Below are positions 1-64,000 of a stretch of 64,000 bases of DNA, piece after piece. Origin of the DNA: Pseudoxanthomonas sacheonensis (GTDB lineage: Bacteria; Pseudomonadota; Gammaproteobacteria; Xanthomonadales; Xanthomonadaceae); contig NZ_PDWS01000009.1 in NCBI RefSeq assembly GCF_010093305.1, positions 62,001 through 126,000 on the forward strand. Direction: 5' to 3'. The position numbers and the translations under genes are program-made. Below the pieces are notes generated by a model. It saw nothing but the letters and a program-made list of their open reading frames with translations. It did no database searches and was not told where the DNA came from. The stretch's first letter is position 1; each line of letters opens with the position of its first letter.

Positions 1-650
1 AGGCCGTACTCGAGATTGACGCCACCCGGCGCGTCGATCTGTACCCAGCTGTCGCCCGTCATGCGCAGGGTCAGTCCGCTGGCGCCGTTGCGCGGCAGCG
101 GCGTCAGCGACGCGACATACGGTGCGGCTTGCGTACTGGCGGCGGCCGGCGGCTTGCCGGCGACGCCGCCCTGCTCGGCCGACGCCGCTGGCGCGGGCAC
201 GACGTCCAGCGAAGCGGTGGCCTGGGAGCCTTGACCCAGATGCGATTGGGTAGCCACCCAGACCGGCACCGCGATCGCGGCCGTGATGACCACGTAGACC
301 GCTCGGCGCGCAACGCTTTCCAATACCCGTTGATAGCGGGGAGTGTGGCTGTGGCTGACCAGTTCCACCGGGCGCACGCCCTGCAAGTCGGCACGTTCCA
401 GATACGGCTCGATATCGACCTTGAGCAGCCTGGCGTAACTGCGCAGCTGCCCGCGCAGGAACACCGGCGCGCCCAGCACCTGCCAGTTCTCTTCTTCCAG
501 CGCCTGCACTACGCGGACAGGCATTTTCAATTGACTGCCCACCTCCTGCAGACTCAGTCCCGCACGCTCTCGCGCCTGGCGCAGGGCGGGCCCGCAGCCT
601 TCGGCATAACGACCCGCAGACGTCGGGTCCAGTGGTGTCTGGTCAGTCAT
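1..650 (-). CDS. rodZ: Cytoskeleton protein RodZ (partial, C-terminus outside window)
   Basis: RodZ is an inner-membrane protein that links the MreB cytoskeleton to the cell-wall elongation machinery. I translated this frame from the ATG at 650; it stays open to the left edge, so the C-terminal end is missing. About 216 residues are visible: an N-terminal cytoplasmic HTH of the HTH_25 type (about residues 20-90, including LRQARERAGLSLQEVG), a basic stretch, one membrane helix (about 113-130), a Pro/Ala-rich periplasmic linker, and the beginning of the DUF4115 domain (DSWVQIDAPGG near residue 205). The start overlaps the pilF stop by 8 bases, implying translational coupling. The order ndk-rlmN-pilF-rodZ is conserved in gammaproteobacteria, usually followed by ispG. 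Identification is firm. Confidence 0.93.
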   Translation of the reverse strand, partial: MTDQTPLDPTSAGRYAEGCGPALRQARERAGLSLQEVGSQLKMPVRVVQALEEENWQVLGAPVFLRGQLRSYARLLKVDIEPYLERADLQGVRPVELVSHSHTPRYQRVLESVARRAVYVVITAAIAVPVWVATQSHLGQGSQATASLDVVPAPAASAEQGGVAGKPPAAASTQAAPYVASLTPLPRNGASGLTLRMTGDSWVQIDAPGGVNLEYG

Positions 651-1461
651 GGCCTTGTTTTCCCCAGGGGTCCGCGGTAACCACATCGGGGAACTCCGCC
701 CGTAACCGCTGAACATATCGGCTGGCGGCGGCCTTGTCGCCCAGCTTTTCTTCTATACCAGCCGCCAGTTGTAGCACGGCTGCGCTGGCGGGTGCAGCAG
801 CCAATCTTCGTTCTGTGAAGGCCCTCGCTTGAAAATAGCGACCCTGGCGGTATTCGCTCTCGGCCAGGGAGGCCAGCGCATAGGCGTTTTGCGGTGCTAT
901 CGAGAGCGCTTTGCGCAGATCGCGGTCGGCGCGTTCGTACTGGCCGGTCTTCAGCGCGCAGCCGCCTGCGTTGGCCAGGGCCGATTCCGGCGTGCCGTAA
1001 TCCGGCGCCGCGAGCGCCCGGTCGAACCAGACCAGGGACTCGGCGGGAAAGCCGTTGCCGCACAGCCAGGCGCCGTAGTTGTTGAGCACTCCGCCCCTCT
1101 TGGGCGCGGCCTCGGCGGCACGCTTGAAGTATTCCCCGGCCTGGGCGCTCGCCCCTTTCTTGTCGGCGATGACCGCCAGCAGGGTCAATGCCTCGACGGA
1201 GGAAGGGTTCGCCTTGAGCGCTGCGGAAGCCTCGGCCTCCGCCATCTTGAGGTCGCCCGCGTTGAGCCGTTGCTCTGCCAGGCTCAGCCTGCGCTCGGCC
1301 GCCATCCGTTGGGTGGTCTTGGCGTCGTCGACGACATGGTAGTCGGGCGCCACGTATTCGGCCCGCTGCTCCTTCATGGCGGGCACCATGAAGGCCCGGC
1401 ATGCGGTCAGCAGCGGCAACAGCAGCAGTACGGCGAATGCAGCGCTACGCAGCCGCATCAT
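643..1461 (-). CDS. pilF: Type IV pilus biogenesis/stability lipoprotein PilF (PilW)
   Basis: PilF is the outer-membrane pilotin needed for multimerisation of the PilQ secretin. The 272-residue product starts with a lipoprotein signal peptide (lipobox LLTAC, Cys21). The rest is TPR-like helical repeats: residues 55-250 contain several A/L-rich repeat units such as [17 protein letters not shown] and GKAASRY-like ends. Length and architecture match PilF. The first codon is followed at once by a second ATG (1458), so the start could be one residue later. It overlaps rlmN by about 17 bases and rodZ by 8, so it is probably co-transcribed. No other pilus gene is nearby, as is normal for pilF. Confidence 0.93.
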
Positions 1462-2599
1462 CGATCCCTTGCGACTGCAGGTGCAGGCGGAACTCGGCCT
1501 GGCGCCGCGTGCGGTCGACCACCTGCCCCTTCAGCTGGCCGCAGGCCGCATCGATATCGTCGCCGCGCGTACGCCGGACCATGGTGAGCACTTGCGAATC
1601 CAGCAGGATCTTCTGGAAGGCGCGGATGTCGGCATCGGTGCTGCGCTCGTAGCGCGTGCCGGGAAACGGGTTGAAGGGGATCAGGTTGACCTTGCCCGCA
1701 TCCTTCGACTGCACGGCGTTGTCGAACTGGCGCATCAGGCGCGCCAGTTCGCGCGCGTGCTGGGGCTGGTCGTTGACGCCGCGCATCATGGTGTATTCGA
1801 AAGTCACCGAATCGCGCTTCTTGTTGTGCCGCACGTAGCGCGCGCAGGCGGCCATCAGTTCGGCGATCGGGTATTTCTTGTTCAACGGAACCAGCTCGGT
1901 GCGCAGCTCGTCGTTGGCCGCATGCAGCGACACCGCCAGCGACACGTCGGATTCGACCGAAAGACGGTCGATCATCGGCACCATGCCGGCGGTGGAAAGC
2001 GTCACGCGCTTGTTGGCCAGACCGTAGCCCAGATCGTCGCGCATCACGCTCATGGCGCGCACGACGTTGTCGAAATTCATCAACGGCTCGCCCATGCCCA
2101 TCATCACCACGTTGGTGAGCTTGCGCTGCAGGTGCGGCACGTTGCCCAGATGGCGCGCGGCCACCCAGACCTGGCCGATGATTTCGGCCGTGGAAAGATT
2201 GCGGTTGAAGCCCTGGGTGGCAGTGGAGCAGAACTGGCAGTTGAGCGCGCAACCTACCTGCGAAGACACGCAAAGCGTGCCGCGACCCTTGTCCGGAATG
2301 AACACGGTTTCGATGGAATTCTTGCCGTCCATTCCCAACAGCCACTTGTGGGTGCCGTCGGCGGAAGGCTTTTCGAACTGTATCTGCGGAACCACGACCT
2401 CGGCATGCTGCTGGAGCTTGGCGCGCAGCGCCTTGCCGAGGTCGGTCATGGCATCGAAATCGGTGACATAACGGTGATGGATCCACTTCATCACCTGGTG
2501 GGCGCGGTAGCGCTGTTCGCCGAGAGTATCGGCGAAGAAGCGCTCCAGGCCCTCGCGATCGAGGTTGAGCAAGTTCTGTTTCTTGACGACCTCGTTCAC
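1445..2599 (-). CDS. rlmN: Dual-specificity 23S rRNA/tRNA (adenine-C2) methyltransferase RlmN
   Basis: RlmN is a radical-SAM enzyme that methylates C2 of A2503 in 23S rRNA and A37 in some tRNAs, affecting translation fidelity. The 384-residue protein has the RlmN-type CxxxCxxC cluster ligand (Cys117, Cys121, Cys124, within [20 protein letters not shown]), the GGEP-equivalent [13 protein letters not shown], the [10 protein letters not shown] segment, and the conserved C-terminal methyl-carrier cysteine in [11 protein letters not shown] (Cys353). Length is typical. It lies 9 bases downstream of ndk and overlaps pilF. No signs of damage. Confidence 0.97.
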
Positions 2600-2608
2600 G
2601 TCATCGGC

Positions 2609-3034
2609 TCAGCGCGAGACCACTTCGGTCGCGGCGAAGAAGTACGCCACTTCCACCGCGGCGTTCTCGACCGAATCCGAACCGTGCGCTGCGTTGGCGT
2701 CGATCGAATCGGCGAAGTCGGCGCGGATCGTGCCCGGCGCAGCGTCTTTGGGATTGGTGGCGCCGAGCAGTTCGCGATGCAGAGCGACGGCGTTCTCGCC
2801 TTCCAGCGCCTGGATCATCACCGGGCCGGAGATCATGAAGTCGACCAGCGCGTTGAAGAACGGACGTTCGCGATGCACGGCGTAGAAACCCTCGGCTTCG
2901 CGACGCGACAGCTGCTTGTACTTGGCGGCCACGATCTTCAGGCCGGCCTTTTCGAAACGCGAATAGATTTCGCCGATGACGTTCTTGGCGACGGCATCGG
3001 GTTTGACGATTGACAGGGTGCGCTCCAGCGCCAT
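2609..3034 (-). CDS. ndk: Nucleoside diphosphate kinase
   Basis: Ndk transfers the gamma phosphate from ATP to NDPs through a phosphohistidine. The 141-residue protein begins [15 protein letters not shown] and carries the active-site His117 in NAAHGSDS, plus the [14 protein letters not shown] loop; the length matches the family (about 141-143). The frame is open further upstream to 3079, but the ATG at 3034 gives the normal N-terminus and follows an AG-rich ribosome binding region. A terminator-like hairpin lies about 50 bases upstream (separate entry), so expression might be attenuated. It is the first gene of the ndk-rlmN-pilF-rodZ run. Confidence 0.97.
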
Positions 3035-3080
3035 GGATTTTCTCCGTTGGGTGGGCCACTGCGGACCCGAGATTAACATG

Positions 3081-3103
3081 AAAAACCCGCGTCGAAACGC
3101 GGG
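3081..3103 (-). terminator. Terminator-like hairpin in the ndk leader
   Basis: A perfect 7-bp stem (3086-3092 with 3097-3103) closed by a 4-base loop is followed, reading on the minus strand, by a run of five T (plus-strand AAAAA at 3081-3085). It has the form of an intrinsic terminator for minus-strand transcription but sits about 46 bases before the ndk start, with no annotated minus-strand gene behind it. A second inverted repeat (aattgcg/cgcaatt) lies at about 3113-3129. It is either an attenuator in the ndk leader or the end of a short minus-strand RNA. Confidence 0.55.
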
Positions 3104-3212
3104 CTTAGGCTAAATTGCGTAGCGCAATTCTAACGTATCGGCGGCATATTTGCAGCGGCTCCGCACTCTCGATGCGGCAGTGCAGCATGACTTTCGAAGG
3201 GGTCGAGCCCAG

Positions 3213-3232
3213 AATCAAACAAGCGTTTGATT
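3213..3232. promoter_or_regulatory. Predicted PsrA operator
   Basis: A perfect palindrome aatcaaac-aagc-gtttgatt ends 12 bases before the ATG of the TetR-family gene at 3245. Its core CAAAC-N4-GTTTG fits the G/CAAAC-N2-4-GTTTG/C box known for Pseudomonas PsrA, a fatty-acid-responsive repressor of the fad genes. The position suggests autoregulation and, by read-through, control of fadB and fadA. The motif is seen directly; binding is inferred. Confidence 0.72.
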
Positions 3233-3244
3233 GCCGAGAGCCTG

Positions 3245-3871
3245 ATGGCCAACACCACCCATTTTTCAACCAAGGACCGGATCCTCGGCGCCGCCGAGGA
3301 ACTGTTCGCCCAGCATGGCTTCGCCGGCACCTCGTTGCGTCAGGTGACCAGTCGCGCCGACGTCAATATTGCCGCGGTCAACTACCACTTCGGCTCGAAG
3401 GAGAACCTGGTCAACGAGGTCTTCCGCCGGCGCATGGACGACATGACCCTGCTGCGCCTGCGCCAGCTGAAAACAGCCTTGGAACAGCATCCCGGCGAGT
3501 TGCAGCCCATACTGGCCGCGTTCGTGGAGCCCGCCCTGGCCATGTCACAAGACCGTCATGGCGGCGGCGCGTTCGTGCGCGTGGTGGCGCGTGCCTACGC
3601 CGAAAAGAACGATGGCCTGCGCAAGTTCCTCTCCGACCACTACGGCCACGTGCTGCGCGAATTCGGCAAGGCGATCGCCGGTTGCGTTCCCGGCCTGAGC
3701 AAGGAAGAGCTGTACTGGCGGCTCGACTTCCTGGCCGGCGCGCTTACCTACGCCATGGCCGACTTCGGCCTGATCAAGCGTCCCGCCGATGTCACCGAAG
3801 CGGCGCACCGTGAGCGCGCCGCACGCGAACTCATCCGTTTCGCCGAGGCCGGCATCCGCGCCGACCACTGA
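3245..3871 (+). CDS. psrA: TetR-family regulator, PsrA/FadR-like
   Basis: This is a 208-residue TetR-type repressor. The N-terminal HTH includes DRILGAAEELFAQHGF, SLRQVTSRADV and NIAAVNYHFGSKENL, the last strikingly close to PsrA. The C-terminal ligand-binding domain (about residues 75-200) contains LSKEELYWRLDFLAGAL, similar to PsrA's ligand region. An in-frame TTG at 3227 lies inside the operator palindrome, so the ATG at 3245 is preferred. It is followed after 34 bases by fadB, suggesting a psrA-fadB-fadA operon de-repressed by long-chain fatty acids or their CoA esters. The TetR family call is certain; the PsrA assignment rests on sequence resemblance, the operator and the neighbours. Confidence 0.85.
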   Translation: MANTTHFSTKDRILGAAEELFAQHGFAGTSLRQVTSRADVNIAAVNYHFGSKENLVNEVFRRRMDDMTLLRLRQLKTALEQHPGELQPILAAFVEPALAMSQDRHGGGAFVRVVARAYAEKNDGLRKFLSDHYGHVLREFGKAIAGCVPGLSKEELYWRLDFLAGALTYAMADFGLIKRPADVTEAAHRERAARELIRFAEAGIRADH

Positions 3872-3905
3872 ATTATTTCATCATATAAACAAGGATTTAT
3901 AGAAC

Positions 3906-6278
3906 ATGTCTAATAAGTTGCTTGTACGCAAAGCGGCCGTACTCGGCGCCGGTGTGATGGGGGCGCAGATCGCCGCGCACCTGACCAATGCCGGCGTGGA
4001 CACGGTGCTGTTCGACCTGCCCGCCAAGGAAGGGAATCCGGACGGCGTGGTGCTGAAGGCCATCGCCAACCTGGGCAAGCTCAGCCCCGCCCCGCTCGCC
4101 AGCAAGTCGCTGGCCGAGGCCATCACGTCCGCCAACTACGACAGCGGGCTCGAACAACTGCGCGGCTGCGACCTGATCATCGAGGCCATTGCCGAGCGCA
4201 TGGACTGGAAGCAGGACCTGTACAAGAAGATCGCTCCGTTCGTGGCCGACCATGCCGTGCTGGCCAGCAACACTTCCGGCCTGGGCATCAATGCTCTTTC
4301 CGATGTGCTGCCGGAACAGCTGCGCCACCGCTTCTGCGGCGTGCATTTCTTCAACCCGCCGCGTTACATGCATCTGGCCGAACTGATCCCGACCAAGGTC
4401 ACCGACACGGCGGTGCTGGAAGGCCTGGAAGGCTTCCTGGTCACCACCCTGGGCAAGGGCGTGGTCTACGCCAAGGACACACCCAACTTCATCGGCAACC
4501 GCATCGGCGTGTTCTCCATCCTGGCCAGCATCCACCACACCGCCGAATTCGGCCTGGGCTTCGATGAAGTGGATGCCGTAAGCGGCCCGCTGATCGGCCG
4601 TCCCAAATCGGCGACCTACCGCACCTCCGACGTTGTAGGCCTGGACACCATGGCCCATGTCATCAAGACCATGGGCGACACCCTGCCCGACGATCCCTGG
4701 CACAAGTACTTCGCCGCGCCCAAGTGGCTGGAGGCGCTGATCGCCAAGGGCGCGCTGGGACAGAAGACCGGCGCCGGCATCTTCCGCAAGGTCGGCAAGG
4801 ACATCGTGGTGCTGGACCTCAAGGCCCAGGACTACCGCCCGTCCACCGGCGTCGCCGCACCGGAAGTCGTCGAGATCCTCAAGCTCAAGAACCCGGCGGA
4901 AAAGTTCGCCAAGCTGCGGGAAAGCCAGCATCCGCAGGCGCAATTCCTGTGGGCCACCTTCCGCGACCTGTTCCACTACAGCGCCTACCACCTGGCCGAT
5001 ATCGCCGAAACCGCGCGCGATGTCGATCTGGCCATCCGTTGGGGCTACGGCTGGTCGCTGGGCCCGTTCGAGACCTGGCAGGCCGCCGGCTGGAAGCAGG
5101 TGGCGCAGTGGATCGCCGACGACATCGTGGCCGGCAAGGCCATGAGTTCGGCGCCGCTGCCCAATTGGGTGTTCGACGGCCGCGAAGGCGTGCATGCGGC
5201 CGAGGGCAGCTACAGCCCCGTCAAGAACGCCAAGCTGCCGCGTTCCGCCCTGCCCGTCTACCAGCGCCAGCGTTTCCCGGATCCGCTGCTGGGCGAAAAA
5301 TTCCCCGCGGGCGAAACCGTGTTCGAAAACGACGGCCTGCGCATGTGGACCGACGGCGACGGTATCGCCGTGGTCGGTTTCAAGACCAAGATGAACACCG
5401 TCAACGACCACGTGCTCAACGGCCTGCAGGAAGCGGTAGCCCGCGCGGAGAAGGACTTCAAAGGATTGGTGCTGTGGCAGAACAGCGAACCGTTCTCCGC
5501 CGGCGCCGATCTTTCCGGCGCCATGGGTCTGCTGCAGGCCGGCAACGTGGCCGGATTCGAGGCCATGGTCGCCAACTTCCAGGCCACCAGCCAGCGCATC
5601 AAGTATTCGCTGGTGCCGGTGGTGGCCGCAGTGCGCGGCCTTGCGCTGGGCGGCGGTTGCGAATTCCAGATGCATAGCGCCAAAACGGTGGCCGGACTGG
5701 AAAGCTACGTCGGCCTGGTCGAGGCCGGTGTCGGCCTGCTGCCTGCCGGCGGCGGCTTGAAGGAAATCGCGGTGCGCGCTTCGCAGGCCGCAGGTCCCGG
5801 CGGCGATGTGTTCGCCGAGCTGAAGAAAACCTTCGAGACCGTGGCGATGGCCAAGGTTTCGGCTTCGGCGATGGAAGCGCAGGAACTGGGCCTGGTGCGC
5901 AAGACCGACAGGATCGTGTTCAACGCCTTCGAACTGCTGTACGTGGCCAAACAGGAAGCGCTGGCCCTGGCCGAAAGCGGCTATCGCCCGCCCCTGCCGG
6001 CGCGCCGCATCCAGGTCGCCGGCGATGTCGGCATCGCCACTTTCAAGATGATGCTGGTCAACATGCTGGAAGGCCGCTTCATCAGCGAATACGACTACGA
6101 GATCGCCGTGCGCATCGCCACCGTACTGTGCGGCGGCGCGGTGGATCGCGGATCGCTGGTCGACGAGGAATGGTTGCTCAGACTCGAGCGCCAGCACTTC
6201 GTGGAACTGGCGCAACAGGAAAAGACCCAGGCGCGCATCGGCCACATGCTGAAGACCGGCAAGCCGCTTAGAAACTGA
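3906..6278 (+). CDS. fadB: 3-hydroxyacyl-CoA dehydrogenase / enoyl-CoA hydratase (FadB/FadN type)
   Basis: This bifunctional beta-oxidation enzyme hydrates trans-2-enoyl-CoA and oxidises 3-hydroxyacyl-CoA with NAD. The 790-residue protein begins with the Rossmann NAD-binding site (AVLGAGVMGAQIAAHL, residues 10-25), then 3-hydroxyacyl-CoA dehydrogenase regions (FFNPPRYMHLAELI, NFIGNRIG), and the crotonase domain is at the C-terminus (about 470-720: SAGADLSGA, GLALGGGCEF oxyanion-loop motifs, and GLLPAGGG). This order is opposite to E. coli FadB (crotonase first) and like Bacillus FadN. An AAGGA ribosome site lies about 12 bases upstream. fadA follows after 95 bases that hold a repeat. Co-regulation with psrA is inferred. 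Confidence 0.93.
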   Translation: MSNKLLVRKAAVLGAGVMGAQIAAHLTNAGVDTVLFDLPAKEGNPDGVVLKAIANLGKLSPAPLASKSLAEAITSANYDSGLEQLRGCDLIIEAIAERMDWKQDLYKKIAPFVADHAVLASNTSGLGINALSDVLPEQLRHRFCGVHFFNPPRYMHLAELIPTKVTDTAVLEGLEGFLVTTLGKGVVYAKDTPNFIGNRIGVFSILASIHHTAEFGLGFDEVDAVSGPLIGRPKSATYRTSDVVGLDTMAHVIKTMGDTLPDDPWHKYFAAPKWLEALIAKGALGQKTGAGIFRKVGKDIVVLDLKAQDYRPSTGVAAPEVVEILKLKNPAEKFAKLRESQHPQAQFLWATFRDLFHYSAYHLADIAETARDVDLAIRWGYGWSLGPFETWQAAGWKQVAQWIADDIVAGKAMSSAPLPNWVFDGREGVHAAEGSYSPVKNAKLPRSALPVYQRQRFPDPLLGEKFPAGETVFENDGLRMWTDGDGIAVVGFKTKMNTVNDHVLNGLQEAVARAEKDFKGLVLWQNSEPFSAGADLSGAMGLLQAGNVAGFEAMVANFQATSQRIKYSLVPVVAAVRGLALGGGCEFQMHSAKTVAGLESYVGLVEAGVGLLPAGGGLKEIAVRASQAAGPGGDVFAELKKTFETVAMAKVSASAMEAQELGLVRKTDRIVFNAFELLYVAKQEALALAESGYRPPLPARRIQVAGDVGIATFKMMLVNMLEGRFISEYDYEIAVRIATVLCGGAVDRGSLVDEEWLLRLERQHFVELAQQEKTQARIGHMLKTGKPLRN

Positions 6279-6373
6279 GATTCGGGAAACGGGATTCGGG
6301 ATTCGTGAAAGCGAAGCCCGAATCCCTGCACTACCGAATCCCCAATCTCGAATCTCGAATTCCGGAGTTATCC
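6279..6373. repeat. Palindromic repeat between fadB and fadA
   Basis: The spacer is built of variations on GGGATTCG and its complement. The core is a perfect 10-bp inverted repeat (6291-6300 with 6317-6326) enclosing a second 4-bp helix, and copies of CGAATCTCGAAT follow up to 6360. This resembles dispersed REP-like elements of xanthomonads. It lies inside the fadBA transcript and could stabilise the upstream mRNA. The fadA ribosome site (ggag, 6364-6367) is immediately after it. Confidence 0.7.
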
Positions 6374-7579
6374 ATGAGCAAACAGATCCAGGAAGCCTAC
6401 ATCGTCACCGCCACCCGCACCCCGGTGGGCAAGGCGCCGAAAGGCGTATTCCGCAACACCCGTCCCGACGACATGCTGGCGCACGTGCTCAAGGCCGTGG
6501 TCGCCCAGGCGCCGGGCATCGACGTCGGCCGCATCGACGACGCCATCATCGGCTGCGCCATGCCCGAGGGCGAGCAAGGCATGAACGTGGCGCGCATCGG
6601 TCTGTTGCTGGCCGGCCTGCCCAACACCATCGCCGCGCAAACCATCAACCGCTTCTGCTCGTCGGGCCTGCAGGCCGTGGCGCTTGCGGCCGACCAGATC
6701 CGCCTGGGCAACGCCGACCTCATGCTGGCCGGCGGCACCGAGTCGATGTCGATGGTGCCGATGATGGGCAACAAGATCGCCATGGCGCCCAGCGTGTTCG
6801 ACAACGACCACGTGGCCATCGCCTACGGCATGGGCATCACCGCCGAAAAAGTGGCAGAAGAATGGAAGGTGTCGCGCGAAGACCAGGACGCCTTCGCCCT
6901 GGCCTCGCACCAGAAGGCCATCGCCGCGATGCAGGCGGGCGAGTTCCGCAGCGAAATCACGCCTTATGAAGTGATGTCGCATGTACCCGATCTGGCCGGC
7001 AACACCATCCAGCTGCGCAAGCTGCTGGTGGAGAACGACGAAGGTCCGCGCCCGGACACCACGCTGGAAGGCCTGGCCAAGCTGCGCACCGTGTTCCGCA
7101 ATCCCCAGTTCGGTGGCACCGTGACCGCCGGTACTTCGTCGCAGATGAGCGACGGCGCCGCGGGCGTGCTGCTGGCTTCGGAACAGGCGATCAAGGACTA
7201 CGGCCTGACTCCATTGGCGAGATTCGTGTCCTTCTCGGTCGCCGGCGTGCGCCCGGAAGTGATGGGTATCGGTCCTATCGCCGCGATTCCGAAAGCGTTG
7301 AAGCAGGCGGGCATCACCCAGGATCAGTTGGACTGGATCGAATTGAACGAAGCCTTCGCGGCCCAGGCGCTGGCGGTGATCCGCGATGTCGGCCTGGATC
7401 CGTCCAAGGTCAACCCGCTGGGCGGCGCCATCGCGCTCGGCCATCCGCTGGGCGCTACCGGCGCGATCCGCACCGCCACGCTCGTCCACGGCATGCGCCG
7501 CCGCCAGCAGAAGTACGGCATGGTGACCATGTGCATCGGCACCGGCATGGGCGCGGCGGGCGTGTTCGAAGCGCTTTAA
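6374..7579 (+). CDS. fadA: Acetyl-CoA C-acyltransferase (3-ketoacyl-CoA thiolase)
   Basis: The thiolase performs the last beta-oxidation step, splitting 3-ketoacyl-CoA into acetyl-CoA and a shortened acyl-CoA. The 401-residue protein has the nucleophile Cys95 (NRFCSSGLQAV), His357 in GHPLGATGA and the acid/base Cys387 in CIGTGMGAAG. Length is typical. The frame is open upstream to 6305, but the ATG at 6374 has a ggag ribosome site and gives the normal N-terminus (MSKQIQEAYIVTATRTP). It is the last gene of the operon and is followed by a strong terminator. Confidence 0.96.
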   Translation: MSKQIQEAYIVTATRTPVGKAPKGVFRNTRPDDMLAHVLKAVVAQAPGIDVGRIDDAIIGCAMPEGEQGMNVARIGLLLAGLPNTIAAQTINRFCSSGLQAVALAADQIRLGNADLMLAGGTESMSMVPMMGNKIAMAPSVFDNDHVAIAYGMGITAEKVAEEWKVSREDQDAFALASHQKAIAAMQAGEFRSEITPYEVMSHVPDLAGNTIQLRKLLVENDEGPRPDTTLEGLAKLRTVFRNPQFGGTVTAGTSSQMSDGAAGVLLASEQAIKDYGLTPLARFVSFSVAGVRPEVMGIGPIAAIPKALKQAGITQDQLDWIELNEAFAAQALAVIRDVGLDPSKVNPLGGAIALGHPLGATGAIRTATLVHGMRRRQQKYGMVTMCIGTGMGAAGVFEAL

Positions 7580-7601
7580 GCCGGTATTTCCGCCAGACCA
7601 G

Positions 7602-7628
7602 AAAGGGCAGCCATTGGCTGCCCTTTTT
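7602..7628 (+). terminator. Intrinsic terminator of the fad operon
   Basis: An 11-bp stem (aaagggcagcc at 7602-7612 with ggctgcccttt at 7616-7626), a 3-base loop and a T-run lie 23 bases after the fadA stop. The A-run on the left side makes it potentially bidirectional, also ending galU transcription. Confidence 0.88.
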
Positions 7629-7629
7629 C

Positions 7630-7695
7630 GTAGGTCGGGGCTACGTCCCCGATGCGTGAATCTCCGGCCGTCGGCCGCGTAGGGCCGACCTGCGA
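7630..7695. repeat. REP-like element, GTAGGTCGGGG family (degenerate pair)
   Basis: The left arm 7630-7652 (gtaggtcggggctacgtccc and onward) matches arms at 44222-44302 and 60265-60330. The right arm, 7671-7694, is an imperfect inverted copy (ccgcgtagggccgacctgcg). Like the other members it sits in the space between convergent genes. Confidence 0.72.
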
Positions 7696-7756
7696 AATTT
7701 CACAACACCCCAAGGAGCTTTCCAGGACGCCGGAACGGGTCGCGATTTCCAACTCG

Positions 7757-8656
7757 TTATTCCAATTCGGTGACGCCGAGCTCTTTGAGCGCGTTTTGCA
7801 TCAACTGTTGCGCCGCATCGCTCAGTTTCTCGTGGTCCAGCGCATAACGGATGGTGGCCTCGATCAGGCCGATGTGCGTGCCGCAGTCGAAACGCGTGCC
7901 GCGAAAACGGTAGGCGTGGACGGGGTGCTCGGCCAGCAGTGCCGCGATCGCATCGGTCAGCTGGATCTCGCCGCCCGCACCGGGCGTGGTGCTTTCCAGC
8001 AGATCGAAAATGCGCGCGCTCAGCACATAACGGCCGACCACCGCCAGAGTGCTGGGCGCCGTCTCGGGACTGGGCTTTTCGACGATGGCCGAAATACGGC
8101 CCTCGCGGCCCGAGAACGTCTCGGTCGCCACTATGCCGTAGCTGCCGGTCTGATCGCGCGGCACGTCCTGCACCGCGATCACGCTGGCGCCGGAAGATTC
8201 GGCGGCATCGGCCATCTGTTTGAGCGCGCCCGGACCCCGGTTCCAGATCAGATCGTCGGGAAGCAATACCGCGAAAGGTTCGTTGCCCACGATAGGCTTC
8301 GCGCAAAGCACAGCGTGCCCCAATCCCAACGCCTCGGCCTGAGTGACGAACACCGCGCGCACGTGGCTGGGCAACACGTTGCGCACCAGTTCCAGCTGCT
8401 CCAGCTTGCCTGCCTGTTCAAGCTTCTGCTCCAGCTCGTAGGCTTTGTCGAAATAGTCGGCCACCGCATGCTTGTAGCGGTTGGTCACGAAAATCAGCGT
8501 ATCGCAGCCCGCTTCCACCGCCTCGTCCACGGCGTACTGGATCAGCGGCTTGTCGATGATCGGCAGCATCTCCTTGGGGACGGTCTTGGTGGCGGGCAGG
8601 AAGCGGGTTCCAAGGCCTGCGACGGGGAAAACGGCTTTCCTGATACGTTGACTCAT
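7757..8656 (-). CDS. galU: UTP-glucose-1-phosphate uridylyltransferase
   Basis: GalU makes UDP-glucose for lipopolysaccharide, exopolysaccharide and osmoprotectant synthesis. The 299-residue protein has the nucleotidyltransferase signature near the start ([20 protein letters not shown]), [15 protein letters not shown], and the [19 protein letters not shown] and LPDDLI segments; length matches bacterial GalU. The start overlaps the stop of the upstream nucleotide-sugar dehydratase by 4 bases, so it is the terminal gene of a surface-polysaccharide block. A fad-side terminator lies downstream. Confidence 0.96.
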
Positions 8657-10563
8657 CGGGTATGTCTGGCTTCTCGTGCGGGGAACTGGACGATAGTGGC
8701 GCCGGCGTCGCCGCTCTGCCCCGACGGAGAAAATTCGGGTATCGCCGCGCGCAGGATGCGCGAAAGCTCGTCGTTATCGTAATTCGCCACCGCGGTCTGC
8801 AGCAGGAAGACCGCGCGCGCGATGATTTCCGCCGAAGCATCGCGCGCGCGCGCTTCGAGAATCTTGGAATGCGAAGTGGGCCGGTAGAGTTCGTCCGCGT
8901 GAAACAGCGTTTCATGCAGCTTTTCGCCCGGGCGCAGGCCCGTATAGGCGATCGCGATGTCCTTGCCGGGCTGTTTTCCTGCCAGACGGATCATCTGCTC
9001 GGCCAATACCCTAATCGGCACCGGCTCGCCCATGTCCAACGTGTAGATGGAAGCGTGGGCGGCGCTGGCGGCCGCTTGTACGATCAGCTGGCAGGCTTCC
9101 GGGATGGTCATGAAATAGCGCGTGACCTCCGGATCGGTGACGGTGACCGGACCGCCGAGCCTGATCTGCTCGCGGAACAGAGGCACCACGCTCCCCGCCG
9201 AATCCAGCACATTGCCGAAACGGACGGTCACGAACCTCGTCGAAACGCGGTCGTCCAGGGTCTGGCAAACCATTTCGGCCAAGCGCTTGGTCGCGCCGAG
9301 CACGTTGACCGGATCGACGGCCTTGTCGGTGGAGATGAAGACGAAGGTCGCCACGTTCGCCTCGCGGCAGGCCCGCGCCACGACTTCGGTCGCCAACACG
9401 TTGTTGCGCACCGCTTCGCGCAATTGCTGTTCCAGAAGCGGGACTTGCTTGTAGGCGGCGGCGTGGAAAACCGCGTCCGGTTCGGCGATCTTCAACGCAT
9501 GCTGGATGACCGCCGGGTCGCCGCAGTTGCCCAATACGGAAATGATCTCCAGATCGGGAAATGCGCGATGCAACTCCGTCTGGGCCGTGACCAGCGCCAG
9601 CTCATCGACTTCCAGCAGGGTGATCCGGCTCGCGCCATGGCGCGCGCATTGCCGGCACAGCTCCGAACCGATCGAGCCGCCGGCGCCGGTGACCAGGACG
9701 GTGCGCCCGCCCAGCCAGCCGCGAATGAGTTTCCAGTCCGGAGTGACCGGCTTGCGGCCCAGCAAGTCGTCGATGGCGACTTCCTTCAGTTCGCCGGGCA
9801 GCGAACGGCCTTCCAGCACGTCCACCAGTCTGGGCACGGTGCGGAATGGCAGGCCGGTGCTCTCGCAGATGGCCACCACCCGCTGCATGCTCGCAGCATC
9901 CATGGACGGCATCGCTATGACGATGAGTTTGGCGGCGGTTTCCTTGGCGATGGCGGGCGCATCGGACAATCCGCCGAGCACGGGAACGCCGTGCAGTTTG
10001 GTGCCCTGCAGGCGGGCCGAATCGTCCAGCAGGCCGACCGGCTGATAGGCGCCGCTGCGCCGCAGGTCGCGCACCAGGGCTTCGCTGGACCTGCCCGCAC
10101 CGAGTATGAGCACCCGCAGGGCTATGCCGTTCTTGCTGTCCGCGTTCTGGTTGTCCTTCCAGGCCCGGAACATGAGGCGCGGCATGCCCAGCAGGCCGAC
10201 CAGCAGGAACGGATACATCACCAGCACGGCGCGCGGCACCGATCCTAGCCGGTTGTAGAGAGCCAGCCCCAAGGCAAGGGCAAGCAAGCCTACCAGGCTG
10301 GCCTTGAGGATATTGCCCAGATCCGGAACGCTGGCGAAGCGCCAGAGCCCGCGATAAAGACCGACCCACCAGAACACCAGTCCCTGCGCGACCACGACTA
10401 TCGCGATCTCGGGCGACCACAGGGGATATGAAGGGGGGTTTGGCAGCATTGCATAGCGCAGACGATGCAGCGCTTCCCAACACAGCCAGACCATCAGCAG
10501 ATCGTGCCCCACCACCATCGAACGGGGCACCAGGGCAGCCATTTTTCCGCGCCAGGAATTCAC
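8653..10563 (-). CDS. WbpM/CapD-type membrane nucleoside-diphosphate-sugar 4,6-dehydratase
   Basis: This 636-residue protein has four predicted N-terminal membrane helices (to about residue 130), a CoA-binding-like domain starting at [17 protein letters not shown], and a C-terminal SDR domain with [13 protein letters not shown] (about residue 290), [13 protein letters not shown] and [18 protein letters not shown]. That is the WbpM/FlaA1 layout: UDP-GlcNAc C4,C6-dehydration at the start of 6-deoxy-amino-sugar synthesis for O-antigen. It overlaps both neighbours by 4 bases. Pairing with the WecA-like transferase upstream matches the wbpL-wbpM end of Pseudomonas O-antigen loci. The exact sugar is not readable from sequence. 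Confidence 0.9.
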
Positions 10564-11552
10564 TTTCGCGCATCCTTACTCATAGAGATATCCCTGCGCA
10601 TACGCGCCCATAAAAAGCCTGCGCCCAGAAACCATACCAGGCAAATACCCGCCGACCCATAGTCCGTCCAGTCCTTTCCGACAACAACCAATAGCGCGGC
10701 CACAAGACTGAATCCTGCGTAAGCCAAGGTGACTCCTGCATGACTCACGTTGCGATTCGCCCACTTCTGGTAGGTGTGCTGGACATGCGGCGCCCACCAG
10801 CGCTCCCTTCGCAGGATGCGCATACCCAGTGTGAAGCCCGCGTCTACCAGGAAGGCCGAAATCGGCAGCAACAGCAACGGCCAGGCAACCCGGTCCGAGG
10901 CGAAAGCCGCCGCCAGCAGTCCCGCAAGCAGGAACCCAAGCGCCCCGCTGCCCACATCGCCCAGAAAAATCCGGGCCTTGGGGAAATTGAAGGGCAGGAA
11001 TCCGGCCAGGGCCGCGGCCAATCCGGCGGCGACCCACTCCCATGCCCCGCCGGTCAGGACAAAGGCCATGGTCAGCGCAACGATGGCCGCCTGACTGCTT
11101 GCCAGCCCATCGATGCCGTCCATGAAGTTCCAGACATTCACCAGGACCATGGCCAGAACGAATGCCAGGATGGGAGCCAGCAGTCCCGGCGTGGAGCGGT
11201 GCACCCCCCAAGCCAGAAGGAATGCAGCCAAGGCCTGCACAAGCAGTCTTGGCCAGGCCGGGAGGGGTCGATGGTCATCCACCCAGCCGATACCCGCGAC
11301 CAGAACCAGTCCAGCAGCGAAACATTTCAGCAAGAAAGACTCCGGTCCGCCTCGCAGCGCCAACCAGATTATCGCCGCCAATACCGTTGCCACTATCGCG
11401 ATGCCGCCGCCTCTCGGCGTGGCCACGACATGGCTCCGTCGCTCGCCAGGCTGGTCGAGCAACTGCTTCTTCAACGCATAGCGTCGCGCCAGCCAGGTAC
11501 CGGATGCCGCTAGCACCAGGTGCAGCAGCATCCATACTGGAAGTGCCGTCAT
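10560..11552 (-). CDS. WecA/WbpL-like undecaprenyl-phosphate sugar-1-phosphate transferase
   Basis: This is a 330-residue polytopic protein of the MraY/WecA family, which starts O-antigen synthesis by moving a HexNAc-1-phosphate onto undecaprenyl phosphate at the inner membrane. Diagnostic cytoplasmic-loop motifs are RGGGIAI, GWVDDH (Mg-binding DD), NVWNFMDGIDGLA, FLGDVGSGALGFLLA and the histidine loop APHVQHTYQK near residue 265. About ten hydrophobic helices are visible. It abuts lapB without a gap and overlaps the WbpM-like gene by 4 bases. The substrate (GlcNAc, FucNAc or QuiNAc) is not determined. Confidence 0.9.
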   Translation of the reverse strand: MTALPVWMLLHLVLAASGTWLARRYALKKQLLDQPGERRSHVVATPRGGGIAIVATVLAAIIWLALRGGPESFLLKCFAAGLVLVAGIGWVDDHRPLPAWPRLLVQALAAFLLAWGVHRSTPGLLAPILAFVLAMVLVNVWNFMDGIDGLASSQAAIVALTMAFVLTGGAWEWVAAGLAAALAGFLPFNFPKARIFLGDVGSGALGFLLAGLLAAAFASDRVAWPLLLLPISAFLVDAGFTLGMRILRRERWWAPHVQHTYQKWANRNVSHAGVTLAYAGFSLVAALLVVVGKDWTDYGSAGICLVWFLGAGFLWARMRRDISMSKDARK

Positions 11553-12731
11553 TCAGACCACCGCGTAGTTCAGCAGCGGCTTCACCGTTCCCCATTCCTT
11601 GCAACTGGGGCATTGCCAATGGTGGGTACGTGCGCCGAAGCCGCAGCGCGTGCAGCGGTAGCTGGGATTGCGCACCAGCAATTGATCGGTGATGTGCTTG
11701 AGATCGTTCAACGTGGCGGTCGGATCGGCGCCCTCGGCCAGGGTCAGGTCTATCAGCGCCGCTTCGCCACGCACCGAAGGCCGGTCCTTCAGCTGCCGGG
11801 CAAGATAGGCGCGCGCGGCCGCCACTCCGTCCTGTTTTTCGACCAGACGGGTCAGCGCCAGGACCGGAGCGATGCCCCGGTAGTGTTCGCACATTTCCGA
11901 AAGGAAAGCGCGGGCGCCGGAAAGATCCCCGCCCTGCTCGTAGTTGGCCAGCAGGCTGGGCAGCACTTCGGGCAGATAATCGGGGTCGTGCCGCGCGGCG
12001 CGTTCGAAAGCGCGGATCGCGGCTTCGGGATTGGCCGCGTCCGATTCCATGCGGCCTTCCAGAATGCCCGCACGCACGCAGCTGGCATCGGCCTGATAGG
12101 CGCGCGCGATGGCGGCGCGTGCGGATTCGACATCGTTGGCGGTACGGTGGCGCTCGGCCAGTTCGCATTCGAACTGGGCGATCAGTTTACCCATCGGCTC
12201 ACCGGCCACTTCTTCGTAGCGGGTGGCGTTGTCGATGGCTTTTTCCCAGTCGCGCTCGGTCTGGTAGATGCCGATCAAGTGCTTGAGCGCCTGCGGAGCG
12301 CGCTGGTCGATGCGAGTGAGATCGCTGAAAACCGTCTCGGCGCGATCCAACAATCCCGAGCGCATGTAGTCTTCGCCCAAAGCCAGCAACGCCTGCACTT
12401 TCTGTTGATCGCTCAAGTCGTGGCGTTGCACCAGTCCCTGATGCAGGCGGATGGCGCGGTCGACTTCGCCCCTGCGGCGGAACAGGTGGCCCAGCGCGAC
12501 CTGGGTCTCGAAGGTTTCCTTGTCCAGCTCGGCGATATGCAGGAACAGCTCGATGGCCTTGTCCGGCTGCTCGTTCAACAGATAGTTCAAGCCGCGGAAG
12601 TAAGTGCTGGAAAGCCGGCTGACCTGGGTGTCGCCATGGCGCTGCCCGCCTCTGCGCCCTATCACCCAGCCGCTGAGCGCGGCCAGCGGCAGGAACAGGA
12701 AGAACCAGAACCATTCGTTGAGGAATTGCAT
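11553..12731 (-). CDS. lapB: Lipopolysaccharide assembly protein LapB (YciM)
   Basis: LapB is an inner-membrane TPR adaptor that directs FtsH degradation of LpxC, limiting lipid A synthesis. The 392-residue protein has an N-terminal anchor (FWFFLFLPLAALSGWVIGRR, about residues 7-26), tandem TPR repeats (about 45-350) and a C-terminal rubredoxin-type metal site with two CxxC pairs (CTRCG and CPSC in the last 40 residues). Length is normal. It is 23 bases after lapA, and the standard ihfB-lapA-lapB order supports the call. Confidence 0.96.
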   Translation of the reverse strand: MQFLNEWFWFFLFLPLAALSGWVIGRRGGQRHGDTQVSRLSSTYFRGLNYLLNEQPDKAIELFLHIAELDKETFETQVALGHLFRRRGEVDRAIRLHQGLVQRHDLSDQQKVQALLALGEDYMRSGLLDRAETVFSDLTRIDQRAPQALKHLIGIYQTERDWEKAIDNATRYEEVAGEPMGKLIAQFECELAERHRTANDVESARAAIARAYQADASCVRAGILEGRMESDAANPEAAIRAFERAARHDPDYLPEVLPSLLANYEQGGDLSGARAFLSEMCEHYRGIAPVLALTRLVEKQDGVAAARAYLARQLKDRPSVRGEAALIDLTLAEGADPTATLNDLKHITDQLLVRNPSYRCTRCGFGARTHHWQCPSCKEWGTVKPLLNYAVV

Positions 12732-12754
12732 CTACTGGAAGCCTATCTGATGGC

Positions 12755-13027
12755 TCAGACGCCGGTGCCGAGCTGAGGTGCCGATGACGCAGTGGCCTGT
12801 TTGTTGGCTTTGCGCAGCTTCGTATACAAAGGCCAGACCAGAGTAGCCAAGACGATCAAACCGCCTATGACCACACCGGCCAGCAGCGAGAGGATGATTG
12901 CGACCCCCGAAGAAGTCTGGATGTCTGCGAACAGCAATTTGAGCGTGATGGGCTGGGTATTCAGCACACCGACCAACAGACCTATGCCCAGGAAGATCAA
13001 TGCGATGATCAGACGGAAAATGTTCAT
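12755..13027 (-). CDS. lapA: Lipopolysaccharide assembly protein LapA (DUF1049)
   Basis: A 90-residue inner-membrane protein with two hydrophobic helices (about residues 3-22, including FRLIIALIFLGIGLLVGVLN, and 40-63) and a basic cytoplasmic tail (KLRKANKQ). This is the DUF1049/LapA form, LapB's partner in coordinating LPS assembly. It lies between ihfB and lapB as in other gammaproteobacteria. Confidence 0.93.
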   Translation of the reverse strand: MNIFRLIIALIFLGIGLLVGVLNTQPITLKLLFADIQTSSGVAIILSLLAGVVIGGLIVLATLVWPLYTKLRKANKQATASSAPQLGTGV

Positions 13028-13116
13028 CGGGCAGCTCCATGCTTGGGAGCCGCTAGCTTAGCCGAGAGTGGCGGGACAGGACACGCCGAAAGCGCGCGGG
13101 ATGCGGCAAGCAGCGC

Positions 13117-13428
13117 TTATTCGCCGCTTTCCTCGATGGGAGTCACGCCGCTGACGCGTTCGCGCAGCTCTTTGCCGGGCTTGAAATGCGGCACGTGCTT
13201 GGCCGGCAGGGCCACCGAATCGCCGGTCTTGGGATTGCGGCCAAGACGGGGCGGACGGTAATGCAGGGAAAAACTGCCGAATCCGCGGATCTCGATGCGC
13301 TCGCCATGGGCCAGGGCACCGCCCATCATCTCCAGCAGCGACTTCACTGCAAGATCGACGTCGTCGGCCTTCAGGTGGGGCTGGCGACGGCTCAGGATTT
13401 CGATGAGTTCGGATTTGGTCATCGTCAC
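13117..13428 (-). CDS. ihfB: Integration host factor subunit beta
   Basis: IHF-beta, with IHF-alpha, bends DNA for transcription, replication and site-specific recombination. The 103-residue protein has the HU/IHF fold signature ([38 protein letters not shown] with the DNA-intercalating proline) and a short acidic tail after KELRERV. A second ATG is six bases in (13422). It follows rpsA after a strong hairpin, giving the common cmk-rpsA-ihfB order. Confidence 0.97.
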
Positions 13429-13446
13429 GGAGATAGGCGAAAAGCA

Positions 13447-13480
13447 CCACTACCGGCCCGGAACGACCGGGCCGGAGTGG
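13447..13480 (-). terminator. Hairpin between rpsA and ihfB
   Basis: A 9-bp GC-rich stem (ccggcccgg 13453-13461 with ccgggccgg 13467-13475), extended by ccac/gtgg outer arms, is followed on the minus strand by a short T-run a few bases on. It probably attenuates rpsA transcription before ihfB, allowing the high S1:IHF ratio. Confidence 0.6.
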
Positions 13481-13494
13481 ATCGAGTGGCTTGC

Positions 13495-15183
<1,689 letters not shown>

Positions 15184-15360
15184 TGAATAAATCTCGGTTG
15201 ATGACGCAGACCGGGCACTGGTTGGATGTGCGGCGGTCCACCCGTTGTCGGCCTGGGCGGGATGCCTGTGACCGTGAGTGTTGTGGTGGATGAACCGCCG
15301 GGAGGATTCCCGACGGGGCTGGTTTTGTTGCGTTGTCCGCTACGCTGGATCCGGCTGGAC
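15184..15360 (-). promoter_or_regulatory. rpsA leader / cmk-rpsA spacer
   Basis: This 177-base spacer holds no gene. On the minus strand it contains an interrupted inverted repeat (cggcggt ... accgccg and ccacc ... gggtgg, about 15229-15304) and ends in the SD-poor rpsA start. A structured S1-autoregulatory leader with its own promoter is plausible but only inferred. Confidence 0.35.
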
Positions 15361-16032
15361 TCAGGATTTCACCAAGGCCAGCACGCGCTCCACGACCTGA
15401 TCGATGTTCAGGCCGGTGGTATCGATGAGGACGGCGTCTTCGGCCGGCCTCAACGGCGCCACCGTGCGCTGGGCATCACGGGCGTCGCGGGCGAGAATCT
15501 CGCGTAGCAGACCGTCTATTGTGACCGAAACCCCTTTGTCTTTCAACTGGTTATAGCGCCTTTCCGCTCTTTCCTCGGCGCTGGCGGTCAGGAAAACCTT
15601 GTAGGGGGCGTCCTTGAAGATGACCGTCCCCATGTCCCGCCCGTCGGCCACCAGCCCGGGAGGCTGCCGGAAAGCACGCTGGCGCTCCTTCAGCGCTGAA
15701 CGGACCTCGGGAAAGGCGGCTATGGCCGAGGCTACCGCGCCCGTGGTCTCGAGCCTGAGCTCGTCGGTGGCATCGGAGTCGTTGACCCAGACCCGCAGGT
15801 CGCCCTGGGCGTTCTCCTTGAAGCTGACCTCGGTGTCGAAAGTGCAGCGCACCAGGGCCGCGGGGTCGGAAATGTCCAGGTTGGCCCAGCTCGCCGCCAC
15901 GCCCACCGCACGGTACAAGGCGCCGGAATCGAGGTAATGCCAGCCCAGGCGGGCCGCGGCGATACGGCTTACCGTGCCTTTGCCGGCGCCGGAGGGGCCG
16001 TCGATGGTCAGAACCGGAATATTGTCGGACAT
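15361..16032 (-). CDS. cmk: Cytidylate kinase
   Basis: Cmk phosphorylates CMP and dCMP. The 223-residue protein has the P-loop [11 protein letters not shown] (residues 12-22), the [11 protein letters not shown] nucleoside site and [10 protein letters not shown]. The frame is open upstream to 16215, but the ATG at 16032 yields the family's usual start ([15 protein letters not shown]). Its position upstream of rpsA is the conserved arrangement. Confidence 0.97.
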
Positions 16033-16113
16033 GGGAACCCCGTGGATTTGCCGGGCATTATGCCCGGCCACCCGCCAGTGGCTGGAGGACGCCGGTCGCC
16101 GTAAGGCAAAGGC

Positions 16114-16143
16114 TTGAACCTCAAAGGAAAAATCCGCTAGAAT
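16114..16143 (+). promoter_or_regulatory. Sigma-70 promoter of rpmJ
   Basis: TTGAAC (16114-16119) and TAGAAT (16138-16143) are separated by 18 bases, about 90 bases before rpmJ. It is one of the best-matching promoters in the window and diverges from cmk. Confidence 0.7.
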
Positions 16144-16232
16144 GCGCGGCTTGATTTTTGTCCCGGCCGGACCACTGGTCCGCTCCGGCCACATTCCCAG
16201 ACAGTTACAGTCCAAATTTCCCGAGGTATGTC

Positions 16233-16358
16233 ATGAAAGTCCTTTCCTCCCTGAAGTCGGCAAAGACCCGTCATCGCGACTGCAAGGTGGTCCGCCGCCG
16301 TGGCAAGGTCTTCGTGATCTGCAAGTCGAACCCGCGTTTCAAGGCGCGTCAGCGCTGA
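16233..16358 (+). CDS. rpmJ: 50S ribosomal protein L36, non-zinc (YkgO-like) form
   Basis: This is a 41-residue basic protein, [17 protein letters not shown] followed by KVVRRRG and [15 protein letters not shown]. It has only two cysteines (17 and 30): the other zinc ligands of canonical L36 are His14 and Phe36 here, so it is the zinc-independent type, as in Xanthomonas. The ATG at 16233 has a gagg ribosome site; the longer in-frame TTG start at 16158 is not credible. It is monocistronic with its own promoter and terminator. Confidence 0.96.
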
Positions 16359-16406
16359 AGCACCCACGGCGCATAGGCGCTGCAATATCGGGTCAGTCCG
16401 ACACAG

Positions 16407-16433
16407 AAAGACCGCCTCCGGGCGGTTTTTCTT
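16407..16433 (+). terminator. rpmJ terminator
   Basis: The hairpin accgcc-tccg-ggcggt (16411-16426) is flanked by AAAG and a TTTTTCTTT tail, about 50 bases after rpmJ. Confidence 0.88.
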
Positions 16434-16549
16434 TATCCGGGCGCGTGGCGGCGCGCTCACCGTCACGATTGCCGCACTACATCGCGGCGCGGCGGTTTTT
16501 TGTTGCGGCCGTTTTGCTATAAAGACCCGTCCTTTGGGGAGCCACCGCC

Positions 16550-16879
16550 ATGAACCATCGCTTGCTTGCCGTCCCGATGCTCGTCCTGCTCTGCTGCGCG
16601 GGCGCCGCCAGCGCCGATACCCTGTTGATAGAGCGCGCCCAGGAAAAACCCGCCGTCGCCTTGCCGGTGCGGGGCGACACCGCCGCAGCCGTGGAAGCCC
16701 GCTTCGGCGCGCCTCAGCAGAAACTGGAACCACGCGGCGGCCAGAAACGCCAGTGGCCCGTGATCAACCGCTGGGTCTACCCGGCCTTCACCGTGTATTT
16801 CGAGAAGAACCGCGTCATCGACGTGGTGGCCAACCAGGCCGGCCCTGACGAAGTCGGGCCCAAGCCTCCGATCCGATAA
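16550..16879 (+). CDS. Small exported protein of unknown function
   Basis: The 109-residue product has a clear signal peptide (MNHRLLAVPMLVLLCCAGAASA, cut after about residue 23). The mature part contains GDTAAAVEARFGAPQQK and a RWVYPAFTVYFEKNRVIDV segment, reminiscent of small periplasmic BamE/SmpA-like folds in which a 'GxP' motif precedes a beta hairpin. I do not recognise a named family and assign no function. It ends just before a tandem repeat and aguA. Similar small proteins are common in xanthomonads. Confidence 0.8.
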   Translation: MNHRLLAVPMLVLLCCAGAASADTLLIERAQEKPAVALPVRGDTAAAVEARFGAPQQKLEPRGGQKRQWPVINRWVYPAFTVYFEKNRVIDVVANQAGPDEVGPKPPIR

Positions 16880-16880
16880 A

Positions 16881-16913
16881 ACAGTCCGATAACAGTCCGA
16901 TAACAGTCCGAAA
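16881..16913. repeat. Three tandem 11-bp repeats
   Basis: Copies acagtccgata, acagtccgata and acagtccgaaa occupy 16881-16891, 16892-16902 and 16903-16913, between the preceding stop codon and the aguA start. Copy number would alter leader length, not the distance between the start codon and the nearest purine-rich stretch (aaagaa). Confidence 0.85.
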
Positions 16914-16921
16914 GAACTTCA

Positions 16922-17953
16922 ATGACCGATGCTTTTCGCTTCCCTGCGGAATGGGAACCCCAATCCGCAGTCCTGATCGCGTGGCCGCATGCAGAAACCG
17001 ACTGGGCCGAGCGCCTGGGCGAAGTCGAGGAAACCTACGTCGCACTGGTCGCGGCCCTGACCCGCTTCGAGCCGGTAGTGATCTGCGTGGCGGACGAAGA
17101 TCTGCAGACCTACGCCGAAGCGCGACTGCGTTCGGCGCGGGTGGACATGGCCAAGGTGCGCTTCGTGCCTGCCGAATACGACGACACCTGGCTGCGCGAT
17201 ACCGGCCCCATCACCCTGCGTGCGGGCGACCGGTTCAAACAGCTGGATTTCCGCTTCACTGGCTGGGGCGGCAAATACCAGGCGAGCCGCGACGACCGGC
17301 TTGTCGGCGAGCTTTCCGGAATGAACCTGTTTCATAACTATTTCGTGCAAAGCATTGATTTTGCATTGGAAGGTGGTGCTATAGAAACCGACGGAAACGG
17401 CACGCTGCTCACTACTTGGCAATGCCTGCACGAGCGCCACCCGGACGTTTCGCGGGCAGAAATCACAGCGCGGCTGGCCGGCTGGCTGCAGCAGGATCGC
17501 GTGCTGTGGTTGGACCGCGGCTATCTGGAGGGCGACGACACCGATGCCCATATCGACACCCTCGCCCGCTTCGCGCCGGACAATGCGATCGTGTTCCAGG
17601 CCTGCGACGATGCGGCCGATTCGCACTACGCCGAACTCACCGCCATGGGCGAAGAAATCGCCGCGCTGCGCACCCGCGATGGGCGGCCCTATCGGCTGTT
17701 CCCGCTGCCTTGGGCCCGGCCGATCCTCGACAACGGCCGTCGCCTGGCCGCTTCCTACGCCAACTACCTGATCGTCAACGGCGCTGTGCTGATTCCGGCC
17801 TACGGCGATGACGCCGATGCCAGAGCCGCCGAAGTACTTGCCTCCGCCTATCCGGGCCGGGAGATCGTGCAGGTGCCCTGCCGCCCGCTGATCTGGCAGA
17901 ACGGCAGTCTGCACTGCATCACGATGCAGTTGCCGGAAGGCCTGCTGCCCTGA
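16922..17953 (+). CDS. aguA: Agmatine deiminase
   Basis: AguA converts agmatine to N-carbamoylputrescine plus ammonia. The 343-residue protein shows the guanidino-modifying-enzyme fold with EYDDTWLRDTGP (residues 85-96), catalytic His210 in EGDDTDAHID and nucleophile Cys332 in GSLHCITMQ. Length is a little short of the usual 350-370 but all key residues are present. Its partner aguB lies 4.1 kb downstream on the same strand; the two are often adjacent in other bacteria, so the three genes in between look inserted. There is no strong ribosome site (aaagaa about 7 bases upstream). Confidence 0.95.
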   Translation: MTDAFRFPAEWEPQSAVLIAWPHAETDWAERLGEVEETYVALVAALTRFEPVVICVADEDLQTYAEARLRSARVDMAKVRFVPAEYDDTWLRDTGPITLRAGDRFKQLDFRFTGWGGKYQASRDDRLVGELSGMNLFHNYFVQSIDFALEGGAIETDGNGTLLTTWQCLHERHPDVSRAEITARLAGWLQQDRVLWLDRGYLEGDDTDAHIDTLARFAPDNAIVFQACDDAADSHYAELTAMGEEIAALRTRDGRPYRLFPLPWARPILDNGRRLAASYANYLIVNGAVLIPAYGDDADARAAEVLASAYPGREIVQVPCRPLIWQNGSLHCITMQLPEGLLP

Positions 17954-18183
17954 GTGGCGGCCATGCGGACCGCGCGATACCGGTCCGCTCCATCATCGGA
18001 GTGAATTCCTTCGCCGCGAATCGCAAGCGCATGCGTCGCCTGCCGTCCTTTGCCCGGTCATCCGCTTATCGCAGTGTGAGTCGTGTTGCATATGCAGGCC
18101 GGGGTTCGACCTGACGATCGATCTACCGTAGATTTGCATCGATCCAATCGCATCGGTCGCAACTGTCTTCGGAGCCATCAGCC
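17954..18183. promoter_or_regulatory. Intergenic region before the fucosidase gene
   Basis: This 230-base spacer has no gene. A hairpin gcggacc/ggtccgc (about 17963-17986) just after aguA may act as a weak terminator without a T-run. The right part probably holds the fucosidase promoter, but no convincing -35/-10 pair stands out. Confidence 0.3.
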
Positions 18184-19623
18184 ATGCAACGATTCGCTTC
18201 CATCGCACGTTTCCGCATCGCATTGCGATATCTGACGGCCTGCGCGTGCCTGCTGGCCGCCCCGCTGTCCATGGCTACCTCTACCGCGCCGACGGTCGTG
18301 GCGTCGACGGAAAGCAAGGCCGCGTTCGATGCGCGCATGCAATGGTGGCGCGAGGCGCGCTTCGGCCTGTTCGTCCATTGGGGCCTGTACTCGGGCGCCG
18401 CCGGCCGCTGGAACGGCCGACCGGTCGCGGGCACCGCCGAATGGATCCAGCGCAACGCGCATGTGCCCGCCGACGAATACGCGCGGCAGATGCGTCCCTT
18501 GTTCCGTCCCAAGCCGGGCTTCGCGCGCGAATGGGCCAGGCTGGCCAGACAGGCCGGCGCCAAATACCTGGTGTTCACCAGCAAGCACCACGAAGGCTTC
18601 GCCCTGCACGACAGTGCGGTAACCACGTTCGACGCCAAGGATTTCACCGACCGCGACCTGGTCAAGGAGATCGTCGACGCCGCGCGCGCGGAAGGCCTGA
18701 AAGTCGGTCTCTATCATTCCGTGATCGATTGGCACCACCCGGCCTATCCGTACCGCGATTTCCTCAAGCTCGAGCAACCGCTGCCGCATCCGCTGGAGAA
18801 AACCACTCCAGCCGAGGATCCCGGCTATCCGCAACGCGCCGACCTGAAGGAATACCAGGACTACCTGCAGGCGCAGGTGCGCGAACTGGTCGAACATTAC
18901 GGTCCGATCGACATTCTCTGGTGGGACTACTCCAATCCCGGCGCGGAAGGCGAAACCTGGCGGGCGCGGGAACTGATGGCGATGGTGCGCGAGCGGCAAC
19001 CCGGCATCGTCATGAACAACCGGCTGTATCGCTCGCTCGGTTACGACGACCCGCAAGGCAGCCTGAAATGGTTCGATCGCGCGCACGGCGATTTCACCAC
19101 GCCGGAACAGGCGATTCCCGCCAACGGCGTCGTCGGCGTCGACTGGGAAGCCTGCATGACGATGAACGACACCTGGGGCTACAACGCGCACGATCGCCAT
19201 TGGAAATCGACCGCCACCCTGATACGCGATCTGGTCGATGCCGCCAGCAAGGGCGGCAATTTCCTGCTCAACATCGGCCCCCAGGCAGACGGCAGCGTGC
19301 CGCAGGCCAGCGTGCTGCGGCTGCGACAGATCGGCGCCTGGATGCAGCGCAACGGCGAATCGGTCTACGCCACCACCGCCAGCCCGCTGGATGCGGTCGG
19401 CTGGGGCCGTGTCACCGCGCGGGGCGAACGCTTGTACCTGCATGTCTTCGAGCGTACCAAGGACGGCATGCTGCGTCTGCCACTGTCGGGCAAGCGCAGC
19501 GCCAAGCTGCTGCAGGGCGGCGCATCGCTGGAAACAAGCCGGGAAGGCGAAACGCTTGTCGTCGCATTGCCGGCCGAACTGCCCGATGCCATCGATACCG
19601 TGGTGGTGCTGGACCCGGCCTGA
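18184..19623 (+). CDS. Secreted alpha-L-fucosidase (GH29)
   Basis: This retaining glycosidase removes alpha-linked L-fucose. The 479-residue protein has a signal peptide (to about residue 31), GH29 signatures RFGLFVHWGLYS (59-70, with substrate-binding His66), FTSKHHEGFALH (131-142) and the nucleophile Asp248 in ILWWDYSNPG, plus GGNFLLNIGPQADG near residue 360 and a small C-terminal beta domain. Length is typical of exported GH29 enzymes. It is separated by 145 bases from a Tat-exported aldo-keto reductase. Export implies degradation of plant, algal or host fucosylated glycans in the periplasm or outside. Confidence 0.94.
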   Translation: MQRFASIARFRIALRYLTACACLLAAPLSMATSTAPTVVASTESKAAFDARMQWWREARFGLFVHWGLYSGAAGRWNGRPVAGTAEWIQRNAHVPADEYARQMRPLFRPKPGFAREWARLARQAGAKYLVFTSKHHEGFALHDSAVTTFDAKDFTDRDLVKEIVDAARAEGLKVGLYHSVIDWHHPAYPYRDFLKLEQPLPHPLEKTTPAEDPGYPQRADLKEYQDYLQAQVRELVEHYGPIDILWWDYSNPGAEGETWRARELMAMVRERQPGIVMNNRLYRSLGYDDPQGSLKWFDRAHGDFTTPEQAIPANGVVGVDWEACMTMNDTWGYNAHDRHWKSTATLIRDLVDAASKGGNFLLNIGPQADGSVPQASVLRLRQIGAWMQRNGESVYATTASPLDAVGWGRVTARGERLYLHVFERTKDGMLRLPLSGKRSAKLLQGGASLETSREGETLVVALPAELPDAIDTVVVLDPA

Positions 19624-19768
19624 TCCCTGAACCGGCTCGACGACACGCCGCACTTCACAATTCCGGCCCGACATGACTTTGGTTGGGTAGGCGGCAAACG
19701 TTTCGTTCACACATCCCATCGCCTGATCGCCGATAACCGGCAGCTCTTCCCTGTTCGAGGAATCTGCC

Positions 19769-20716
19769 GTGTACACACGACGCAAGTTCCTGGCTTCCGC
19801 CGCTATTGCCGCGGCCGGCTTCGGTCTGGCCGCCTGCCGCGACTCCGCACAGGCGGAAGCGGTAAAGACCGGGCCTTCGGCGCGGTCCGGCCCGCTGAAT
19901 ACCCGTCTCATTCCCGGCACCCAGGAACGCCTTCCAGTCATCGGCATGGGCACCTCGGGCAGTTTCGAAGTAGGCGAAAGCGCGGCCGAACGCGACCCGC
20001 TGCGCGAGGTGCTGAAACGCTTCTTCGCCGCCGGCGCGTCCCTCATCGACACCGCGCCGACCTATGGCACGGCCGAGGACGTGCTGGGCGCGCTGCTGGC
20101 CGAACTGGGGCTTCGCCCCAAGGCATGGATTGCGACGAAGCTGTCCAGCGTCAGCGGTCGCGAGGCGGGATTGGCGCAGTTCAACGACACCCTGCGCCGC
20201 CTGAAGACCGATAAAGTCGAACTGCTGCAGGTACACAACCTGGGCGACCTGAAGACGCAGCTGGCGCTGGCGCGGGAGCTGAAATCCGAAGGCAAGGTGC
20301 GCTATGTCGGCCTCACCCACTACCTCGAACGTGCGCAGGACGAACTGGCCGCTGTGGTCCAGGCCGAGAAGCCAGACTTCCTGCAGATCAATTATTCGGT
20401 CGTGACGCGCGGCGCCGAAAAGCGGGTATTGCCGCTGGCGCGTGAACTTGGCGTGGCCGTGCTGATCAACCGCGCCTTCGAAGACGGCAAGCTGTTCGCG
20501 CAGGTCAAGGACAAACCGCTGCCCGCCTGGGCGGCCGAGGCCGGTATCGCTTCCTGGGCGCAGGCTTTCCTCAAGTTCGCGTTGAGCCATCCCGCCGTGA
20601 CCGCGGTGATTCCCGCCACCGGCAAACCGGATCGCCAGAGCGATAATCTGGGCGCAGGCAGCGGCCCCGACCTCACCGAAGCGCAGCGCCAGTCGCTGAT
20701 CGCTGCGCTGGCCTGA
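19769..20716 (+). CDS. Tat-exported aldo/keto reductase, putative lipoprotein
   Basis: The 315-residue protein carries a twin-arginine motif (TRRKFL, residues 3-8) and a lipobox (GLAAC, Cys23), then an aldo-keto reductase barrel with the catalytic tetrad Asp94, Tyr99, Lys124 and His156 (IDTAPTYG, IATKLSS, LLQVHNLGD). AKRs normally use cytosolic NADPH, so a periplasmic membrane-anchored form is unusual; cofactor insertion before Tat export would fit. The start is GTG with a gagga ribosome site 7 bases away. The next gene starts 7 bases downstream. The substrate is unknown; an aldehyde or sugar is possible given the fucosidase neighbour. Confidence 0.88.
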   Translation: MYTRRKFLASAAIAAAGFGLAACRDSAQAEAVKTGPSARSGPLNTRLIPGTQERLPVIGMGTSGSFEVGESAAERDPLREVLKRFFAAGASLIDTAPTYGTAEDVLGALLAELGLRPKAWIATKLSSVSGREAGLAQFNDTLRRLKTDKVELLQVHNLGDLKTQLALARELKSEGKVRYVGLTHYLERAQDELAAVVQAEKPDFLQINYSVVTRGAEKRVLPLARELGVAVLINRAFEDGKLFAQVKDKPLPAWAAEAGIASWAQAFLKFALSHPAVTAVIPATGKPDRQSDNLGAGSGPDLTEAQRQSLIAALA

Positions 20717-20723
20717 CCCGCGC

Positions 20724-22025
20724 ATGGCATCGCAAGCGAATGCGGTGACTCGCCGCCTGGCCGCGTTGTTCAACGTGGAGGAACGGGAAGCCGGCGCAGT
20801 CGTCGCTGGACTGCTGTTGTTCTTCCTGCTGTTCGCAGGCTATTTCATGTTGCGGCCGGTGCGCGAAACCATGGGCGTAGCGGGCGGCGTGGACAACCTG
20901 CAGTGGCTGTTCACCGGCACTTTCGTGGCCACGATAGCGGCGTTGCCGCTGTTCGGCTGGCTGGCCTCGAAAGTGGCGCGGCGGCGCATCCTGCCCTGGA
21001 CCTACGGTTTTTTCGCCGCCAATCTGTTGGCCTTCGCCGCAGCATTCGCGCTGGCGCCCGACAACCTTTGGTCCGCACGCACCTTTTATATCTGGTTGTC
21101 GGTGTTCAACCTGTTGTCGATCTCGGTGGCCTGGAGCGTGGTCGTCGATGTATTCGCTTCCAATCAGGCCAAGCGCCTGTTCGCGCTGATGGCCGGAGGC
21201 GCGAGCCTGGGCGGTCTGGTCGGACCGCTGCTGGGCACTTTGCTGGTGGAGCCCATCGGTCATTCGGGCTTGCTGCTCCTGTCGGCGGCGATGTTGGGCG
21301 GTAGCGCACTGGCCGCGTGTCATCTGCAACGGTGGCGCGATGCCAATCCCTTGCCGCAGCGGGAGGACAGCCAAACGCGACGCAGACCACTAGGCGGCAA
21401 CCCTTTCGCAGGCGCCACGGATGTTTTCAAATCGCCCTACCTGATGGCCATCGCGCTGTTCGTGCTGCTGTTGACCAGCGTCACCACGTTTCTGTATTTC
21501 GAACAGGCGCGGCTGGTGGCCGAGACCTTCAGCGACAAGACCCGGCAGACGCAGGTGTTCGGCACCATCGACGTCGTCGTGCAGAGCCTGGCCATCCTGA
21601 CCCAGATCTTCCTCACCGGCCGCGTCGCGCAACGGCTGGGCGTCGGCGTGCTGCTGGTGGCCGTGCCGGTCGTGGTCGCGGCGGGATTCGTCTGGCTGGC
21701 GCTGGCGCCGACCTTCGCCGTGTTCGTGGTGGTGATGGTGGTGCGGCGCTCGGGCGAATACGCCTTCGTGCGGCCCGGGCGGGAAATGCTTTACACCGTC
21801 GTCACTCCCGGAGAAAAGTACAAGGCCAAGAACTTCATCGACACCGTGGTGTACCGGGGCGGCGACGCGGTGAGCGGCTGGGTCAAACGCGGGCTCGATC
21901 TGGTCGCTGAACATCCTGCGCTGGCGATGCTGATCGGCGCCGGGATCGCGCTGGCATGGGCCGTCACGGGTGGCATGCTGGGACGCTGGCACCACCGCCG
22001 CGAAGCCGCCGCCAACGCGCAATAG
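20724..22025 (+). CDS. MFS/NTT-like membrane transporter
   Basis: This 433-residue protein has about 12 hydrophobic helices. The stretch FFLLFAGYFMLRPVRETMGV near residue 35 and the SWSVVVDVF-like segment are typical of a bacterial MFS branch related to ADP/ATP (NTT) carriers. The central cytoplasmic loop (about 205-235) is polar (RREDSQTRRRPLGG-type). A conserved basic block GEKYKAKNFIDTVVYRGGD lies near residue 355. It is probably in one transcript with the aldo-keto reductase (7-base gap). The substrate cannot be inferred. Confidence 0.85.
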   Translation: MASQANAVTRRLAALFNVEEREAGAVVAGLLLFFLLFAGYFMLRPVRETMGVAGGVDNLQWLFTGTFVATIAALPLFGWLASKVARRRILPWTYGFFAANLLAFAAAFALAPDNLWSARTFYIWLSVFNLLSISVAWSVVVDVFASNQAKRLFALMAGGASLGGLVGPLLGTLLVEPIGHSGLLLLSAAMLGGSALAACHLQRWRDANPLPQREDSQTRRRPLGGNPFAGATDVFKSPYLMAIALFVLLLTSVTTFLYFEQARLVAETFSDKTRQTQVFGTIDVVVQSLAILTQIFLTGRVAQRLGVGVLLVAVPVVVAAGFVWLALAPTFAVFVVVMVVRRSGEYAFVRPGREMLYTVVTPGEKYKAKNFIDTVVYRGGDAVSGWVKRGLDLVAEHPALAMLIGAGIALAWAVTGGMLGRWHHRREAAANAQ

Positions 22026-22102
22026 AGCCGCGTTCATCGCGCGGCGGCCTTCCCTGTCGCCTTCCGCGATAACATGCCCTCCCCACCCCGCACCCCGCCG
22101 AC

Positions 22103-22990
22103 ATGACCCTGCGCACTACTCTGCCCGTCGCCCTGATCCAGGAAAAAAACCATGGTGATGCCGAGGCCAATCTTTCGGTGATCGAAGCGCGCGTGGCCGA
22201 AGCAGCCAAGCGTGGCGCCAGGCTGGTGTTATTGCAGGAACTGCACAACGGCGCGTACTTCTGCCAGCACGAATCGGTGGCGGAGTTCGACTTGGCCGAA
22301 CCCATTCCCGGCCCCAGCACCGAACGCCTGGGCAAGCTGGCCAAGCAGCACGGCGTGGTGCTGGTCAGCTCGTTGTTCGAGCGCCGCGCCGCCGGCCTGT
22401 ACCACAACACCGCGGTGGTCTTCGAGAAAGACGGCAGCACCCTGGGTAAGTACCGCAAGATGCATATCCCGGACGATCCGGGCTTCTACGAAAAATTCTA
22501 TTTCACCCCCGGCGACCTCGGCTTCAAACCCATCGATACCTCGGTGGGCAGGCTCGGCGTGCTGGTGTGCTGGGACCAGTGGTATCCGGAAGCCGCGCGG
22601 CTGATGGCGCTGGCGGGTGCGGAGCTGCTGCTTTATCCCACCGCGATCGGCTGGGATCCGGACGATGCGCAGGACGAAAAGAGCCGCCAGCGCGATGCCT
22701 GGATCCTCAGCCATCGCGGCCATGCTGTCGCCAATGGCCTGCCGGTGCTGTCGTGTAATCGCGTAGGCCACGAGCCCTCGCCGCTCGGAGCATCCGGCAT
22801 CCAGTTCTGGGGCAATAGCCACGTACTGGGGCCGCAGGGCGAATTCATCGCCGAAGCCGGTGGCGAGCCCGAAATCCTCAGCACCGAAGTCGACCTGGCC
22901 CGCAGCGAACACGTGCGTCGCATCTGGCCCTTCCTGCGCGACCGGCGCATCGACGCCTATGGCGATCTGCTGAAGCGGTATATCGATTGA
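22103..22990 (+). CDS. aguB: N-carbamoylputrescine amidase
   Basis: AguB hydrolyses N-carbamoylputrescine to putrescine, CO2 and ammonia, completing the AguA route from arginine. The 295-residue nitrilase-fold protein has the Glu-Lys-Cys triad: Glu46 in LLQELHNG, Lys119 in GKYRKMHIPD and Cys156 in VLVCWDQWYPEAARL, with YPTAIGWDPDD typical of this subgroup. It overlaps the following GNAT gene by four bases (TTGA). Separation from aguA by three unrelated genes is noted there. Confidence 0.96.
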   Translation: MTLRTTLPVALIQEKNHGDAEANLSVIEARVAEAAKRGARLVLLQELHNGAYFCQHESVAEFDLAEPIPGPSTERLGKLAKQHGVVLVSSLFERRAAGLYHNTAVVFEKDGSTLGKYRKMHIPDDPGFYEKFYFTPGDLGFKPIDTSVGRLGVLVCWDQWYPEAARLMALAGAELLLYPTAIGWDPDDAQDEKSRQRDAWILSHRGHAVANGLPVLSCNRVGHEPSPLGASGIQFWGNSHVLGPQGEFIAEAGGEPEILSTEVDLARSEHVRRIWPFLRDRRIDAYGDLLKRYID

Positions 22991-23517
22991 ACCTGCAGCT
23001 GCGCAAGGCGACCCTTGCCGACATTCCGCATATCCACGCGGTGTACGCCCGGGAAGTGCGTGACGGCGTGGCGACTTACGAATATCAGGCACCCGACGAA
23101 ACGGAGATGGCGCGGCGCATGCAGGAACTGCTGGCGAACGGATATCCCTTTCTGGTCGCCGAACGCGAAGGCGCGTTCGCCGGCTATGCCTACGCCAGCG
23201 CTTACCGCGGCCGCGCCGGCTATCGCTGGACCGTGGAGGACACCGTCTATGTAGCTGCCGAAGCTCAGGGGAAAGGGGTCGGCCGCGCTCTGCTCGCCCG
23301 CCTGATCGCCGATTGCGAAGCGCTAGGCTTCCGCCAGATGGTGGCGGTGATCGGCGAGCCCGGCAACGGCGCCTCGGTGGTCCTACACGAAAAACTCGGC
23401 TTCCACATCATCGGCATATTCCCCGGCCTGGGCCGCAAGCACGGACGCTGGCTGGATACGGTGCAGATGCAGCGCGCATTGGGCAGCGGCAACCACGAAG
23501 CACCTTTCGAAGAATGA
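22987..23517 (+). CDS. GNAT N-acetyltransferase, phosphinothricin-acetyltransferase-like
   Basis: This 176-residue acetyltransferase starts at a TTG that overlaps the aguB stop (TTGA). The acetyl-CoA loop AAEAQGKGVGRALLARL (about residues 91-107) and the N-terminal LRKATLADIPHIHAVY are typical of the Pat/MnaT subgroup that acetylates methionine derivatives or phosphinothricin-like amino acids. GNASVVLHEKLGF-type and HGRWLDTVQMQRAL ends also fit. The substrate could instead be a polyamine, given aguB, but sequence resemblance favours Pat-like. Confidence 0.88.
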   Translation: MNLQLRKATLADIPHIHAVYAREVRDGVATYEYQAPDETEMARRMQELLANGYPFLVAEREGAFAGYAYASAYRGRAGYRWTVEDTVYVAAEAQGKGVGRALLARLIADCEALGFRQMVAVIGEPGNGASVVLHEKLGFHIIGIFPGLGRKHGRWLDTVQMQRALGSGNHEAPFEE

Positions 23518-23521
23518 ATCC

Positions 23522-24748
23522 ATGAACGATATATCTTCCTCCGCTCTGCATGATCCGCTCGCCGGGCAGCCGCACCAGATCGTCGAGCGCGATGGCGTGC
23601 GCTACACCCTGCTGGGAACCGCGCACGTCTCCAGGACCAGCGTGGAAACGGTACAGGCCGCCATCGCCAGCGGCGATTACGATACGGTCGCGATCGAACT
23701 CGACGCCGGGCGCCTGCAAGCGCTGACCGATCCCGATGCCCTGGCCAAACTCGATTTGGTGAAGGTGATCCGCGAAGGCAAGACCCATTTGTTCGCCGCC
23801 AACCTCGCACTGGCCGCCTACCAGCGGCGCCTGGCCGAGCAGTTGGACGTGGAGCCAGGCGCCGAGCTGAAAGCGGCCGCACTGGATGCGCGCGAACGCA
23901 ACTTGCCGCTGCACCTGATCGACCGCGAAGTCGGGCTGACCTTCAAGCGCGCCTTGAGCCGGCTGGGCTGGTGGGGCCGCGCCAAGATCGGCGCCGGCAT
24001 CATGATGGCCATGTTCGCCGACGAGGAAGTCGGCGACGACGAGATAGAGAAACTCAAGCACGGCGACATGCTGGAATCGAGCTTCGGCGAATTCGCGGCG
24101 GAAAGCCCGGCGCTGTACGAAAGCATCATCGCCGAACGCGACCGCTACATGGCCGCGCGCCTGCGCGAATCGGTCACCCACGCCAGCGGCGCGCGCGAGG
24201 TACTGGCGGTGATCGGCGCTGGCCATTTGCAGGGCATGGCCGAGCATTTGCGGAGCGATGTCGAAGCGCCGGCCACGGTGCGCGCCGCACTGGAGTCGGT
24301 TCCCGAGAAGAGCAAAGTGCCGTGGTTCACCATCGCGCTGGCCGCTTTCCTGGTCGGCGGATTCGCGTGGGGCTTCTATCGCGGCGGCGTGGACGTAGGC
24401 GCCGACCTCATCGTGCAATGGGTGCTGGCCACCGGCCTGCTGGGCGCGCTGGGCTGCGCCATCGCTGGCGGCCATCCGCTGAGCATCCTGGCCGCCTTCA
24501 TTTCTTCTCCGCTGACGCCCCTGCACCCGGCGTTGGCCTCGGGCACGGTCAGTGCGTTCGTCGAAGCGGCGCTGCGCAAACCCACCCACGCCGATTTCAT
24601 GGCGTTGCGCGACGACGTGCAGACGGTGCGCGGCTGGTGGAAGAACCGGGTCGCGCGGATCCTGCTGAACTTCTTCCTGACCAGTCTGGGTACCGCCATT
24701 GGCGTGTGGACGGGCGGTCTGCGGATGCTGGGCAAACTCGTCGGCTGA
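23522..24748 (+). CDS. TraB/PrgY family membrane protein
   Basis: The 408-residue protein begins with the TraB signature LLGTAHVSRTSVETVQ (about residues 31-46) and EAxLDAGRL-like elements, continuing to a conserved ARLRESVTHASGAREVLAVIGAGHLQGM region near 215-240 with a catalytic-like GxGHL motif. The C-terminal third has several membrane helices (about 262-400). TraB/PrgY proteins are proposed metalloprotease-like factors; the bacterial role is unclear. It starts four bases after the GNAT stop. Confidence 0.85.
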   Translation: MNDISSSALHDPLAGQPHQIVERDGVRYTLLGTAHVSRTSVETVQAAIASGDYDTVAIELDAGRLQALTDPDALAKLDLVKVIREGKTHLFAANLALAAYQRRLAEQLDVEPGAELKAAALDARERNLPLHLIDREVGLTFKRALSRLGWWGRAKIGAGIMMAMFADEEVGDDEIEKLKHGDMLESSFGEFAAESPALYESIIAERDRYMAARLRESVTHASGAREVLAVIGAGHLQGMAEHLRSDVEAPATVRAALESVPEKSKVPWFTIALAAFLVGGFAWGFYRGGVDVGADLIVQWVLATGLLGALGCAIAGGHPLSILAAFISSPLTPLHPALASGTVSAFVEAALRKPTHADFMALRDDVQTVRGWWKNRVARILLNFFLTSLGTAIGVWTGGLRMLGKLVG

Positions 24749-24757
24749 GCCAGATCT

Positions 24758-24828
24758 TTGTAGAGCCGAGCTTGCTCGGCTGCTTTCGATTCCACGCCAG
24801 GAGCAGCCGAGCAAGCTCGGCCCTACAA
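24758..24828. repeat. REP-like pair, GTAGAGCCGAGC family
   Basis: Left arm 24758-24784 (ttgtagagccgagcttgctc and onward) and right arm 24802-24828 form a near-perfect inverted pair around a short unrelated centre. A second member is at 38617-38702. It lies between convergent traB and RND genes. Confidence 0.85.
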
Positions 24829-24863
24829 ACGATACAACCATGGCGGGCCGGGGCCCGCCTTGT

Positions 24864-27800
24864 TTACTCGGCTTTCAGCGCCGTTATCGCAGCCGCAGGC
24901 AAGGCTTCTCCCTTGCGCACCCGCGCACGCTTGGTCAGGCGCGCGGTGCCGCTGCGCATATCGTCCAGAATCGCGTAGATAGTCGGCAGGAACAGCAGGC
25001 TGACCACCGTGGAGAACGCCAGACCGCCGGCGATGGCGCGCGCCATCGGGTAGTACGGCGGGCCATCGCCGCCCATCTGCGTGTTGCCCCAGGCGATGGG
25101 GATCATCGCCAGGATCGCCGTGCCCATGGTCATCAGGATGGGCCGCAGGCGTTCGCGGCTGCCCTCCACCAGCGCATCGGTCCGGGTCATGCCGCGACGC
25201 CGCAGATTGTTGATGTGCTCGATCATCACGATGCCGTTGTTCACTACCACGCCCATCAGCACCAGGATGCCGATGAAGGCCATGATGTTGAATTCGGTGC
25301 CGGTCAGCCAGAACAACCAGAACACGCCGAACACCGAGAACAGCACACCGCTCATGATCGCCGCCGGGAACAGCAGCGATTCGAACACCGCCGCCATCAC
25401 GATGTAGATCAGCAGCAGCGCGATGACCAGGTTGGTCATCATCTGCGCACCCGCCTCGTCCTCTTCCTGGAACGCGCCGCCGTCGAAGGAATAGCTGTAG
25501 CCGGTGGGGAACGAAGCCGCTTTCAGGGTGTCCTCCATCGCCTTGCGCGCCTCCGGCACGGTGACCTTGTCGGCCAGGTTGGCCTGCACGGTCAGCGTGG
25601 TCTGACGGTTGGTACGCGAGATCTGCGTGGCCGCCGGGGTCACGCCGACATCGACCATGCTCAGCAGCGGTACCGTGCGCCCGTCCGGGGCACGGACCAT
25701 GAAACTGTCCAGGTCTTCGATCCCGTACTGCTCGGCGCCCGCGAACCGCACCCATACCGGCACTTCGCTCTCGCCGCGGCGGAATTCCCGCAGCGGCGCG
25801 CCACGCAATGCGATGCCGACGAAGCTGGCCACGTCGTTGGCGCTGAAGCCGAACGCGGCCGCCCGCTCGCGATCCACCCGTACCGACAGTTCGCTGTTCT
25901 GGTCGCCCGCATCCACGCGCACGTCGCGCAACTGCGGACTCTTGGACAGCATCGGCACGATGTCCTTGGCGATCTCCGCCAGGGTCTCGGTGGAATCGCC
26001 CACCAGTTGCACCTGCACGTTCTGTCCCGGCTGGCCGCCTCCGCCGCCCTGGCCGCCGTCGTTGCCGATGCCGATGGTGGCGCGCGCGGACTTGGGCAGC
26101 TCCTTGCGGATTTCGTCGATCAGGGCCTTGGTGTCGTCGTTGTCCAGTTCGGTCATGTCGAACTTGATGCGGGTGCCCGCATCGCCCTGTTCGCTGTACC
26201 AGGAGTAGATCTGCTCGACATGGAAGCGCTTGCGGTTGGCATCCATGAAGTTCTCGATCTTCAGAACTTCGTCGGACATCTGCTTCAGGCTGTAGGAACC
26301 CTTCCACTGGTAGAAGATGTTGGTTTCGCCGCCGTCGTCGCCGCCGAACATGTTCTTCTTGGTCAACACCATCGGCACGATGCTGACCATGATGATCAAC
26401 AGGATGCCCATCACGCTCCAGCCGCGATGCTCCAGGGTCCAGCGCAACAGCCCGGCATAGCGCTTCTGCATGCGCGGAATGATGCCGTTGGTGTTGCCCA
26501 CCGCCGGCGGGGTTTTCAGGCGGGCCGACAGCATCGGGATCAAGCTCACCGCCACCAGCCACGAAGCCAGCAACGACACCGAGATGGTGATGGCGATCTG
26601 CGACAGGTAGATGCTGAGGAAGTTGCGCTCGCCGAACAGGTTGGGCACGAACACGATGCAATGGCACAGCGTGCCGGCCGACAGCGCGATGGCCACGTGG
26701 CGCGTGCCTACGATGGAGGCCAGACGTGGCTGGTCGGGCATGCGCTCGCGTTCCTGGTAGATGCTCTCCACCACCACCACCGCGTTGTCCACCAGCATGC
26801 CGATGGCCAGCAGCAGGCCCATCATCGACAGGATGTTGAGGGTCACCCCGGCGAAATACATGAAACCCAGGGTCATGATGAAGCAGATCGGGATGGCCAG
26901 TGTGACCATCATGGTCGAGGGCCAGTGCCGCAGGAAGAAGAACAGCACCGCGATCGACAGCACCAGACCGATGCCGCCGGCCTCGGCGAGTTCGATCAGC
27001 GAAGTGGTGACGTTGTCGCCCTGGTTGTCGATGACCTTGATCTGCAGGTCGTTCAACGAAGGTTCCTTGCGGATTTCCTCGACTTCAGCCAACGCGCGCT
27101 TGGAGACTTCGACAAGATTCGCGCTGCGCTCCTTGAAGATGTCCAGACCCACCGCTTTCTTGCCGTCCAGGCGCCGGCCCAGGGTCGTGCGCTCCTGCTT
27201 CAAACGCACCTCGGCGATGTCGGACAGACGCACGCCGTTGTTGCCGATCACCAGGTCGCGCAATTGCTGCAGGTCGGTCAGCTCGCCGACCGGCTGCACG
27301 CGCAGTCGGCTCCCGCCATCGGTGATGGTGCCGGCCGAGACCGAGAAATTGATCGCCTGCAGGCGCGTGGTCAGATCGTTGAGGCCCAGGTTGTGCGCGG
27401 TCAGGCGATCCTGGTCGATCGCGATCTCCACCTCATTGGCCTGGGCACCGGAGATATCCACGCGCGCGACACCGGGAATGCGCTCGATGCGCCGCTTGAA
27501 CTCGCGGTCGATCATGTCGTAAGAGCTGGCCAGGTCCATGTCGCTGGCCAGACGCACGCGCAACACCGGCTGATCCGTGGTCGAGAACTTCAACACCAAG
27601 TAGCGTTGCAAGTCGTCCGGCAGATCGTCGCGGATGGCGTCGATGCGCTCGCGCGCATCGGAGGCGGCGATGGCGACGTCCCGCTCCCAATCGGTGAACT
27701 GGATGAAAAGCTGCGCGCCATCGGCATTGGCGCTGGTGTCCATGCGCTTGATGCCGGGCATGGTGGACAGCGTCTCTTCCACCGGCCGCAGCACTGTGCG

Positions 27801-27980
27801 CTCCACTTCCTCGGGTGTCGAGCCCACATAGGGCAATTGCACGAAGATGAAGGGCGGCGACACTTCCGGGAAAGCCTCCAAGGGCAGACGGAACGCGGCG
27901 ATAAGCCCGATCGCGGTCAACGACACGAACAGCATGATCGCGCTGACCGGCCGCTTGATGCTCAGTTCGGCGATGCTCAT
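24864..27980 (-). CDS. RND efflux permease (1038 aa), atypical proton-relay residues
   Basis: This is an inner-membrane RND transporter with 12 predicted helices and two large periplasmic loops; MSIAELSIKRPVSAIM is a usual start. The helix-4 motif is GMLVDNAVVVVE (Asp398-Asn399) instead of Asp-Asp, and helix 10 has GVVVNNGIVMIE with Asn where AcrB has Lys940. It overlaps the second RND gene by four bases, and together they share a single upstream fusion protein with no outer-membrane channel nearby, as in MdtABC. A heterotrimeric pump is inferred. Substrates are unknown. Confidence 0.9.
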   Translation of the reverse strand: MSIAELSIKRPVSAIMLFVSLTAIGLIAAFRLPLEAFPEVSPPFIFVQLPYVGSTPEEVERTVLRPVEETLSTMPGIKRMDTSANADGAQLFIQFTDWERDVAIAASDARERIDAIRDDLPDDLQRYLVLKFSTTDQPVLRVRLASDMDLASSYDMIDREFKRRIERIPGVARVDISGAQANEVEIAIDQDRLTAHNLGLNDLTTRLQAINFSVSAGTITDGGSRLRVQPVGELTDLQQLRDLVIGNNGVRLSDIAEVRLKQERTTLGRRLDGKKAVGLDIFKERSANLVEVSKRALAEVEEIRKEPSLNDLQIKVIDNQGDNVTTSLIELAEAGGIGLVLSIAVLFFFLRHWPSTMMVTLAIPICFIMTLGFMYFAGVTLNILSMMGLLLAIGMLVDNAVVVVESIYQERERMPDQPRLASIVGTRHVAIALSAGTLCHCIVFVPNLFGERNFLSIYLSQIAITISVSLLASWLVAVSLIPMLSARLKTPPAVGNTNGIIPRMQKRYAGLLRWTLEHRGWSVMGILLIIMVSIVPMVLTKKNMFGGDDGGETNIFYQWKGSYSLKQMSDEVLKIENFMDANRKRFHVEQIYSWYSEQGDAGTRIKFDMTELDNDDTKALIDEIRKELPKSARATIGIGNDGGQGGGGGQPGQNVQVQLVGDSTETLAEIAKDIVPMLSKSPQLRDVRVDAGDQNSELSVRVDRERAAAFGFSANDVASFVGIALRGAPLREFRRGESEVPVWVRFAGAEQYGIEDLDSFMVRAPDGRTVPLLSMVDVGVTPAATQISRTNRQTTLTVQANLADKVTVPEARKAMEDTLKAASFPTGYSYSFDGGAFQEEDEAGAQMMTNLVIALLLIYIVMAAVFESLLFPAAIMSGVLFSVFGVFWLFWLTGTEFNIMAFIGILVLMGVVVNNGIVMIEHINNLRRRGMTRTDALVEGSRERLRPILMTMGTAILAMIPIAWGNTQMGGDGPPYYPMARAIAGGLAFSTVVSLLFLPTIYAILDDMRSGTARLTKRARVRKGEALPAAAITALKAE

Positions 27981-30900
27981 GCGGGTTCGAGTCCTTCACT
28001 GTCCGCTTCCAGGGACGCGCGATGCAGGCGGCCGCGTTCGGTGTAGTACTCGTCCGAACGGCGGTCCAACAGGTCGTACACCACCGGAATCACGACCAAC
28101 GTCAGCAGCGTGGAAACCAGCAGGCCGCCGATCACGGTGATCGCCATCGGCGAACGCACTTCCGCGCCTTCACCGAAGGCCAACGCCAGCGGCAGAAAGC
28201 CGAACAGCGTGCACAGGGTGGTCATGATGATCGGACGCAGTCGCGACCGGGCACCTTCCACCAGTGCTTCGCGCTTGGCAACGCCGGCTTCGCGCAACTG
28301 GTTGACCTTGTCGATCAGGATGATGGCGTTCTTCACCACCAGGCCGACCAGCAATATCAGACCGATGAAAACCACTACCGACACCGGCGAACGCGTCAGC
28401 AGCAACGCGAGCACCGCGCCCACCAGCGCCAGCGGGATGGTGAACAGGATCACGAACGGATGCAGCAGCGATTCGAACTGTGAAGCCATCACCAGGTAGA
28501 CCAGGAAGATCGCCAGGCCAAAGGCGAACAGCAGCGCTTTGACCGACTCGGCGAGTTCCTCGCCCTGCCCGCCGATGTGCATGCCGATGCCGGCGCCAAG
28601 ATTGTTCTCGGCGACCATGTCGCGCACTTCGTTCACCGCACCGCCCAGATCTATATCGCGCAAATTGGCGGAGACGATGGCCACGCGCACCTGGTCGGCG
28701 CGATGGATCTCGCTGGGGCCGGTGGTGGAGACCACCTCTGCCACCGACTCCAACGTCACCGGACGCGAACTGCCCGGGTTGACGATCAGCTTGCGGATGC
28801 TTTCCACCGAAGCGCGATCCGATTCCTGCGCACGCACCAGCACGTCGATCTTGCGGTCGCGGAAGCTGTAGCGCGTGGCCACGTCGCCGCGCACCTTCTT
28901 GACCACTATGTCGGCGATCTGGCGCGTGGTCAGGCCCAGTGCACCGGCGCGGTCCTGGTCGAAGCGGATCTGGATTTCGGGGAAGCCCTCCTCCACCGTC
29001 GACTTGACGTCGGCATAGTGCGGGTTGGCGCGCAGCATGGCCGCCATCTTCTGGCCGGCGCGCTGGATCGTGTCCAGATCCTGACCGCGCAACTCGATTT
29101 CAAGCGGCGTGGAGAAACTGAAAAGCTCGGGGCGGCGGAAATCGACTTGCACGCCCGGGTGGTCCTTCATCGACGAACGCAGCTTTTCGGTTTCATCGGC
29201 TTCCAGCTGCTTGCTGCCGCCGTCGGCCATCACCACGGTGATCTTGCCGATGTTCTCGCCGCTCTCGGTGGGGCTGGCATCCAGCCGCGTACCGGTGCCG
29301 CTGACGCCGTATAGCGCGCGGATGCCTTCGTCCTTGGCGTGCACCTCCTGCAAGCTGCGCACCAGGCCGTCGGTTTCGCGCAAGGGCGTGCCCGGCGGCA
29401 GTTTCACCGTCATTTCGAAACGGTCCTGCGCCAATTGCGGAATCAGGTCCGCGCCCAGCATGGGAACCGTCAGCATGGTCAAAGCGAAGGCGGCGGCGGC
29501 AAAGCCCAACACCAGCCAAGGCCTGCGCAGCGAGCCTGGCAACAGTTTCATATAGCCACGTTCGGCACCGTCGTAGGGCATCATCGCCAAGTCGCTGGCC
29601 TTGCGCATGACTGGGCCAACCGTGGCTACCAGGATGCGCCAGAGGCGTACCAGCAGCCAACTCGTTCCGAAGAAAATCGGGGCGCCGCAGGCCGCAAAGA
29701 ACAGCACTACGATCCAGAGCGGCAGGACAAGCGCGATCCGCACCGGCAGCAGCAGAAACCACAGCCCCCAACGCAGCGGCACAGACCAGCGTTCCATGTA
29801 CGCGGGCCACCAGAACACCCACGGCTTGCCGACCACTGCGGCCTTCAGGCACCCCAGCACGAAAAGAACCGGGAACAGGAGAATCGCCAGTACCCAGGCC
29901 AATACACGTGGCAAACCGAAGCCCAAAGGCAGCTTCGTCACACCGAAGACAGTCGAGATGGCAGCTGTCATCAGCGACGAACGCGGATGCGGCATTTCTT
30001 CGGGAAAAGCCATCGGCGGCCTGCCCTTCAATGCGCTAAGCATCGGGATCAGCGTCATCGACACCACCAGCGACACCGCGATGGCGATGGCCACGGTCAA
30101 GGCCTGGTCGCGGAACAGCTGACCGGCGATACCCTGCACGAACACCAGCGGCAGGAACACCGCGATGGTGGTCAAAGTGGAAGCCACCACGGCCATGCTG
30201 ACTTCGCGGGTGCCGGTGATGGCAGCCTGCAGGATGCCCAGGCCGCGTTCGCGCGCCTTGGCGATGCTTTCCAGCACCACGATGGAGTCGTCCACCACCA
30301 GGCCGGTGGCCAGCGCAAGGCCGCCCAGCGACATCACGTTCAAGCTCAGGCCCAGCTGGTCCATGAAGAAGAACGTGGTGACGATGGAGGCCGGCAACGA
30401 CAGCGCGACCACGAAGGTGCTCCAGCCGTCGCGCAGGAACAGGAAGATGATCAGGATCGCCAGCAAACCGCCGATCACCGCGTCCATCTTCACGTCGCTG
30501 ATGGCGTGGCGGATGAACTGCGACTGGTCGTCGATGGTGGTCAGCTCGGCATCCGGCGGAACCAGCGTTTTGAGCTGCTCGAGCTTCGCCTGGATGGCAT
30601 CGGCCGTGGCGACCGTGTTGGCATCGCCTTCCTTGTAGATCGCCAGTTCGACCGCTTCGCTGCCGGCCAGACGGATGATGCCTTCGCGCTCCTTGTAGCC
30701 CTGGCGCACGTCGGCGATGTCCTTCAGGCGCACCGGCATGCCGCCGGCGATGGTGCTGGACGATGAGGAGTTCGCGCTCTGCACCGAAGCCGCCGCCGCC
30801 ATGGCCGCCGCATCGCCGGTGGAGGCGGCGATGGCCGCCATCTGCGCCGCCGCGCTGGCAGCGGCGTTGCTGCCGCCGCTCTGCGTGGTGACCAGCATGT

Positions 30901-31741
30901 TGCGGATTTCTTCGACGTTGGCGAACTGATTGACCGTGCGTACCAGATAACGCTGCGAACCCTGCTCCAGGCGGCCGCCGGAAATGTTGATGTTCTCCTG
31001 CTGCAGGCGCTGGATCACCGTGTCGATAGGCAGATTGAGCTGCGCGAGTTTCTGCTGGTCGATATCGACCTGGATTTCGTCTTCCAGGCCGCCGCCCACC
31101 TTGACCGCGGCCACGCCCTCAACCGGCTCCAGCTTCTTCTTCAGGTCCTCGTCGGCATAGCGGCGCAGCTCGGTGAGCTGGCGCACGGAATCGGCCTCGG
31201 TCTTGCCGGCGACTTTCGACGACAGCGCAAGCCGCATGATCGGTTCGGTGGAGGGATTGAAACGCAGCAGCACCGGCGCCTTGGCTTCCAGCGGCAGCTG
31301 CAGCACTTCCATCTTGTCGCGCACCTCCAGGCTGGCCTGGTCCATGTCGGTGCCCCAGGCGAATTCCAGCACCACATCGCTCTGGCCGGTACGCGAAACG
31401 GATTTCAGTTTGCGCAGGTTCTTCACCACGCCGACGGCTTCTTCCACCGGCTCCGAAATCAAAGTCTCGATTTCCGAAGGCGCAGCACCGGTGTATTCGG
31501 TACGCACGGTCAGGGTGGGATAGCTGAGGTCCGGCAGCAGATTGACCTTCAACGCGGCCAGCGCGATGCAGCCGAACAGGAACATGGTGACCCAGAACAT
31601 CGCCACGGTGACGCGGCGGCGCGTGGAGAATTCCACCAGCCCGCCGCCGGTCAAAGCGGCAGGCGGCGCCAGAGGATCGTTCGCTTCGGGGCCCGCAGCT
31701 CCGTGATCCGGAGCCCCCCGGTCAGGGCCGTGGCCGCTCAT
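27977..31741 (-). CDS. RND efflux permease (1254 aa) with extra inserted segments
   Basis: This second RND protein retains canonical relay residues: Asp484-Asp485 in GLVVDDSIVVLE and Lys in GLVVKNAIILID. It is about 200 residues longer than usual. One insert (about residues 286-334) is an Ala/Ser-rich low-complexity stretch in the first periplasmic loop. A larger one (about 572-735) between helices 6 and 7 adds hydrophobic segments. There is also an N-terminal cytoplasmic extension of about 35 residues. It overlaps the fusion-protein gene by four bases upstream and the 1038-aa permease by four downstream. The frame is intact throughout the inserts, so they look like real protein sequence. Confidence 0.9.
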   Translation of the reverse strand: MSGHGPDRGAPDHGAAGPEANDPLAPPAALTGGGLVEFSTRRRVTVAMFWVTMFLFGCIALAALKVNLLPDLSYPTLTVRTEYTGAAPSEIETLISEPVEEAVGVVKNLRKLKSVSRTGQSDVVLEFAWGTDMDQASLEVRDKMEVLQLPLEAKAPVLLRFNPSTEPIMRLALSSKVAGKTEADSVRQLTELRRYADEDLKKKLEPVEGVAAVKVGGGLEDEIQVDIDQQKLAQLNLPIDTVIQRLQQENINISGGRLEQGSQRYLVRTVNQFANVEEIRNMLVTTQSGGSNAAASAAAQMAAIAASTGDAAAMAAAASVQSANSSSSSTIAGGMPVRLKDIADVRQGYKEREGIIRLAGSEAVELAIYKEGDANTVATADAIQAKLEQLKTLVPPDAELTTIDDQSQFIRHAISDVKMDAVIGGLLAILIIFLFLRDGWSTFVVALSLPASIVTTFFFMDQLGLSLNVMSLGGLALATGLVVDDSIVVLESIAKARERGLGILQAAITGTREVSMAVVASTLTTIAVFLPLVFVQGIAGQLFRDQALTVAIAIAVSLVVSMTLIPMLSALKGRPPMAFPEEMPHPRSSLMTAAISTVFGVTKLPLGFGLPRVLAWVLAILLFPVLFVLGCLKAAVVGKPWVFWWPAYMERWSVPLRWGLWFLLLPVRIALVLPLWIVVLFFAACGAPIFFGTSWLLVRLWRILVATVGPVMRKASDLAMMPYDGAERGYMKLLPGSLRRPWLVLGFAAAAFALTMLTVPMLGADLIPQLAQDRFEMTVKLPPGTPLRETDGLVRSLQEVHAKDEGIRALYGVSGTGTRLDASPTESGENIGKITVVMADGGSKQLEADETEKLRSSMKDHPGVQVDFRRPELFSFSTPLEIELRGQDLDTIQRAGQKMAAMLRANPHYADVKSTVEEGFPEIQIRFDQDRAGALGLTTRQIADIVVKKVRGDVATRYSFRDRKIDVLVRAQESDRASVESIRKLIVNPGSSRPVTLESVAEVVSTTGPSEIHRADQVRVAIVSANLRDIDLGGAVNEVRDMVAENNLGAGIGMHIGGQGEELAESVKALLFAFGLAIFLVYLVMASQFESLLHPFVILFTIPLALVGAVLALLLTRSPVSVVVFIGLILLVGLVVKNAIILIDKVNQLREAGVAKREALVEGARSRLRPIIMTTLCTLFGFLPLALAFGEGAEVRSPMAITVIGGLLVSTLLTLVVIPVVYDLLDRRSDEYYTERGRLHRASLEADSEGLEPA

Positions 31742-32883
31742 TTCTTCTTACCGGCTGCTTCAACCTCCACCTTGGCGGTGGCGGCCTTCTTCTTGGCATC
31801 GCCGATCACCTCCACCGGCGTGCCGTCGCGCAGCGCGATCTTGCCGGCGGTCACCACGCCATCGCCCGGCTTGAGACCTTCGCGGATTTCCACCCACTCG
31901 CCATCCATGTAGCCCAGCTTGACCGGAACGCGTGCGGCCTTGCCGTTGCGCACCGCGAACACCGCCGGGTCGCCATCGTCGTCCAGCAGCGCTACGCGCG
32001 GCACCACCAGCGCGTCGGCGCGCTTGTCGTAATCGATCTTGATGCGTCCGAACATGCCCGGCTGCAGCAGCCCGTCGCCGGCGAAGGCGCAGACCACCCG
32101 GAAAGTGCCGCTACCGGAATCGACCACCGGCGCGATGCGGTCCACGACGCCGGTGAAAGTCTGGCCCGGCAGCGCGTCGGCGGCCAGTTCGACCGGCTGG
32201 CCCGCCTTGAGCGTGGAGATCTCGCGCTCGGGAACGTTGAGCGTGGCTTCCAGCCGCGAGTTGTCGACGATGCGGAAAATAGGCGTGTTGATCTGCACGA
32301 AGTTGCCGGTCTTGATCGAACGCGAGGCGATCACGCCCGAGATCGGCGCCAACACGGTGGTGTAGGAAAGCTCCAGCGTGGCCATGGTGTACTGGGCGCG
32401 CGCGTTCTCCAGATCGAACTTGATCTGGTCCACGTCGTTGGCGCTGATCATCTGCTGGGTGACCAGTTGCCTGGCCCGGTTGTAGTTGTTTTCCAGCTTG
32501 TGCATCTGCGCCGAAGCCTGGGCCACGGCCAGGCGCGAACGGTCGGGATCCAGCCGCACCAGCGGCTGCCCGGCGTGGACCGTTTGCCCTTCTTCCACCA
32601 GCACCGCCAAGGCCACACCCGAGGTCTTGGCCACCACCTGCGATTCTCCGCGCGGTTCCAGCGCCGCGGTGCCCGTATAGCTGGCCGCGACCGCGCGATG
32701 GGCCGCCTTGGCCACCTCCACCGGCACCGCATCCGGACCCTTGGGCGGATCGCCCGGCTTGGCCTGGGCTTCTCCATCCCCTTTCTTGCACGCGGCAAGA
32801 GCGAACACGAAAACGCAGATAAGCGCGGACGCACGGAGCGCGCGCGAAGGAAGACGGCCTGCAGTGAAGTCGGGTCGAGACAT
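31738..32883 (-). CDS. RND efflux membrane fusion lipoprotein
   Basis: This 381-residue periplasmic adaptor has a lipoprotein signal (FALAAC, Cys32). It has the lipoyl/alpha-hairpin/beta-barrel pattern: VLVEEGQTVHAGQPLVRLD (first lipoyl half), a coiled coil rich in Ala/Gln/Asn (about 120-170), LAPISGVIASRSIKTG (second half), and a C-terminal membrane-proximal domain. The extreme C-terminus is Lys/Ala-rich (KKKAATAKVEVEA). It heads a three-gene block with two RND permeases; a missing outer-membrane factor may be encoded elsewhere. Confidence 0.93.
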   Translation of the reverse strand: MSRPDFTAGRLPSRALRASALICVFVFALAACKKGDGEAQAKPGDPPKGPDAVPVEVAKAAHRAVAASYTGTAALEPRGESQVVAKTSGVALAVLVEEGQTVHAGQPLVRLDPDRSRLAVAQASAQMHKLENNYNRARQLVTQQMISANDVDQIKFDLENARAQYTMATLELSYTTVLAPISGVIASRSIKTGNFVQINTPIFRIVDNSRLEATLNVPEREISTLKAGQPVELAADALPGQTFTGVVDRIAPVVDSGSGTFRVVCAFAGDGLLQPGMFGRIKIDYDKRADALVVPRVALLDDDGDPAVFAVRNGKAARVPVKLGYMDGEWVEIREGLKPGDGVVTAGKIALRDGTPVEVIGDAKKKAATAKVEVEAAGKKK

Positions 32884-32907
32884 GGTGGTACCGGGTGGTT
32901 GTTAGGT

Positions 32908-32938
32908 GTTGTACATAGGTATATCACCCAAGTACAAC
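32908..32938. promoter_or_regulatory. Inverted repeat upstream of the RND operon
   Basis: Perfect 7-bp arms gttgtac (32908-32914) and gtacaac (32932-32938) with a 17-base spacer lie 25-55 bases upstream of the fusion-protein start. This is a candidate operator for the efflux operon, or for the divergent cytochrome gene. No regulator gene is adjacent. The rest of the 264-base spacer (32884-33147) shows no gene. Confidence 0.45.
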
Positions 32939-33147
32939 TCCGGCATGCGCCGAAGGTCATGGTGACTTGCGTCGCGCGATATGTTGACTGCTGCAAAAGA
33001 CAACGGCGCGAAGGGCGCGATCAGGTCGGTTGCGTCCGCCCGGATCCTGCATGGATGGCAGGTCTTGGGAGTCGCACGCTATACTTGCCGAAGCCAAGCG
33101 CTGCGGTTGGACGTAGCGCGCGCAATGAGAGAGTCCCGGATTACGAC

Positions 33148-33561
33148 ATGATGCGACCGCTACCGCTCGCCGCTTGCCTTGCCTTGGCCGCCGTCCTTTC
33201 GGTGGCCGTCGTTACACCCCAACCCCCTCCCCCACCGGCCGACAAGCCCGCCGAGGCAGCGCCCGCTCCTGCTGCCGCTGCGCCAGCCCCGGCAACGCCC
33301 GCCGTACTGGTCGGCAATGCCCAGGCCGGCCGCACCCTGGCCTATACCTGCCAGGGCTGCCATGGCGTCGAAGGCTACAAGAACGCCTATCCCAGCTTCC
33401 ACGTACCGCGCATCGGCGGCCAGTCGGCCGAGTACCTGACCCAGGCGCTGACCGAATACAAGAAAGGCAACCGCAAGCACCCGACGATGCAAGCCCAGGC
33501 GCAGAGCTTCTCTGACCAGGACATCGCCGACCTCTCCGCCTATCTCTCTTCCGTGAAGTAA
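33148..33561 (+). CDS. Small exported c-type cytochrome
   Basis: This 137-residue protein has a signal peptide-like N-terminus (MMRPLPLAACLALAAVLSV), a Pro/Ala-rich linker (about 24-52) and one haem site CQGCH (Cys68, Cys71) with a likely distal Met in HPTMQAQ. It is of the short cytochrome c4/c5-like class, probably shuttling electrons between the respiratory chain and terminal oxidases. The frame is open upstream to 32467, but the ATG at 33148 (or the adjacent 33151) is the only start giving an export signal. It is followed after 7 bases by a second cytochrome. Confidence 0.88.
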   Translation: MMRPLPLAACLALAAVLSVAVVTPQPPPPPADKPAEAAPAPAAAAPAPATPAVLVGNAQAGRTLAYTCQGCHGVEGYKNAYPSFHVPRIGGQSAEYLTQALTEYKKGNRKHPTMQAQAQSFSDQDIADLSAYLSSVK

Positions 33562-33568
33562 GCCGCCC

Positions 33569-34018
33569 ATGTCGAACGCCGTGCACGCCCCGCGTCTAGC
33601 CATCGCCCTGCTCGCCGCCCTCGCCCTGGCCGCCTGCTCCCAGAACAACGAAGTCGCCGCCGAAGATCCCGGCCATGCCAGCGGCGAACATGGTTCCAGT
33701 TCGTCCGCCGGTCTGCCCGATGGCCACATCGCCGCCGGCGAGAAACGCGCCCAGGTGAAGAGCGAAGCGACCAAGCAAAGCTGCATCGACTGCCACGGTG
33801 CCGAAGGCAATGCGCCCATCGATCCGACCTACCCCAAGCTCGGCGGCCAGTACGGCGACTACATCGCCCACGCGCTGCAGGCTTATCGCGCGGGCGACCG
33901 TCAGAACCCGCAAATGACGCCGCAAGCGGCAGCGCTGACCGACCAGGAGATTTCCGACCTGGCCGCCTACTTCGGCTCGCGTCCCACGAAATTGCGTGAC
34001 CTGCACGGCGTCGATTGA
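33569..34018 (+). CDS. c-type cytochrome lipoprotein
   Basis: The 149-residue product has a lipobox (LAAC, Cys23), a flexible Ser/Gly-rich linker and a single haem site CIDCH (Cys72, Cys75), with NPQMTPQ as likely distal Met. Sequence similarity to the preceding cytochrome in the haem domain (IGGQ/LGGQ, tailed by AYLSS/AYFGS) indicates a duplicated pair, here membrane anchored. A strong terminator follows. Confidence 0.9.
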   Translation: MSNAVHAPRLAIALLAALALAACSQNNEVAAEDPGHASGEHGSSSSAGLPDGHIAAGEKRAQVKSEATKQSCIDCHGAEGNAPIDPTYPKLGGQYGDYIAHALQAYRAGDRQNPQMTPQAAALTDQEISDLAAYFGSRPTKLRDLHGVD

Positions 34019-34044
34019 GAGTCCTGCAAACGCAAAACGAACGA

Positions 34045-34070
34045 CCCCCAGCCAGCTGGGGGTTTTTTTT
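34045..34070 (+). terminator. Terminator of the cytochrome pair
   Basis: cccccagc and gctggggg arms lie around a 2-base loop (34045-34062), followed by a run of eight T. Confidence 0.9.
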
Positions 34071-34149
34071 GCGCGGACATATCGCGGTAGCTGACTGGTG
34101 GCTGCCCGCTGCTCTTTCCTACCCATCCGCCGGCCTCGGACAGATCGTA

Positions 34150-34178
34150 TTGACATACTGTGCATTGCACAGTAATGT
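34150..34178 (+). promoter_or_regulatory. padR promoter with embedded palindrome
   Basis: A -35 TTGACA (34150-34155) and a -10-like TAATGT (34173-34178) are 17 bases apart. The spacer and flanks are a 19-bp perfect palindrome, tactgtgca-t-tgcacagta (34156-34174). A dimeric regulator bound there would block RNA polymerase; autoregulation by the PadR protein 29 bases downstream is inferred. Confidence 0.72.
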
Positions 34179-34202
34179 GCGCCAAACTCTATTAGGTACT
34201 GA

Positions 34203-34550
34203 ATGGTGGAAGCCAACCCAAACCCGATCCCCAAGCTGGAGCTGGAGCTCCGCCGCGGCGCGCTCGTGCTGGCGGTGCTCTCCCAGCTGCGGGAGGTCCA
34301 GTACGGCTACTCCTTGCGCCAAGCCCTGGCGCTACGCGGCATGCCGATCGAGGAAGGGACGCTTTATCCCTTGCTCCGCAGGCTGGAAGGCCAGGGCCTG
34401 CTGGCCTCCGAATGGCGGATCGAAGACGGTCCGCCTCGCCGCTACTACCGGCTTAACGACGCTGGCGAGGCGCTGCTCGTCGAATTGACGGCCACATGGA
34501 ACGCCCTGGTCGGGACCATGGCCGGACTACTTGAGGGGAGTGAGAAATGA
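34203..34550 (+). CDS. PadR-family transcriptional regulator
   Basis: This 115-residue winged-helix regulator of the PadR family contains LRRGALVLAVLSQLREVQYGYSL-type and EEGTLYPLLRRLEGQGLLASEW motifs, the latter being the recognition helix and wing of PadR. A C-terminal helix serves dimerisation. It overlaps the following membrane-protein gene by four bases, a pairing repeatedly seen with HAAS-domain partners. The promoter carries a perfect palindrome. Ligand unknown. Confidence 0.92.
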   Translation: MVEANPNPIPKLELELRRGALVLAVLSQLREVQYGYSLRQALALRGMPIEEGTLYPLLRRLEGQGLLASEWRIEDGPPRRYYRLNDAGEALLVELTATWNALVGTMAGLLEGSEK

Positions 34551-35455
34551 GCTCGAACGATGTGATCGAAGCGTATGTAGCCGAGGTGATGCGCCGCCTG
34601 CCCCGCAAGGAGCGCAATGAAATCGGCCTGGAGCTTCGCGACTTGCTTACCCAGATGCTGGCCGAGAGAGCGCAGGATGCGGCCGCCGATGAGGTGGTCT
34701 TGGACATGCTGCGGGACTTCGGCACGCCCACCGAAGTCGCAGCACGCTATCGCCCGCCTGGTGTGGTGATTATTCCCGCCGAGCAGACCAGAACCTTCGC
34801 CCTGCTCTCGCTCGGAGGCATAGCTCTGCAGTGGGCGTCGACCTTTCCTCGCGTGTTCGATGGACAGCCTTTGGTCGCCTGGTGGTTCACCTGGGGCCTG
34901 GGCGCTTTCTGGTGGCCCGGCTTTCTGGCGATGATGTCGCTGATGGGCGTTTTTGCATGCCAGCTGGGCATGTTCAAGCCGACCTGGAAGTCTCGCACCG
35001 TCGATCCGGAGCGGATCAACCGCACCTCGATGGCCTTCGGGCTGGCCGGGTACGCCATCGGGGTGGCGCTGATGATCTGCATGCCCTGGATAACCGCCGT
35101 GATGCCCGAGCCGATGCCGCGAATTTTTGCTTTCGATCCGACGTTCCTGCGCGAGCGGGCACCGCCGGTGATCCTGCTGTGGCTGGGCGGCTTCGTTACC
35201 ATGTTCGTAGCCATGCGAAAGGGCCGCTGGTCGAAACTGACGCGAAATCTGTCCGCCGCTTTCGGCCTGGGATTCGTCGCGCTGCTTGTCTGGTGGATGA
35301 CAGCCGGAGATATTTTCCTGTCGCCGGCGACCGACGAAGGCGCCAAAGGCGCCCTGGGATTGGTCGTGGCCATCATCGTGGCGGATCTTGCCTACAGACT
35401 GTACCGTCGACGTCCGCGGATGCACGCACCGAAGATCAAAGCGTCGGGGACCTAG
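34547..35455 (+). CDS. HAAS-domain (DUF1700-like) membrane protein
   Basis: The 302-residue protein has a helical N-terminal domain (about residues 1-75, EAYVAEVMRRLPRKERNEIG and later a DFGTPTEVAARY motif) typical of HAAS domains encoded next to PadR regulators, followed by about six membrane helices. The HAAS/PadR pair is proposed to sense membrane or envelope state; the function here is not established. Overlap with padR (ATGA) implies coupled expression. Confidence 0.82.
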   Translation: MSSNDVIEAYVAEVMRRLPRKERNEIGLELRDLLTQMLAERAQDAAADEVVLDMLRDFGTPTEVAARYRPPGVVIIPAEQTRTFALLSLGGIALQWASTFPRVFDGQPLVAWWFTWGLGAFWWPGFLAMMSLMGVFACQLGMFKPTWKSRTVDPERINRTSMAFGLAGYAIGVALMICMPWITAVMPEPMPRIFAFDPTFLRERAPPVILLWLGGFVTMFVAMRKGRWSKLTRNLSAAFGLGFVALLVWWMTAGDIFLSPATDEGAKGALGLVVAIIVADLAYRLYRRRPRMHAPKIKASGT

Positions 35456-35513
35456 CCCCCAACCTGCGCATGGATGGGAACGCGGCCTGGCAATGCCGGC
35501 CGCGCCAAGCCGA

Positions 35514-37088
35514 TCAACTGTCGGTGGGGATCGGATTGCGCTTGACCGGAATATCCGGAGGCGGCCTGGCCACGGCCGGCTGCTCGTTGAGGTTGGGATC
35601 GAACAGACTGCAGGCTCCCCCGACCTGCAGCACCGACACCACGCACCTTACCCGCTTGTTGGTGCCGGGAATCTTCATTTCCACTTCGCGGATATTGCGG
35701 CGCACCCACTCGGCCAGCAATGACTCGTTGGTTGGACGCCAGTACTTGTCGAACATGCTGGGTTCGTAAGGGAATTCCGGACGCTCCATCCACTTGCTGG
35801 CACGGTCGGCATCGGCGCGCTGCTGCTGTTTGGAACCGGGCGCGCCGGGACGCGCCGTGCTGCCGGTGGCGTTGGACGGCACGCGCACGCTGCCATCGGC
35901 ATTGAACAGACCAGGACCATTGCCCGCACGGCCGCCGGTCGTAGAACCGGGCGTATTGCGGGTGGAGTCGCCCCAGTCGTCCCCGCGGGTCGGCGTGGCC
36001 AGACCGCCCGGACGGTTTGCCGCAGCTGAAGAACCGGAAGCGGTCGCGTTCGGTTGCGTGCCCTGCTGCGCGCTCGGTGCGCGCGCGGAATCGCCGGCGG
36101 TGGAAGGACTCGTCGCAGTGGCGGTACTGCTGGAAGAAGCCGTGCCACGATTCGGCGCTGCGATCTCGACCTGACGCACGCTTTGCGCAGGCGCGCGCAG
36201 CTCGGGCGCTGCGATCGCACGCGATGGAACCTGCACGCTGCGAATCTGCGGCAACGGCGCGGCGATCTCCCGCTGCCGTACTTCCTGGGTGGGTTGTGCG
36301 ATCTGCGGCGTCGCGATTTCGCGCTGCGGCAACTCGCGCTGCGCCGGCGGCGTTTCCACCACCGTGACCTCGCGCGACGGTACGCCCAACTCCCGCGGTT
36401 TGAGTTGCGGCGGCGCGATTTCCAGCGAACGTGGAGTAGCGGGCGGCAATACGAACGTACTGGTCGGCTCGGGCGTTTCGGTCACCTGCACGTTCTGCTG
36501 GGCTACTGGCGGTGCGGGCGAAGGAACCTGTTCCTGCGGCAGCGCTGAAGCCTGCGCAGTCTCGGCCGGCGCGCCAGAAGAAGGAGCGGCCGCGGACTGC
36601 GCGGCGGCTGCGGCCGATTGGGATTGCGCCGCGGGCGGCCCACCGCCTTCTTCCTTGGGAGTTCCCTGCCCCATGAACTCGACCTGCACGCGGCTCTCGT
36701 CTTCGGCCGCTGGCGGAGGCGGCAATTTGATCATCGCCAGCAGCATCAGCAACAGCACGAACAGCAGGTGCATGAAGAAACTGATGCCGCCGGCGAACCA
36801 GCGCAGTCTGCGGTCCTCGCGCAGCGGCGGGCCCCAGTCCTGGTAGAACATCGAGCGGAAAGCCTGCCAGCGGTTCAACGCCGCCGGACGGCGCGGAGTT
36901 TCGGGCACGGGCCGTTCGGCGAATAGCCGGACGATGGCCTCGGCGCTGTCGTGACGGATCACGCCCAGCTTTTCCCTCAACGCGCGCAGCCACAGGCCCC
37001 AGCCGTAGGGCATTCCGGTGTGGCGTTCCAGGATGGGCGCTGGCTTGCCCGCCTGCAGCGCTGCGATGATTTCGGCGGCTCTCGTCAC
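35514..37088 (-). CDS. Transmembrane repetitive protein (xanthomonad type)
   Basis: The 524-residue protein has a cytoplasmic N-terminus (about 1-95), one membrane helix (FFMHLLFVLLLMLLAMIKL, about 103-121), and a long periplasmic region of low complexity. Residues about 215-315 repeat IAAP/REIATPQ/Q-V-R-Q-like units (ending in IAAP-type peptides), then a Ser/Thr/Gly/Asn-rich tract, then a compact C-terminal domain with two cysteines (RCVVSVLQVGGACSLF). The layout is like TonB-type linkers but lacks a clear TonB fold. It is 13 bases downstream of nfuA on the same strand. Function unknown. Confidence 0.8.
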   Translation of the reverse strand: MTRAAEIIAALQAGKPAPILERHTGMPYGWGLWLRALREKLGVIRHDSAEAIVRLFAERPVPETPRRPAALNRWQAFRSMFYQDWGPPLREDRRLRWFAGGISFFMHLLFVLLLMLLAMIKLPPPPAAEDESRVQVEFMGQGTPKEEGGGPPAAQSQSAAAAAQSAAAPSSGAPAETAQASALPQEQVPSPAPPVAQQNVQVTETPEPTSTFVLPPATPRSLEIAPPQLKPRELGVPSREVTVVETPPAQRELPQREIATPQIAQPTQEVRQREIAAPLPQIRSVQVPSRAIAAPELRAPAQSVRQVEIAAPNRGTASSSSTATATSPSTAGDSARAPSAQQGTQPNATASGSSAAANRPGGLATPTRGDDWGDSTRNTPGSTTGGRAGNGPGLFNADGSVRVPSNATGSTARPGAPGSKQQQRADADRASKWMERPEFPYEPSMFDKYWRPTNESLLAEWVRRNIREVEMKIPGTNKRVRCVVSVLQVGGACSLFDPNLNEQPAVARPPPDIPVKRNPIPTDS

Positions 37089-37101
37089 CGGGAAGCGGGA
37101 A

Positions 37102-37698
37102 TCAGGCCGCGTTGTCGCGCGGGATGTACGGTGCGTCGCCGGTATCGTGATCGGTGACGTCGCGCACCGCGGTGACGCCGGGAACGCGCGCCATCAGGGT
37201 CTTCTCGATGCCCTGCTTCAAGGTCACGTCCGCCATGCCGCAGCCGTTGCAGCCGCCGCCGAAACGGAGCAACACCACGCCGTCCGCGCTTACCTGCTCC
37301 ACCGCCACCCTGCCCTTGTGCTGGGCCAGTTGCGGGTTGATTTCGTTCTCCACCACCCACCGCACCCGTTCCACCAGCGAAGCCGATTCGGCCGGCGCCT
37401 GTCCCTTGATCTTCGGCGCCTTGATGGTGAGCTGGCTGCCGGCGCCCTGGGTCACGTAGTCGATCTCGGCGCCGTCCAGCCAGGCGACGCTTTGCGCATC
37501 GACATAGACGGTGAAGCCTTCGCAGTCGACCGCCCATTCGTCGCCCGCCAGATCGCGCGGTTCGGCGAACTCCAGACGCGCGTCGGCGCGCGCGGTGCCC
37601 GGATCGACCGCGCTCAGGCGCACGCCCAGGCCGGGCAGCGCCTCGCGCTCGATCAGCTTGCGGAAATGGGCCTGGGCGGTGTCGGAGATATGGATCAT
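37102..37698 (-). CDS. nfuA: Fe-S biogenesis protein NfuA
   Basis: NfuA delivers 4Fe-4S clusters to apoproteins under stress. The 198-residue protein has the degenerate A-type domain (about 1-95) and the Nfu domain with the CNGCG motif (Cys150, Cys153). Length and motif match. It is divergent from phhB and 13 bases before the repetitive protein gene. Confidence 0.96.
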
Positions 37699-37791
37699 GC
37701 GGCTATTCTAGCCACCCTATTGTTAGACGCTCATTCGAGCACATAACGGCATGGATGTTACGTTCAGCCAATCCACGCCGAGGAAGCCCCC

Positions 37792-38133
37792 ATGTCCGAC
37801 CTGATCCCCCTGGCCCAAGCGCACTGCCTGCCGCTCAAGGGCAGCGAGCACAAACTCACCCAGGCCCGCGTGGCCGAACTGATCCTGGAAGTGCCGGACT
37901 GGGACCTGGTCGAAGAAGGCCGTGCGCTGTGCAGGACCTTCCATTTCGACAACTACTACCAGACCATGGCCTTCGTGAACGCGCTGGCCTATATCGCCCA
38001 TGCCGAGGACCACCACCCCGATCTTGGAGTGCACTACAACCGCGCCGTCGTGCGCTACTCCACGCACGATGTGGGCGGCCTGAGCGAGAACGACTTCATC
38101 TGCGCGGCCAAAGCCGATCTGCTGGCCGGCTGA
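37792..38133 (+). CDS. phhB: 4a-hydroxytetrahydrobiopterin dehydratase
   Basis: This pterin carbinolamine dehydratase recycles the cofactor of phenylalanine hydroxylase. The 113-residue protein contains [20 protein letters not shown] followed by [14 protein letters not shown], with the conserved active-site histidines. phhA is not in the window. The upstream gap to nfuA carries the divergent promoters. Confidence 0.95.
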
Positions 38134-38179
38134 TGCCGCCGGTTCCCGTACTGGAGCGTCCATTGGAGACATGCATTCC

Positions 38180-38605
38180 ATGAACAACCGATTCCATTCC
38201 AAATCGCCGCCAGCGCTCTTCGGCATGCTGGCGATCGGCGCGTTGCTGTCGGCCTGCAGCGCCGATTCGCCCCCGCCGGCACCGGTAATCCCTTCGACCC
38301 AGGTAACCGCGCTGAACACACCCATGCCGCACTACCCCGCCGAACTGGGCTGTGCGGGCATTGGCGGCATGGTCATGCTGAATCTGACCATCGGCACGGA
38401 CGGCAAGCCGGCAAAGGTGGAAATGCTTGCCAGCAGCGGCCAGGAGGCGTTGGACAGGTCTGCGCTGGAAGGCGTGAAGTCCTGGCAGTTCGAACCAGCC
38501 ACGCGCGGCGGCAAGCCGATAGTCCAGGGCATCCGGGTGCCGGTGAATTTCAAACCGCCGCAGATACGTCCCAACGACTGTTTCAGCCTGGACGAACAGC
38601 GCTAA
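38180..38605 (+). CDS. TonB-domain lipoprotein
   Basis: This 141-residue exported protein has a lipobox (LLSAC) and then almost only a TonB C-terminal domain: MPHYPAELGCAGIGGMVMLN, then AKVEMLASSG and ALEGVKSWQFEPATRGGKP. A ggag at 38165-38168 suits the ATG at 38180 better than the in-frame ATG at 38171. Without a proline spacer or inner-membrane helix it cannot span the periplasm like classical TonB; a role in another energy or envelope complex is possible. Two further TonB-type proteins lie at 51856 and 52632. Confidence 0.85.
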   Translation: MNNRFHSKSPPALFGMLAIGALLSACSADSPPPAPVIPSTQVTALNTPMPHYPAELGCAGIGGMVMLNLTIGTDGKPAKVEMLASSGQEALDRSALEGVKSWQFEPATRGGKPIVQGIRVPVNFKPPQIRPNDCFSLDEQR

Positions 38606-38616
38606 CCCATGAATCC

Positions 38617-38702
38617 TTGTAGAGCCGGGCTTGCTCGGCTGCTCTGCTGCATTCGTTAGGCGACCGGATTCAAGAGCAGCCGAGCAAGCCCGGCTCTACA
38701 AC
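38617..38702. repeat. REP-like pair, GTAGAGCCGGGC family
   Basis: Left arm ttgtagagccgggcttgctc and onward (38617-38644) and right arm ending in gctctacaa (to 38702) form a long inverted pair, a sister of 24758-24828. It lies between convergent tonB-like and rluC genes. Confidence 0.88.
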
Positions 38703-38732
38703 GCGCGATCCGGATTTGGATAGCACCGGGAT

Positions 38733-39713
38733 TCAGGCCAGACGATCCAGCGCCGCCGCCAGATCGTCGGCCAGCGGTGCGTTCAACACATAAGGCGACT
38801 TGCCGCCGTCGAGCGCGAATTCCAGCGACGCCGCATGCAGGAACAGACGCTTCAGTCCCGCCTGTTCGCGCAACCGCTTGTTGACCGCCTCATCGCCGTA
38901 TTTGTCGTCGCCGGCCACGGGATGGCCGATGTGCTGGGCATGCACGCGGATCTGATGGGTGCGGCCGGTTTCGATCCTGACTTCGCAATAGGAATGTCCG
39001 CCGCGCCGTTCCAGCACCTTGAAATGGCTCAGCGATGGTTTGCCGATAGCGTTCACTTGTACGTGCCGTTCTCCGCCCTGGCGCAGACCCACGTGCAGCG
39101 GCGCATCCACGCTCATGACCCCGTCCGGCATGCGCCCCACCAGCAGAGTCAGGTACCGCTTGCGGATGCCGGTGCCGCCCTCCTCGCGCATCAGCGCCTG
39201 CAACTCGGTCAAGGCGGAACGCTTCTTGGCCACGATCAGCAGGCCGGAGGTATCCCGGTCCAACCGGTGCACCAGTTCCAGGTTCATGTTGGGCCGCAGC
39301 GCCCGCAGGGTTTCGATGGCGCCATGGCTGATGCCGCTGCCGCCGTGGCTGGCCACGCCGGTAGGTTTGTTCAGCACCAGCAGGCGCGCGTCCTCGAACA
39401 CGATCGCCGCCTCCAGCCGTTGCAGGAACCCGCTCGGCGGCGGCGCCTTGTCTTCGGGATCGCTGAGACTGACCGGCGGAATACGGACCTCGTCACCGGA
39501 CAGCAGCTTGCGGTCCGCCTTGGCCCGCCCTCCGTTGATCCGGACCTGCCCGCTGCGCACCAGCTTGTAGACCAGGCTGCGCGGGGCGCCCTTCAGCTGG
39601 CCCAGCAGGAAATTGTCCAGGCGCTGGCCGTCGCGGTCTTCAGGCACCTTGATGGTGCGAACGGCGGTCTTGGTGGCCCCTTCGGGCTTGCTTGCGGGGG
39701 GCTGATCGGTCAT
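38733..39713 (-). CDS. rluC: Ribosomal large subunit pseudouridine synthase C
   Basis: RluC makes pseudouridines 955, 2504 and 2580 of 23S rRNA. The 326-residue protein has an N-terminal S4 domain (about 25-80) and the catalytic motif HRLDRDTSGLL (Asp152), followed by GGHSYCEVRIETGRTHQIRVH. The ATG at 39713 was chosen over one seven codons upstream. It diverges from rne, the usual order in gammaproteobacteria. Confidence 0.95.
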   Translation of the reverse strand: MTDQPPASKPEGATKTAVRTIKVPEDRDGQRLDNFLLGQLKGAPRSLVYKLVRSGQVRINGGRAKADRKLLSGDEVRIPPVSLSDPEDKAPPPSGFLQRLEAAIVFEDARLLVLNKPTGVASHGGSGISHGAIETLRALRPNMNLELVHRLDRDTSGLLIVAKKRSALTELQALMREEGGTGIRKRYLTLLVGRMPDGVMSVDAPLHVGLRQGGERHVQVNAIGKPSLSHFKVLERRGGHSYCEVRIETGRTHQIRVHAQHIGHPVAGDDKYGDEAVNKRLREQAGLKRLFLHAASLEFALDGGKSPYVLNAPLADDLAAALDRLA

Positions 39714-39720
39714 CCGTCTT

Positions 39721-40134
39721 TTATTCTGATACACTCGGGGGGCGAGATAAGGGTTTGATTTCGCTGGAAGTTAACCAGCATCTTCACGATGCTGCGGGCC
39801 AGAAGCCCAGCTTTCCGCGATTCCGGCAAAGTGCGTAGCCACCGCCCACGGGGCAGTGAATGTTACCGCGGCTGGTCGGCGAATCCGGACATCGCCCGAT
39901 GCGTCAGACGTCGGTAGCTGAACACGCCCCGTGAGGCGCAAGGGTTATTCCCGAGCAGCCTCCGGTCCGAAACATATTTGTTAAATGAACCAAAGCGCTC
40001 CCGCGGCCTGCCGTGGTGTTGCAGCGCTGGAAACCAACCCTGCCCCGTTCGCGCCTGCGCGAGGGGTGGCGAGCAGTATCCAGAATGCGAAACCCACGGT
40101 GTTCCGCGCGGCAGCAGCGCGCGAGGAACGCACA
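39721..40134 (+). promoter_or_regulatory. Long rne 5' leader with promoter and serial hairpins
   Basis: This stretch of over 400 bases lies between rluC and rne. An extended -10 (TG-a-TACACT, 39727-39735) suggests a transcript start near 39742, giving a leader of about 390 bases. It holds small hairpins at 39763-39779 and 39778-39792, sharing bases and so mutually exclusive, and at 39791-39811. An in-frame extension upstream of the rne ATG (from 39985) has no ribosome site. RNase E autoregulates through its leader in other bacteria; that is the likely role. Confidence 0.55.
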
Positions 40135-43100
40135 ATGAAACGTATGCTGATCAATGCGACGCAGGAAGAAGAACTGCGCGTCGCCATCGTTGACGGACAG
40201 ACCCTGTACGACATCGATATCGAACAACCGTCCAAAGAACAGAAAAAATCCAACATCTACAAGGGCCGCATTACCCGGCTCGAGCCTTCCCTGGAAGCGG
40301 CCTTCGTCGAATACGGCGGCGAACGCCATGGCTTCCTGCCGCTGAAGGAAATCTCCCGCGACTATTTCCAGGCCGGCGTCGACCACAACAAGGCCGGCCT
40401 GAAGGAACTCCTGCGCGAAGGCCAGGAAGTCGTGGTGCAGGTCGACAAGGACGAGCGCGGCAACAAGGGCGCTGCCCTGACCACGTTCATCTCACTGGCC
40501 GGGCGTTACATGGTGCTGATGCCCAACTCGCCCACCGCCGGCGGCGTCTCGCGCCGGATCGAGGGCGACGACCGCGCCGAGCTGAAGAAAGCGATGGACG
40601 CGCTGGTCATCCCCGAGGACATGGGCGTGATCATCCGCACCGCCGGCGTCGGCCGCGACGCCGAGGAACTGCAATGGGACCTGGACTACCTGCTGCAGGT
40701 CTGGCGCTCGGTCGCCGAAGCCGCGCTCAGCAAGCCGGCCCCGTTCCTGATCTACCAGGAGTCGCGCCTGATCGTGCGCGCCCTGCGCGACTACCTGCGC
40801 GCGGACGTTGGCGAGATCCTGGTCGACACCCCTGAGCTCTACGCCACGGCGAAGGAGTTCATGGAACAGGTGATGCCGCACAACCTGCGCAAGCTCAAGC
40901 ATTACACCGACGACATTCCGCTGTTCAACCGCTTCCAGATCGAGTCGCAGATCGAAGGCGCCTACGAGCGTAACGTGCGCCTGCCCTCCGGCGGCTCCAT
41001 CGTGGTCGACCAGACCGAAGCCCTGACCGCGATCGACGTCAACTCCTCGCGCTCCACCAAGGGCAGCGACATCGAAGACACCGCCTTCCAGACCAACATG
41101 GAAGCGGCCGACGAAGTGGCCCGCCAGCTGCGCCTGCGCGACCTGGGCGGTCTGGTGGTCATCGACTTCATCGACATGTCCAGCAGCAAGCACCAGCGCG
41201 ACGTCGAGAACCGCCTGCAGAACGCGCTCAAGTACGATCGCGCGCGCGTGCAGATCGGCCGCATCTCGCGTTTCGGCCTGATGGAAATGAGCCGCCAGCG
41301 TCTGCGTCCCTCGCTCGGCGAATCCAGCCAGATCGTCTGCCCGCAGTGCGAAGGCCACGGCCGCATGCGCAGCATCGAATCGCTGTCGCTGTCCATCATC
41401 CGCGTGGCCGAAGAGCACGCGATGAAGGAGAACACCGGACAGGTGCTGGTGCAGGCCCCGGTGCAGATCGCCAACTTCCTGCTCAACGAAAAACGCAACG
41501 CCTTGCGCGAGATCGAGAAGCGCCACGACGCGCCCATCGTCATCGTCGCCGACGAAGCGCTGCATACGCCGCACTACGAAGTCACCCGCATCCGCGAGAA
41601 CGAACTGGGCGAGGAATCCTCCAAGCCCAGCTACCAGCGCAACACGCCGCGCAAGCTGCCGGTGCACGCGCTGACCAAGGCGCAGTTGAACATCCCCGCG
41701 CCCGCGGTCACCCACGTCAAGCACAGCCAGCCCGCGCCGATCCGCGAAGAGCGCGAGGAAGCGGCAGCGCCCGCTCCGGCATTCGTCAAGGCGCCCGCTT
41801 CGTCCGCACCCGCAGCAGCCGCCTCCGGCGGCGTAGTGGGATGGTTGAAGCGCGTGTTCGGCGGCGGCTCCGGCGAAACCTCCAATGCCACTTTGGCCGA
41901 GCAAACCCGCCAGCACGAAAACCGCCAGCGGAATGACCGTGGCAACGACCGCAACAATGGCCAGCGCCGCGACGGCCGCGGGAACCAGCAGAACCAGGGC
42001 CGCGGCAACGCGGGCGGTCAGCGCCGCGACGAGCAGCGCGGTCCCAAGCCGCAGAACGCGCAGCCCGCCGCTCAGGGCGGCCAGCAGCAGAAGCAGCGCA
42101 ACGAACAGCCGCAGAAGCAGCAGCAACAACCCAAGCAACAGCAGAACCAGCCCAAGCAGCAGAAGCCGCAGAACGAAGCGGGCCAGAACAGCGGCCGTCC
42201 GCAGCGGCCGCCGCGCAACAACGAAGCGCCCAGGCAGCCCCGTCAGGAAACGGCCGAAACGGCCGATCTGGCCGCAGCGCCCGCCATCGCAACGACGGCA
42301 GCGGTCGCAGCGACGGCGGCCGCGCCATTGCCTGCCACTGCTCCCGTCGCTACCGGCAACATCGCGCCTGCACCCATCACTACCGCCACCGATGAAAAGG
42401 AAGCGCCTTCCGTGCAGGTTGCGGCCGCCAACGATTCCAGCGAGGGCGGAACCGCAGATGCCGGGGACGGTACTGGCCGCCGCCGCCGGGGTCGTCGCGG
42501 CGGACGCCGCAGGCGCCGTGGCGCGGGCGAAGCCGGCGCCAGCAATGAAACCAGCGGTTCAGAGGATTTCGGCGACGACGAACAACCCCAGGTCATCATC
42601 GCCAACGGCTCGCAGCCCGAGTTCGATTTCGATGACGAAACGCCTGCCGCCAGTCCCGCCGCACGTCCTGCTGCTCAGGCGCCCGCAGCGCCGGTGGTGG
42701 CTACGCTCGCCGTTGCCGCACCTGTTGCCGAGCAGGTCCGCCCCACTCCGGAAGCGGCCACGCCCGAGCCAGTTGCTGTTGCTCCGGCGGCAGTCGAAAC
42801 GCAGTCGGCAGCCGTAATTGAAACGCCGCAGTCAGCAGTAGCCGCATCGGCGACACCGGCCGTCGAATGGAAGACTGAATCCGCCGCTGCACAGACCGAG
42901 TCCTTGGCGACCGCCACGCCGGCCGAAGCCAATGCGACGGCTCAGGAAATCCTGAAGAACGACACCGTCGAGAGCTTCACGCTGGTCGAGAGTCCGGCCC
43001 CTGCGGAAGCGGCCTCGATTGTCGCGCAAGCCGCCGAGCCTGAAACCACGTCTGAAGTCGTGCACGAAGTCGCCGAACCGACCCCAGCGCCCGTGGCCGC

Positions 43101-43338
43101 CGTCGAGCCGCCCAAGCCCGCGCCCGTGCGGCCGGCGGTCGGCAATACCGGTTCGCTGTTCTTCACCGCCGATGCCGACACGCCATCTTCGGTCACGCGG
43201 CATTTGTTCGAGCCCATGCCCGCCCCGCAGCCGGCGGCGGTCGTGGAAAAGCACGAAGAGCACGACCTGCCCCTGCTTGCCGAAAACGATGAAACGGCCA
43301 GCGAAGAAAAAGACCAGGGCAGCGAACGCAGCGCCTGA
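40135..43338 (+). CDS. rne: Ribonuclease E
   Basis: RNase E is the endonuclease core of the RNA degradosome. The 1067-residue protein starts [20 protein letters not shown] after a gagga ribosome site. The catalytic half (1 to about 520) has an S1 domain, Asp301 and its partner Asp344 ([18 protein letters not shown]) and the zinc link Cys402/Cys405 (CPQCEGHG). The C-terminal half is long and low-complexity: Gln/Pro-rich (about 640-700), an Arg-rich block [23 protein letters not shown] (about 780-800) for RNA binding and degradosome scaffolding, and an Ala/Pro/Glu tail. Convergent with the gacA-like gene. Confidence 0.97.
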
Positions 43339-43352
43339 TCAGGCAATCAGGC

Positions 43353-43386
43353 ATCCCGCGTGTTCGCTACAGCGAATGCGCGGGAT
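43353..43386. terminator. Bidirectional terminator-like hairpin between rne and gacA-like gene
   Basis: Arms atcccgcg (43353-43360) and cgcgggat (43379-43386) enclose an inner helix ttcgct/agcgaa. The right arm is inside the last codons of the response-regulator gene. No long T-run follows. Confidence 0.5.
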
Positions 43387-44014
43387 CCAGCAATCCGTAC
43401 TGCGCGGCCAGCCGCGCCAGTGCGATGTTGTCCTGGATACCGACCTTCTGGAACAAGCGCGTCTTGTGCGTGTTCACCGTCTTGGCGCTCAGGCTGAGGC
43501 GTTTGGCGATGTCTTCCTGCCGCAACCCCTGGATCAGCAGCATCGCCACCTCCAGTTCCCGGGGCGACAACCCGTCGAAGGGCGAGGCGCTTCCGCCCAC
43601 GTTGGAAAGCGCCATGTTCTGCGCGACATTGGTGCCCAGGTAGCGCTTGCCGCGCGCCACTTCGCGCACCGCGCGCAATAGTTCGCCGGCATCGCCGGCC
43701 TTGCCGATGTATCCGCAGGCGCCGGCTTCCAGCAGGCGTTTAGGCAGCGGGCCGTCTTCCAGCACCGACACGATGATCACCTTGGTTTCCAGATCGCCGC
43801 GGGCGATGCGCTCGGTGATTTCGAGCCCGCTCATTCCCGGAAGATGCAGATCGCACAACACCACATCGGGTTTCAGGCTGCGTATCTGGCGCAACGCGTC
43901 TTCGCCATTGTCGGCGTCGCCCACGACCTCGATGTCCACTTCGCCGGCCAATATCATTTTCATGCCGGTTCGCACCAGCGCATGATCGTCGATCAGGTAT
44001 ACGCGTATCGTCAT
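43367..44014 (-). CDS. gacA: GacA/UvrY-type response regulator
   Basis: This 215-residue NarL/FixJ regulator has a receiver domain (phospho-acceptor Asp55 in VVLCDLHLPGMSG) and a C-terminal LuxR HTH (SPRELEVAMLLIQGLRQEDI and onward). The N-terminus RVYLIDDHALVRTGM matches GacA/UvrY, which act with a BarA/GacS kinase on csr/rsm small RNAs. No partner kinase or uvrC is adjacent; UvrY is often followed by uvrC, so this location is unlike E. coli. The family is firm; GacA orthology is likely but not proven. Confidence 0.85.
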   Translation of the reverse strand: MTIRVYLIDDHALVRTGMKMILAGEVDIEVVGDADNGEDALRQIRSLKPDVVLCDLHLPGMSGLEITERIARGDLETKVIIVSVLEDGPLPKRLLEAGACGYIGKAGDAGELLRAVREVARGKRYLGTNVAQNMALSNVGGSASPFDGLSPRELEVAMLLIQGLRQEDIAKRLSLSAKTVNTHKTRLFQKVGIQDNIALARLAAQYGLLDPAHSL

Positions 44015-44221
44015 CCTTGTTTCCCCTCAGTGACACTCCCATCGCGAGAGTAGCTTCGGCAATCGATACGAAGCAACTCACACTTTCCTTTGGGAGCAGT
44101 GAAAAACAAGACCAAACAACGTAACCAACGTTTCGCAGCAATGGATATTGCGGGCATTCTACTTATTCGTTCCGGTCGCGCATCCTCCAGCGGTCACGCT
44201 TCCTTCAAGCGACCCGCATCC

Positions 44222-44302
44222 CGTAGGTCGGGGCTACGCCCCCGACGCATGGGAAACCGGCCTGCTCTGCAAGTCGGGGACGTAGCCCCGACCTACGGGA
44301 TG
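44222..44302. repeat. REP-like pair, GTAGGTCGGGG family
   Basis: Left arm cgtaggtcggggctacgccc and onward (from 44222) and right arm gtagccccgacctacggg (to 44302) are inverted copies around a 35-base centre. The right arm supplies the TAG stop (44293-44295) of the DUF418 gene. The rest of 44015-44221 contains no gene and presumably holds the promoter of the response regulator. Confidence 0.87.
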
Positions 44303-45513
44303 CGTTTCAGCGGTTGCCGGCGTGCGTAAGTCAGACTGCGCCACAACCATTCCATCGGACCGAAACGATAGCGCGACAGCCACCAGCGACTGAAGAGTAT
44401 CTGCGCTCCGAACAATACGATCCACGCCGACAATATGCCGACAAGACCATATCTGGGTCCGACACCCAGCCCTGCGCCATAGAACACCGACAGGCACACT
44501 GCCGTCTGCAACAGGTAATTGGTCAGCGCCATGCGCCCCACCGGGGCCAGCGCACGCAGATAGCGCCGGCATGAAGCATGCAGGAACAGCAATGCGAAGC
44601 CAGCAGCATAAGCGACGCCAAGAGCCAAGGGGCCGGTGCGCAGGACGATGCGCAGCAACGCCAATCCCGGTTGCCCCGCGAAAGCCGAAATATTCGTTTC
44701 CAGCGACTCCTCGAAATACCCGAGCCCCGTCGCGGCCATGCCGATGATCGCGGCGGCGGTGAAGATGCGGTGCAGCAGCTCCCGGTGGATTTCCGGCCGT
44801 TGCAGCAAGCCTGCGCGACCGGCCCAATAGCCCAGCAGAAAACGTCCGAAGACGAACGGCCACACGTCCCACCAGACCACGTAGGCCCAGTTGGAAAAAA
44901 CCGCATTCTGCGCCAGCGCCGTCGTCCAGTGCGGGGATGAAAATGCCGCCAGGTTGGCCCTCTCCATCGTTTCCTGCGCAGGCATGCCTTTCAGCAGCGC
45001 CTCCATCCACGGTTCGATCAACGCCGGAAGCACCAGCGCCACCGACAAGCCCAGCGACAGCAATGCGCGCGACGAAAGCTTGCGGCAGAGGACCAGCAGC
45101 AAACCCATCAGCGCATAGATCAGCAGGATGTCGCCCCACCAGAACAGGTAGGAATGGATAAGGCCGAACAACAGCAGCACGCCGGTCCTGCGCAGATACA
45201 GCCGCAGTCCGGCCGAGCCCCGCGTTTGCGCGCGCTCCAGCTGCAGGGCGAAGCCCAGTCCGAACAGCATCGAGAACAGCGTGATCGCTTTTCCCTCGAC
45301 CAGCAGCGATTCGATCGCATCGGCCACGCGGTCGAAACCGGCGGTGGGCAGCGCCGCCCGCGCAGCATCGTCCAGGAAAGCGTAGAGGGTGAAAGAACCC
45401 AGGTTGACCAGCAGCACGCCAGCCAGTGCGAAACCGCGCAATGCATCGATCAGTTCGAGGCGCTCGCCTTCCGCGCTGGGGTTTCCGTATTGCGTTGGGG
45501 GAAGCTGCTGCAT
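44293..45513 (-). CDS. DUF418 (YeiB-like) membrane protein
   Basis: A 406-residue polytopic membrane protein with about ten helices. The N-terminal motif RLELIDALRGFALAGVLLVN, FLDDAARAAL and the C-terminal DUF418 segment (YGLVGILSAWIVLFGAQILF and the following RWWLSRYRFGPMEWLWRSLTY) are characteristic. YeiB-like proteins are of unknown, possibly transport, function. The ATG at 45513 avoids overlap with the upstream HD-domain gene; the next in-frame ATG would overlap it by 26 bases. Its stop lies in a REP arm. Confidence 0.88.
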   Translation of the reverse strand: MQQLPPTQYGNPSAEGERLELIDALRGFALAGVLLVNLGSFTLYAFLDDAARAALPTAGFDRVADAIESLLVEGKAITLFSMLFGLGFALQLERAQTRGSAGLRLYLRRTGVLLLFGLIHSYLFWWGDILLIYALMGLLLVLCRKLSSRALLSLGLSVALVLPALIEPWMEALLKGMPAQETMERANLAAFSSPHWTTALAQNAVFSNWAYVVWWDVWPFVFGRFLLGYWAGRAGLLQRPEIHRELLHRIFTAAAIIGMAATGLGYFEESLETNISAFAGQPGLALLRIVLRTGPLALGVAYAAGFALLFLHASCRRYLRALAPVGRMALTNYLLQTAVCLSVFYGAGLGVGPRYGLVGILSAWIVLFGAQILFSRWWLSRYRFGPMEWLWRSLTYARRQPLKRIP

Positions 45514-45553
45514 TGCTGTTGCAAACGTCTTCCGCAACGGAAACAGGCCGTTC

Positions 45554-46132
45554 TCAGGCCCCGAACCACCCCTTGCCACGGGCTTCTTCGAGCCTGCTTT
45601 GCAGGTAATCCCACAATGCGGGACAGCCCATCTCGATCGGCAGCCCCACCCGAGCCACTACTCGCTCGTAACTTATCCCGTTCTCGCGCCAGCTCTGCCC
45701 TGCGTTGGCCAGGTTGAGCAATACAGGCATGGCGCGGTCGGCAGCATTGGCGAAACGGGCGTCTGCGGTTTCGCCGCTCTCGAACTCCTTCCATAGCGCC
45801 ATGAACTCCGCACCCTGCGCCTCCGGCAGCAAACCGAATATCCGCGTCACCGCAGCCAGCTCCGCGGCCTTGCGGTCTTCCCAACCGCCTTCGACGAACA
45901 CCATGGTGTCGCCGGTATCGATCTCGCCGATGTCGTGCACCAGCAGCATGCGGATCACCCGGTCGATATCGACCGCAGCTTCGGCATAGGACGCCAGCGA
46001 CGAAGCCAGCAACGCGATCTGCCAGCTGTGTTCGGCGGAATTCTCGTAGCGATCCGCATCCCGGAGACGGATCTTGCGCGTCACGGCCTTGAGCTTGTCC
46101 AGCTCTAGTATGAAATCGATGATCTGTTGCAT
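45554..46132 (-). CDS. HD-domain hydrolase (YfbR-like)
   Basis: This 192-residue HD-superfamily phosphohydrolase has the metal motif H...HD...D: SAEHSWQIALLAS, LLVHDIGEIDTGD (HD pair), and a downstream AADRAMP. It is most similar in layout to 5'-deoxynucleotidase YfbR and related HD nucleotidases. The ATG at 46132 was preferred over one 39 codons upstream, since those upstream codons run toward the tRNA-derived repeat. It is co-directional with the DUF418 gene and is the last core gene before the tRNA-Ser island. Confidence 0.85.
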   Translation of the reverse strand: MQQIIDFILELDKLKAVTRKIRLRDADRYENSAEHSWQIALLASSLASYAEAAVDIDRVIRMLLVHDIGEIDTGDTMVFVEGGWEDRKAAELAAVTRIFGLLPEAQGAEFMALWKEFESGETADARFANAADRAMPVLLNLANAGQSWRENGISYERVVARVGLPIEMGCPALWDYLQSRLEEARGKGWFGA

Positions 46133-46206
46133 GCCGTGGCTCGTCTGAAGGGAATCCGATCCTGTCAGCGCAAGACGCTCGACTAGTAGCGTGGCGATCC
46201 ATGCAT

Positions 46207-46266
46207 TGGCAGAGAGAGTGTGGGATTCGAGCCCACGGTGGTATCGCAATCACGTCGGTTTTTAAG
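46207..46266 (-). other. att-like degenerate copy of tRNA-Ser 3' half
   Basis: This 60-base segment matches 48258-48315 (3' end with CCA, acceptor strand, T arm, variable arm and anticodon-stem side) with a 2-base insertion and about seven substitutions. Both copies are in the same orientation. It lacks the 5' half, so it is not a functional tRNA. Confidence 0.82.
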
Positions 46267-46449
46267 TGAAAATATTCATACTTTTCAGTATCTTACATCA
46301 CATCTCCACACCACCCCACCCAATAAAACCAGCTGATTTACACCTGCACACGAATCGCCCCAAGTGCCGCAGATTGGGAGCGTTTTGCCAAATTTGTCCC
46401 AGGAATGCGCAAAGCGTACCCTCTTAGCTGGAAGTAAGGGGGACGGTCT
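46267..46449. promoter_or_regulatory. AT-rich spacer between the att copy and the first island gene
   Basis: The region has a tgaaaa/ttttca inverted repeat (46268-46288) and is AT-rich at the start, in contrast to the core. An aagggggac ribosome site lies at about 46434-46442. It likely holds the promoter of the island genes; no additional gene is seen. Confidence 0.35.
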
Positions 46450-47100
46450 ATGGCAGTGAACTTGGTGAGGGACTGCCCGCATTGCGGCGTAGCAAATTCT
46501 TCGTTCAACCATTTGGCGACCCGCACGCACCCAGGGGCGAGAGAAGCGACCGCTGTGTTCACATGCAACCGTTGCTCGGAAGCCCGTTGCGTTTCCATGA
46601 AGACAGGTGGGAGCGACATGTCCTGGATCAGCTCCCAAGTGGGGGATTTTGATATCGGAATGCAGCAAAGTCATCATTGGCGAATTCACTTGGAGTATCC
46701 CGAAGCCAAAGCAGTTACCGCCCCAGAACATATTTCTGCAGCAGTGCGGCGTTGCTTTTTGCAAGCGGGGGAAGCGGCCCTTCGGAATCACTTTGACGCG
46801 GCGGGGTCAATGTATCGAAAATCAATAGATCTTGCGACTAAAGAGCTTGATATCAACTTGGCTGGCAAGCTTCTTTTCCAGCGAATCAACGCACTTCACG
46901 CTGCCGGCAAGTTGACCGATGACCTAAAAGAATGGGCCCACCAGGTGCGTCTTGACGGGAATGACGCTACCCATGAGGAGGAGGAGCTTACAGCAGACGA
47001 CATCAAGACCCTTGCAAGCTTTTCGGAACTTTTCTTGACCTACACCTTTACCCTACCCCGCAAGATAGCAGTGCTCAAAGCTACTGAAGACATGGGATGA
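46450..47100 (+). CDS. Zinc-ribbon / DUF4145 domain protein (island gene)
   Basis: The 216-residue protein has an N-terminal zinc-ribbon-like part (CPHCG at residues 9-13 and CNRCS near 39-43) and a C-terminal DUF4145 domain: LRNHFDAAGSMYRKSIDLAT, LFQRINALHAAGKLTDDLKEW, QVRLDGNDATHEEEELTADD (the HEE-like motif). DUF4145 proteins occur as domains in restriction, toxin-like and defence-associated genes, and as standalone proteins; no activity is established. The start follows a strong AAGGGGG site. It is 22 bases upstream of the next gene. Codon use and GC are unlike the core. Confidence 0.85.
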   Translation: MAVNLVRDCPHCGVANSSFNHLATRTHPGAREATAVFTCNRCSEARCVSMKTGGSDMSWISSQVGDFDIGMQQSHHWRIHLEYPEAKAVTAPEHISAAVRRCFLQAGEAALRNHFDAAGSMYRKSIDLATKELDINLAGKLLFQRINALHAAGKLTDDLKEWAHQVRLDGNDATHEEEELTADDIKTLASFSELFLTYTFTLPRKIAVLKATEDMG

Positions 47101-47122
47101 GGGGAAAGGGGCATAGAAGCCA

Positions 47123-47836
47123 ATGGATTCCATGGAATTTCCCAAGCTAATCTGTGGCTTTAATCCAGCCAGCCCAGTGCTGGCTCTCAGGGCGCAACGC
47201 TCTCAGGTGCTTCACTCCAGCCACACCATCGAGCTACTGCGACTCCCCCAACCAAAAACACTGCGACTCAGCGTCGCATCCAACGCTATAGTATTGGCTG
47301 CTGAGCATCACGGCGCGATCGCACTGCTGATATCCCAGGCTCATTACTCAACGGCCCACGCTTTGATGAGGCCCTTAGTCGAAACAACGATGCGCGCGCT
47401 TTGGCTGACATATCTGGCCTCATTCACTGCAGTAGACGAACTTACGACGCGTCCTAGTGGGCCTGACCTAGATCGCATATGCCGCTATTTCGTAAAGGCA
47501 AAGCTACAAGGTCTGACGCCGATCGCGGAAGCAGTGCTGAAACAAGGAAATATGTTTCACAGCTTCGCGCACGCCGGCATTGAACAGCTAGTAAGGCGGC
47601 TACGAGGCTATCGGGAAGAAGAAGTTCTAGCTGCCCTTCTTATAGCGGACGTATTTGCCTCTGTCGCAATTGCGAACGCAGCCATAATCTTTGACGATAC
47701 TAAATTGCATCAGCTTACCGAGATGAACGGGCATCCATTGGCAATGGAGAGTCACTACTACTTTCGCGGTCCTCTACCAGAACCGGGTTGGACGGGTACG
47801 CTGCCGGCGATGCCGAACTGGAATGATCCGAAATAA
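47123..47836 (+). CDS. DUF6988-like hypothetical protein (island gene)
   Basis: This 237-residue mostly helical protein has the pattern LAAEHHGAIALLISQAHYST-AHALMRPLVETTMRALWLTY and FHSFAHAGIEQLVRRLRGY, which looks like the DUF6988/DUF5677 group of unknown function. There are no membrane helices strong enough to call and no catalytic motif I can name. It follows the DUF4145 gene by 22 bases with a weak ribosome site (agaag), so the two are probably a unit. Base composition is lower in GC than the core. Confidence 0.72.
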   Translation: MDSMEFPKLICGFNPASPVLALRAQRSQVLHSSHTIELLRLPQPKTLRLSVASNAIVLAAEHHGAIALLISQAHYSTAHALMRPLVETTMRALWLTYLASFTAVDELTTRPSGPDLDRICRYFVKAKLQGLTPIAEAVLKQGNMFHSFAHAGIEQLVRRLRGYREEEVLAALLIADVFASVAIANAAIIFDDTKLHQLTEMNGHPLAMESHYYFRGPLPEPGWTGTLPAMPNWNDPK

Positions 47837-48007
47837 AGAAAGATCCAGAGAAGCATCTGGATAGCGAGTAATGGCCACAATCCTGTCTTGATCTGTGTGT
47901 ATCGAACGACGGCCAGTAACCCACACCACTCCACCACCACCCATCCGCAAACATCACGATGGATAGCAAAGTCCTCCCTACCCTTGCTGTCTGGGAGTCG
48001 CGTCACG

Positions 48008-48178
48008 TTAGGAATCGGATTCCTCGCCCGTGTCGATCTTATGCTCAATGCCAGGCGCCCATTCTTCGGCGTCGATTTTCCGCGGGGAGGATTTGGTTGG
48101 CGGCGGCCCCGACAGTCGGCGCACGCGTACGCGCCAAGTCGTGCCGTTCTTACCAACGCGCTTCTCGATGGTGGCCAA
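48008..48178 (-). pseudogene. Truncated site-specific integrase N-terminus (remnant)
   Basis: On the minus strand, a frame beginning with TTG at 48178 and ending at TAA 48008 encodes 56 residues: MATIEKRVGKNGTTWRVRVR, then RLSGPPP, then KIDAEEWAPGIEHKIDTGEE. That matches the N-terminal arm-binding region of tyrosine integrases (GTTxRVxVRRxG...DAExWAxxIExxID-G). Nothing of the catalytic domain follows in any frame. Its position immediately beside the tRNA-Ser 3' end is where an island integrase would sit. The rest of 47837-48257 shows no gene I can support; longer antisense frames there look accidental. Confidence 0.72.
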
Positions 48179-48257
48179 CTCTCAGTATCCCCAATTGTCC
48201 CAACTGGAACAGACACTGGGCCGACTTTAGGAAGAAATCAAGCAAAAATAAGGGTTT

Positions 48258-48347
48258 TGGCGGAGAGAGTGGGATTCGAACCCACGGTGGTATCGCTACC
48301 ACGCCGGTTTTCAAGACCGGTGCCTTAAACCGCTCGGCCATCTCTCC
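48258..48347 (-). tRNA. tRNA-Ser (anticodon UGA)
   Basis: The 90-base sequence, with encoded CCA, folds as a class II tRNA: 7-bp acceptor stem GGAGAGA/UCUCUCC, D arm, anticodon loop CUUGAAA (UGA reads UCA codons), a long variable arm and the T arm GGGUUCGAAUCCC. The minus-strand 3' end points to the island. Confidence 0.97.
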
Positions 48348-48414
48348 GAAGCTGCTGGTGCAAGCGGCCCGTTGCGGGCCGCGCGGCATTTTCCCATGAA
48401 GCGGGCTGGCTTGC

Positions 48415-49401
48415 CTACGACGCCTTCTTGACCTTGATCTGGGGCAGGTCTTTGCCGTCCGCGGATTCTTCGCACTTGCCGCCGCAATCCAGACGCGAGG
48501 ACTCGATCTCCTTGGGCAGATGCTCGGCCAGGAAATCGATGAACACCCGCACGGCCGGCAGCATGCCGCGGCGCGAGGCGAACACGGCGTGGCAGATGCC
48601 CTGCGGCAAGGTCCAGTCGCGCAACACCACTTCCAGCTCGCCTTTGCGCACCGATTCGGCGCACACCGTCTCCGGCAGCAGAGTGATGCCGAAACCATCC
48701 TTGGCCATCGACTGCAGCAGCGGAAAGTCGAAACCCGAAAGCCGCGGCTGGATATCCACCCGGACGATATCGCCGTCCGGACCATGCAGCTCCCAACGCT
48801 GGCGCGCTTCGTCCTCGCTGGTGCTGAGGGTCACGTGATCGGTGAGCTCGTCAGGATTCTTGGGCCGGCCCGCACGTGCCAGATATTTGGGGCTGGCGAC
48901 CATCAACTGACGGATCTGGCCGAAACTGCGCATGACCAGGCTGCCGTCGTCGTCCAGCTTGGCGCGCACGCGCAGCGCCACGTCGTAGCCTTCGTTGATC
49001 AAGTCCACGCGGCGGTTGCTGACGTGCAGCTGCAGGCGGACCTTGGGGTACTTGTCCAGGAAGGCCGGCAGGATCTTCGGCAATTGCGTCTGCGCCACTT
49101 CCACCGGCACGCTGACGCGCACCACCCCGCGCGGCTCGGCGCTCAGACGGTCCACCACTTCGCGGGCGGCCTGTGCCTCGGCCAGCATGGTCTGCGCGTG
49201 GCGGTGCACGCTCATGCCCACGTCGGTGACCGCGAAGCGGCGCGTGGAGCGCTGCAGCAGGCGCACGCCCATGTCGGTTTCCAACTGACTGATGCGCCGG
49301 CTCAGGCGCGACTTGGGAATGCCCAATGCGCGCTCGGCCGCCGCGAAACCACCATGGTCCACGACCATGGCGAAGTAATAGAGGTCATTCAGATCCTGCA
49401 T
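48415..49401 (-). CDS. LysR-family transcriptional regulator
   Basis: This 328-residue LysR regulator has an N-terminal HTH (LNDLYYFAMVVDHGGFAAAE, then RALGIPKSRLSRRISQLET) and a periplasmic-binding-like effector domain. It belongs to the CrgA/DsdC-like class. It diverges from azoR with 117 bases of shared, AT-rich promoter DNA, so azoR is the likely target. The C-terminus (residues 300-328) is Lys/Ser-rich and unlike the fold core. Confidence 0.9.
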   Translation of the reverse strand: MQDLNDLYYFAMVVDHGGFAAAERALGIPKSRLSRRISQLETDMGVRLLQRSTRRFAVTDVGMSVHRHAQTMLAEAQAAREVVDRLSAEPRGVVRVSVPVEVAQTQLPKILPAFLDKYPKVRLQLHVSNRRVDLINEGYDVALRVRAKLDDDGSLVMRSFGQIRQLMVASPKYLARAGRPKNPDELTDHVTLSTSEDEARQRWELHGPDGDIVRVDIQPRLSGFDFPLLQSMAKDGFGITLLPETVCAESVRKGELEVVLRDWTLPQGICHAVFASRRGMLPAVRVFIDFLAEHLPKEIESSRLDCGGKCEESADGKDLPQIKVKKAS

Positions 49402-49518
49402 GGCAATAATTCCATATTCAGAACAATTAGTGATATTTAACCATCTTTATTCCATGAATACAACAATCTACTTTGGCATCCAACGCGGCGCCGCCGCTTC
49501 CTGAAGTGGATAGCCAAC

Positions 49519-50097
49519 ATGAAACTCCTGCACCTCGACTCCAGCGCACTGGGCACCGGCTCGGTCACCCGTGAACTCACCGCCGCCATCGTAGCCCGTT
49601 GGCAGGACAAACTCCCGCAGTTGCAGGTCGAATACCGCGACCTGGACAGCGATCCCCTGCCCCATCTGACCGGCCAGTCGCTGGCCCAGACCAATCCGGA
49701 AGAAGCGGCCGACGCGGCACGCACCATGGAACAGTTCCTGGCCGCCGATGTGCTGGTGATCGGCGCACCGATGTACAACTTTTCCATTCCTTCTACCTTG
49801 AAGGCCTGGATCGACCGCGTAGCCGTGGCCGGCAAGACGTTCCGCTATACCGAGAACGGGCCGGAAGGGCTTGCCGGCGGCAAGAAGATCATCATCGCCA
49901 GCGGCCGCGGCGGCATCCATACCGGTTCGCCGACGGATTTCCAGGAAGCCTATCTGCGCCAGGTATTCGGTTTCCTGGGCGTAACGGATATCGAGTTCGT
50001 GCGCGCTGAAGGCGTAGCGTATTCGCCGCAGCACCGCAGCGATGCTATCGCCGGGGCGCTGGCTTCCATTCCGGAGCCGGTGCGGCTGGCGGCATAA
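49519..50097 (+). CDS. azoR: FMN-dependent NADH-azoreductase
   Basis: AzoR reduces azo dyes and quinones with NADH. The 192-residue flavodoxin-like protein has the FMN-binding LHLDSSALGTGSVTR-type start, VLVIGAPMYNFSIPSTLKAWID and GKKIIIASGRGGI, matching AzoR. It diverges from a LysR gene, a common pairing. A strong terminator follows. Confidence 0.94.
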   Translation: MKLLHLDSSALGTGSVTRELTAAIVARWQDKLPQLQVEYRDLDSDPLPHLTGQSLAQTNPEEAADAARTMEQFLAADVLVIGAPMYNFSIPSTLKAWIDRVAVAGKTFRYTENGPEGLAGGKKIIIASGRGGIHTGSPTDFQEAYLRQVFGFLGVTDIEFVRAEGVAYSPQHRSDAIAGALASIPEPVRLAA

Positions 50098-50121
50098 AGG
50101 GAAGCTGTTGTGCCGATCAAG

Positions 50122-50153
50122 GCGGGTCCGTTGATACGGGCCCGCTTTTTTTG
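50122..50153 (+). terminator. azoR terminator
   Basis: A stem of gcgggtcc(g) with (c)gggcccgc (50122-50146) is followed by seven T. Confidence 0.85.
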
Positions 50154-50177
50154 GATGAGTACGTTGAATTCCGAATC

Positions 50178-50296
50178 GTCATCCCAGCGAAAGCTGGGAT
50201 CCATCTTGATCCTGACCTTGATCTGATTTGCGCAAGACGGAAAACAGCAAAGACAAAAGCAAAGTCAAAATGGATCCCAGCTTTCGCTGGGATGAC
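50178..50296. repeat. REP-like pair, GTCATCCCAGCG family
   Basis: Left arm gtcatcccagcgaaagctgg and onward (50178-50204) and right arm atggatcccagctttcgctg and onward (to 50296) are perfect inverted copies around about 65 bases. A related pair is at 51662-51743. It lies between azoR and convergent serS. Confidence 0.88.
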
Positions 50297-50326
50297 GTCG
50301 CTCTTTTTTTTGTGTCGGCTGGACGA

Positions 50327-51743
<1,417 letters not shown>

Positions 51744-51855
51744 ATCGAAACGGTGTCTTGCGATTCGCCTTAATTATCGCTTTTTATGCGATGCCCTGCC
51801 TCGCCCGGCCAGCCTGGGCTATGCCAGAATCGCGGGCAGCCCATCGGAACCCGCC

Positions 51856-52512
51856 ATGCCCGCCTCGAACCCGCCCGAACACGATTACGTTTTCCGCCTG
51901 CCGCGCAGCGCCCTGCGCATCGCCGGCATCGCCTTCGGCATCGGCCTGGTGCTGTTCCTGATCGTGTGGTGGGCGGGGCGCGATCAGGCGTTCTACAAGG
52001 TCGAACCCACTGCACCCGGCAAGCCGCTGAGCGAATTGGAAGCATTGCCGGAACCCCTGGCTGGCGGCGACAGCGCCAGCGACATGCCCTCCGCCAGCGC
52101 CGAACCGACCGAGCGCCCGCAACTGGTGGAAACAGCGCCTCCACCGCCCCTGCCCGCGCCCATCGACGAAACCGCACAGCCCACACCTCCCGAAGCCGGC
52201 GTTCCGGCTGCGGCCGGGGTAGCGCTCGCACCGGGCGACCAGCCGGTCCCGCTCAGCGGCCAGACGCCATCGCCGCGCTACCCCTCCGACGCATTGCGCC
52301 GGGGCGAAAGCGGCACGGTGCTGGTACGGGTGGAAGTGGACGTCAACGGCGCACCGGCGGGCGTGGCGCTGGCGCAGCGCAGCGGTTCGCGCGACCTGGA
52401 CCGCGCCGCCATGGAAGCGGTGCGCAAGTGGCGTTTCATGCCCGCGCAGCGCGATGGGCAAGCTATAGCGTCGAGCCTGGTGATTCCCATCGATTTCAAG
52501 GCCGACGAGTAA
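51856..52512 (+). CDS. Energy transducer TonB (218 aa)
   Basis: TonB couples the inner-membrane proton gradient to outer-membrane receptors. The protein has an N-terminal cytoplasmic segment, one membrane helix (about residues 22-42), a Pro/Glu/Ala-rich linker (45-125) and a C-terminal TonB domain (SPRYPSDALRRGESGTVLVR and onward, LDRAAMEAVRKWRF). It is one of three TonB-type products in the window; no exbB/exbD is adjacent. Confidence 0.88.
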   Translation: MPASNPPEHDYVFRLPRSALRIAGIAFGIGLVLFLIVWWAGRDQAFYKVEPTAPGKPLSELEALPEPLAGGDSASDMPSASAEPTERPQLVETAPPPPLPAPIDETAQPTPPEAGVPAAAGVALAPGDQPVPLSGQTPSPRYPSDALRRGESGTVLVRVEVDVNGAPAGVALAQRSGSRDLDRAAMEAVRKWRFMPAQRDGQAIASSLVIPIDFKADE

Positions 52513-52631
52513 ATTCGGAACCTGAACAGCCACGGCTCCAGGCGGCCGTTTTCACGGTGCCGTGACGCTTTCGCAACAAACCCGCATGCAAGACTCGCAC
52601 CCGTTCATCCACATGTTCAGGGAGGTCAAGC

Positions 52632-53204
52632 ATGTCTACACCTAATCCGAACGATCCCGGTTACAACAGCGTCGATCCCGATGCCCCCGTAGTCGCACCG
52701 CCGCGCACCAGCAGCGCGCTGCTCTGGTTGCTCCTGCTGGTGGCGCTGGTCGCGCTGGGCCTGTGGTGGTATGGAAAACGCGAGGCCACCGAAGCCCGCG
52801 ACCTGCCTGCCGCCACCCAGCAGCCGGCGGTGGTGGAGGAAACAGCGGCGCCCGCGGCCGTAGTGGCGGACAAGAAACCGGTAGAGAAAAAGCCGGCGGC
52901 CAAGCCAAAGCCGGCAGCCAAGATCAACCGGGACCCCTCGCCCCTGGCCGGCAATCAGGCCCCGAAATACCCGCCGCAAGCGCTGCGCGCCGGCGTGGAA
53001 GGCAGCGTGAGCGTGCGCGTGGAAGTAGACGCCAACGGCAACGCCACCGATGTGCAAGTGGTGGAGCGCAGCGGCGAACGCAGCCGCGACCTGGACCGGG
53101 CGGTGACCGATGCCGTGCGCAAATGGCGTTTCGAGCCGGCGATGAAGGACGGCAAGGCAGTGCCGGGCGCGGTGGTGGTGCCGGTGGAGTTCAAGAACCA
53201 GTAA
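52632..53204 (+). CDS. Energy transducer TonB (190 aa)
   Basis: This 190-residue paralogue of the preceding gene has a helix at about 29-46 (LLWLLLLVALVALGLWWYGK), a Lys/Pro/Ala spacer (EKKPAAKPKPAAKIN) and the TonB C-terminal fold (YPPQALRAGVEGSVSVRVEV and RKWRFEPAMKDG). It overlaps aroA at the 3' end by 14 bases. A duplication of the neighbour is likely, with the Lys/Pro spacer closer to classical TonB. Confidence 0.88.
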   Translation: MSTPNPNDPGYNSVDPDAPVVAPPRTSSALLWLLLLVALVALGLWWYGKREATEARDLPAATQQPAVVEETAAPAAVVADKKPVEKKPAAKPKPAAKINRDPSPLAGNQAPKYPPQALRAGVEGSVSVRVEVDANGNATDVQVVERSGERSRDLDRAVTDAVRKWRFEPAMKDGKAVPGAVVVPVEFKNQ

Positions 53205-54504
53205 AGGTTCCGAAACCGACCCTTCGCGCCAGCGCATCGTAATTCGGGAACGACGTGGCCACATTGGCCACGTCGGCGATTGCGACTTCGCCCGACGCCA
53301 CCTGGGCGGCCACGCTGAAGGCCATGGCGATGCGATGGTCGCCATGGCTATCGACCGCACCGCCTCCGATCCGGCCGCCGGAAATGGTGGCGCCATCGGC
53401 AGTTTCGTCCACCCGGATGCCCAACGCACGCAATCCTGCCGACATGGAAGCCAGGCGGTCGGATTCCTTGACCCGCAGTTCGGCAGCGCCGCGCACTACC
53501 GTGTTGCCGGCGGCGCAGGCCGCGGCGACGAACAGCGCAGGGAATTCGTCGATCATGTCCGGCACGATTTCCACCGGCACTTCGATGCCGTGCAACGGCG
53601 CGTGGCGCACGACCAGGTCGGCTACGGGTTCGCCGCCATGCTCGCTGCGGTTCTCTTCGATGATATCCGCACCCATCGCCCTCAACGCGGTCAGCAATCC
53701 GGTGCGGCGCGGATTCAGTCCAACGGCGCGCAGGCGCAGCTCCGAACCGGGAACGATGCTGGCCGCCACGATGAAGAAAGCGGCCGAAGAGAAATCGGCC
53801 GGCACCGAAATATCCGTGGCGCGCAGGCGCTGGCCGCCGCGCAGGCGCGCATGGCCCGGCGAGAATTCGATGTCCACGCCGAACGCCGAGAGCATGCGCT
53901 CGGTGTAATCGCGGGTGGGGTGCGGTTCGCGCACCACGGTTTCGCCTTCGGCGTACAGCCCGGCCAGCAGCACCGCGGATTTCACCTGCGCGCTGGCCAC
54001 TTCCAGGGTGTAGTCCATGCCACGCATGGGCTGCCCGCCATGGATGCGCAAGGGCGGCACGCCGCCCGGCTCGGAGTCGATGCGCGCGCCCATCTTCGCC
54101 AGCGGATCGATGACCCGGCGCATGGGGCGCTTGGAAAGCGACTCGTCGCCTACCAGCACGCTGTCGAAGTTCTGTGCCGACAGCAAACCTGCCAGCAGAC
54201 GCATGCCGGTACCGGCGTTGCCGCAGTCCAGGGGCGCCACAGGCGCGCGCAAGCCGTCTACGCCCACACCGTGCACGATGCGCTGCGAGGGCAAAAGCGT
54301 TTCGATGCGCACGCCCAGCTGCGAGAAGATCGCGGCGGTGGCGCGGGTGTCTTCTCCTTCCAGGAAGCCGTCGATGCGGGAGACGCCGTCGGCCAGGGCG
54401 GCGAACATCACCGCGCGGTGGGAGACGGACTTATCGCCGGGGATCTCTATTTCGCCGTGCAGCGCTTGGCCGGGAGAAACGGTCCAGTTCATCCTGTCAG
54501 TCAT
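53191..54504 (-). CDS. aroA: 3-phosphoshikimate 1-carboxyvinyltransferase (EPSP synthase)
   Basis: AroA joins phosphoenolpyruvate to shikimate-3-phosphate, the glyphosate target, in aromatic amino acid synthesis. The 437-residue protein shows GDKSVSHRAVMFAALADG (Lys25 binding), GNAGTGMRLLAGLL and RVKESDRL motifs of the family. Starts upstream (to 54729) belong to the repeat region and are rejected; ATG 54504 is followed by a second ATG at 54492. It is downstream of pheA but separated by a hairpin array. Confidence 0.95.
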   Translation of the reverse strand: MTDRMNWTVSPGQALHGEIEIPGDKSVSHRAVMFAALADGVSRIDGFLEGEDTRATAAIFSQLGVRIETLLPSQRIVHGVGVDGLRAPVAPLDCGNAGTGMRLLAGLLSAQNFDSVLVGDESLSKRPMRRVIDPLAKMGARIDSEPGGVPPLRIHGGQPMRGMDYTLEVASAQVKSAVLLAGLYAEGETVVREPHPTRDYTERMLSAFGVDIEFSPGHARLRGGQRLRATDISVPADFSSAAFFIVAASIVPGSELRLRAVGLNPRRTGLLTALRAMGADIIEENRSEHGGEPVADLVVRHAPLHGIEVPVEIVPDMIDEFPALFVAAACAAGNTVVRGAAELRVKESDRLASMSAGLRALGIRVDETADGATISGGRIGGGAVDSHGDHRIAMAFSVAAQVASGEVAIADVANVATSFPNYDALARRVGFGTFTGS

Positions 54505-54892
54505 TCGATGATTCTCAGTAGTTGCTTTTGCTTCATAGCTCCACGAGGCCCCTGAGGCACGGCAAGCGCGGTGGGTAAACCCAAAGGGCGGCGCACACGA
54601 TGTGCGCCGTTTTCGGAAGGCACATGGATGTGCCTTCCGAAAATTCCCGCCGCGCTTGCGAACCCGCGCATAGCGCGGGCGTGCCGCCGGGGTGTGCTTT
54701 CTTTTGGTTACTTTTCTTTGCACAAGCAAAGAAAAGTGACTCGCGCGAGAGCGCGAAACGCTGTTGCTTGTCGATCATTATTCTTTTTTGCATCGTGGAA
54801 AGGTAGAAACCGCCGTAGCGCTAGTTCATGCATTCGGAGATCGCAGGCAACCCCTCCCCAACCCTCCCCTGCTTCGCAAGGGAGGGGGCCGA
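54505..54892. repeat. Array of six hairpins between pheA and aroA
   Basis: No gene is present in these 388 bases. Consecutive perfect hairpins are: ggcgcaca/tgtgcgcc (54590-54608), tttcggaaggcaca/tgtgccttccgaaa (54611-54642, loop tgga), cccgcgc/gcgcggg (54663-54679), acttttctttgc/gcaaagaaaagt (54710-54737), tcgcgc/gcgcga (54741-54756), and ccctccc/gggaggg (54862-54886). The acttttctttg block resembles a dispersed repeat found in many proteobacterial genomes. They may act as attenuators or be a composite of inserted repeats. Confidence 0.78.
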
Positions 54893-56050
54893 TCACGGCA
54901 CCGCCACCGGATACGAACCCAGCACCTTGATCTGCGCCGAATGCGCTTCCAGTTCGGCCAGCGCCTTCTTCATCGACTCGTCCTCGACGTGTCCGGCCAG
55001 GTCGATGAAGAATCCGTATTCCCACTTGGCGTGGTGCGAGGGCCGCGACTCGATGCGGTTCATGCTGATGCCGTGGCGCGCGAACGGACTCAGCACATTG
55101 AACAGCGCGCCGGGCTGGTCGCGGATGAACACCAGCACCGAGGTGCGGTCGTGGCCCGAAGACGGGAAAATCTGCCGGCCGATCACCAGGAAGCGGGTGG
55201 TGTTGTCGGCGTCGTCCTCGATCGAACCCATGATGACTTTCTTCAGGCCGTACACGTGGCCGGCGCTTTCGCCTGCGATGGCCGCCGCGTCGTCCGAATT
55301 GCGGGCGCGGCGCGCGCCTTCGGCGTTGCTGGAAACCGGGATCTTCTCCACCTTGGGCAGGTTGGAGCGCAGCCAGGAAGACGTCTGCGCGAACGACTGC
55401 GGATGCGAGTAGATACGCTCGATGTCCTCGATGCGGCCGGTGCGCGACAACAGGTACTGGTGCACGCGCAGTTCGACTTCGCCGCAGATCTTGAGGTTGG
55501 AAGTGAGGAACATGTCCAGGGTCACCTGGATGGTGCCCTGCCCCGAATTCTCCACCGGCACCACGCCGAAGTCGGCGTTGCCGTTTTCCACTTCCTGGAA
55601 CACTTCCTCGATGCTGGCCAGCGGCAGGCCGTGCGCGGAGCGGCCGAAGTGCTTCATCACCGCCTGCTGGCTGAAGGTGCCCTCCGGGCCGAGGAAGCCG
55701 ACTTTCAAGGGCTCCTGCTGGGCCAGGCAGGCGGACATGATTTCGCGGAACACGTGCACCAGCACTTCGTCGCTGAGCGGACCCTGGTTGCGGTCCACCA
55801 CCATGCGCAGCACCTGGGCCTCGCGCTCGGGGCGGTAATAGTCCACGGCTGCGGCGAGCTTGCCCTTGGCTTTGCCGACCTGCAGCGCGTAGGCGGCGCG
55901 GTCGGCGATCAGGCTCTGGATCTGGCGGTCTATGCCGTCGATATGGGCGCGCACGTCGGCCAGGACCGGCGCTGCTGCGTCGGTCCTGGCGACTTTTTCC
56001 GCGGCGGGCTTGGCGGCTTTCGCCGCATTCTTCTTTGGTTTCGAGGCCAT
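54893..56050 (-). CDS. pheA: Bifunctional chorismate mutase / prephenate dehydratase
   Basis: PheA makes phenylpyruvate, with feedback inhibition by phenylalanine. Layout of the 385-residue protein: Lys/Ala-rich N-terminal tail (1-28), chorismate mutase domain (about 28-105, VRAHIDGIDRQIQSLIADRA), prephenate dehydratase (115-290, GFLGPEGTFSQQAVMKHFG and the TTRF motif), and an ACT regulatory domain with the ESRP motif near 340. Length is usual. serC lies upstream on the same strand. Confidence 0.96.
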   Translation of the reverse strand: MASKPKKNAAKAAKPAAEKVARTDAAAPVLADVRAHIDGIDRQIQSLIADRAAYALQVGKAKGKLAAAVDYYRPEREAQVLRMVVDRNQGPLSDEVLVHVFREIMSACLAQQEPLKVGFLGPEGTFSQQAVMKHFGRSAHGLPLASIEEVFQEVENGNADFGVVPVENSGQGTIQVTLDMFLTSNLKICGEVELRVHQYLLSRTGRIEDIERIYSHPQSFAQTSSWLRSNLPKVEKIPVSSNAEGARRARNSDDAAAIAGESAGHVYGLKKVIMGSIEDDADNTTRFLVIGRQIFPSSGHDRTSVLVFIRDQPGALFNVLSPFARHGISMNRIESRPSHHAKWEYGFFIDLAGHVEDESMKKALAELEAHSAQIKVLGSYPVAVP

Positions 56051-56090
56051 GGCTAATCCGGTGCTTTCATCAATCTGGACTTGATCTGGA

Positions 56091-56161
56091 CGTAGGAGCG
56101 ACGCAAGTCGCGAATCGATTGCTAGTCGAAGACACCGTCGCGACTTACGTCGCTCCTACGC
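56091..56161. repeat. REP-like pair, GTAGGAGCGACG family
   Basis: Left arm cgtaggagcgacgcaagtcg (from 56091) and right arm cgcgacttacgtcgctccta and onward (to 56161) are an inverted pair between serC and pheA, of the same family as 58391-58476. Confidence 0.87.
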
Positions 56162-56172
56162 GGAATTGGGCT

Positions 56173-57258
56173 TTATCCATTGCGTTGCTGGAAATCGCGC
56201 ATGAAATCGACCAACGCCTGCGCGGCTTCCACCGGCAAGGCGTTGTACAACGAGGCGCGCAGGCCGCCGACCGCCTTGTGGCCTTTCAGCGCCAGCAGGC
56301 CCGCGGCCTTCGACTCGGCCACGAAGCGCGCCGTCAGCGTCTCGTCGGGAAGGAAGTACGGAACGTTCATGCGCGAACGCACCGCCGGCACCACTTCGTT
56401 GCGGTAGAAACCGCCCGAAGCGTCGATGGCGTCGTACACCAGCTTCGACTTCACTGCGCTGCGGCGGGCGAATTCCGCCACCCCGCCCTGCGCCAGCATC
56501 CACTTGAACACCAGCCCGGCCAGATACCAGTTCCAGGTGGGCGGCGTATTGAGCATGGAATCGCGCGCGGCATGCGAGCGGTAGTCGAAGATGTCGGCGC
56601 GCGGCTGCCCGCTGCGTTCCAGCAGATCGCGGCGGATGATCACCACCGCCACGCCCACCGGGCCCAGGTTCTTCTGCGCGCCAGCGTAGATCACGCCGTA
56701 CTTGGAAACGTCGATGGGTTCGGAGGCGATGCTGGAGCTGAAGTCGGCGAACAGCGGCGCGGCGCCGACTTCGGGCGTATCGCGGAATTCGACCCCGTGG
56801 ATGGTTTCGTTGGCGGTGATGTGCACGTAGGCCGCACCGGGGGTGAGCTTCCAGCTGTCGCGGGCGGGAATGTCGCGGAAGCCTCCCGGTTCGCCATCGG
56901 CGGCTATGTTCACCTTGACGTAGGGCGCGACCTGCTTGATCGCCGTCCTGCCCCAGTGGCCGGGCACCACGTAATCGACGGTCTGGCCGGGCGCGGTAAA
57001 ATTCAGGGCCAGCAAAGCCTGCTGGGTGGTGGCGCCTCCGGACAGGAACAGCACCACGTAATCGTCCGGAATTCCCACCAGGGTCCGCAGGTCGGCTTCG
57101 GCCTCGGCGGCCACGGCGATGAAATCGGCGCTGCGGTGGCTGATCTCCACGATAGAGGCGCCTACGCCATTCCAGTCGAGCATTTCCGCCTGGGCCTGCA
57201 GCAATACTGATTCCGGCAAGGTGGCGGGGCCGGCACTGAAATTGAAGACGCGGGTCAT
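56173..57258 (-). CDS. serC: Phosphoserine aminotransferase
   Basis: SerC makes O-phosphoserine (and a pyridoxine precursor). The 361-residue aminotransferase has the PLP lysine Lys196 in [10 protein letters not shown], the [15 protein letters not shown] start and [10 protein letters not shown]. The ATG at 57258 was chosen over an upstream one because it gives the family start. serC-pheA-aroA is a conserved order, although the usual continuation into cmk-rpsA-ihfB is about 37 kb away here. Confidence 0.96.
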
Positions 57259-57412
57259 GAGGGGCCTGCAAAGTGGATCCATAGTATGCCGCAGCGCAGC
57301 AGCCGGAGCAGTCCTGGTTTCAAACGTAACTTCTGCTGTCTGGATCGCGCGGCCGCGAAACCTTTTGCCGCCCGCCCGCCTCTATAGTTGGGCAATCCCA
57401 AGGAACCTCGCC

Positions 57413-58381
<969 letters not shown>

Positions 58382-58390
58382 CCCGGACGT

Positions 58391-58476
58391 CATAGGAGCG
58401 CGTAGGAGCGCGTAGGAGCGACGTAAGTCGCGAAGTGCTTATCGCGTCCTTCGCGACTTACGTCGCTCCTACGCGC
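58391..58476. repeat. REP-like pair inside the msrPQ operon
   Basis: Two extra partial copies of cgtaggagcg (58391-58410) precede an inverted pair (58411-58433 and 58450-58473, gtaggagcgacgtaagtcgc). It lies between msrP and msrQ, so a co-transcript would contain it. Confidence 0.87.
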
Positions 58477-58503
58477 CGCTTCTCCCACCCACAACGGATT
58501 GCA

Positions 58504-59133
58504 ATGGCCAAGACCCCCACCGGCATCATCGCCGCCAAGACCCTCGTACACCTTGCCGCACTGATGCCGGTGGCGATCCTGGCTTGGCAGTTTTACGACG
58601 TCTGGCAGAACAATAGCGACGCGCTGGGCGCCGACCCGGTGGCCGAGATCGAGCACCGCCTCGGCCTGTGGGCATTGCGTCTGCTGATGGTCGCCCTGGC
58701 GATCACGCCGCTGCGGCAGTTGACCGGACAGGCCGTGTTGATCCGCTTTCGCCGCATGATCGGCCTGTATGCGTTCTTCTACGCCTGCCTGCACTTCGCC
58801 GCCTATCTGGGTCTGGACCTGCGCGGCTACTGGACGCAGATATTCGCCGAGATCGTGAAGCGTCCGTACATCACCGTGGGTTTCAGCGCCTGGCTGCTGC
58901 TGTTGCCCCTGGCCGTCACCTCCACCAAGGGCTGGATCAAGCGTCTGGGGCGCAACTGGGGACGCCTACACAAGCTGGTCTACGCTGCCGGCGTGCTGGC
59001 GGTGCTGCATTTCTGGTGGCTGGTGAAATCCGACATACGCGAACCACTGCTGTACGCCTCGATTCTGACAGTGGCGCTGGGCTGGCGCGCGTGGAAAGCC
59101 TTCAGCCGGCGCCGAACAGCAACAGCGCACTGA
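58504..59133 (+). CDS. msrQ: Heme-binding membrane protein MsrQ
   Basis: MsrQ is a ferric-reductase-like membrane protein that feeds electrons to MsrP. The 209-residue product has about six helices with conserved histidines (FFYACLHFAAYLGLDL, GRLHKLVYAAGVLAVLHFWW). ATG 58504 follows the repeat; the longer frame from 58435 is rejected. The end overlaps the opposite-strand FHA gene by 32 bases. Confidence 0.93.
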   Translation: MAKTPTGIIAAKTLVHLAALMPVAILAWQFYDVWQNNSDALGADPVAEIEHRLGLWALRLLMVALAITPLRQLTGQAVLIRFRRMIGLYAFFYACLHFAAYLGLDLRGYWTQIFAEIVKRPYITVGFSAWLLLLPLAVTSTKGWIKRLGRNWGRLHKLVYAAGVLAVLHFWWLVKSDIREPLLYASILTVALGWRAWKAFSRRRTATAH

Positions 59134-59923
59134 GCATCGCCGCCAGGAAAAGAGCCGCCAGCAACAGCCACGGCCAACGCCGCATGGAAGGTTTGTTGAC
59201 GGGAACGGCATCCGACTCGGCTCCCTCCTGGGCACCATCGTCGGCCAAGCCCGTGGCTTCACCGGAGGCTTCCTGCCAGGGCACCTCCACCAGAAACCGG
59301 TGCTGGCTGCCGAAAGCCACCTGATCGCCGGCCGCCAGCAGCGCATCGCGCACCGCGACGCCGTTGACCATGCTTGCCGCCGCCGAACCCGAGCCGCGCA
59401 GCAGCACGCGATCGCCGCGGCGTTCCAGTTGAGCGTGGCGATCCGCGAAATCCGTATCGTCGATACGGATCGCCGCGTCCGGCGCACGGCCGACCAGACA
59501 GGGCTGCGACAGAGTGAAGGCGCGGCCATGGTGCTTGCCCCCCACGCCGCGAAGAACGATGCGCGGATCGCTGTTGTCGGCCGGATCGGCCGGCGGCACC
59601 GCGTCCAGGCCCTGATGCGAGGCCTGCACCAGGATTTCGGCGCCGTCGAGGTAGACCGTATCGCCGGCGCGCACCAGCGCCATGCGCTGCACCGGCCGGC
59701 CGTTGACGTGGACGCCCCGGATACCTGCGGCCACCTGCAGCCACAAACCGCGACGGTCCATGCAGAACTGGGCCAGCAGGGCGCCCTGGGCGTTGTCGCC
59801 CACGCCGAGCAGGCCGCTGGCTTCGCGCACGATACGGTGCACGCCGGTGACCAGCGCACGATCGGGTTGTTGGCGGTTGCCGAAATGGAGTCTGAGGTTT
59901 TCCACGCCGCGGGAGACTAACAT
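59102..59923 (-). CDS. FHA-domain membrane protein
   Basis: This 273-residue protein has an FHA-like phosphothreonine-binding region (CLVGRAPDAAIRIDDTDFAD and onward, about residues 140-200) and a second one (about 45-105, GVHVNGRPVQRMALVRAGD), plus a single membrane helix near the C-terminus (WPWLLLAALFLAAMLSALLL). The start at 59923 (MLVSRGVENLRLHFGN) avoids overlap with the divergent PHA gene. The role is not known; FHA proteins serve Ser/Thr-kinase signalling or type VI secretion, none of which is adjacent. Confidence 0.78.
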   Translation of the reverse strand: MLVSRGVENLRLHFGNRQQPDRALVTGVHRIVREASGLLGVGDNAQGALLAQFCMDRRGLWLQVAAGIRGVHVNGRPVQRMALVRAGDTVYLDGAEILVQASHQGLDAVPPADPADNSDPRIVLRGVGGKHHGRAFTLSQPCLVGRAPDAAIRIDDTDFADRHAQLERRGDRVLLRGSGSAAASMVNGVAVRDALLAAGDQVAFGSQHRFLVEVPWQEASGEATGLADDGAQEGAESDAVPVNKPSMRRWPWLLLAALFLAAMLSALLLFGAG

Positions 59924-59992
59924 GCCGCGTTGCGGCTTGGACTCGGCGGCGCGCTTGCGCACAATAGGCAACGAACGACAGGAACCACGTAC

Positions 59993-60268
59993 ATGCCCAG
60001 CATCGACATCCACCACGAACACTCCAAAACGCCCAAGCAAGCGCGCAAGGCGCTGGAAGACGTCGCCGAAAAACTGTCCGAACGCTTCGGCATGCAGCAC
60101 GAGTGGGATGGCGACACGCTCACCTTCAACCGCTCCGGCGTGGACGGAAAGATCGAACTGTCGCCGAAGAAATTGCACGTCACCGCACAGCTCGGCTTCA
60201 TGCTGTCGATGCTTAAGGACCCCATCGAGTCCGAAATCAGGCGCGTGCTCAACGAGAAATTCGGGTAG
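59993..60268 (+). CDS. Polyhydroxyalkanoate granule-system protein (small)
   Basis: The 91-residue protein matches the polyhydroxyalkanoic acid system family: MPSIDIHHEHSKTPKQARKA, VAEKLSERFGMQHEWDGDTL, TFNRSGVDGKIELSPKKLH, and the SMLKDPIESEIRRVLNEKFG end. These small proteins occur with PHA genes and here lie 2.3 kb from a phasin. agga ribosome site at about 59980. Its TAG stop (60266-60268) is formed by a REP arm. Confidence 0.88.
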   Translation: MPSIDIHHEHSKTPKQARKALEDVAEKLSERFGMQHEWDGDTLTFNRSGVDGKIELSPKKLHVTAQLGFMLSMLKDPIESEIRRVLNEKFG

Positions 60269-60330
60269 GTCGGGGCCACGTCCCCGACGCCTTGACCGTC
60301 CGTGCGTCGGGGGCGTAGCCCCGACCTACC
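60265..60330. repeat. REP-like pair supplying both flanking stop codons
   Basis: The arm gtaggtcggggccacgtccc and onward (from 60265) and the inverted arm ccgacctac (to 60330) join the ends of two convergent genes. The TAG in each arm is the stop codon of the plus-strand PHA gene (60266-60268) and of the minus-strand gene (60326-60328). Confidence 0.9.
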
Positions 60331-61039
60331 GGAAGGGATCCGGGTCGGCTTCGAACAAGCGCTTGGCCACTACGCGTTCGGATTTTTCGATATCGGCGAC
60401 GAAAGCCTTGCCGTCGCCCAGCGCCGCAAACGCGTCGAAGCCGCGTTCCAGAAAACCTTGCAGTTCCGCCAATCCGCTGGCCTTGGCCGGTCCGCGCGAC
60501 AAGCGCAGCAGCATGGCCACGCCGGGCGTCTTCACGGCGCGGGCCAGGCCTATCCCGACACCCGAGATCAGGTCGATCTGATGCCCGCGCAGGCGCCGGT
60601 GCCCTACTTCCCGGTAGGCCTTCCCATACAACTCGGCATCCAAGCGCTTGCGGTTAGGCGCGATGCGCTGCAATTCGTCGGCCATGCGCAGGTCCAGGGC
60701 ATGGGTCAGCGCGCCCAGTTCGATGCCATCGGCCACCGTTCCCAGCACTGCGGCCGGCAACAGCCGCTGCATCATCGGCAGGACCTTGGCGACATTGGCG
60801 TCGCGCTTGCTGAAATCGCGGTCGCCGTAAACGTCGGTCAGGAAGAAAAGCGCCGCCGCCCGCCGCTGCGGGTCGTAAAGGAAATGCTCGAAACTGGTTT
60901 CCAGGCGCTTGGTCTGCCAACTGCGCAAGACCGGCAGCCAGCGCAGCTGGTTGCGGGGTTCGCGCCTGGGGTCGTGAAGGGCCTGGTGGCACGCCAGGCG
61001 GCGTCCGAGCCGTTCGATCAGGGGGTTGCCGCGGGCCAT
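60326..61039 (-). CDS. FFLEE-motif-type conserved protein
   Basis: This 237-residue soluble protein resembles a xanthomonad group with an FFL(E/T)xVYGDRDFSKRD motif, here ALFFLTDVYGDRDFSKRD at about residue 65. There is a basic N-terminus (LIERLGRRLACHQALHDPRR) and an ELGALTHALDLRMADELQ helix. No catalytic site is evident and function is unknown. Its stop is the TAG in the REP arm. Confidence 0.7.
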   Translation of the reverse strand: MARGNPLIERLGRRLACHQALHDPRREPRNQLRWLPVLRSWQTKRLETSFEHFLYDPQRRAAALFFLTDVYGDRDFSKRDANVAKVLPMMQRLLPAAVLGTVADGIELGALTHALDLRMADELQRIAPNRKRLDAELYGKAYREVGHRRLRGHQIDLISGVGIGLARAVKTPGVAMLLRLSRGPAKASGLAELQGFLERGFDAFAALGDGKAFVADIEKSERVVAKRLFEADPDPFR

Positions 61040-61166
61040 GCGCGAATGATCCGGTGCAAGGCATGCGATCGCAAGCCGGCATGCCGTTTATCGCTACCGG
61101 AATGACGTTTCCAAGCTCTACGGCATGTCGGCTACACTCGGACAGTTTTTCGCCACCGGATTGTGC

Positions 61167-62432
61167 ATGCTCTCACTTCACAGTGCCCAGAAACGCGGCT
61201 CCGGCGGCCGTATCGGCCTTGCCATCGCGGGCGGCGGCCCCATCGGCGGCATGTACGAACTGGGTGCGTTGCGGGCCATGGACGAGGCGATGGACGGCCT
61301 GGACCTGACCCGCATGGATTGCTACGTCGGCGTCAGCTCGGGCGCTTTCCTCGCCGCGGGCCTGGCCAACCGCATGAGCACCGCCGAGATGTGCCGCATC
61401 TTCATCACCGGCACCAGCGACGATGCCGAGTTCCGTCCGGAAATATTCCTCAAGCCCAACGTCGGCGAGTACCTGCGCCGCGCCGCCACCCTGCCCGCTC
61501 TGTACGCTGACTGGGCGCGCCGGCTGATGCTCAACCCGCGCAAGGCCACGCGGCTGTCGGACCTGATTTTGCGTTTCGGCGGGCTGGTGCCGACCGGCCT
61601 GTTCGACAGCGAAGGCGTGGAAAGCTTCCTGCGCGACATCTTCACCCGCCGCGGGCGCAGCAACGATTTCCGCACCCTGGGTGCGGATTTGTTCGTAGTG
61701 GCGGTGGATCTGGACAGCGGCGAAGCGGTGCGTTTCGGCGAAAAAGGTTGGGACGGCGTGCCCATCTCGCAGGCCGTGCAGGCGAGCTCGGCCCTGCCGG
61801 GCCTGTATTCCCCCGTGCAGATCAATGGCCGCCATTTCCTCGATGGCGCGTTGCGCCGGACCATGCACGCCTCCACCGTGCTGGAACGCGGCATCGACCT
61901 GATGATAGGCATCAACCCGCTGGTGCCCTTCGACGCCGGCAATGCCGCCCCGCAGGCCGGCGAGGAGGAGCGGCGCGGCCTGGCCAGCGGAGGACTGCCC
62001 GCCGTGCTGTCGCAGACCCTGCGCACCCTGCTGCAATCGCGCATGCAGATCGGCATGGAGAAATACCCGCACCAGTTCCCCAACATCGACCAACTGGTGT
62101 TCGAGCCGAATGCGGAGGACAGCGAGCTGTTCTTCACCAACCTCTTCAGCTTCTCCGCGCGCCACCGCGTCTGTCAGCTCGCCTACCGCAATACCCTGGC
62201 CGACCTGCGCAAGCGCGCCGACGTGCTGCGGCCGATGCTGGCTGCGCACGGCATCGGCCTGCGCGAGGAAATCATCAACGACCGCCACCGCTCTTTGCTG
62301 GACGGACTGGACGTGACCCCGCGCATGACCGAAACGACCGCGCGGCTGCGGCGCGCGCTGGACGACGTGGACCAGGTGGTGGCCAAGCGCCGCGCCCGAC
62401 GCGCCCCGCGCGCGCTGAAACCGACCGGTTGA
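61167..62432 (+). CDS. Patatin-like phospholipase
   Basis: This 421-residue patatin-family lipase has the Ser-Asp catalytic dyad: GVSSGAFLAAG (GxSxG) and the FLDGALRR Asp-Gly. The glycine-rich oxyanion motif IAGGGPIGGMYELG is at the start. An upstream in-frame ATG at 61125 would add 14 residues; a TACACT -10-like box at 61133-61138 favours the ATG at 61167. Homologues are found near PHA and lipid genes. Confidence 0.88.
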   Translation: MLSLHSAQKRGSGGRIGLAIAGGGPIGGMYELGALRAMDEAMDGLDLTRMDCYVGVSSGAFLAAGLANRMSTAEMCRIFITGTSDDAEFRPEIFLKPNVGEYLRRAATLPALYADWARRLMLNPRKATRLSDLILRFGGLVPTGLFDSEGVESFLRDIFTRRGRSNDFRTLGADLFVVAVDLDSGEAVRFGEKGWDGVPISQAVQASSALPGLYSPVQINGRHFLDGALRRTMHASTVLERGIDLMIGINPLVPFDAGNAAPQAGEEERRGLASGGLPAVLSQTLRTLLQSRMQIGMEKYPHQFPNIDQLVFEPNAEDSELFFTNLFSFSARHRVCQLAYRNTLADLRKRADVLRPMLAAHGIGLREEIINDRHRSLLDGLDVTPRMTETTARLRRALDDVDQVVAKRRARRAPRALKPTG

Positions 62433-62531
62433 AGCACGGCAAGGCCATCCGTCTTCGCGAGCTGGTGTGAAAGCTCTAGACAAGCGGTTGATTCTTCGGC
62501 TTCCTCAATCATTCCTTTGTCGACGGAACCC

Positions 62532-63071
62532 ATGGCCAAGCTGAAGAAAACCGCGCGCAAGACCACCTCCGCGAACAACCCCAACCTGCAGGCGCAGGCC
62601 GAACGCCTTTCCAAGAACCTCGGCGAATCGGCGCAGCAGGTGTGGCTCGCCGGCGTCGGCGCGTTCGGCCGCGCCCAGGCCGAAGGCAGCAAGCTTTTCG
62701 AAACGCTGGTGAAGGAAGGCCTTTCGGTCGAACAGCTCACCCGCAAGGTCGCCGGCGGCAAGGTCGGCGCGGTGCGCGATGCGGTCGAAAGCACGGTCGG
62801 CCAGGCGCGCGAGCGGGCCTCCGATACCTGGGACCGCCTGGAAAAAGTGTTCGAAGAACGCGTGCAGCGCGCGCTTCGCCGCCTGGAAGTGCCCAGCCGC
62901 GAGGACCTAAGCGCCCTGATCGACCGCGTAGATTCGCTGAACGGCGAACTGCGCAAGCTCGGTGGCGCCGCCGCGCCGCGCAAGAGCGCCGCGAAGAAGG
63001 CCGCCGCCAAGAAAACCGTAGCGAAAAAGACCGCACCGGCCAGCAAGCGCGTGCGCAAATCCGCTAAATAA
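62532..63071 (+). CDS. Phasin (PHA granule-associated protein)
   Basis: The 179-residue protein has an amphipathic coiled-coil core (NPNLQAQAERLSKNLGESAQ, TLVKEGLSVEQLTRKVAGGK and DRVDSLNGELRKLG) and a Lys/Ala-rich histone-like tail (KKAAAKKTVAKKTAPASKR), the layout of PhaI/PhaF-type phasins that coat polyhydroxybutyrate granules and bind DNA. The ATG at 62532 is preferred to an upstream TTG. phaC is not present. Confidence 0.88.
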   Translation: MAKLKKTARKTTSANNPNLQAQAERLSKNLGESAQQVWLAGVGAFGRAQAEGSKLFETLVKEGLSVEQLTRKVAGGKVGAVRDAVESTVGQARERASDTWDRLEKVFEERVQRALRRLEVPSREDLSALIDRVDSLNGELRKLGGAAAPRKSAAKKAAAKKTVAKKTAPASKRVRKSAK

Positions 63072-63148
63072 GCCGCGACTAAATCTCGGCACACACTGTT
63101 CCCAAAAAATTGTTGCAAGGCACAATATAAAACGTAACAATCATTACT

Positions 63149-63216
63149 AGCCCGCCAGTCCACTCGAAGTACGTATGCTCCCCTCCCCTTACGACTTCGG
63201 ACTGGCGGGCTTTTTC
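63149..63216 (+). ncRNA. Candidate small RNA or long terminator with C-rich loop
   Basis: A 13-bp perfect stem (agcccgccagtcc 63149-63161 with ggactggcgggct 63199-63211) is followed by a TTTTT run. The inner loop has a shorter helix (cgaagt/acttcg) and an apical stretch cccctcccc (63180-63188), the complement of a Shine-Dalgarno sequence. A TATAAA (63125 region) upstream could be a -10. C-rich apical loops are a hallmark of some sRNAs that block ribosome sites (xanthomonad sX13 type). Alternatively it terminates the phasin transcript. Spacer 63072-63291 otherwise shows no gene. Confidence 0.4.
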
Positions 63217-63291
63217 GTGCCCGTAAGCAAATCGGCGCCATCGGTTGCTGACGTAGAATGTGAGTTTCCTCGTACCGCTTGAAAGGTAATC

Positions 63292-64000
63292 ATGCCCGCC
63301 TGGTTGTTCGGATCGGTCATTACGCTCCTGGTGGGTGCCGTTACCACTGCTTACCTCTGGCTTGTCCGCCGACGCGACGATGAAACCGCGGCCGGCTTGC
63401 TGGCCCTGGCCGGAATGCGCTGGCGCGATTTTTCCCGCCTGATCCTGGAAGCCATGGAGCTGCGCGGGCTGGGGCGCATTCCCATCGCAAACGAAGACAG
63501 CCAGGAGCACGGCTCCAGTTTCCTGCTCTCCGGCCAGGGCAGGCAGCTGTTGCTGGCCTGCAAGCATGGTTCGGCCTACCGCATCGGTTCGGCAGCCGTG
63601 GACGAATTCGCTTCCGAGATCCGTCTGCGCGGCGTCCAGGGCGGAATCCTGGTGACCGAGGGCGTGCTGGACAAGGGCGGTGTGGAAAAGGCGGGCCGCT
63701 ACAACATCGAAGTCATCGATGGCCCCCTGCTCTGGCCAACGGTCAAGCCGATGGTGGAAGGCAACCTGCAGCGCCGCATCGTCGGCAATGCCTCGTCCCG
63801 CGCACGCCGCCACATCGGCATCGCCTGGCTGGGTGCGTTCACCCTGGGCCTGGCGTCGGCGCTGGCTTTCCCGGGCGTACTGGCCCCCGAGTCGGCGCCG
63901 GTGCCGACTCCGGTATCGGCTGCTCCTGCAGCGCCCGCCGCGGAGGCTGGCGAACCTGCCATTGCACCCGCCGCCCCTGCACCCGGCATTGCGACAGCGC
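63292..64000 (+). CDS. Membrane-anchored Mrr/restriction-endonuclease-like protein (partial)
   Basis: The gene runs off the right edge after 236 codons. One N-terminal membrane helix (about residues 4-24) precedes a domain of the Mrr fold: AMRWRDFS-like helix, GSSFLLSGQGRQLLLACKHG (residues 74-93), and a GVQGGILVTEGVLDKGGVEKA segment like the GxxxGxxxT ends of Mrr domains. A second helix lies at about 175-197 and a Pro/Ala-rich region follows. In Mrr enzymes the motif is GxDL...QxK; here the Asp is replaced by Ser (Ser76 or Ser77) and the Gln by Ala89, Lys91 remaining. It is probably a non-cutting member. Start ATG 63292 follows a gaaagg site. Confidence 0.75.
   Translation, partial: MPAWLFGSVITLLVGAVTTAYLWLVRRRDDETAAGLLALAGMRWRDFSRLILEAMELRGLGRIPIANEDSQEHGSSFLLSGQGRQLLLACKHGSAYRIGSAAVDEFASEIRLRGVQGGILVTEGVLDKGGVEKAGRYNIEVIDGPLLWPTVKPMVEGNLQRRIVGNASSRARRHIGIAWLGAFTLGLASALAFPGVLAPESAPVPTPVSAAPAAPAAEAGEPAIAPAAPAPGIATA

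What the first reader, a model, noticed from the sequence alone, without database searches (positions are those of the whole stretch)
46207..48347. Decayed tRNA-Ser island with an integrase fragment and att-like repeat
A 60-base degenerate copy of the tRNA-Ser(UGA) 3' half (46207-46266) is in direct orientation with the intact tRNA (48258-48347). A 56-residue integrase N-terminal fragment (48008-48178) lies right by the tRNA, and only two foreign-looking genes remain. This is the footprint of an integrative element reduced to its cargo. The two repeats have drifted, suggesting long residence and possible retention of the cargo by selection.
Basis: partly seen in the sequence, partly recalled or inferred. 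Interest (0 to 1): 0.75.

Follow-up and report, generated by a model that had tools for sequence, protein, structure and literature searches.

The report
Decayed tRNA-Ser island keeping two genes
A mobile DNA element once inserted itself into a serine tRNA gene and has since lost most of its machinery, but two genes that resemble known or suspected anti-phage genes are still intact; this is a clear case of a familiar kind of event.

Summary
Confirmed. Window 46206-46266 is a drifted direct copy (52 of 59 paired bases plus a 2-base insertion) of the 3' part of tRNA-Ser(UGA), 48257-48315. Three results make it an attachment-site pair. (1) The nearest relative held, G029, has an exact empty site. 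(2) The integrase fragment is 70-75% identical to the start of a full-length integrase in another genus (G062), beside the same tRNA-Ser and LysR genes, in a 10-kb phage-like element whose 58-base repeat starts at the same tRNA position, 33. (3) A second, out-of-frame integrase piece lies beside the first: internal deletion, and the catalytic part is lost. The surviving cargo is a zinc-ribbon/DUF4145 (HEPN-like) gene with relatives in phages, and a DUF6988 gene of a family newly implicated in phage defence. The two did not occur together in the other loci examined. Retention by selection is plausible, not proved: chance of no stop codon 0.8% at the observed drift, 14% at its lower bound. The same tRNA borders conflict-type genes in a few relatives, among many ordinary ones. 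New member of a known kind; the defence role is inferred.

The parts
48258..48347 (-). intact tRNA-Ser(UGA); its 3' part (48257-48315, tRNA position 33 to the 3' end) is the attachment site on the integrase side
   Evidence: identical over 91 bases to the tRNA of the empty site in G029
46206..46266 (-). far attachment site: drifted copy of the tRNA 3' part in the same orientation
   Evidence: 52 of 59 paired bases, 2-base insertion; in G029 the left flank runs straight into the single tRNA here
46267..48256 (.). residual element between the two sites, 1990 bases, 53.0% GC
   Evidence: absent from G029 at this place; GC
48011..48178 (-). integrase remnant A: matches residues 5-61 of the G062 integrase; starts 80 bases from the tRNA 3' end
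   Evidence: spacing of relatives
47968..48024 (-). integrase remnant B: matches residues 163-181 of the G062 integrase, in a different frame from A (internal deletion of about 0.3 kb); the part matching the PF00589 catalytic domain is gone
   Evidence: 14 of 19 identical, E = 1e-6; DNA 82% over 45 bases; PF00589 lies at residues 181-339 in G062
46450..47100 (+). cargo gene 1: 216 aa, N-terminal CxxC...CxxC zinc ribbon and C-terminal DUF4145 (HEPN-like) domain
   Evidence: PF13643 E = 3.2e-14, 53.2 bits against cut-off 23.1; phrog_1305 E = 1.5e-38; model pLDDT 81.9, top-ranked PDB neighbours are HEPN domains, none at E <= 0.001
47123..47836 (+). cargo gene 2: 237 aa, DUF6988, starting 22 bases after gene 1 on the same strand
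   Evidence: PF22491 E = 1.5e-18, 67.7 bits against cut-off 27; PADLOC PDC-S52 E = 2.3e-17

Best explanation
An integrative element (most likely a prophage or phage satellite) carrying a tyrosine integrase entered the chromosome by recombination within the 3' part of tRNA-Ser(UGA), between position 33 (anticodon loop) and the 3' end. The element brought its own copy of that part, so the tRNA beside the integrase stayed whole. The host's original 3' part was pushed about 2 kb away and has drifted since. The integrase then lost its middle and its catalytic part, and any replication or structural genes went, so the island can no longer move by itself. Two adjacent genes remain open: a zinc-ribbon/DUF4145 HEPN-like protein (probably an RNase-type growth-arrest or abortive-infection effector) and a DUF6988 protein. 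Both most likely act as anti-phage cargo that the cell has kept. Shown: insertion site, empty site, integrase identity, loss of the integrase, intact cargo frames, Pfam membership. Inferred: that the element was a phage or satellite, that the cargo defends against phage, and that selection kept it.
For: Repeat. Exact empty site in G029: window 45554-46266 and 48257-49500 map to 828081-828791 and 828733-829976 of one contig, overlapping by 59 bases, with a tRNA identical to the window's over 91 bases. G062, another genus: LysR, tRNA-Ser(UGA) and a 353-aa integrase 67 bases on, in an element ending at a 58-base perfect copy of the tRNA 3' part about 10 kb away; it also encodes an AAA_25 ATPase of replication type and a phage capsid protein. 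Its repeat and the window's both begin at tRNA position 33. 17 of 30 loci with relatives of that integrase, G062 among the 17, have a tRNA 67-242 bases upstream on the same strand; the window's remnant starts 80 bases away. Gene 1 relatives occur in annotated phages and viral contigs. Family matches. HEPN-like model. In passages read, DUF4145 is assigned to the HEPN superfamily (PMC3710099), a candidate PICI at a tRNA-Leu carries a DUF4145 gene at its end (PMC10465359), and DUF6988 is listed among domains newly implicated in validated defence systems (PMC13092281).
Against: Besides the integrase pieces no phage replication or structural gene is left, and the gaps between the parts (183, 22 and 131 bases) have no room for one, so the class of the element is unknown. 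The two cargo genes have no convincing counterpart in the G062 element, so this cargo was not seen with this integrase elsewhere. Apart from G062, no close relative of the fragment appeared in 198 family genomes (next best 43-45% identity). No phage assay exists for these two genes. The spacing of the HEPN motif is R-x7-H, one longer than the usual R-x4-6-H (motif recalled), and the R is K in 2 of 8 relatives. The match to PD-T7-4 is weak (E = 4.3e-5). The best Foldseek match has E = 0.016. The selection estimate is not significant at the lower bound of the drift.
Confidence: 0.85

Rival explanations
1. The left copy is a partial duplication of the tRNA gene by ordinary recombination, and the two genes arrived independently without an integrase.
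For: Partial copies of this tRNA do occur in the genus: G001 has a copy of the 3' part 81 bases away, and G030 has two copies of the 5' half.
Against: Integrase remnants lie at the expected spot and strand; G029 shows a precise empty site; G062 has the same repeat boundary at the ends of an element with a whole integrase.
Confidence: 0.05
2. The integrase element and the cargo are of different origin: the element came first and decayed, and the two genes were inserted later into its remains.
For: Gene 1 relatives occur in phages; three viral-contig scans with a gene 2 profile or two of its relatives found none; the two genes did not occur together elsewhere.
Against: The repeat search found no second repeat pair inside, none of the frames searched is a transposase, and the whole interval is missing as one unit in G029.
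Confidence: 0.2
3. The two genes are intact by chance, with no selection to keep them.
For: At the lower 95% bound of the drift (0.049 per site) the chance that neither gene gains a stop codon is 0.14.
Against: At the observed drift (7 of 59) it is 0.008, and at the per-lineage 4-fold divergence 0.044, counting substitutions only; the integrase beside them is broken.
Confidence: 0.3
4. Gene 1 and gene 2 form one two-gene system, not two independent genes (compatible with the best explanation).
For: Same strand, 22 bases apart, both of families linked to phage defence.
Against: No co-occurrence in 25 other DUF6988 loci or 13 other gene 1 loci (flanks about 1.5 kb for whole-genome loci, up to 5-6 kb for the rest; some of these loci overlap or are the same place).
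Confidence: 0.15

Closest known systems
10-kb phage-like element in G062 (L091:1532-11738), at the same tRNA-Ser(UGA) beside LysR
   Same: same tRNA, same neighbouring gene, 70-75% identical integrase start, repeat beginning at the same tRNA position
   Different: whole integrase, replication-type ATPase, capsid gene, perfect 58-base repeat; none of the window's cargo
Phage satellites in tRNA genes, such as the candidate PICI of M. abscessus GD01 at tRNA-Leu with a DUF4145 gene at its end (PMC10465359, passages read)
   Same: tRNA site with attL and attR, DUF4145 gene at one end
   Different: the window keeps no satellite or phage gene besides integrase pieces
PD-T7-4, an E. coli defence gene that often overlaps an integrase gene (PMC9519451, passages read)
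   Same: similar length, weak profile match, association with integrase genes
   Different: E = 4.3e-5 only; no overlap with an integrase here; membership not established
DUF6988 / PADLOC candidate PDC-S52
   Same: gene 2 passes the Pfam cut-off and matches PDC-S52 over residues 25-196
   Different: best relatives found are 37% identical; no functional test of this branch
tRNA-located defence hotspots of E. coli (PMC10121019, passages read)
   Same: tRNA sites occupied by different elements with defence genes in different strains
   Different: another bacterial family and a decayed remnant; enrichment was not tested here

Membership tests
tRNA-integrated element of a tyrosine recombinase | direct repeat of the tRNA 3' part at the far end | tested here: met
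tRNA-integrated element of a tyrosine recombinase | empty site in a close relative, with one attachment site | tested here: met
tRNA-integrated element of a tyrosine recombinase | integrase gene next to the intact tRNA | tested here: met
   as two broken pieces only; spacing as in relatives
tRNA-integrated element of a tyrosine recombinase | catalytic domain present (able to move) | tested here: not met
   the region of PF00589 has no match in the window segment; it is a remnant
PICI or other phage satellite | satellite replication, regulation or packaging genes | tested here: not met
   none among the frames searched between the repeats and no room for more; a satellite origin is still possible
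HEPN superfamily, DUF4145 | match above the Pfam gathering score | tested here: met
   53.2 bits against 23.1
HEPN superfamily, DUF4145 | R-x4-6-H motif (recalled) | tested here: inconclusive
   R167-x7-H175; N171 and H175 invariant in 8 of 8, R is K in 2 of 8
HEPN superfamily, DUF4145 | RNase activity | not testable with these tools
   needs an assay
DUF6988 | match above the Pfam gathering score | tested here: met
   67.7 bits against 27
PD-T7-4 | strong full-length match | tested here: inconclusive
   21.1 bits, profile positions 15-168 of 211

The most novel reading that the evidence does not exclude
The DUF4145 and DUF6988 genes are one undescribed two-gene anti-phage module (an RNase-type effector plus a partner), delivered by a tRNA-Ser element and kept after the element died; and the tRNA-Ser(UGA) gene of this genus is a recurrent landing site whose elements lose their integrase and leave conflict genes behind (G034, G016 and G003 show outlines of this).
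Probability: 0.12. Interest if true: 0.55.

Novelty: new member of a known kind. Interest (0 to 1): 0.4.

Why it matters
It is a well-controlled example of a mobile element that died while its cargo stayed open, with an exact empty site in a sister species and a fuller relative at the same tRNA in another genus. It names two testable candidate defence genes from poorly studied families (DUF4145 with a zinc ribbon, and DUF6988) and a tRNA-Ser site worth mining across the genus.

Tried and rejected
Pfam, PHROGs and NCBIfam searches of the 56-aa integrase piece alone found nothing; only the whole-genome protein search linked it. A fold of gene 2 from a single sequence was useless (mean pLDDT 38.0) and was not searched. 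The profile of gene 2 had no PDB match up to E = 1; that of gene 1 had one weak match, a DUF4145 chain at E = 0.024. Viral-contig scans for gene 2 relatives found none; the genome-contig scan with gene 1 found 2 loci. An integrase scan of the relatives' tRNA flanks was flawed: some queries were antisense frames of LysR, and it missed an integrase of another subfamily beside the tRNA in G016, found later. The listing of the genus-wide PF00589 search was cut, so absence of integrases near the tRNA in relatives is not claimed. PADLOC was run on 20 of the 229 frames picked from the tRNA-side intervals of 36 relatives, chosen mainly for length, so no enrichment is claimed. The promoter and terminator scan (2 promoter-like sites against 1.3 expected, 6 terminator-like against 2.5 with sd 1.9) was not used. 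No paper in the library held contains the term PDC-S52 (no bioRxiv preprints are held).

Full report
What was checked. The window lies at G000:C44:62001-126000 of a 4.04-Mb draft genome. The tRNA-Ser(UGA) is at 48258-48347 on the minus strand. The left copy, 46206-46266, aligns to 48257-48315 in the same orientation with 52 of 59 paired bases identical and one 2-base insertion. Segments holding it score 43 against the tRNA, and the best segment elsewhere in the window on either strand scores 18. The copy covers the tRNA from position 33, in the anticodon loop, to the 3' end. A repeat search of 46150-48420 shows this pair and nothing else of note.

Empty site. In a search of the 38 genomes of the genus, own included, the nearest relative G029 matches the window from 45554 to 46266 and again from 48257 to 49500, on overlapping stretches of one contig. 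A separate alignment over 6.5 kb in all gave 93.4% and 93.2% identity on the two sides, again breaking at 46266 and 48257. The overlap is one attachment site. The G029 tRNA is identical to the window's over 91 bases. The segment between the repeats has no DNA match in the tRNA-side stretches held for 36 relatives of the genus (L055-L090; G011 not included); the one hit among the 37 loci compared was the integrase end of G062. Parsimony favours a gain on the window's lineage, but a loss in G029 by precise excision cannot be excluded.

The integrase. The 56-aa piece matched 20 of 198 family genomes at E <= 0.01, own included; the best other match is G062, another genus, 75% identical, E = 7.1e-19, in a 370-aa open frame, and the next have 43-45% identity. 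In G062 the order is LysR, tRNA-Ser(UGA), integrase, and the tRNA 3' part is repeated as a perfect 58-base copy about 10 kb away, starting at tRNA position 33 as in the window. That element encodes a tyrosine integrase (PF00589, E = 3.7e-31; phrog_1, 2e-73), an AAA_25 ATPase (1.8e-40) and a capsid protein (PF05065, 2.1e-48); six other frames tried had no Pfam match up to E = 0.01. Against its integrase the window shows two pieces: residues 5-61 at 48011-48178 and residues 163-181 at 47968-48024, in different frames; DNA similarity also runs through the tRNA (332 columns, 72.6%). So the gene lost about 0.3 kb inside and the catalytic part. The G062 integrase matched 33 of 297 family genomes at E <= 1e-30, own included through a different gene elsewhere in the genome. 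Of the 30 loci delivered (L114-L143), 17 have a tRNA 67-242 bases upstream on the same strand: Ser, Thr, Leu, Met, Val, Lys, Ala or Phe; 13 do not. In the window the distance is 80 bases.

Age. Between G000 and G029, 211 of 1506 four-fold sites in seven flanking genes differ (0.140), about 0.08 per lineage. The left copy has 7 of 59. If it had drifted freely for the whole time since the split one would expect 4.6 changes; 7 or more has probability 0.18. So the insertion is roughly as old as the split, with a wide error.

Cargo gene 1. 46450-47100 encodes 216 aa with two CxxC pairs (invariant in 8 of 8 aligned sequences) and a DUF4145 domain. DUF4145 is placed in the HEPN superfamily (PMC3710099, passages). 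A model from seven sequences reached pLDDT 81.9; its top-ranked PDB neighbours are HEPN proteins, among them 2hsb at rmsd 2.3 over 107 columns, though none passes E = 0.001. Relatives are rare in the family (6 of 297 genomes at E <= 1e-6, own included). They occur in 5 of 50,697 phage records and in 4 viral contigs, three of them 48-50% identical. In the two annotated phages opened, the gene lies on the strand opposite to most of its neighbours: in one next to a HigB/HigA pair between recombination and replication genes, in the other, unannotated, between lysis and terminase genes. That is the usual position of phage accessory genes (recalled). PADLOC gives a weak PD-T7-4 match.

Cargo gene 2. 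47123-47836 encodes 237 aa, DUF6988 and PADLOC candidate PDC-S52. It is sporadic: 12 of 297 family genomes by protein search at E <= 1e-6 and 9 of 369 class genomes by the Pfam model, own included in both. Two plasmid records of Xanthomonas campestris CN05, perhaps the same plasmid, carry a 33% identical relative, in the one opened about 4 kb from an integrase gene. DUF6988 is named among five DUFs newly implicated in defence by validated systems in PMC13092281 (passages); which system carries it was not seen.

Are they a pair? They are 22 bases apart on one strand. A profile of gene 1 found no relative of it in 25 other DUF6988 loci, and a profile of gene 2 none in 13 other gene 1 loci. Among the 25, L163 was not recognised by my gene 2 profile, L096 has a broken gene, and L159/L162 and L105/L107 overlap; among the 13, L110 and L147 are the same place. 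So the pair is not a recurring module in what was examined.

Selection. With substitutions alone at 7 per 59 sites, 4.8 stop codons would be expected in the two genes and the chance of none is 0.008; at the per-lineage four-fold rate it is 0.044; at the lower 95% bound of the drift it is 0.14. This points to retention without proving it.

The site in relatives. LysR lies beside this tRNA in all 37 relatives' loci and in G062. In 28 of 36 relatives the response-regulator gene (window 43367-44014) lies on the other side, at 78 bases to 15.7 kb, so the interval varies greatly (in 8 of 36 no such gene was in the stretch fetched; G011 was left out because its contig ends there). PADLOC hits at E <= 1e-6 came for 4 of 20 long frames scanned: a 1890-aa PDC-S37/Hhe-like protein in G034, a Dsr1-like frame covering the second half of that profile in G016, a PDC-M37B/DolB-like protein in G020, and a weak type III restriction match in G001; 16 of 20 had none. 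Pfam on 10 frames added an Abi_C/HEPN gene in G034, a 489-aa integrase beside the tRNA in G016, and a 1287-aa TPR and PIN protein of the TPR-GreAB-C type in G003 (its conflict role is recalled). The same call gave ordinary or mobile genes in others: cytochrome b561 in G008, a methyltransferase in G014, a transposase in G026, and no match for three frames besides. In G034 a 21-base copy of the tRNA 3' end follows the 1890-aa gene. These are examples, not a test of enrichment.

Verdict. It is a decayed tRNA-Ser integrative element that keeps two probable defence genes, a new member of a known kind. No call names the organism; its family includes G177, whose gene 1 relative is the same sequence as that of a Stenotrophomonas pennii contig.

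Noticed in passing
L069 (G030) about 16156-16322; single copies in G001, G003, G007, G012, G023, G036: The 5' half of the same tRNA-Ser, ending near the anticodon loop, is repeated upstream of the gene; in G030 two copies at 129-base spacing. It mirrors the 3'-part repeats and is unexplained.
   Followed up: partly
L072 (G001), just beyond the tRNA 3' end: A second copy of the tRNA 3' part (54 bases, 100%) 81 bases from the intact one, with the same AT-rich flank repeated; an N in between means an assembly fault is possible.
   Followed up: partly
L082 (G034) 1283-8683: tRNA-Ser, Abi_C/HEPN gene, 1890-aa PDC-S37/Hhe-like gene, then a 21-base tRNA 3'-end copy: perhaps a second conflict-gene island at the same tRNA; no integrase among the frames examined.
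   Followed up: partly
L068 (G016) 14075-15544 and 8178-9944: A 489-aa DUF6538/Phage_integrase gene right beside the tRNA-Ser and a partial Dsr1-like frame about 4 kb on.
   Followed up: partly
window 50177-50209 and 50265-50297: Two 33-base stretches that are inverted copies of each other, seen as cross-matches with G029; probably a dispersed intergenic repeat.
   Followed up: no
window 63165-63213: Rfam match to sX5, a Xanthomonadaceae sRNA (55.1 bits).
   Followed up: no
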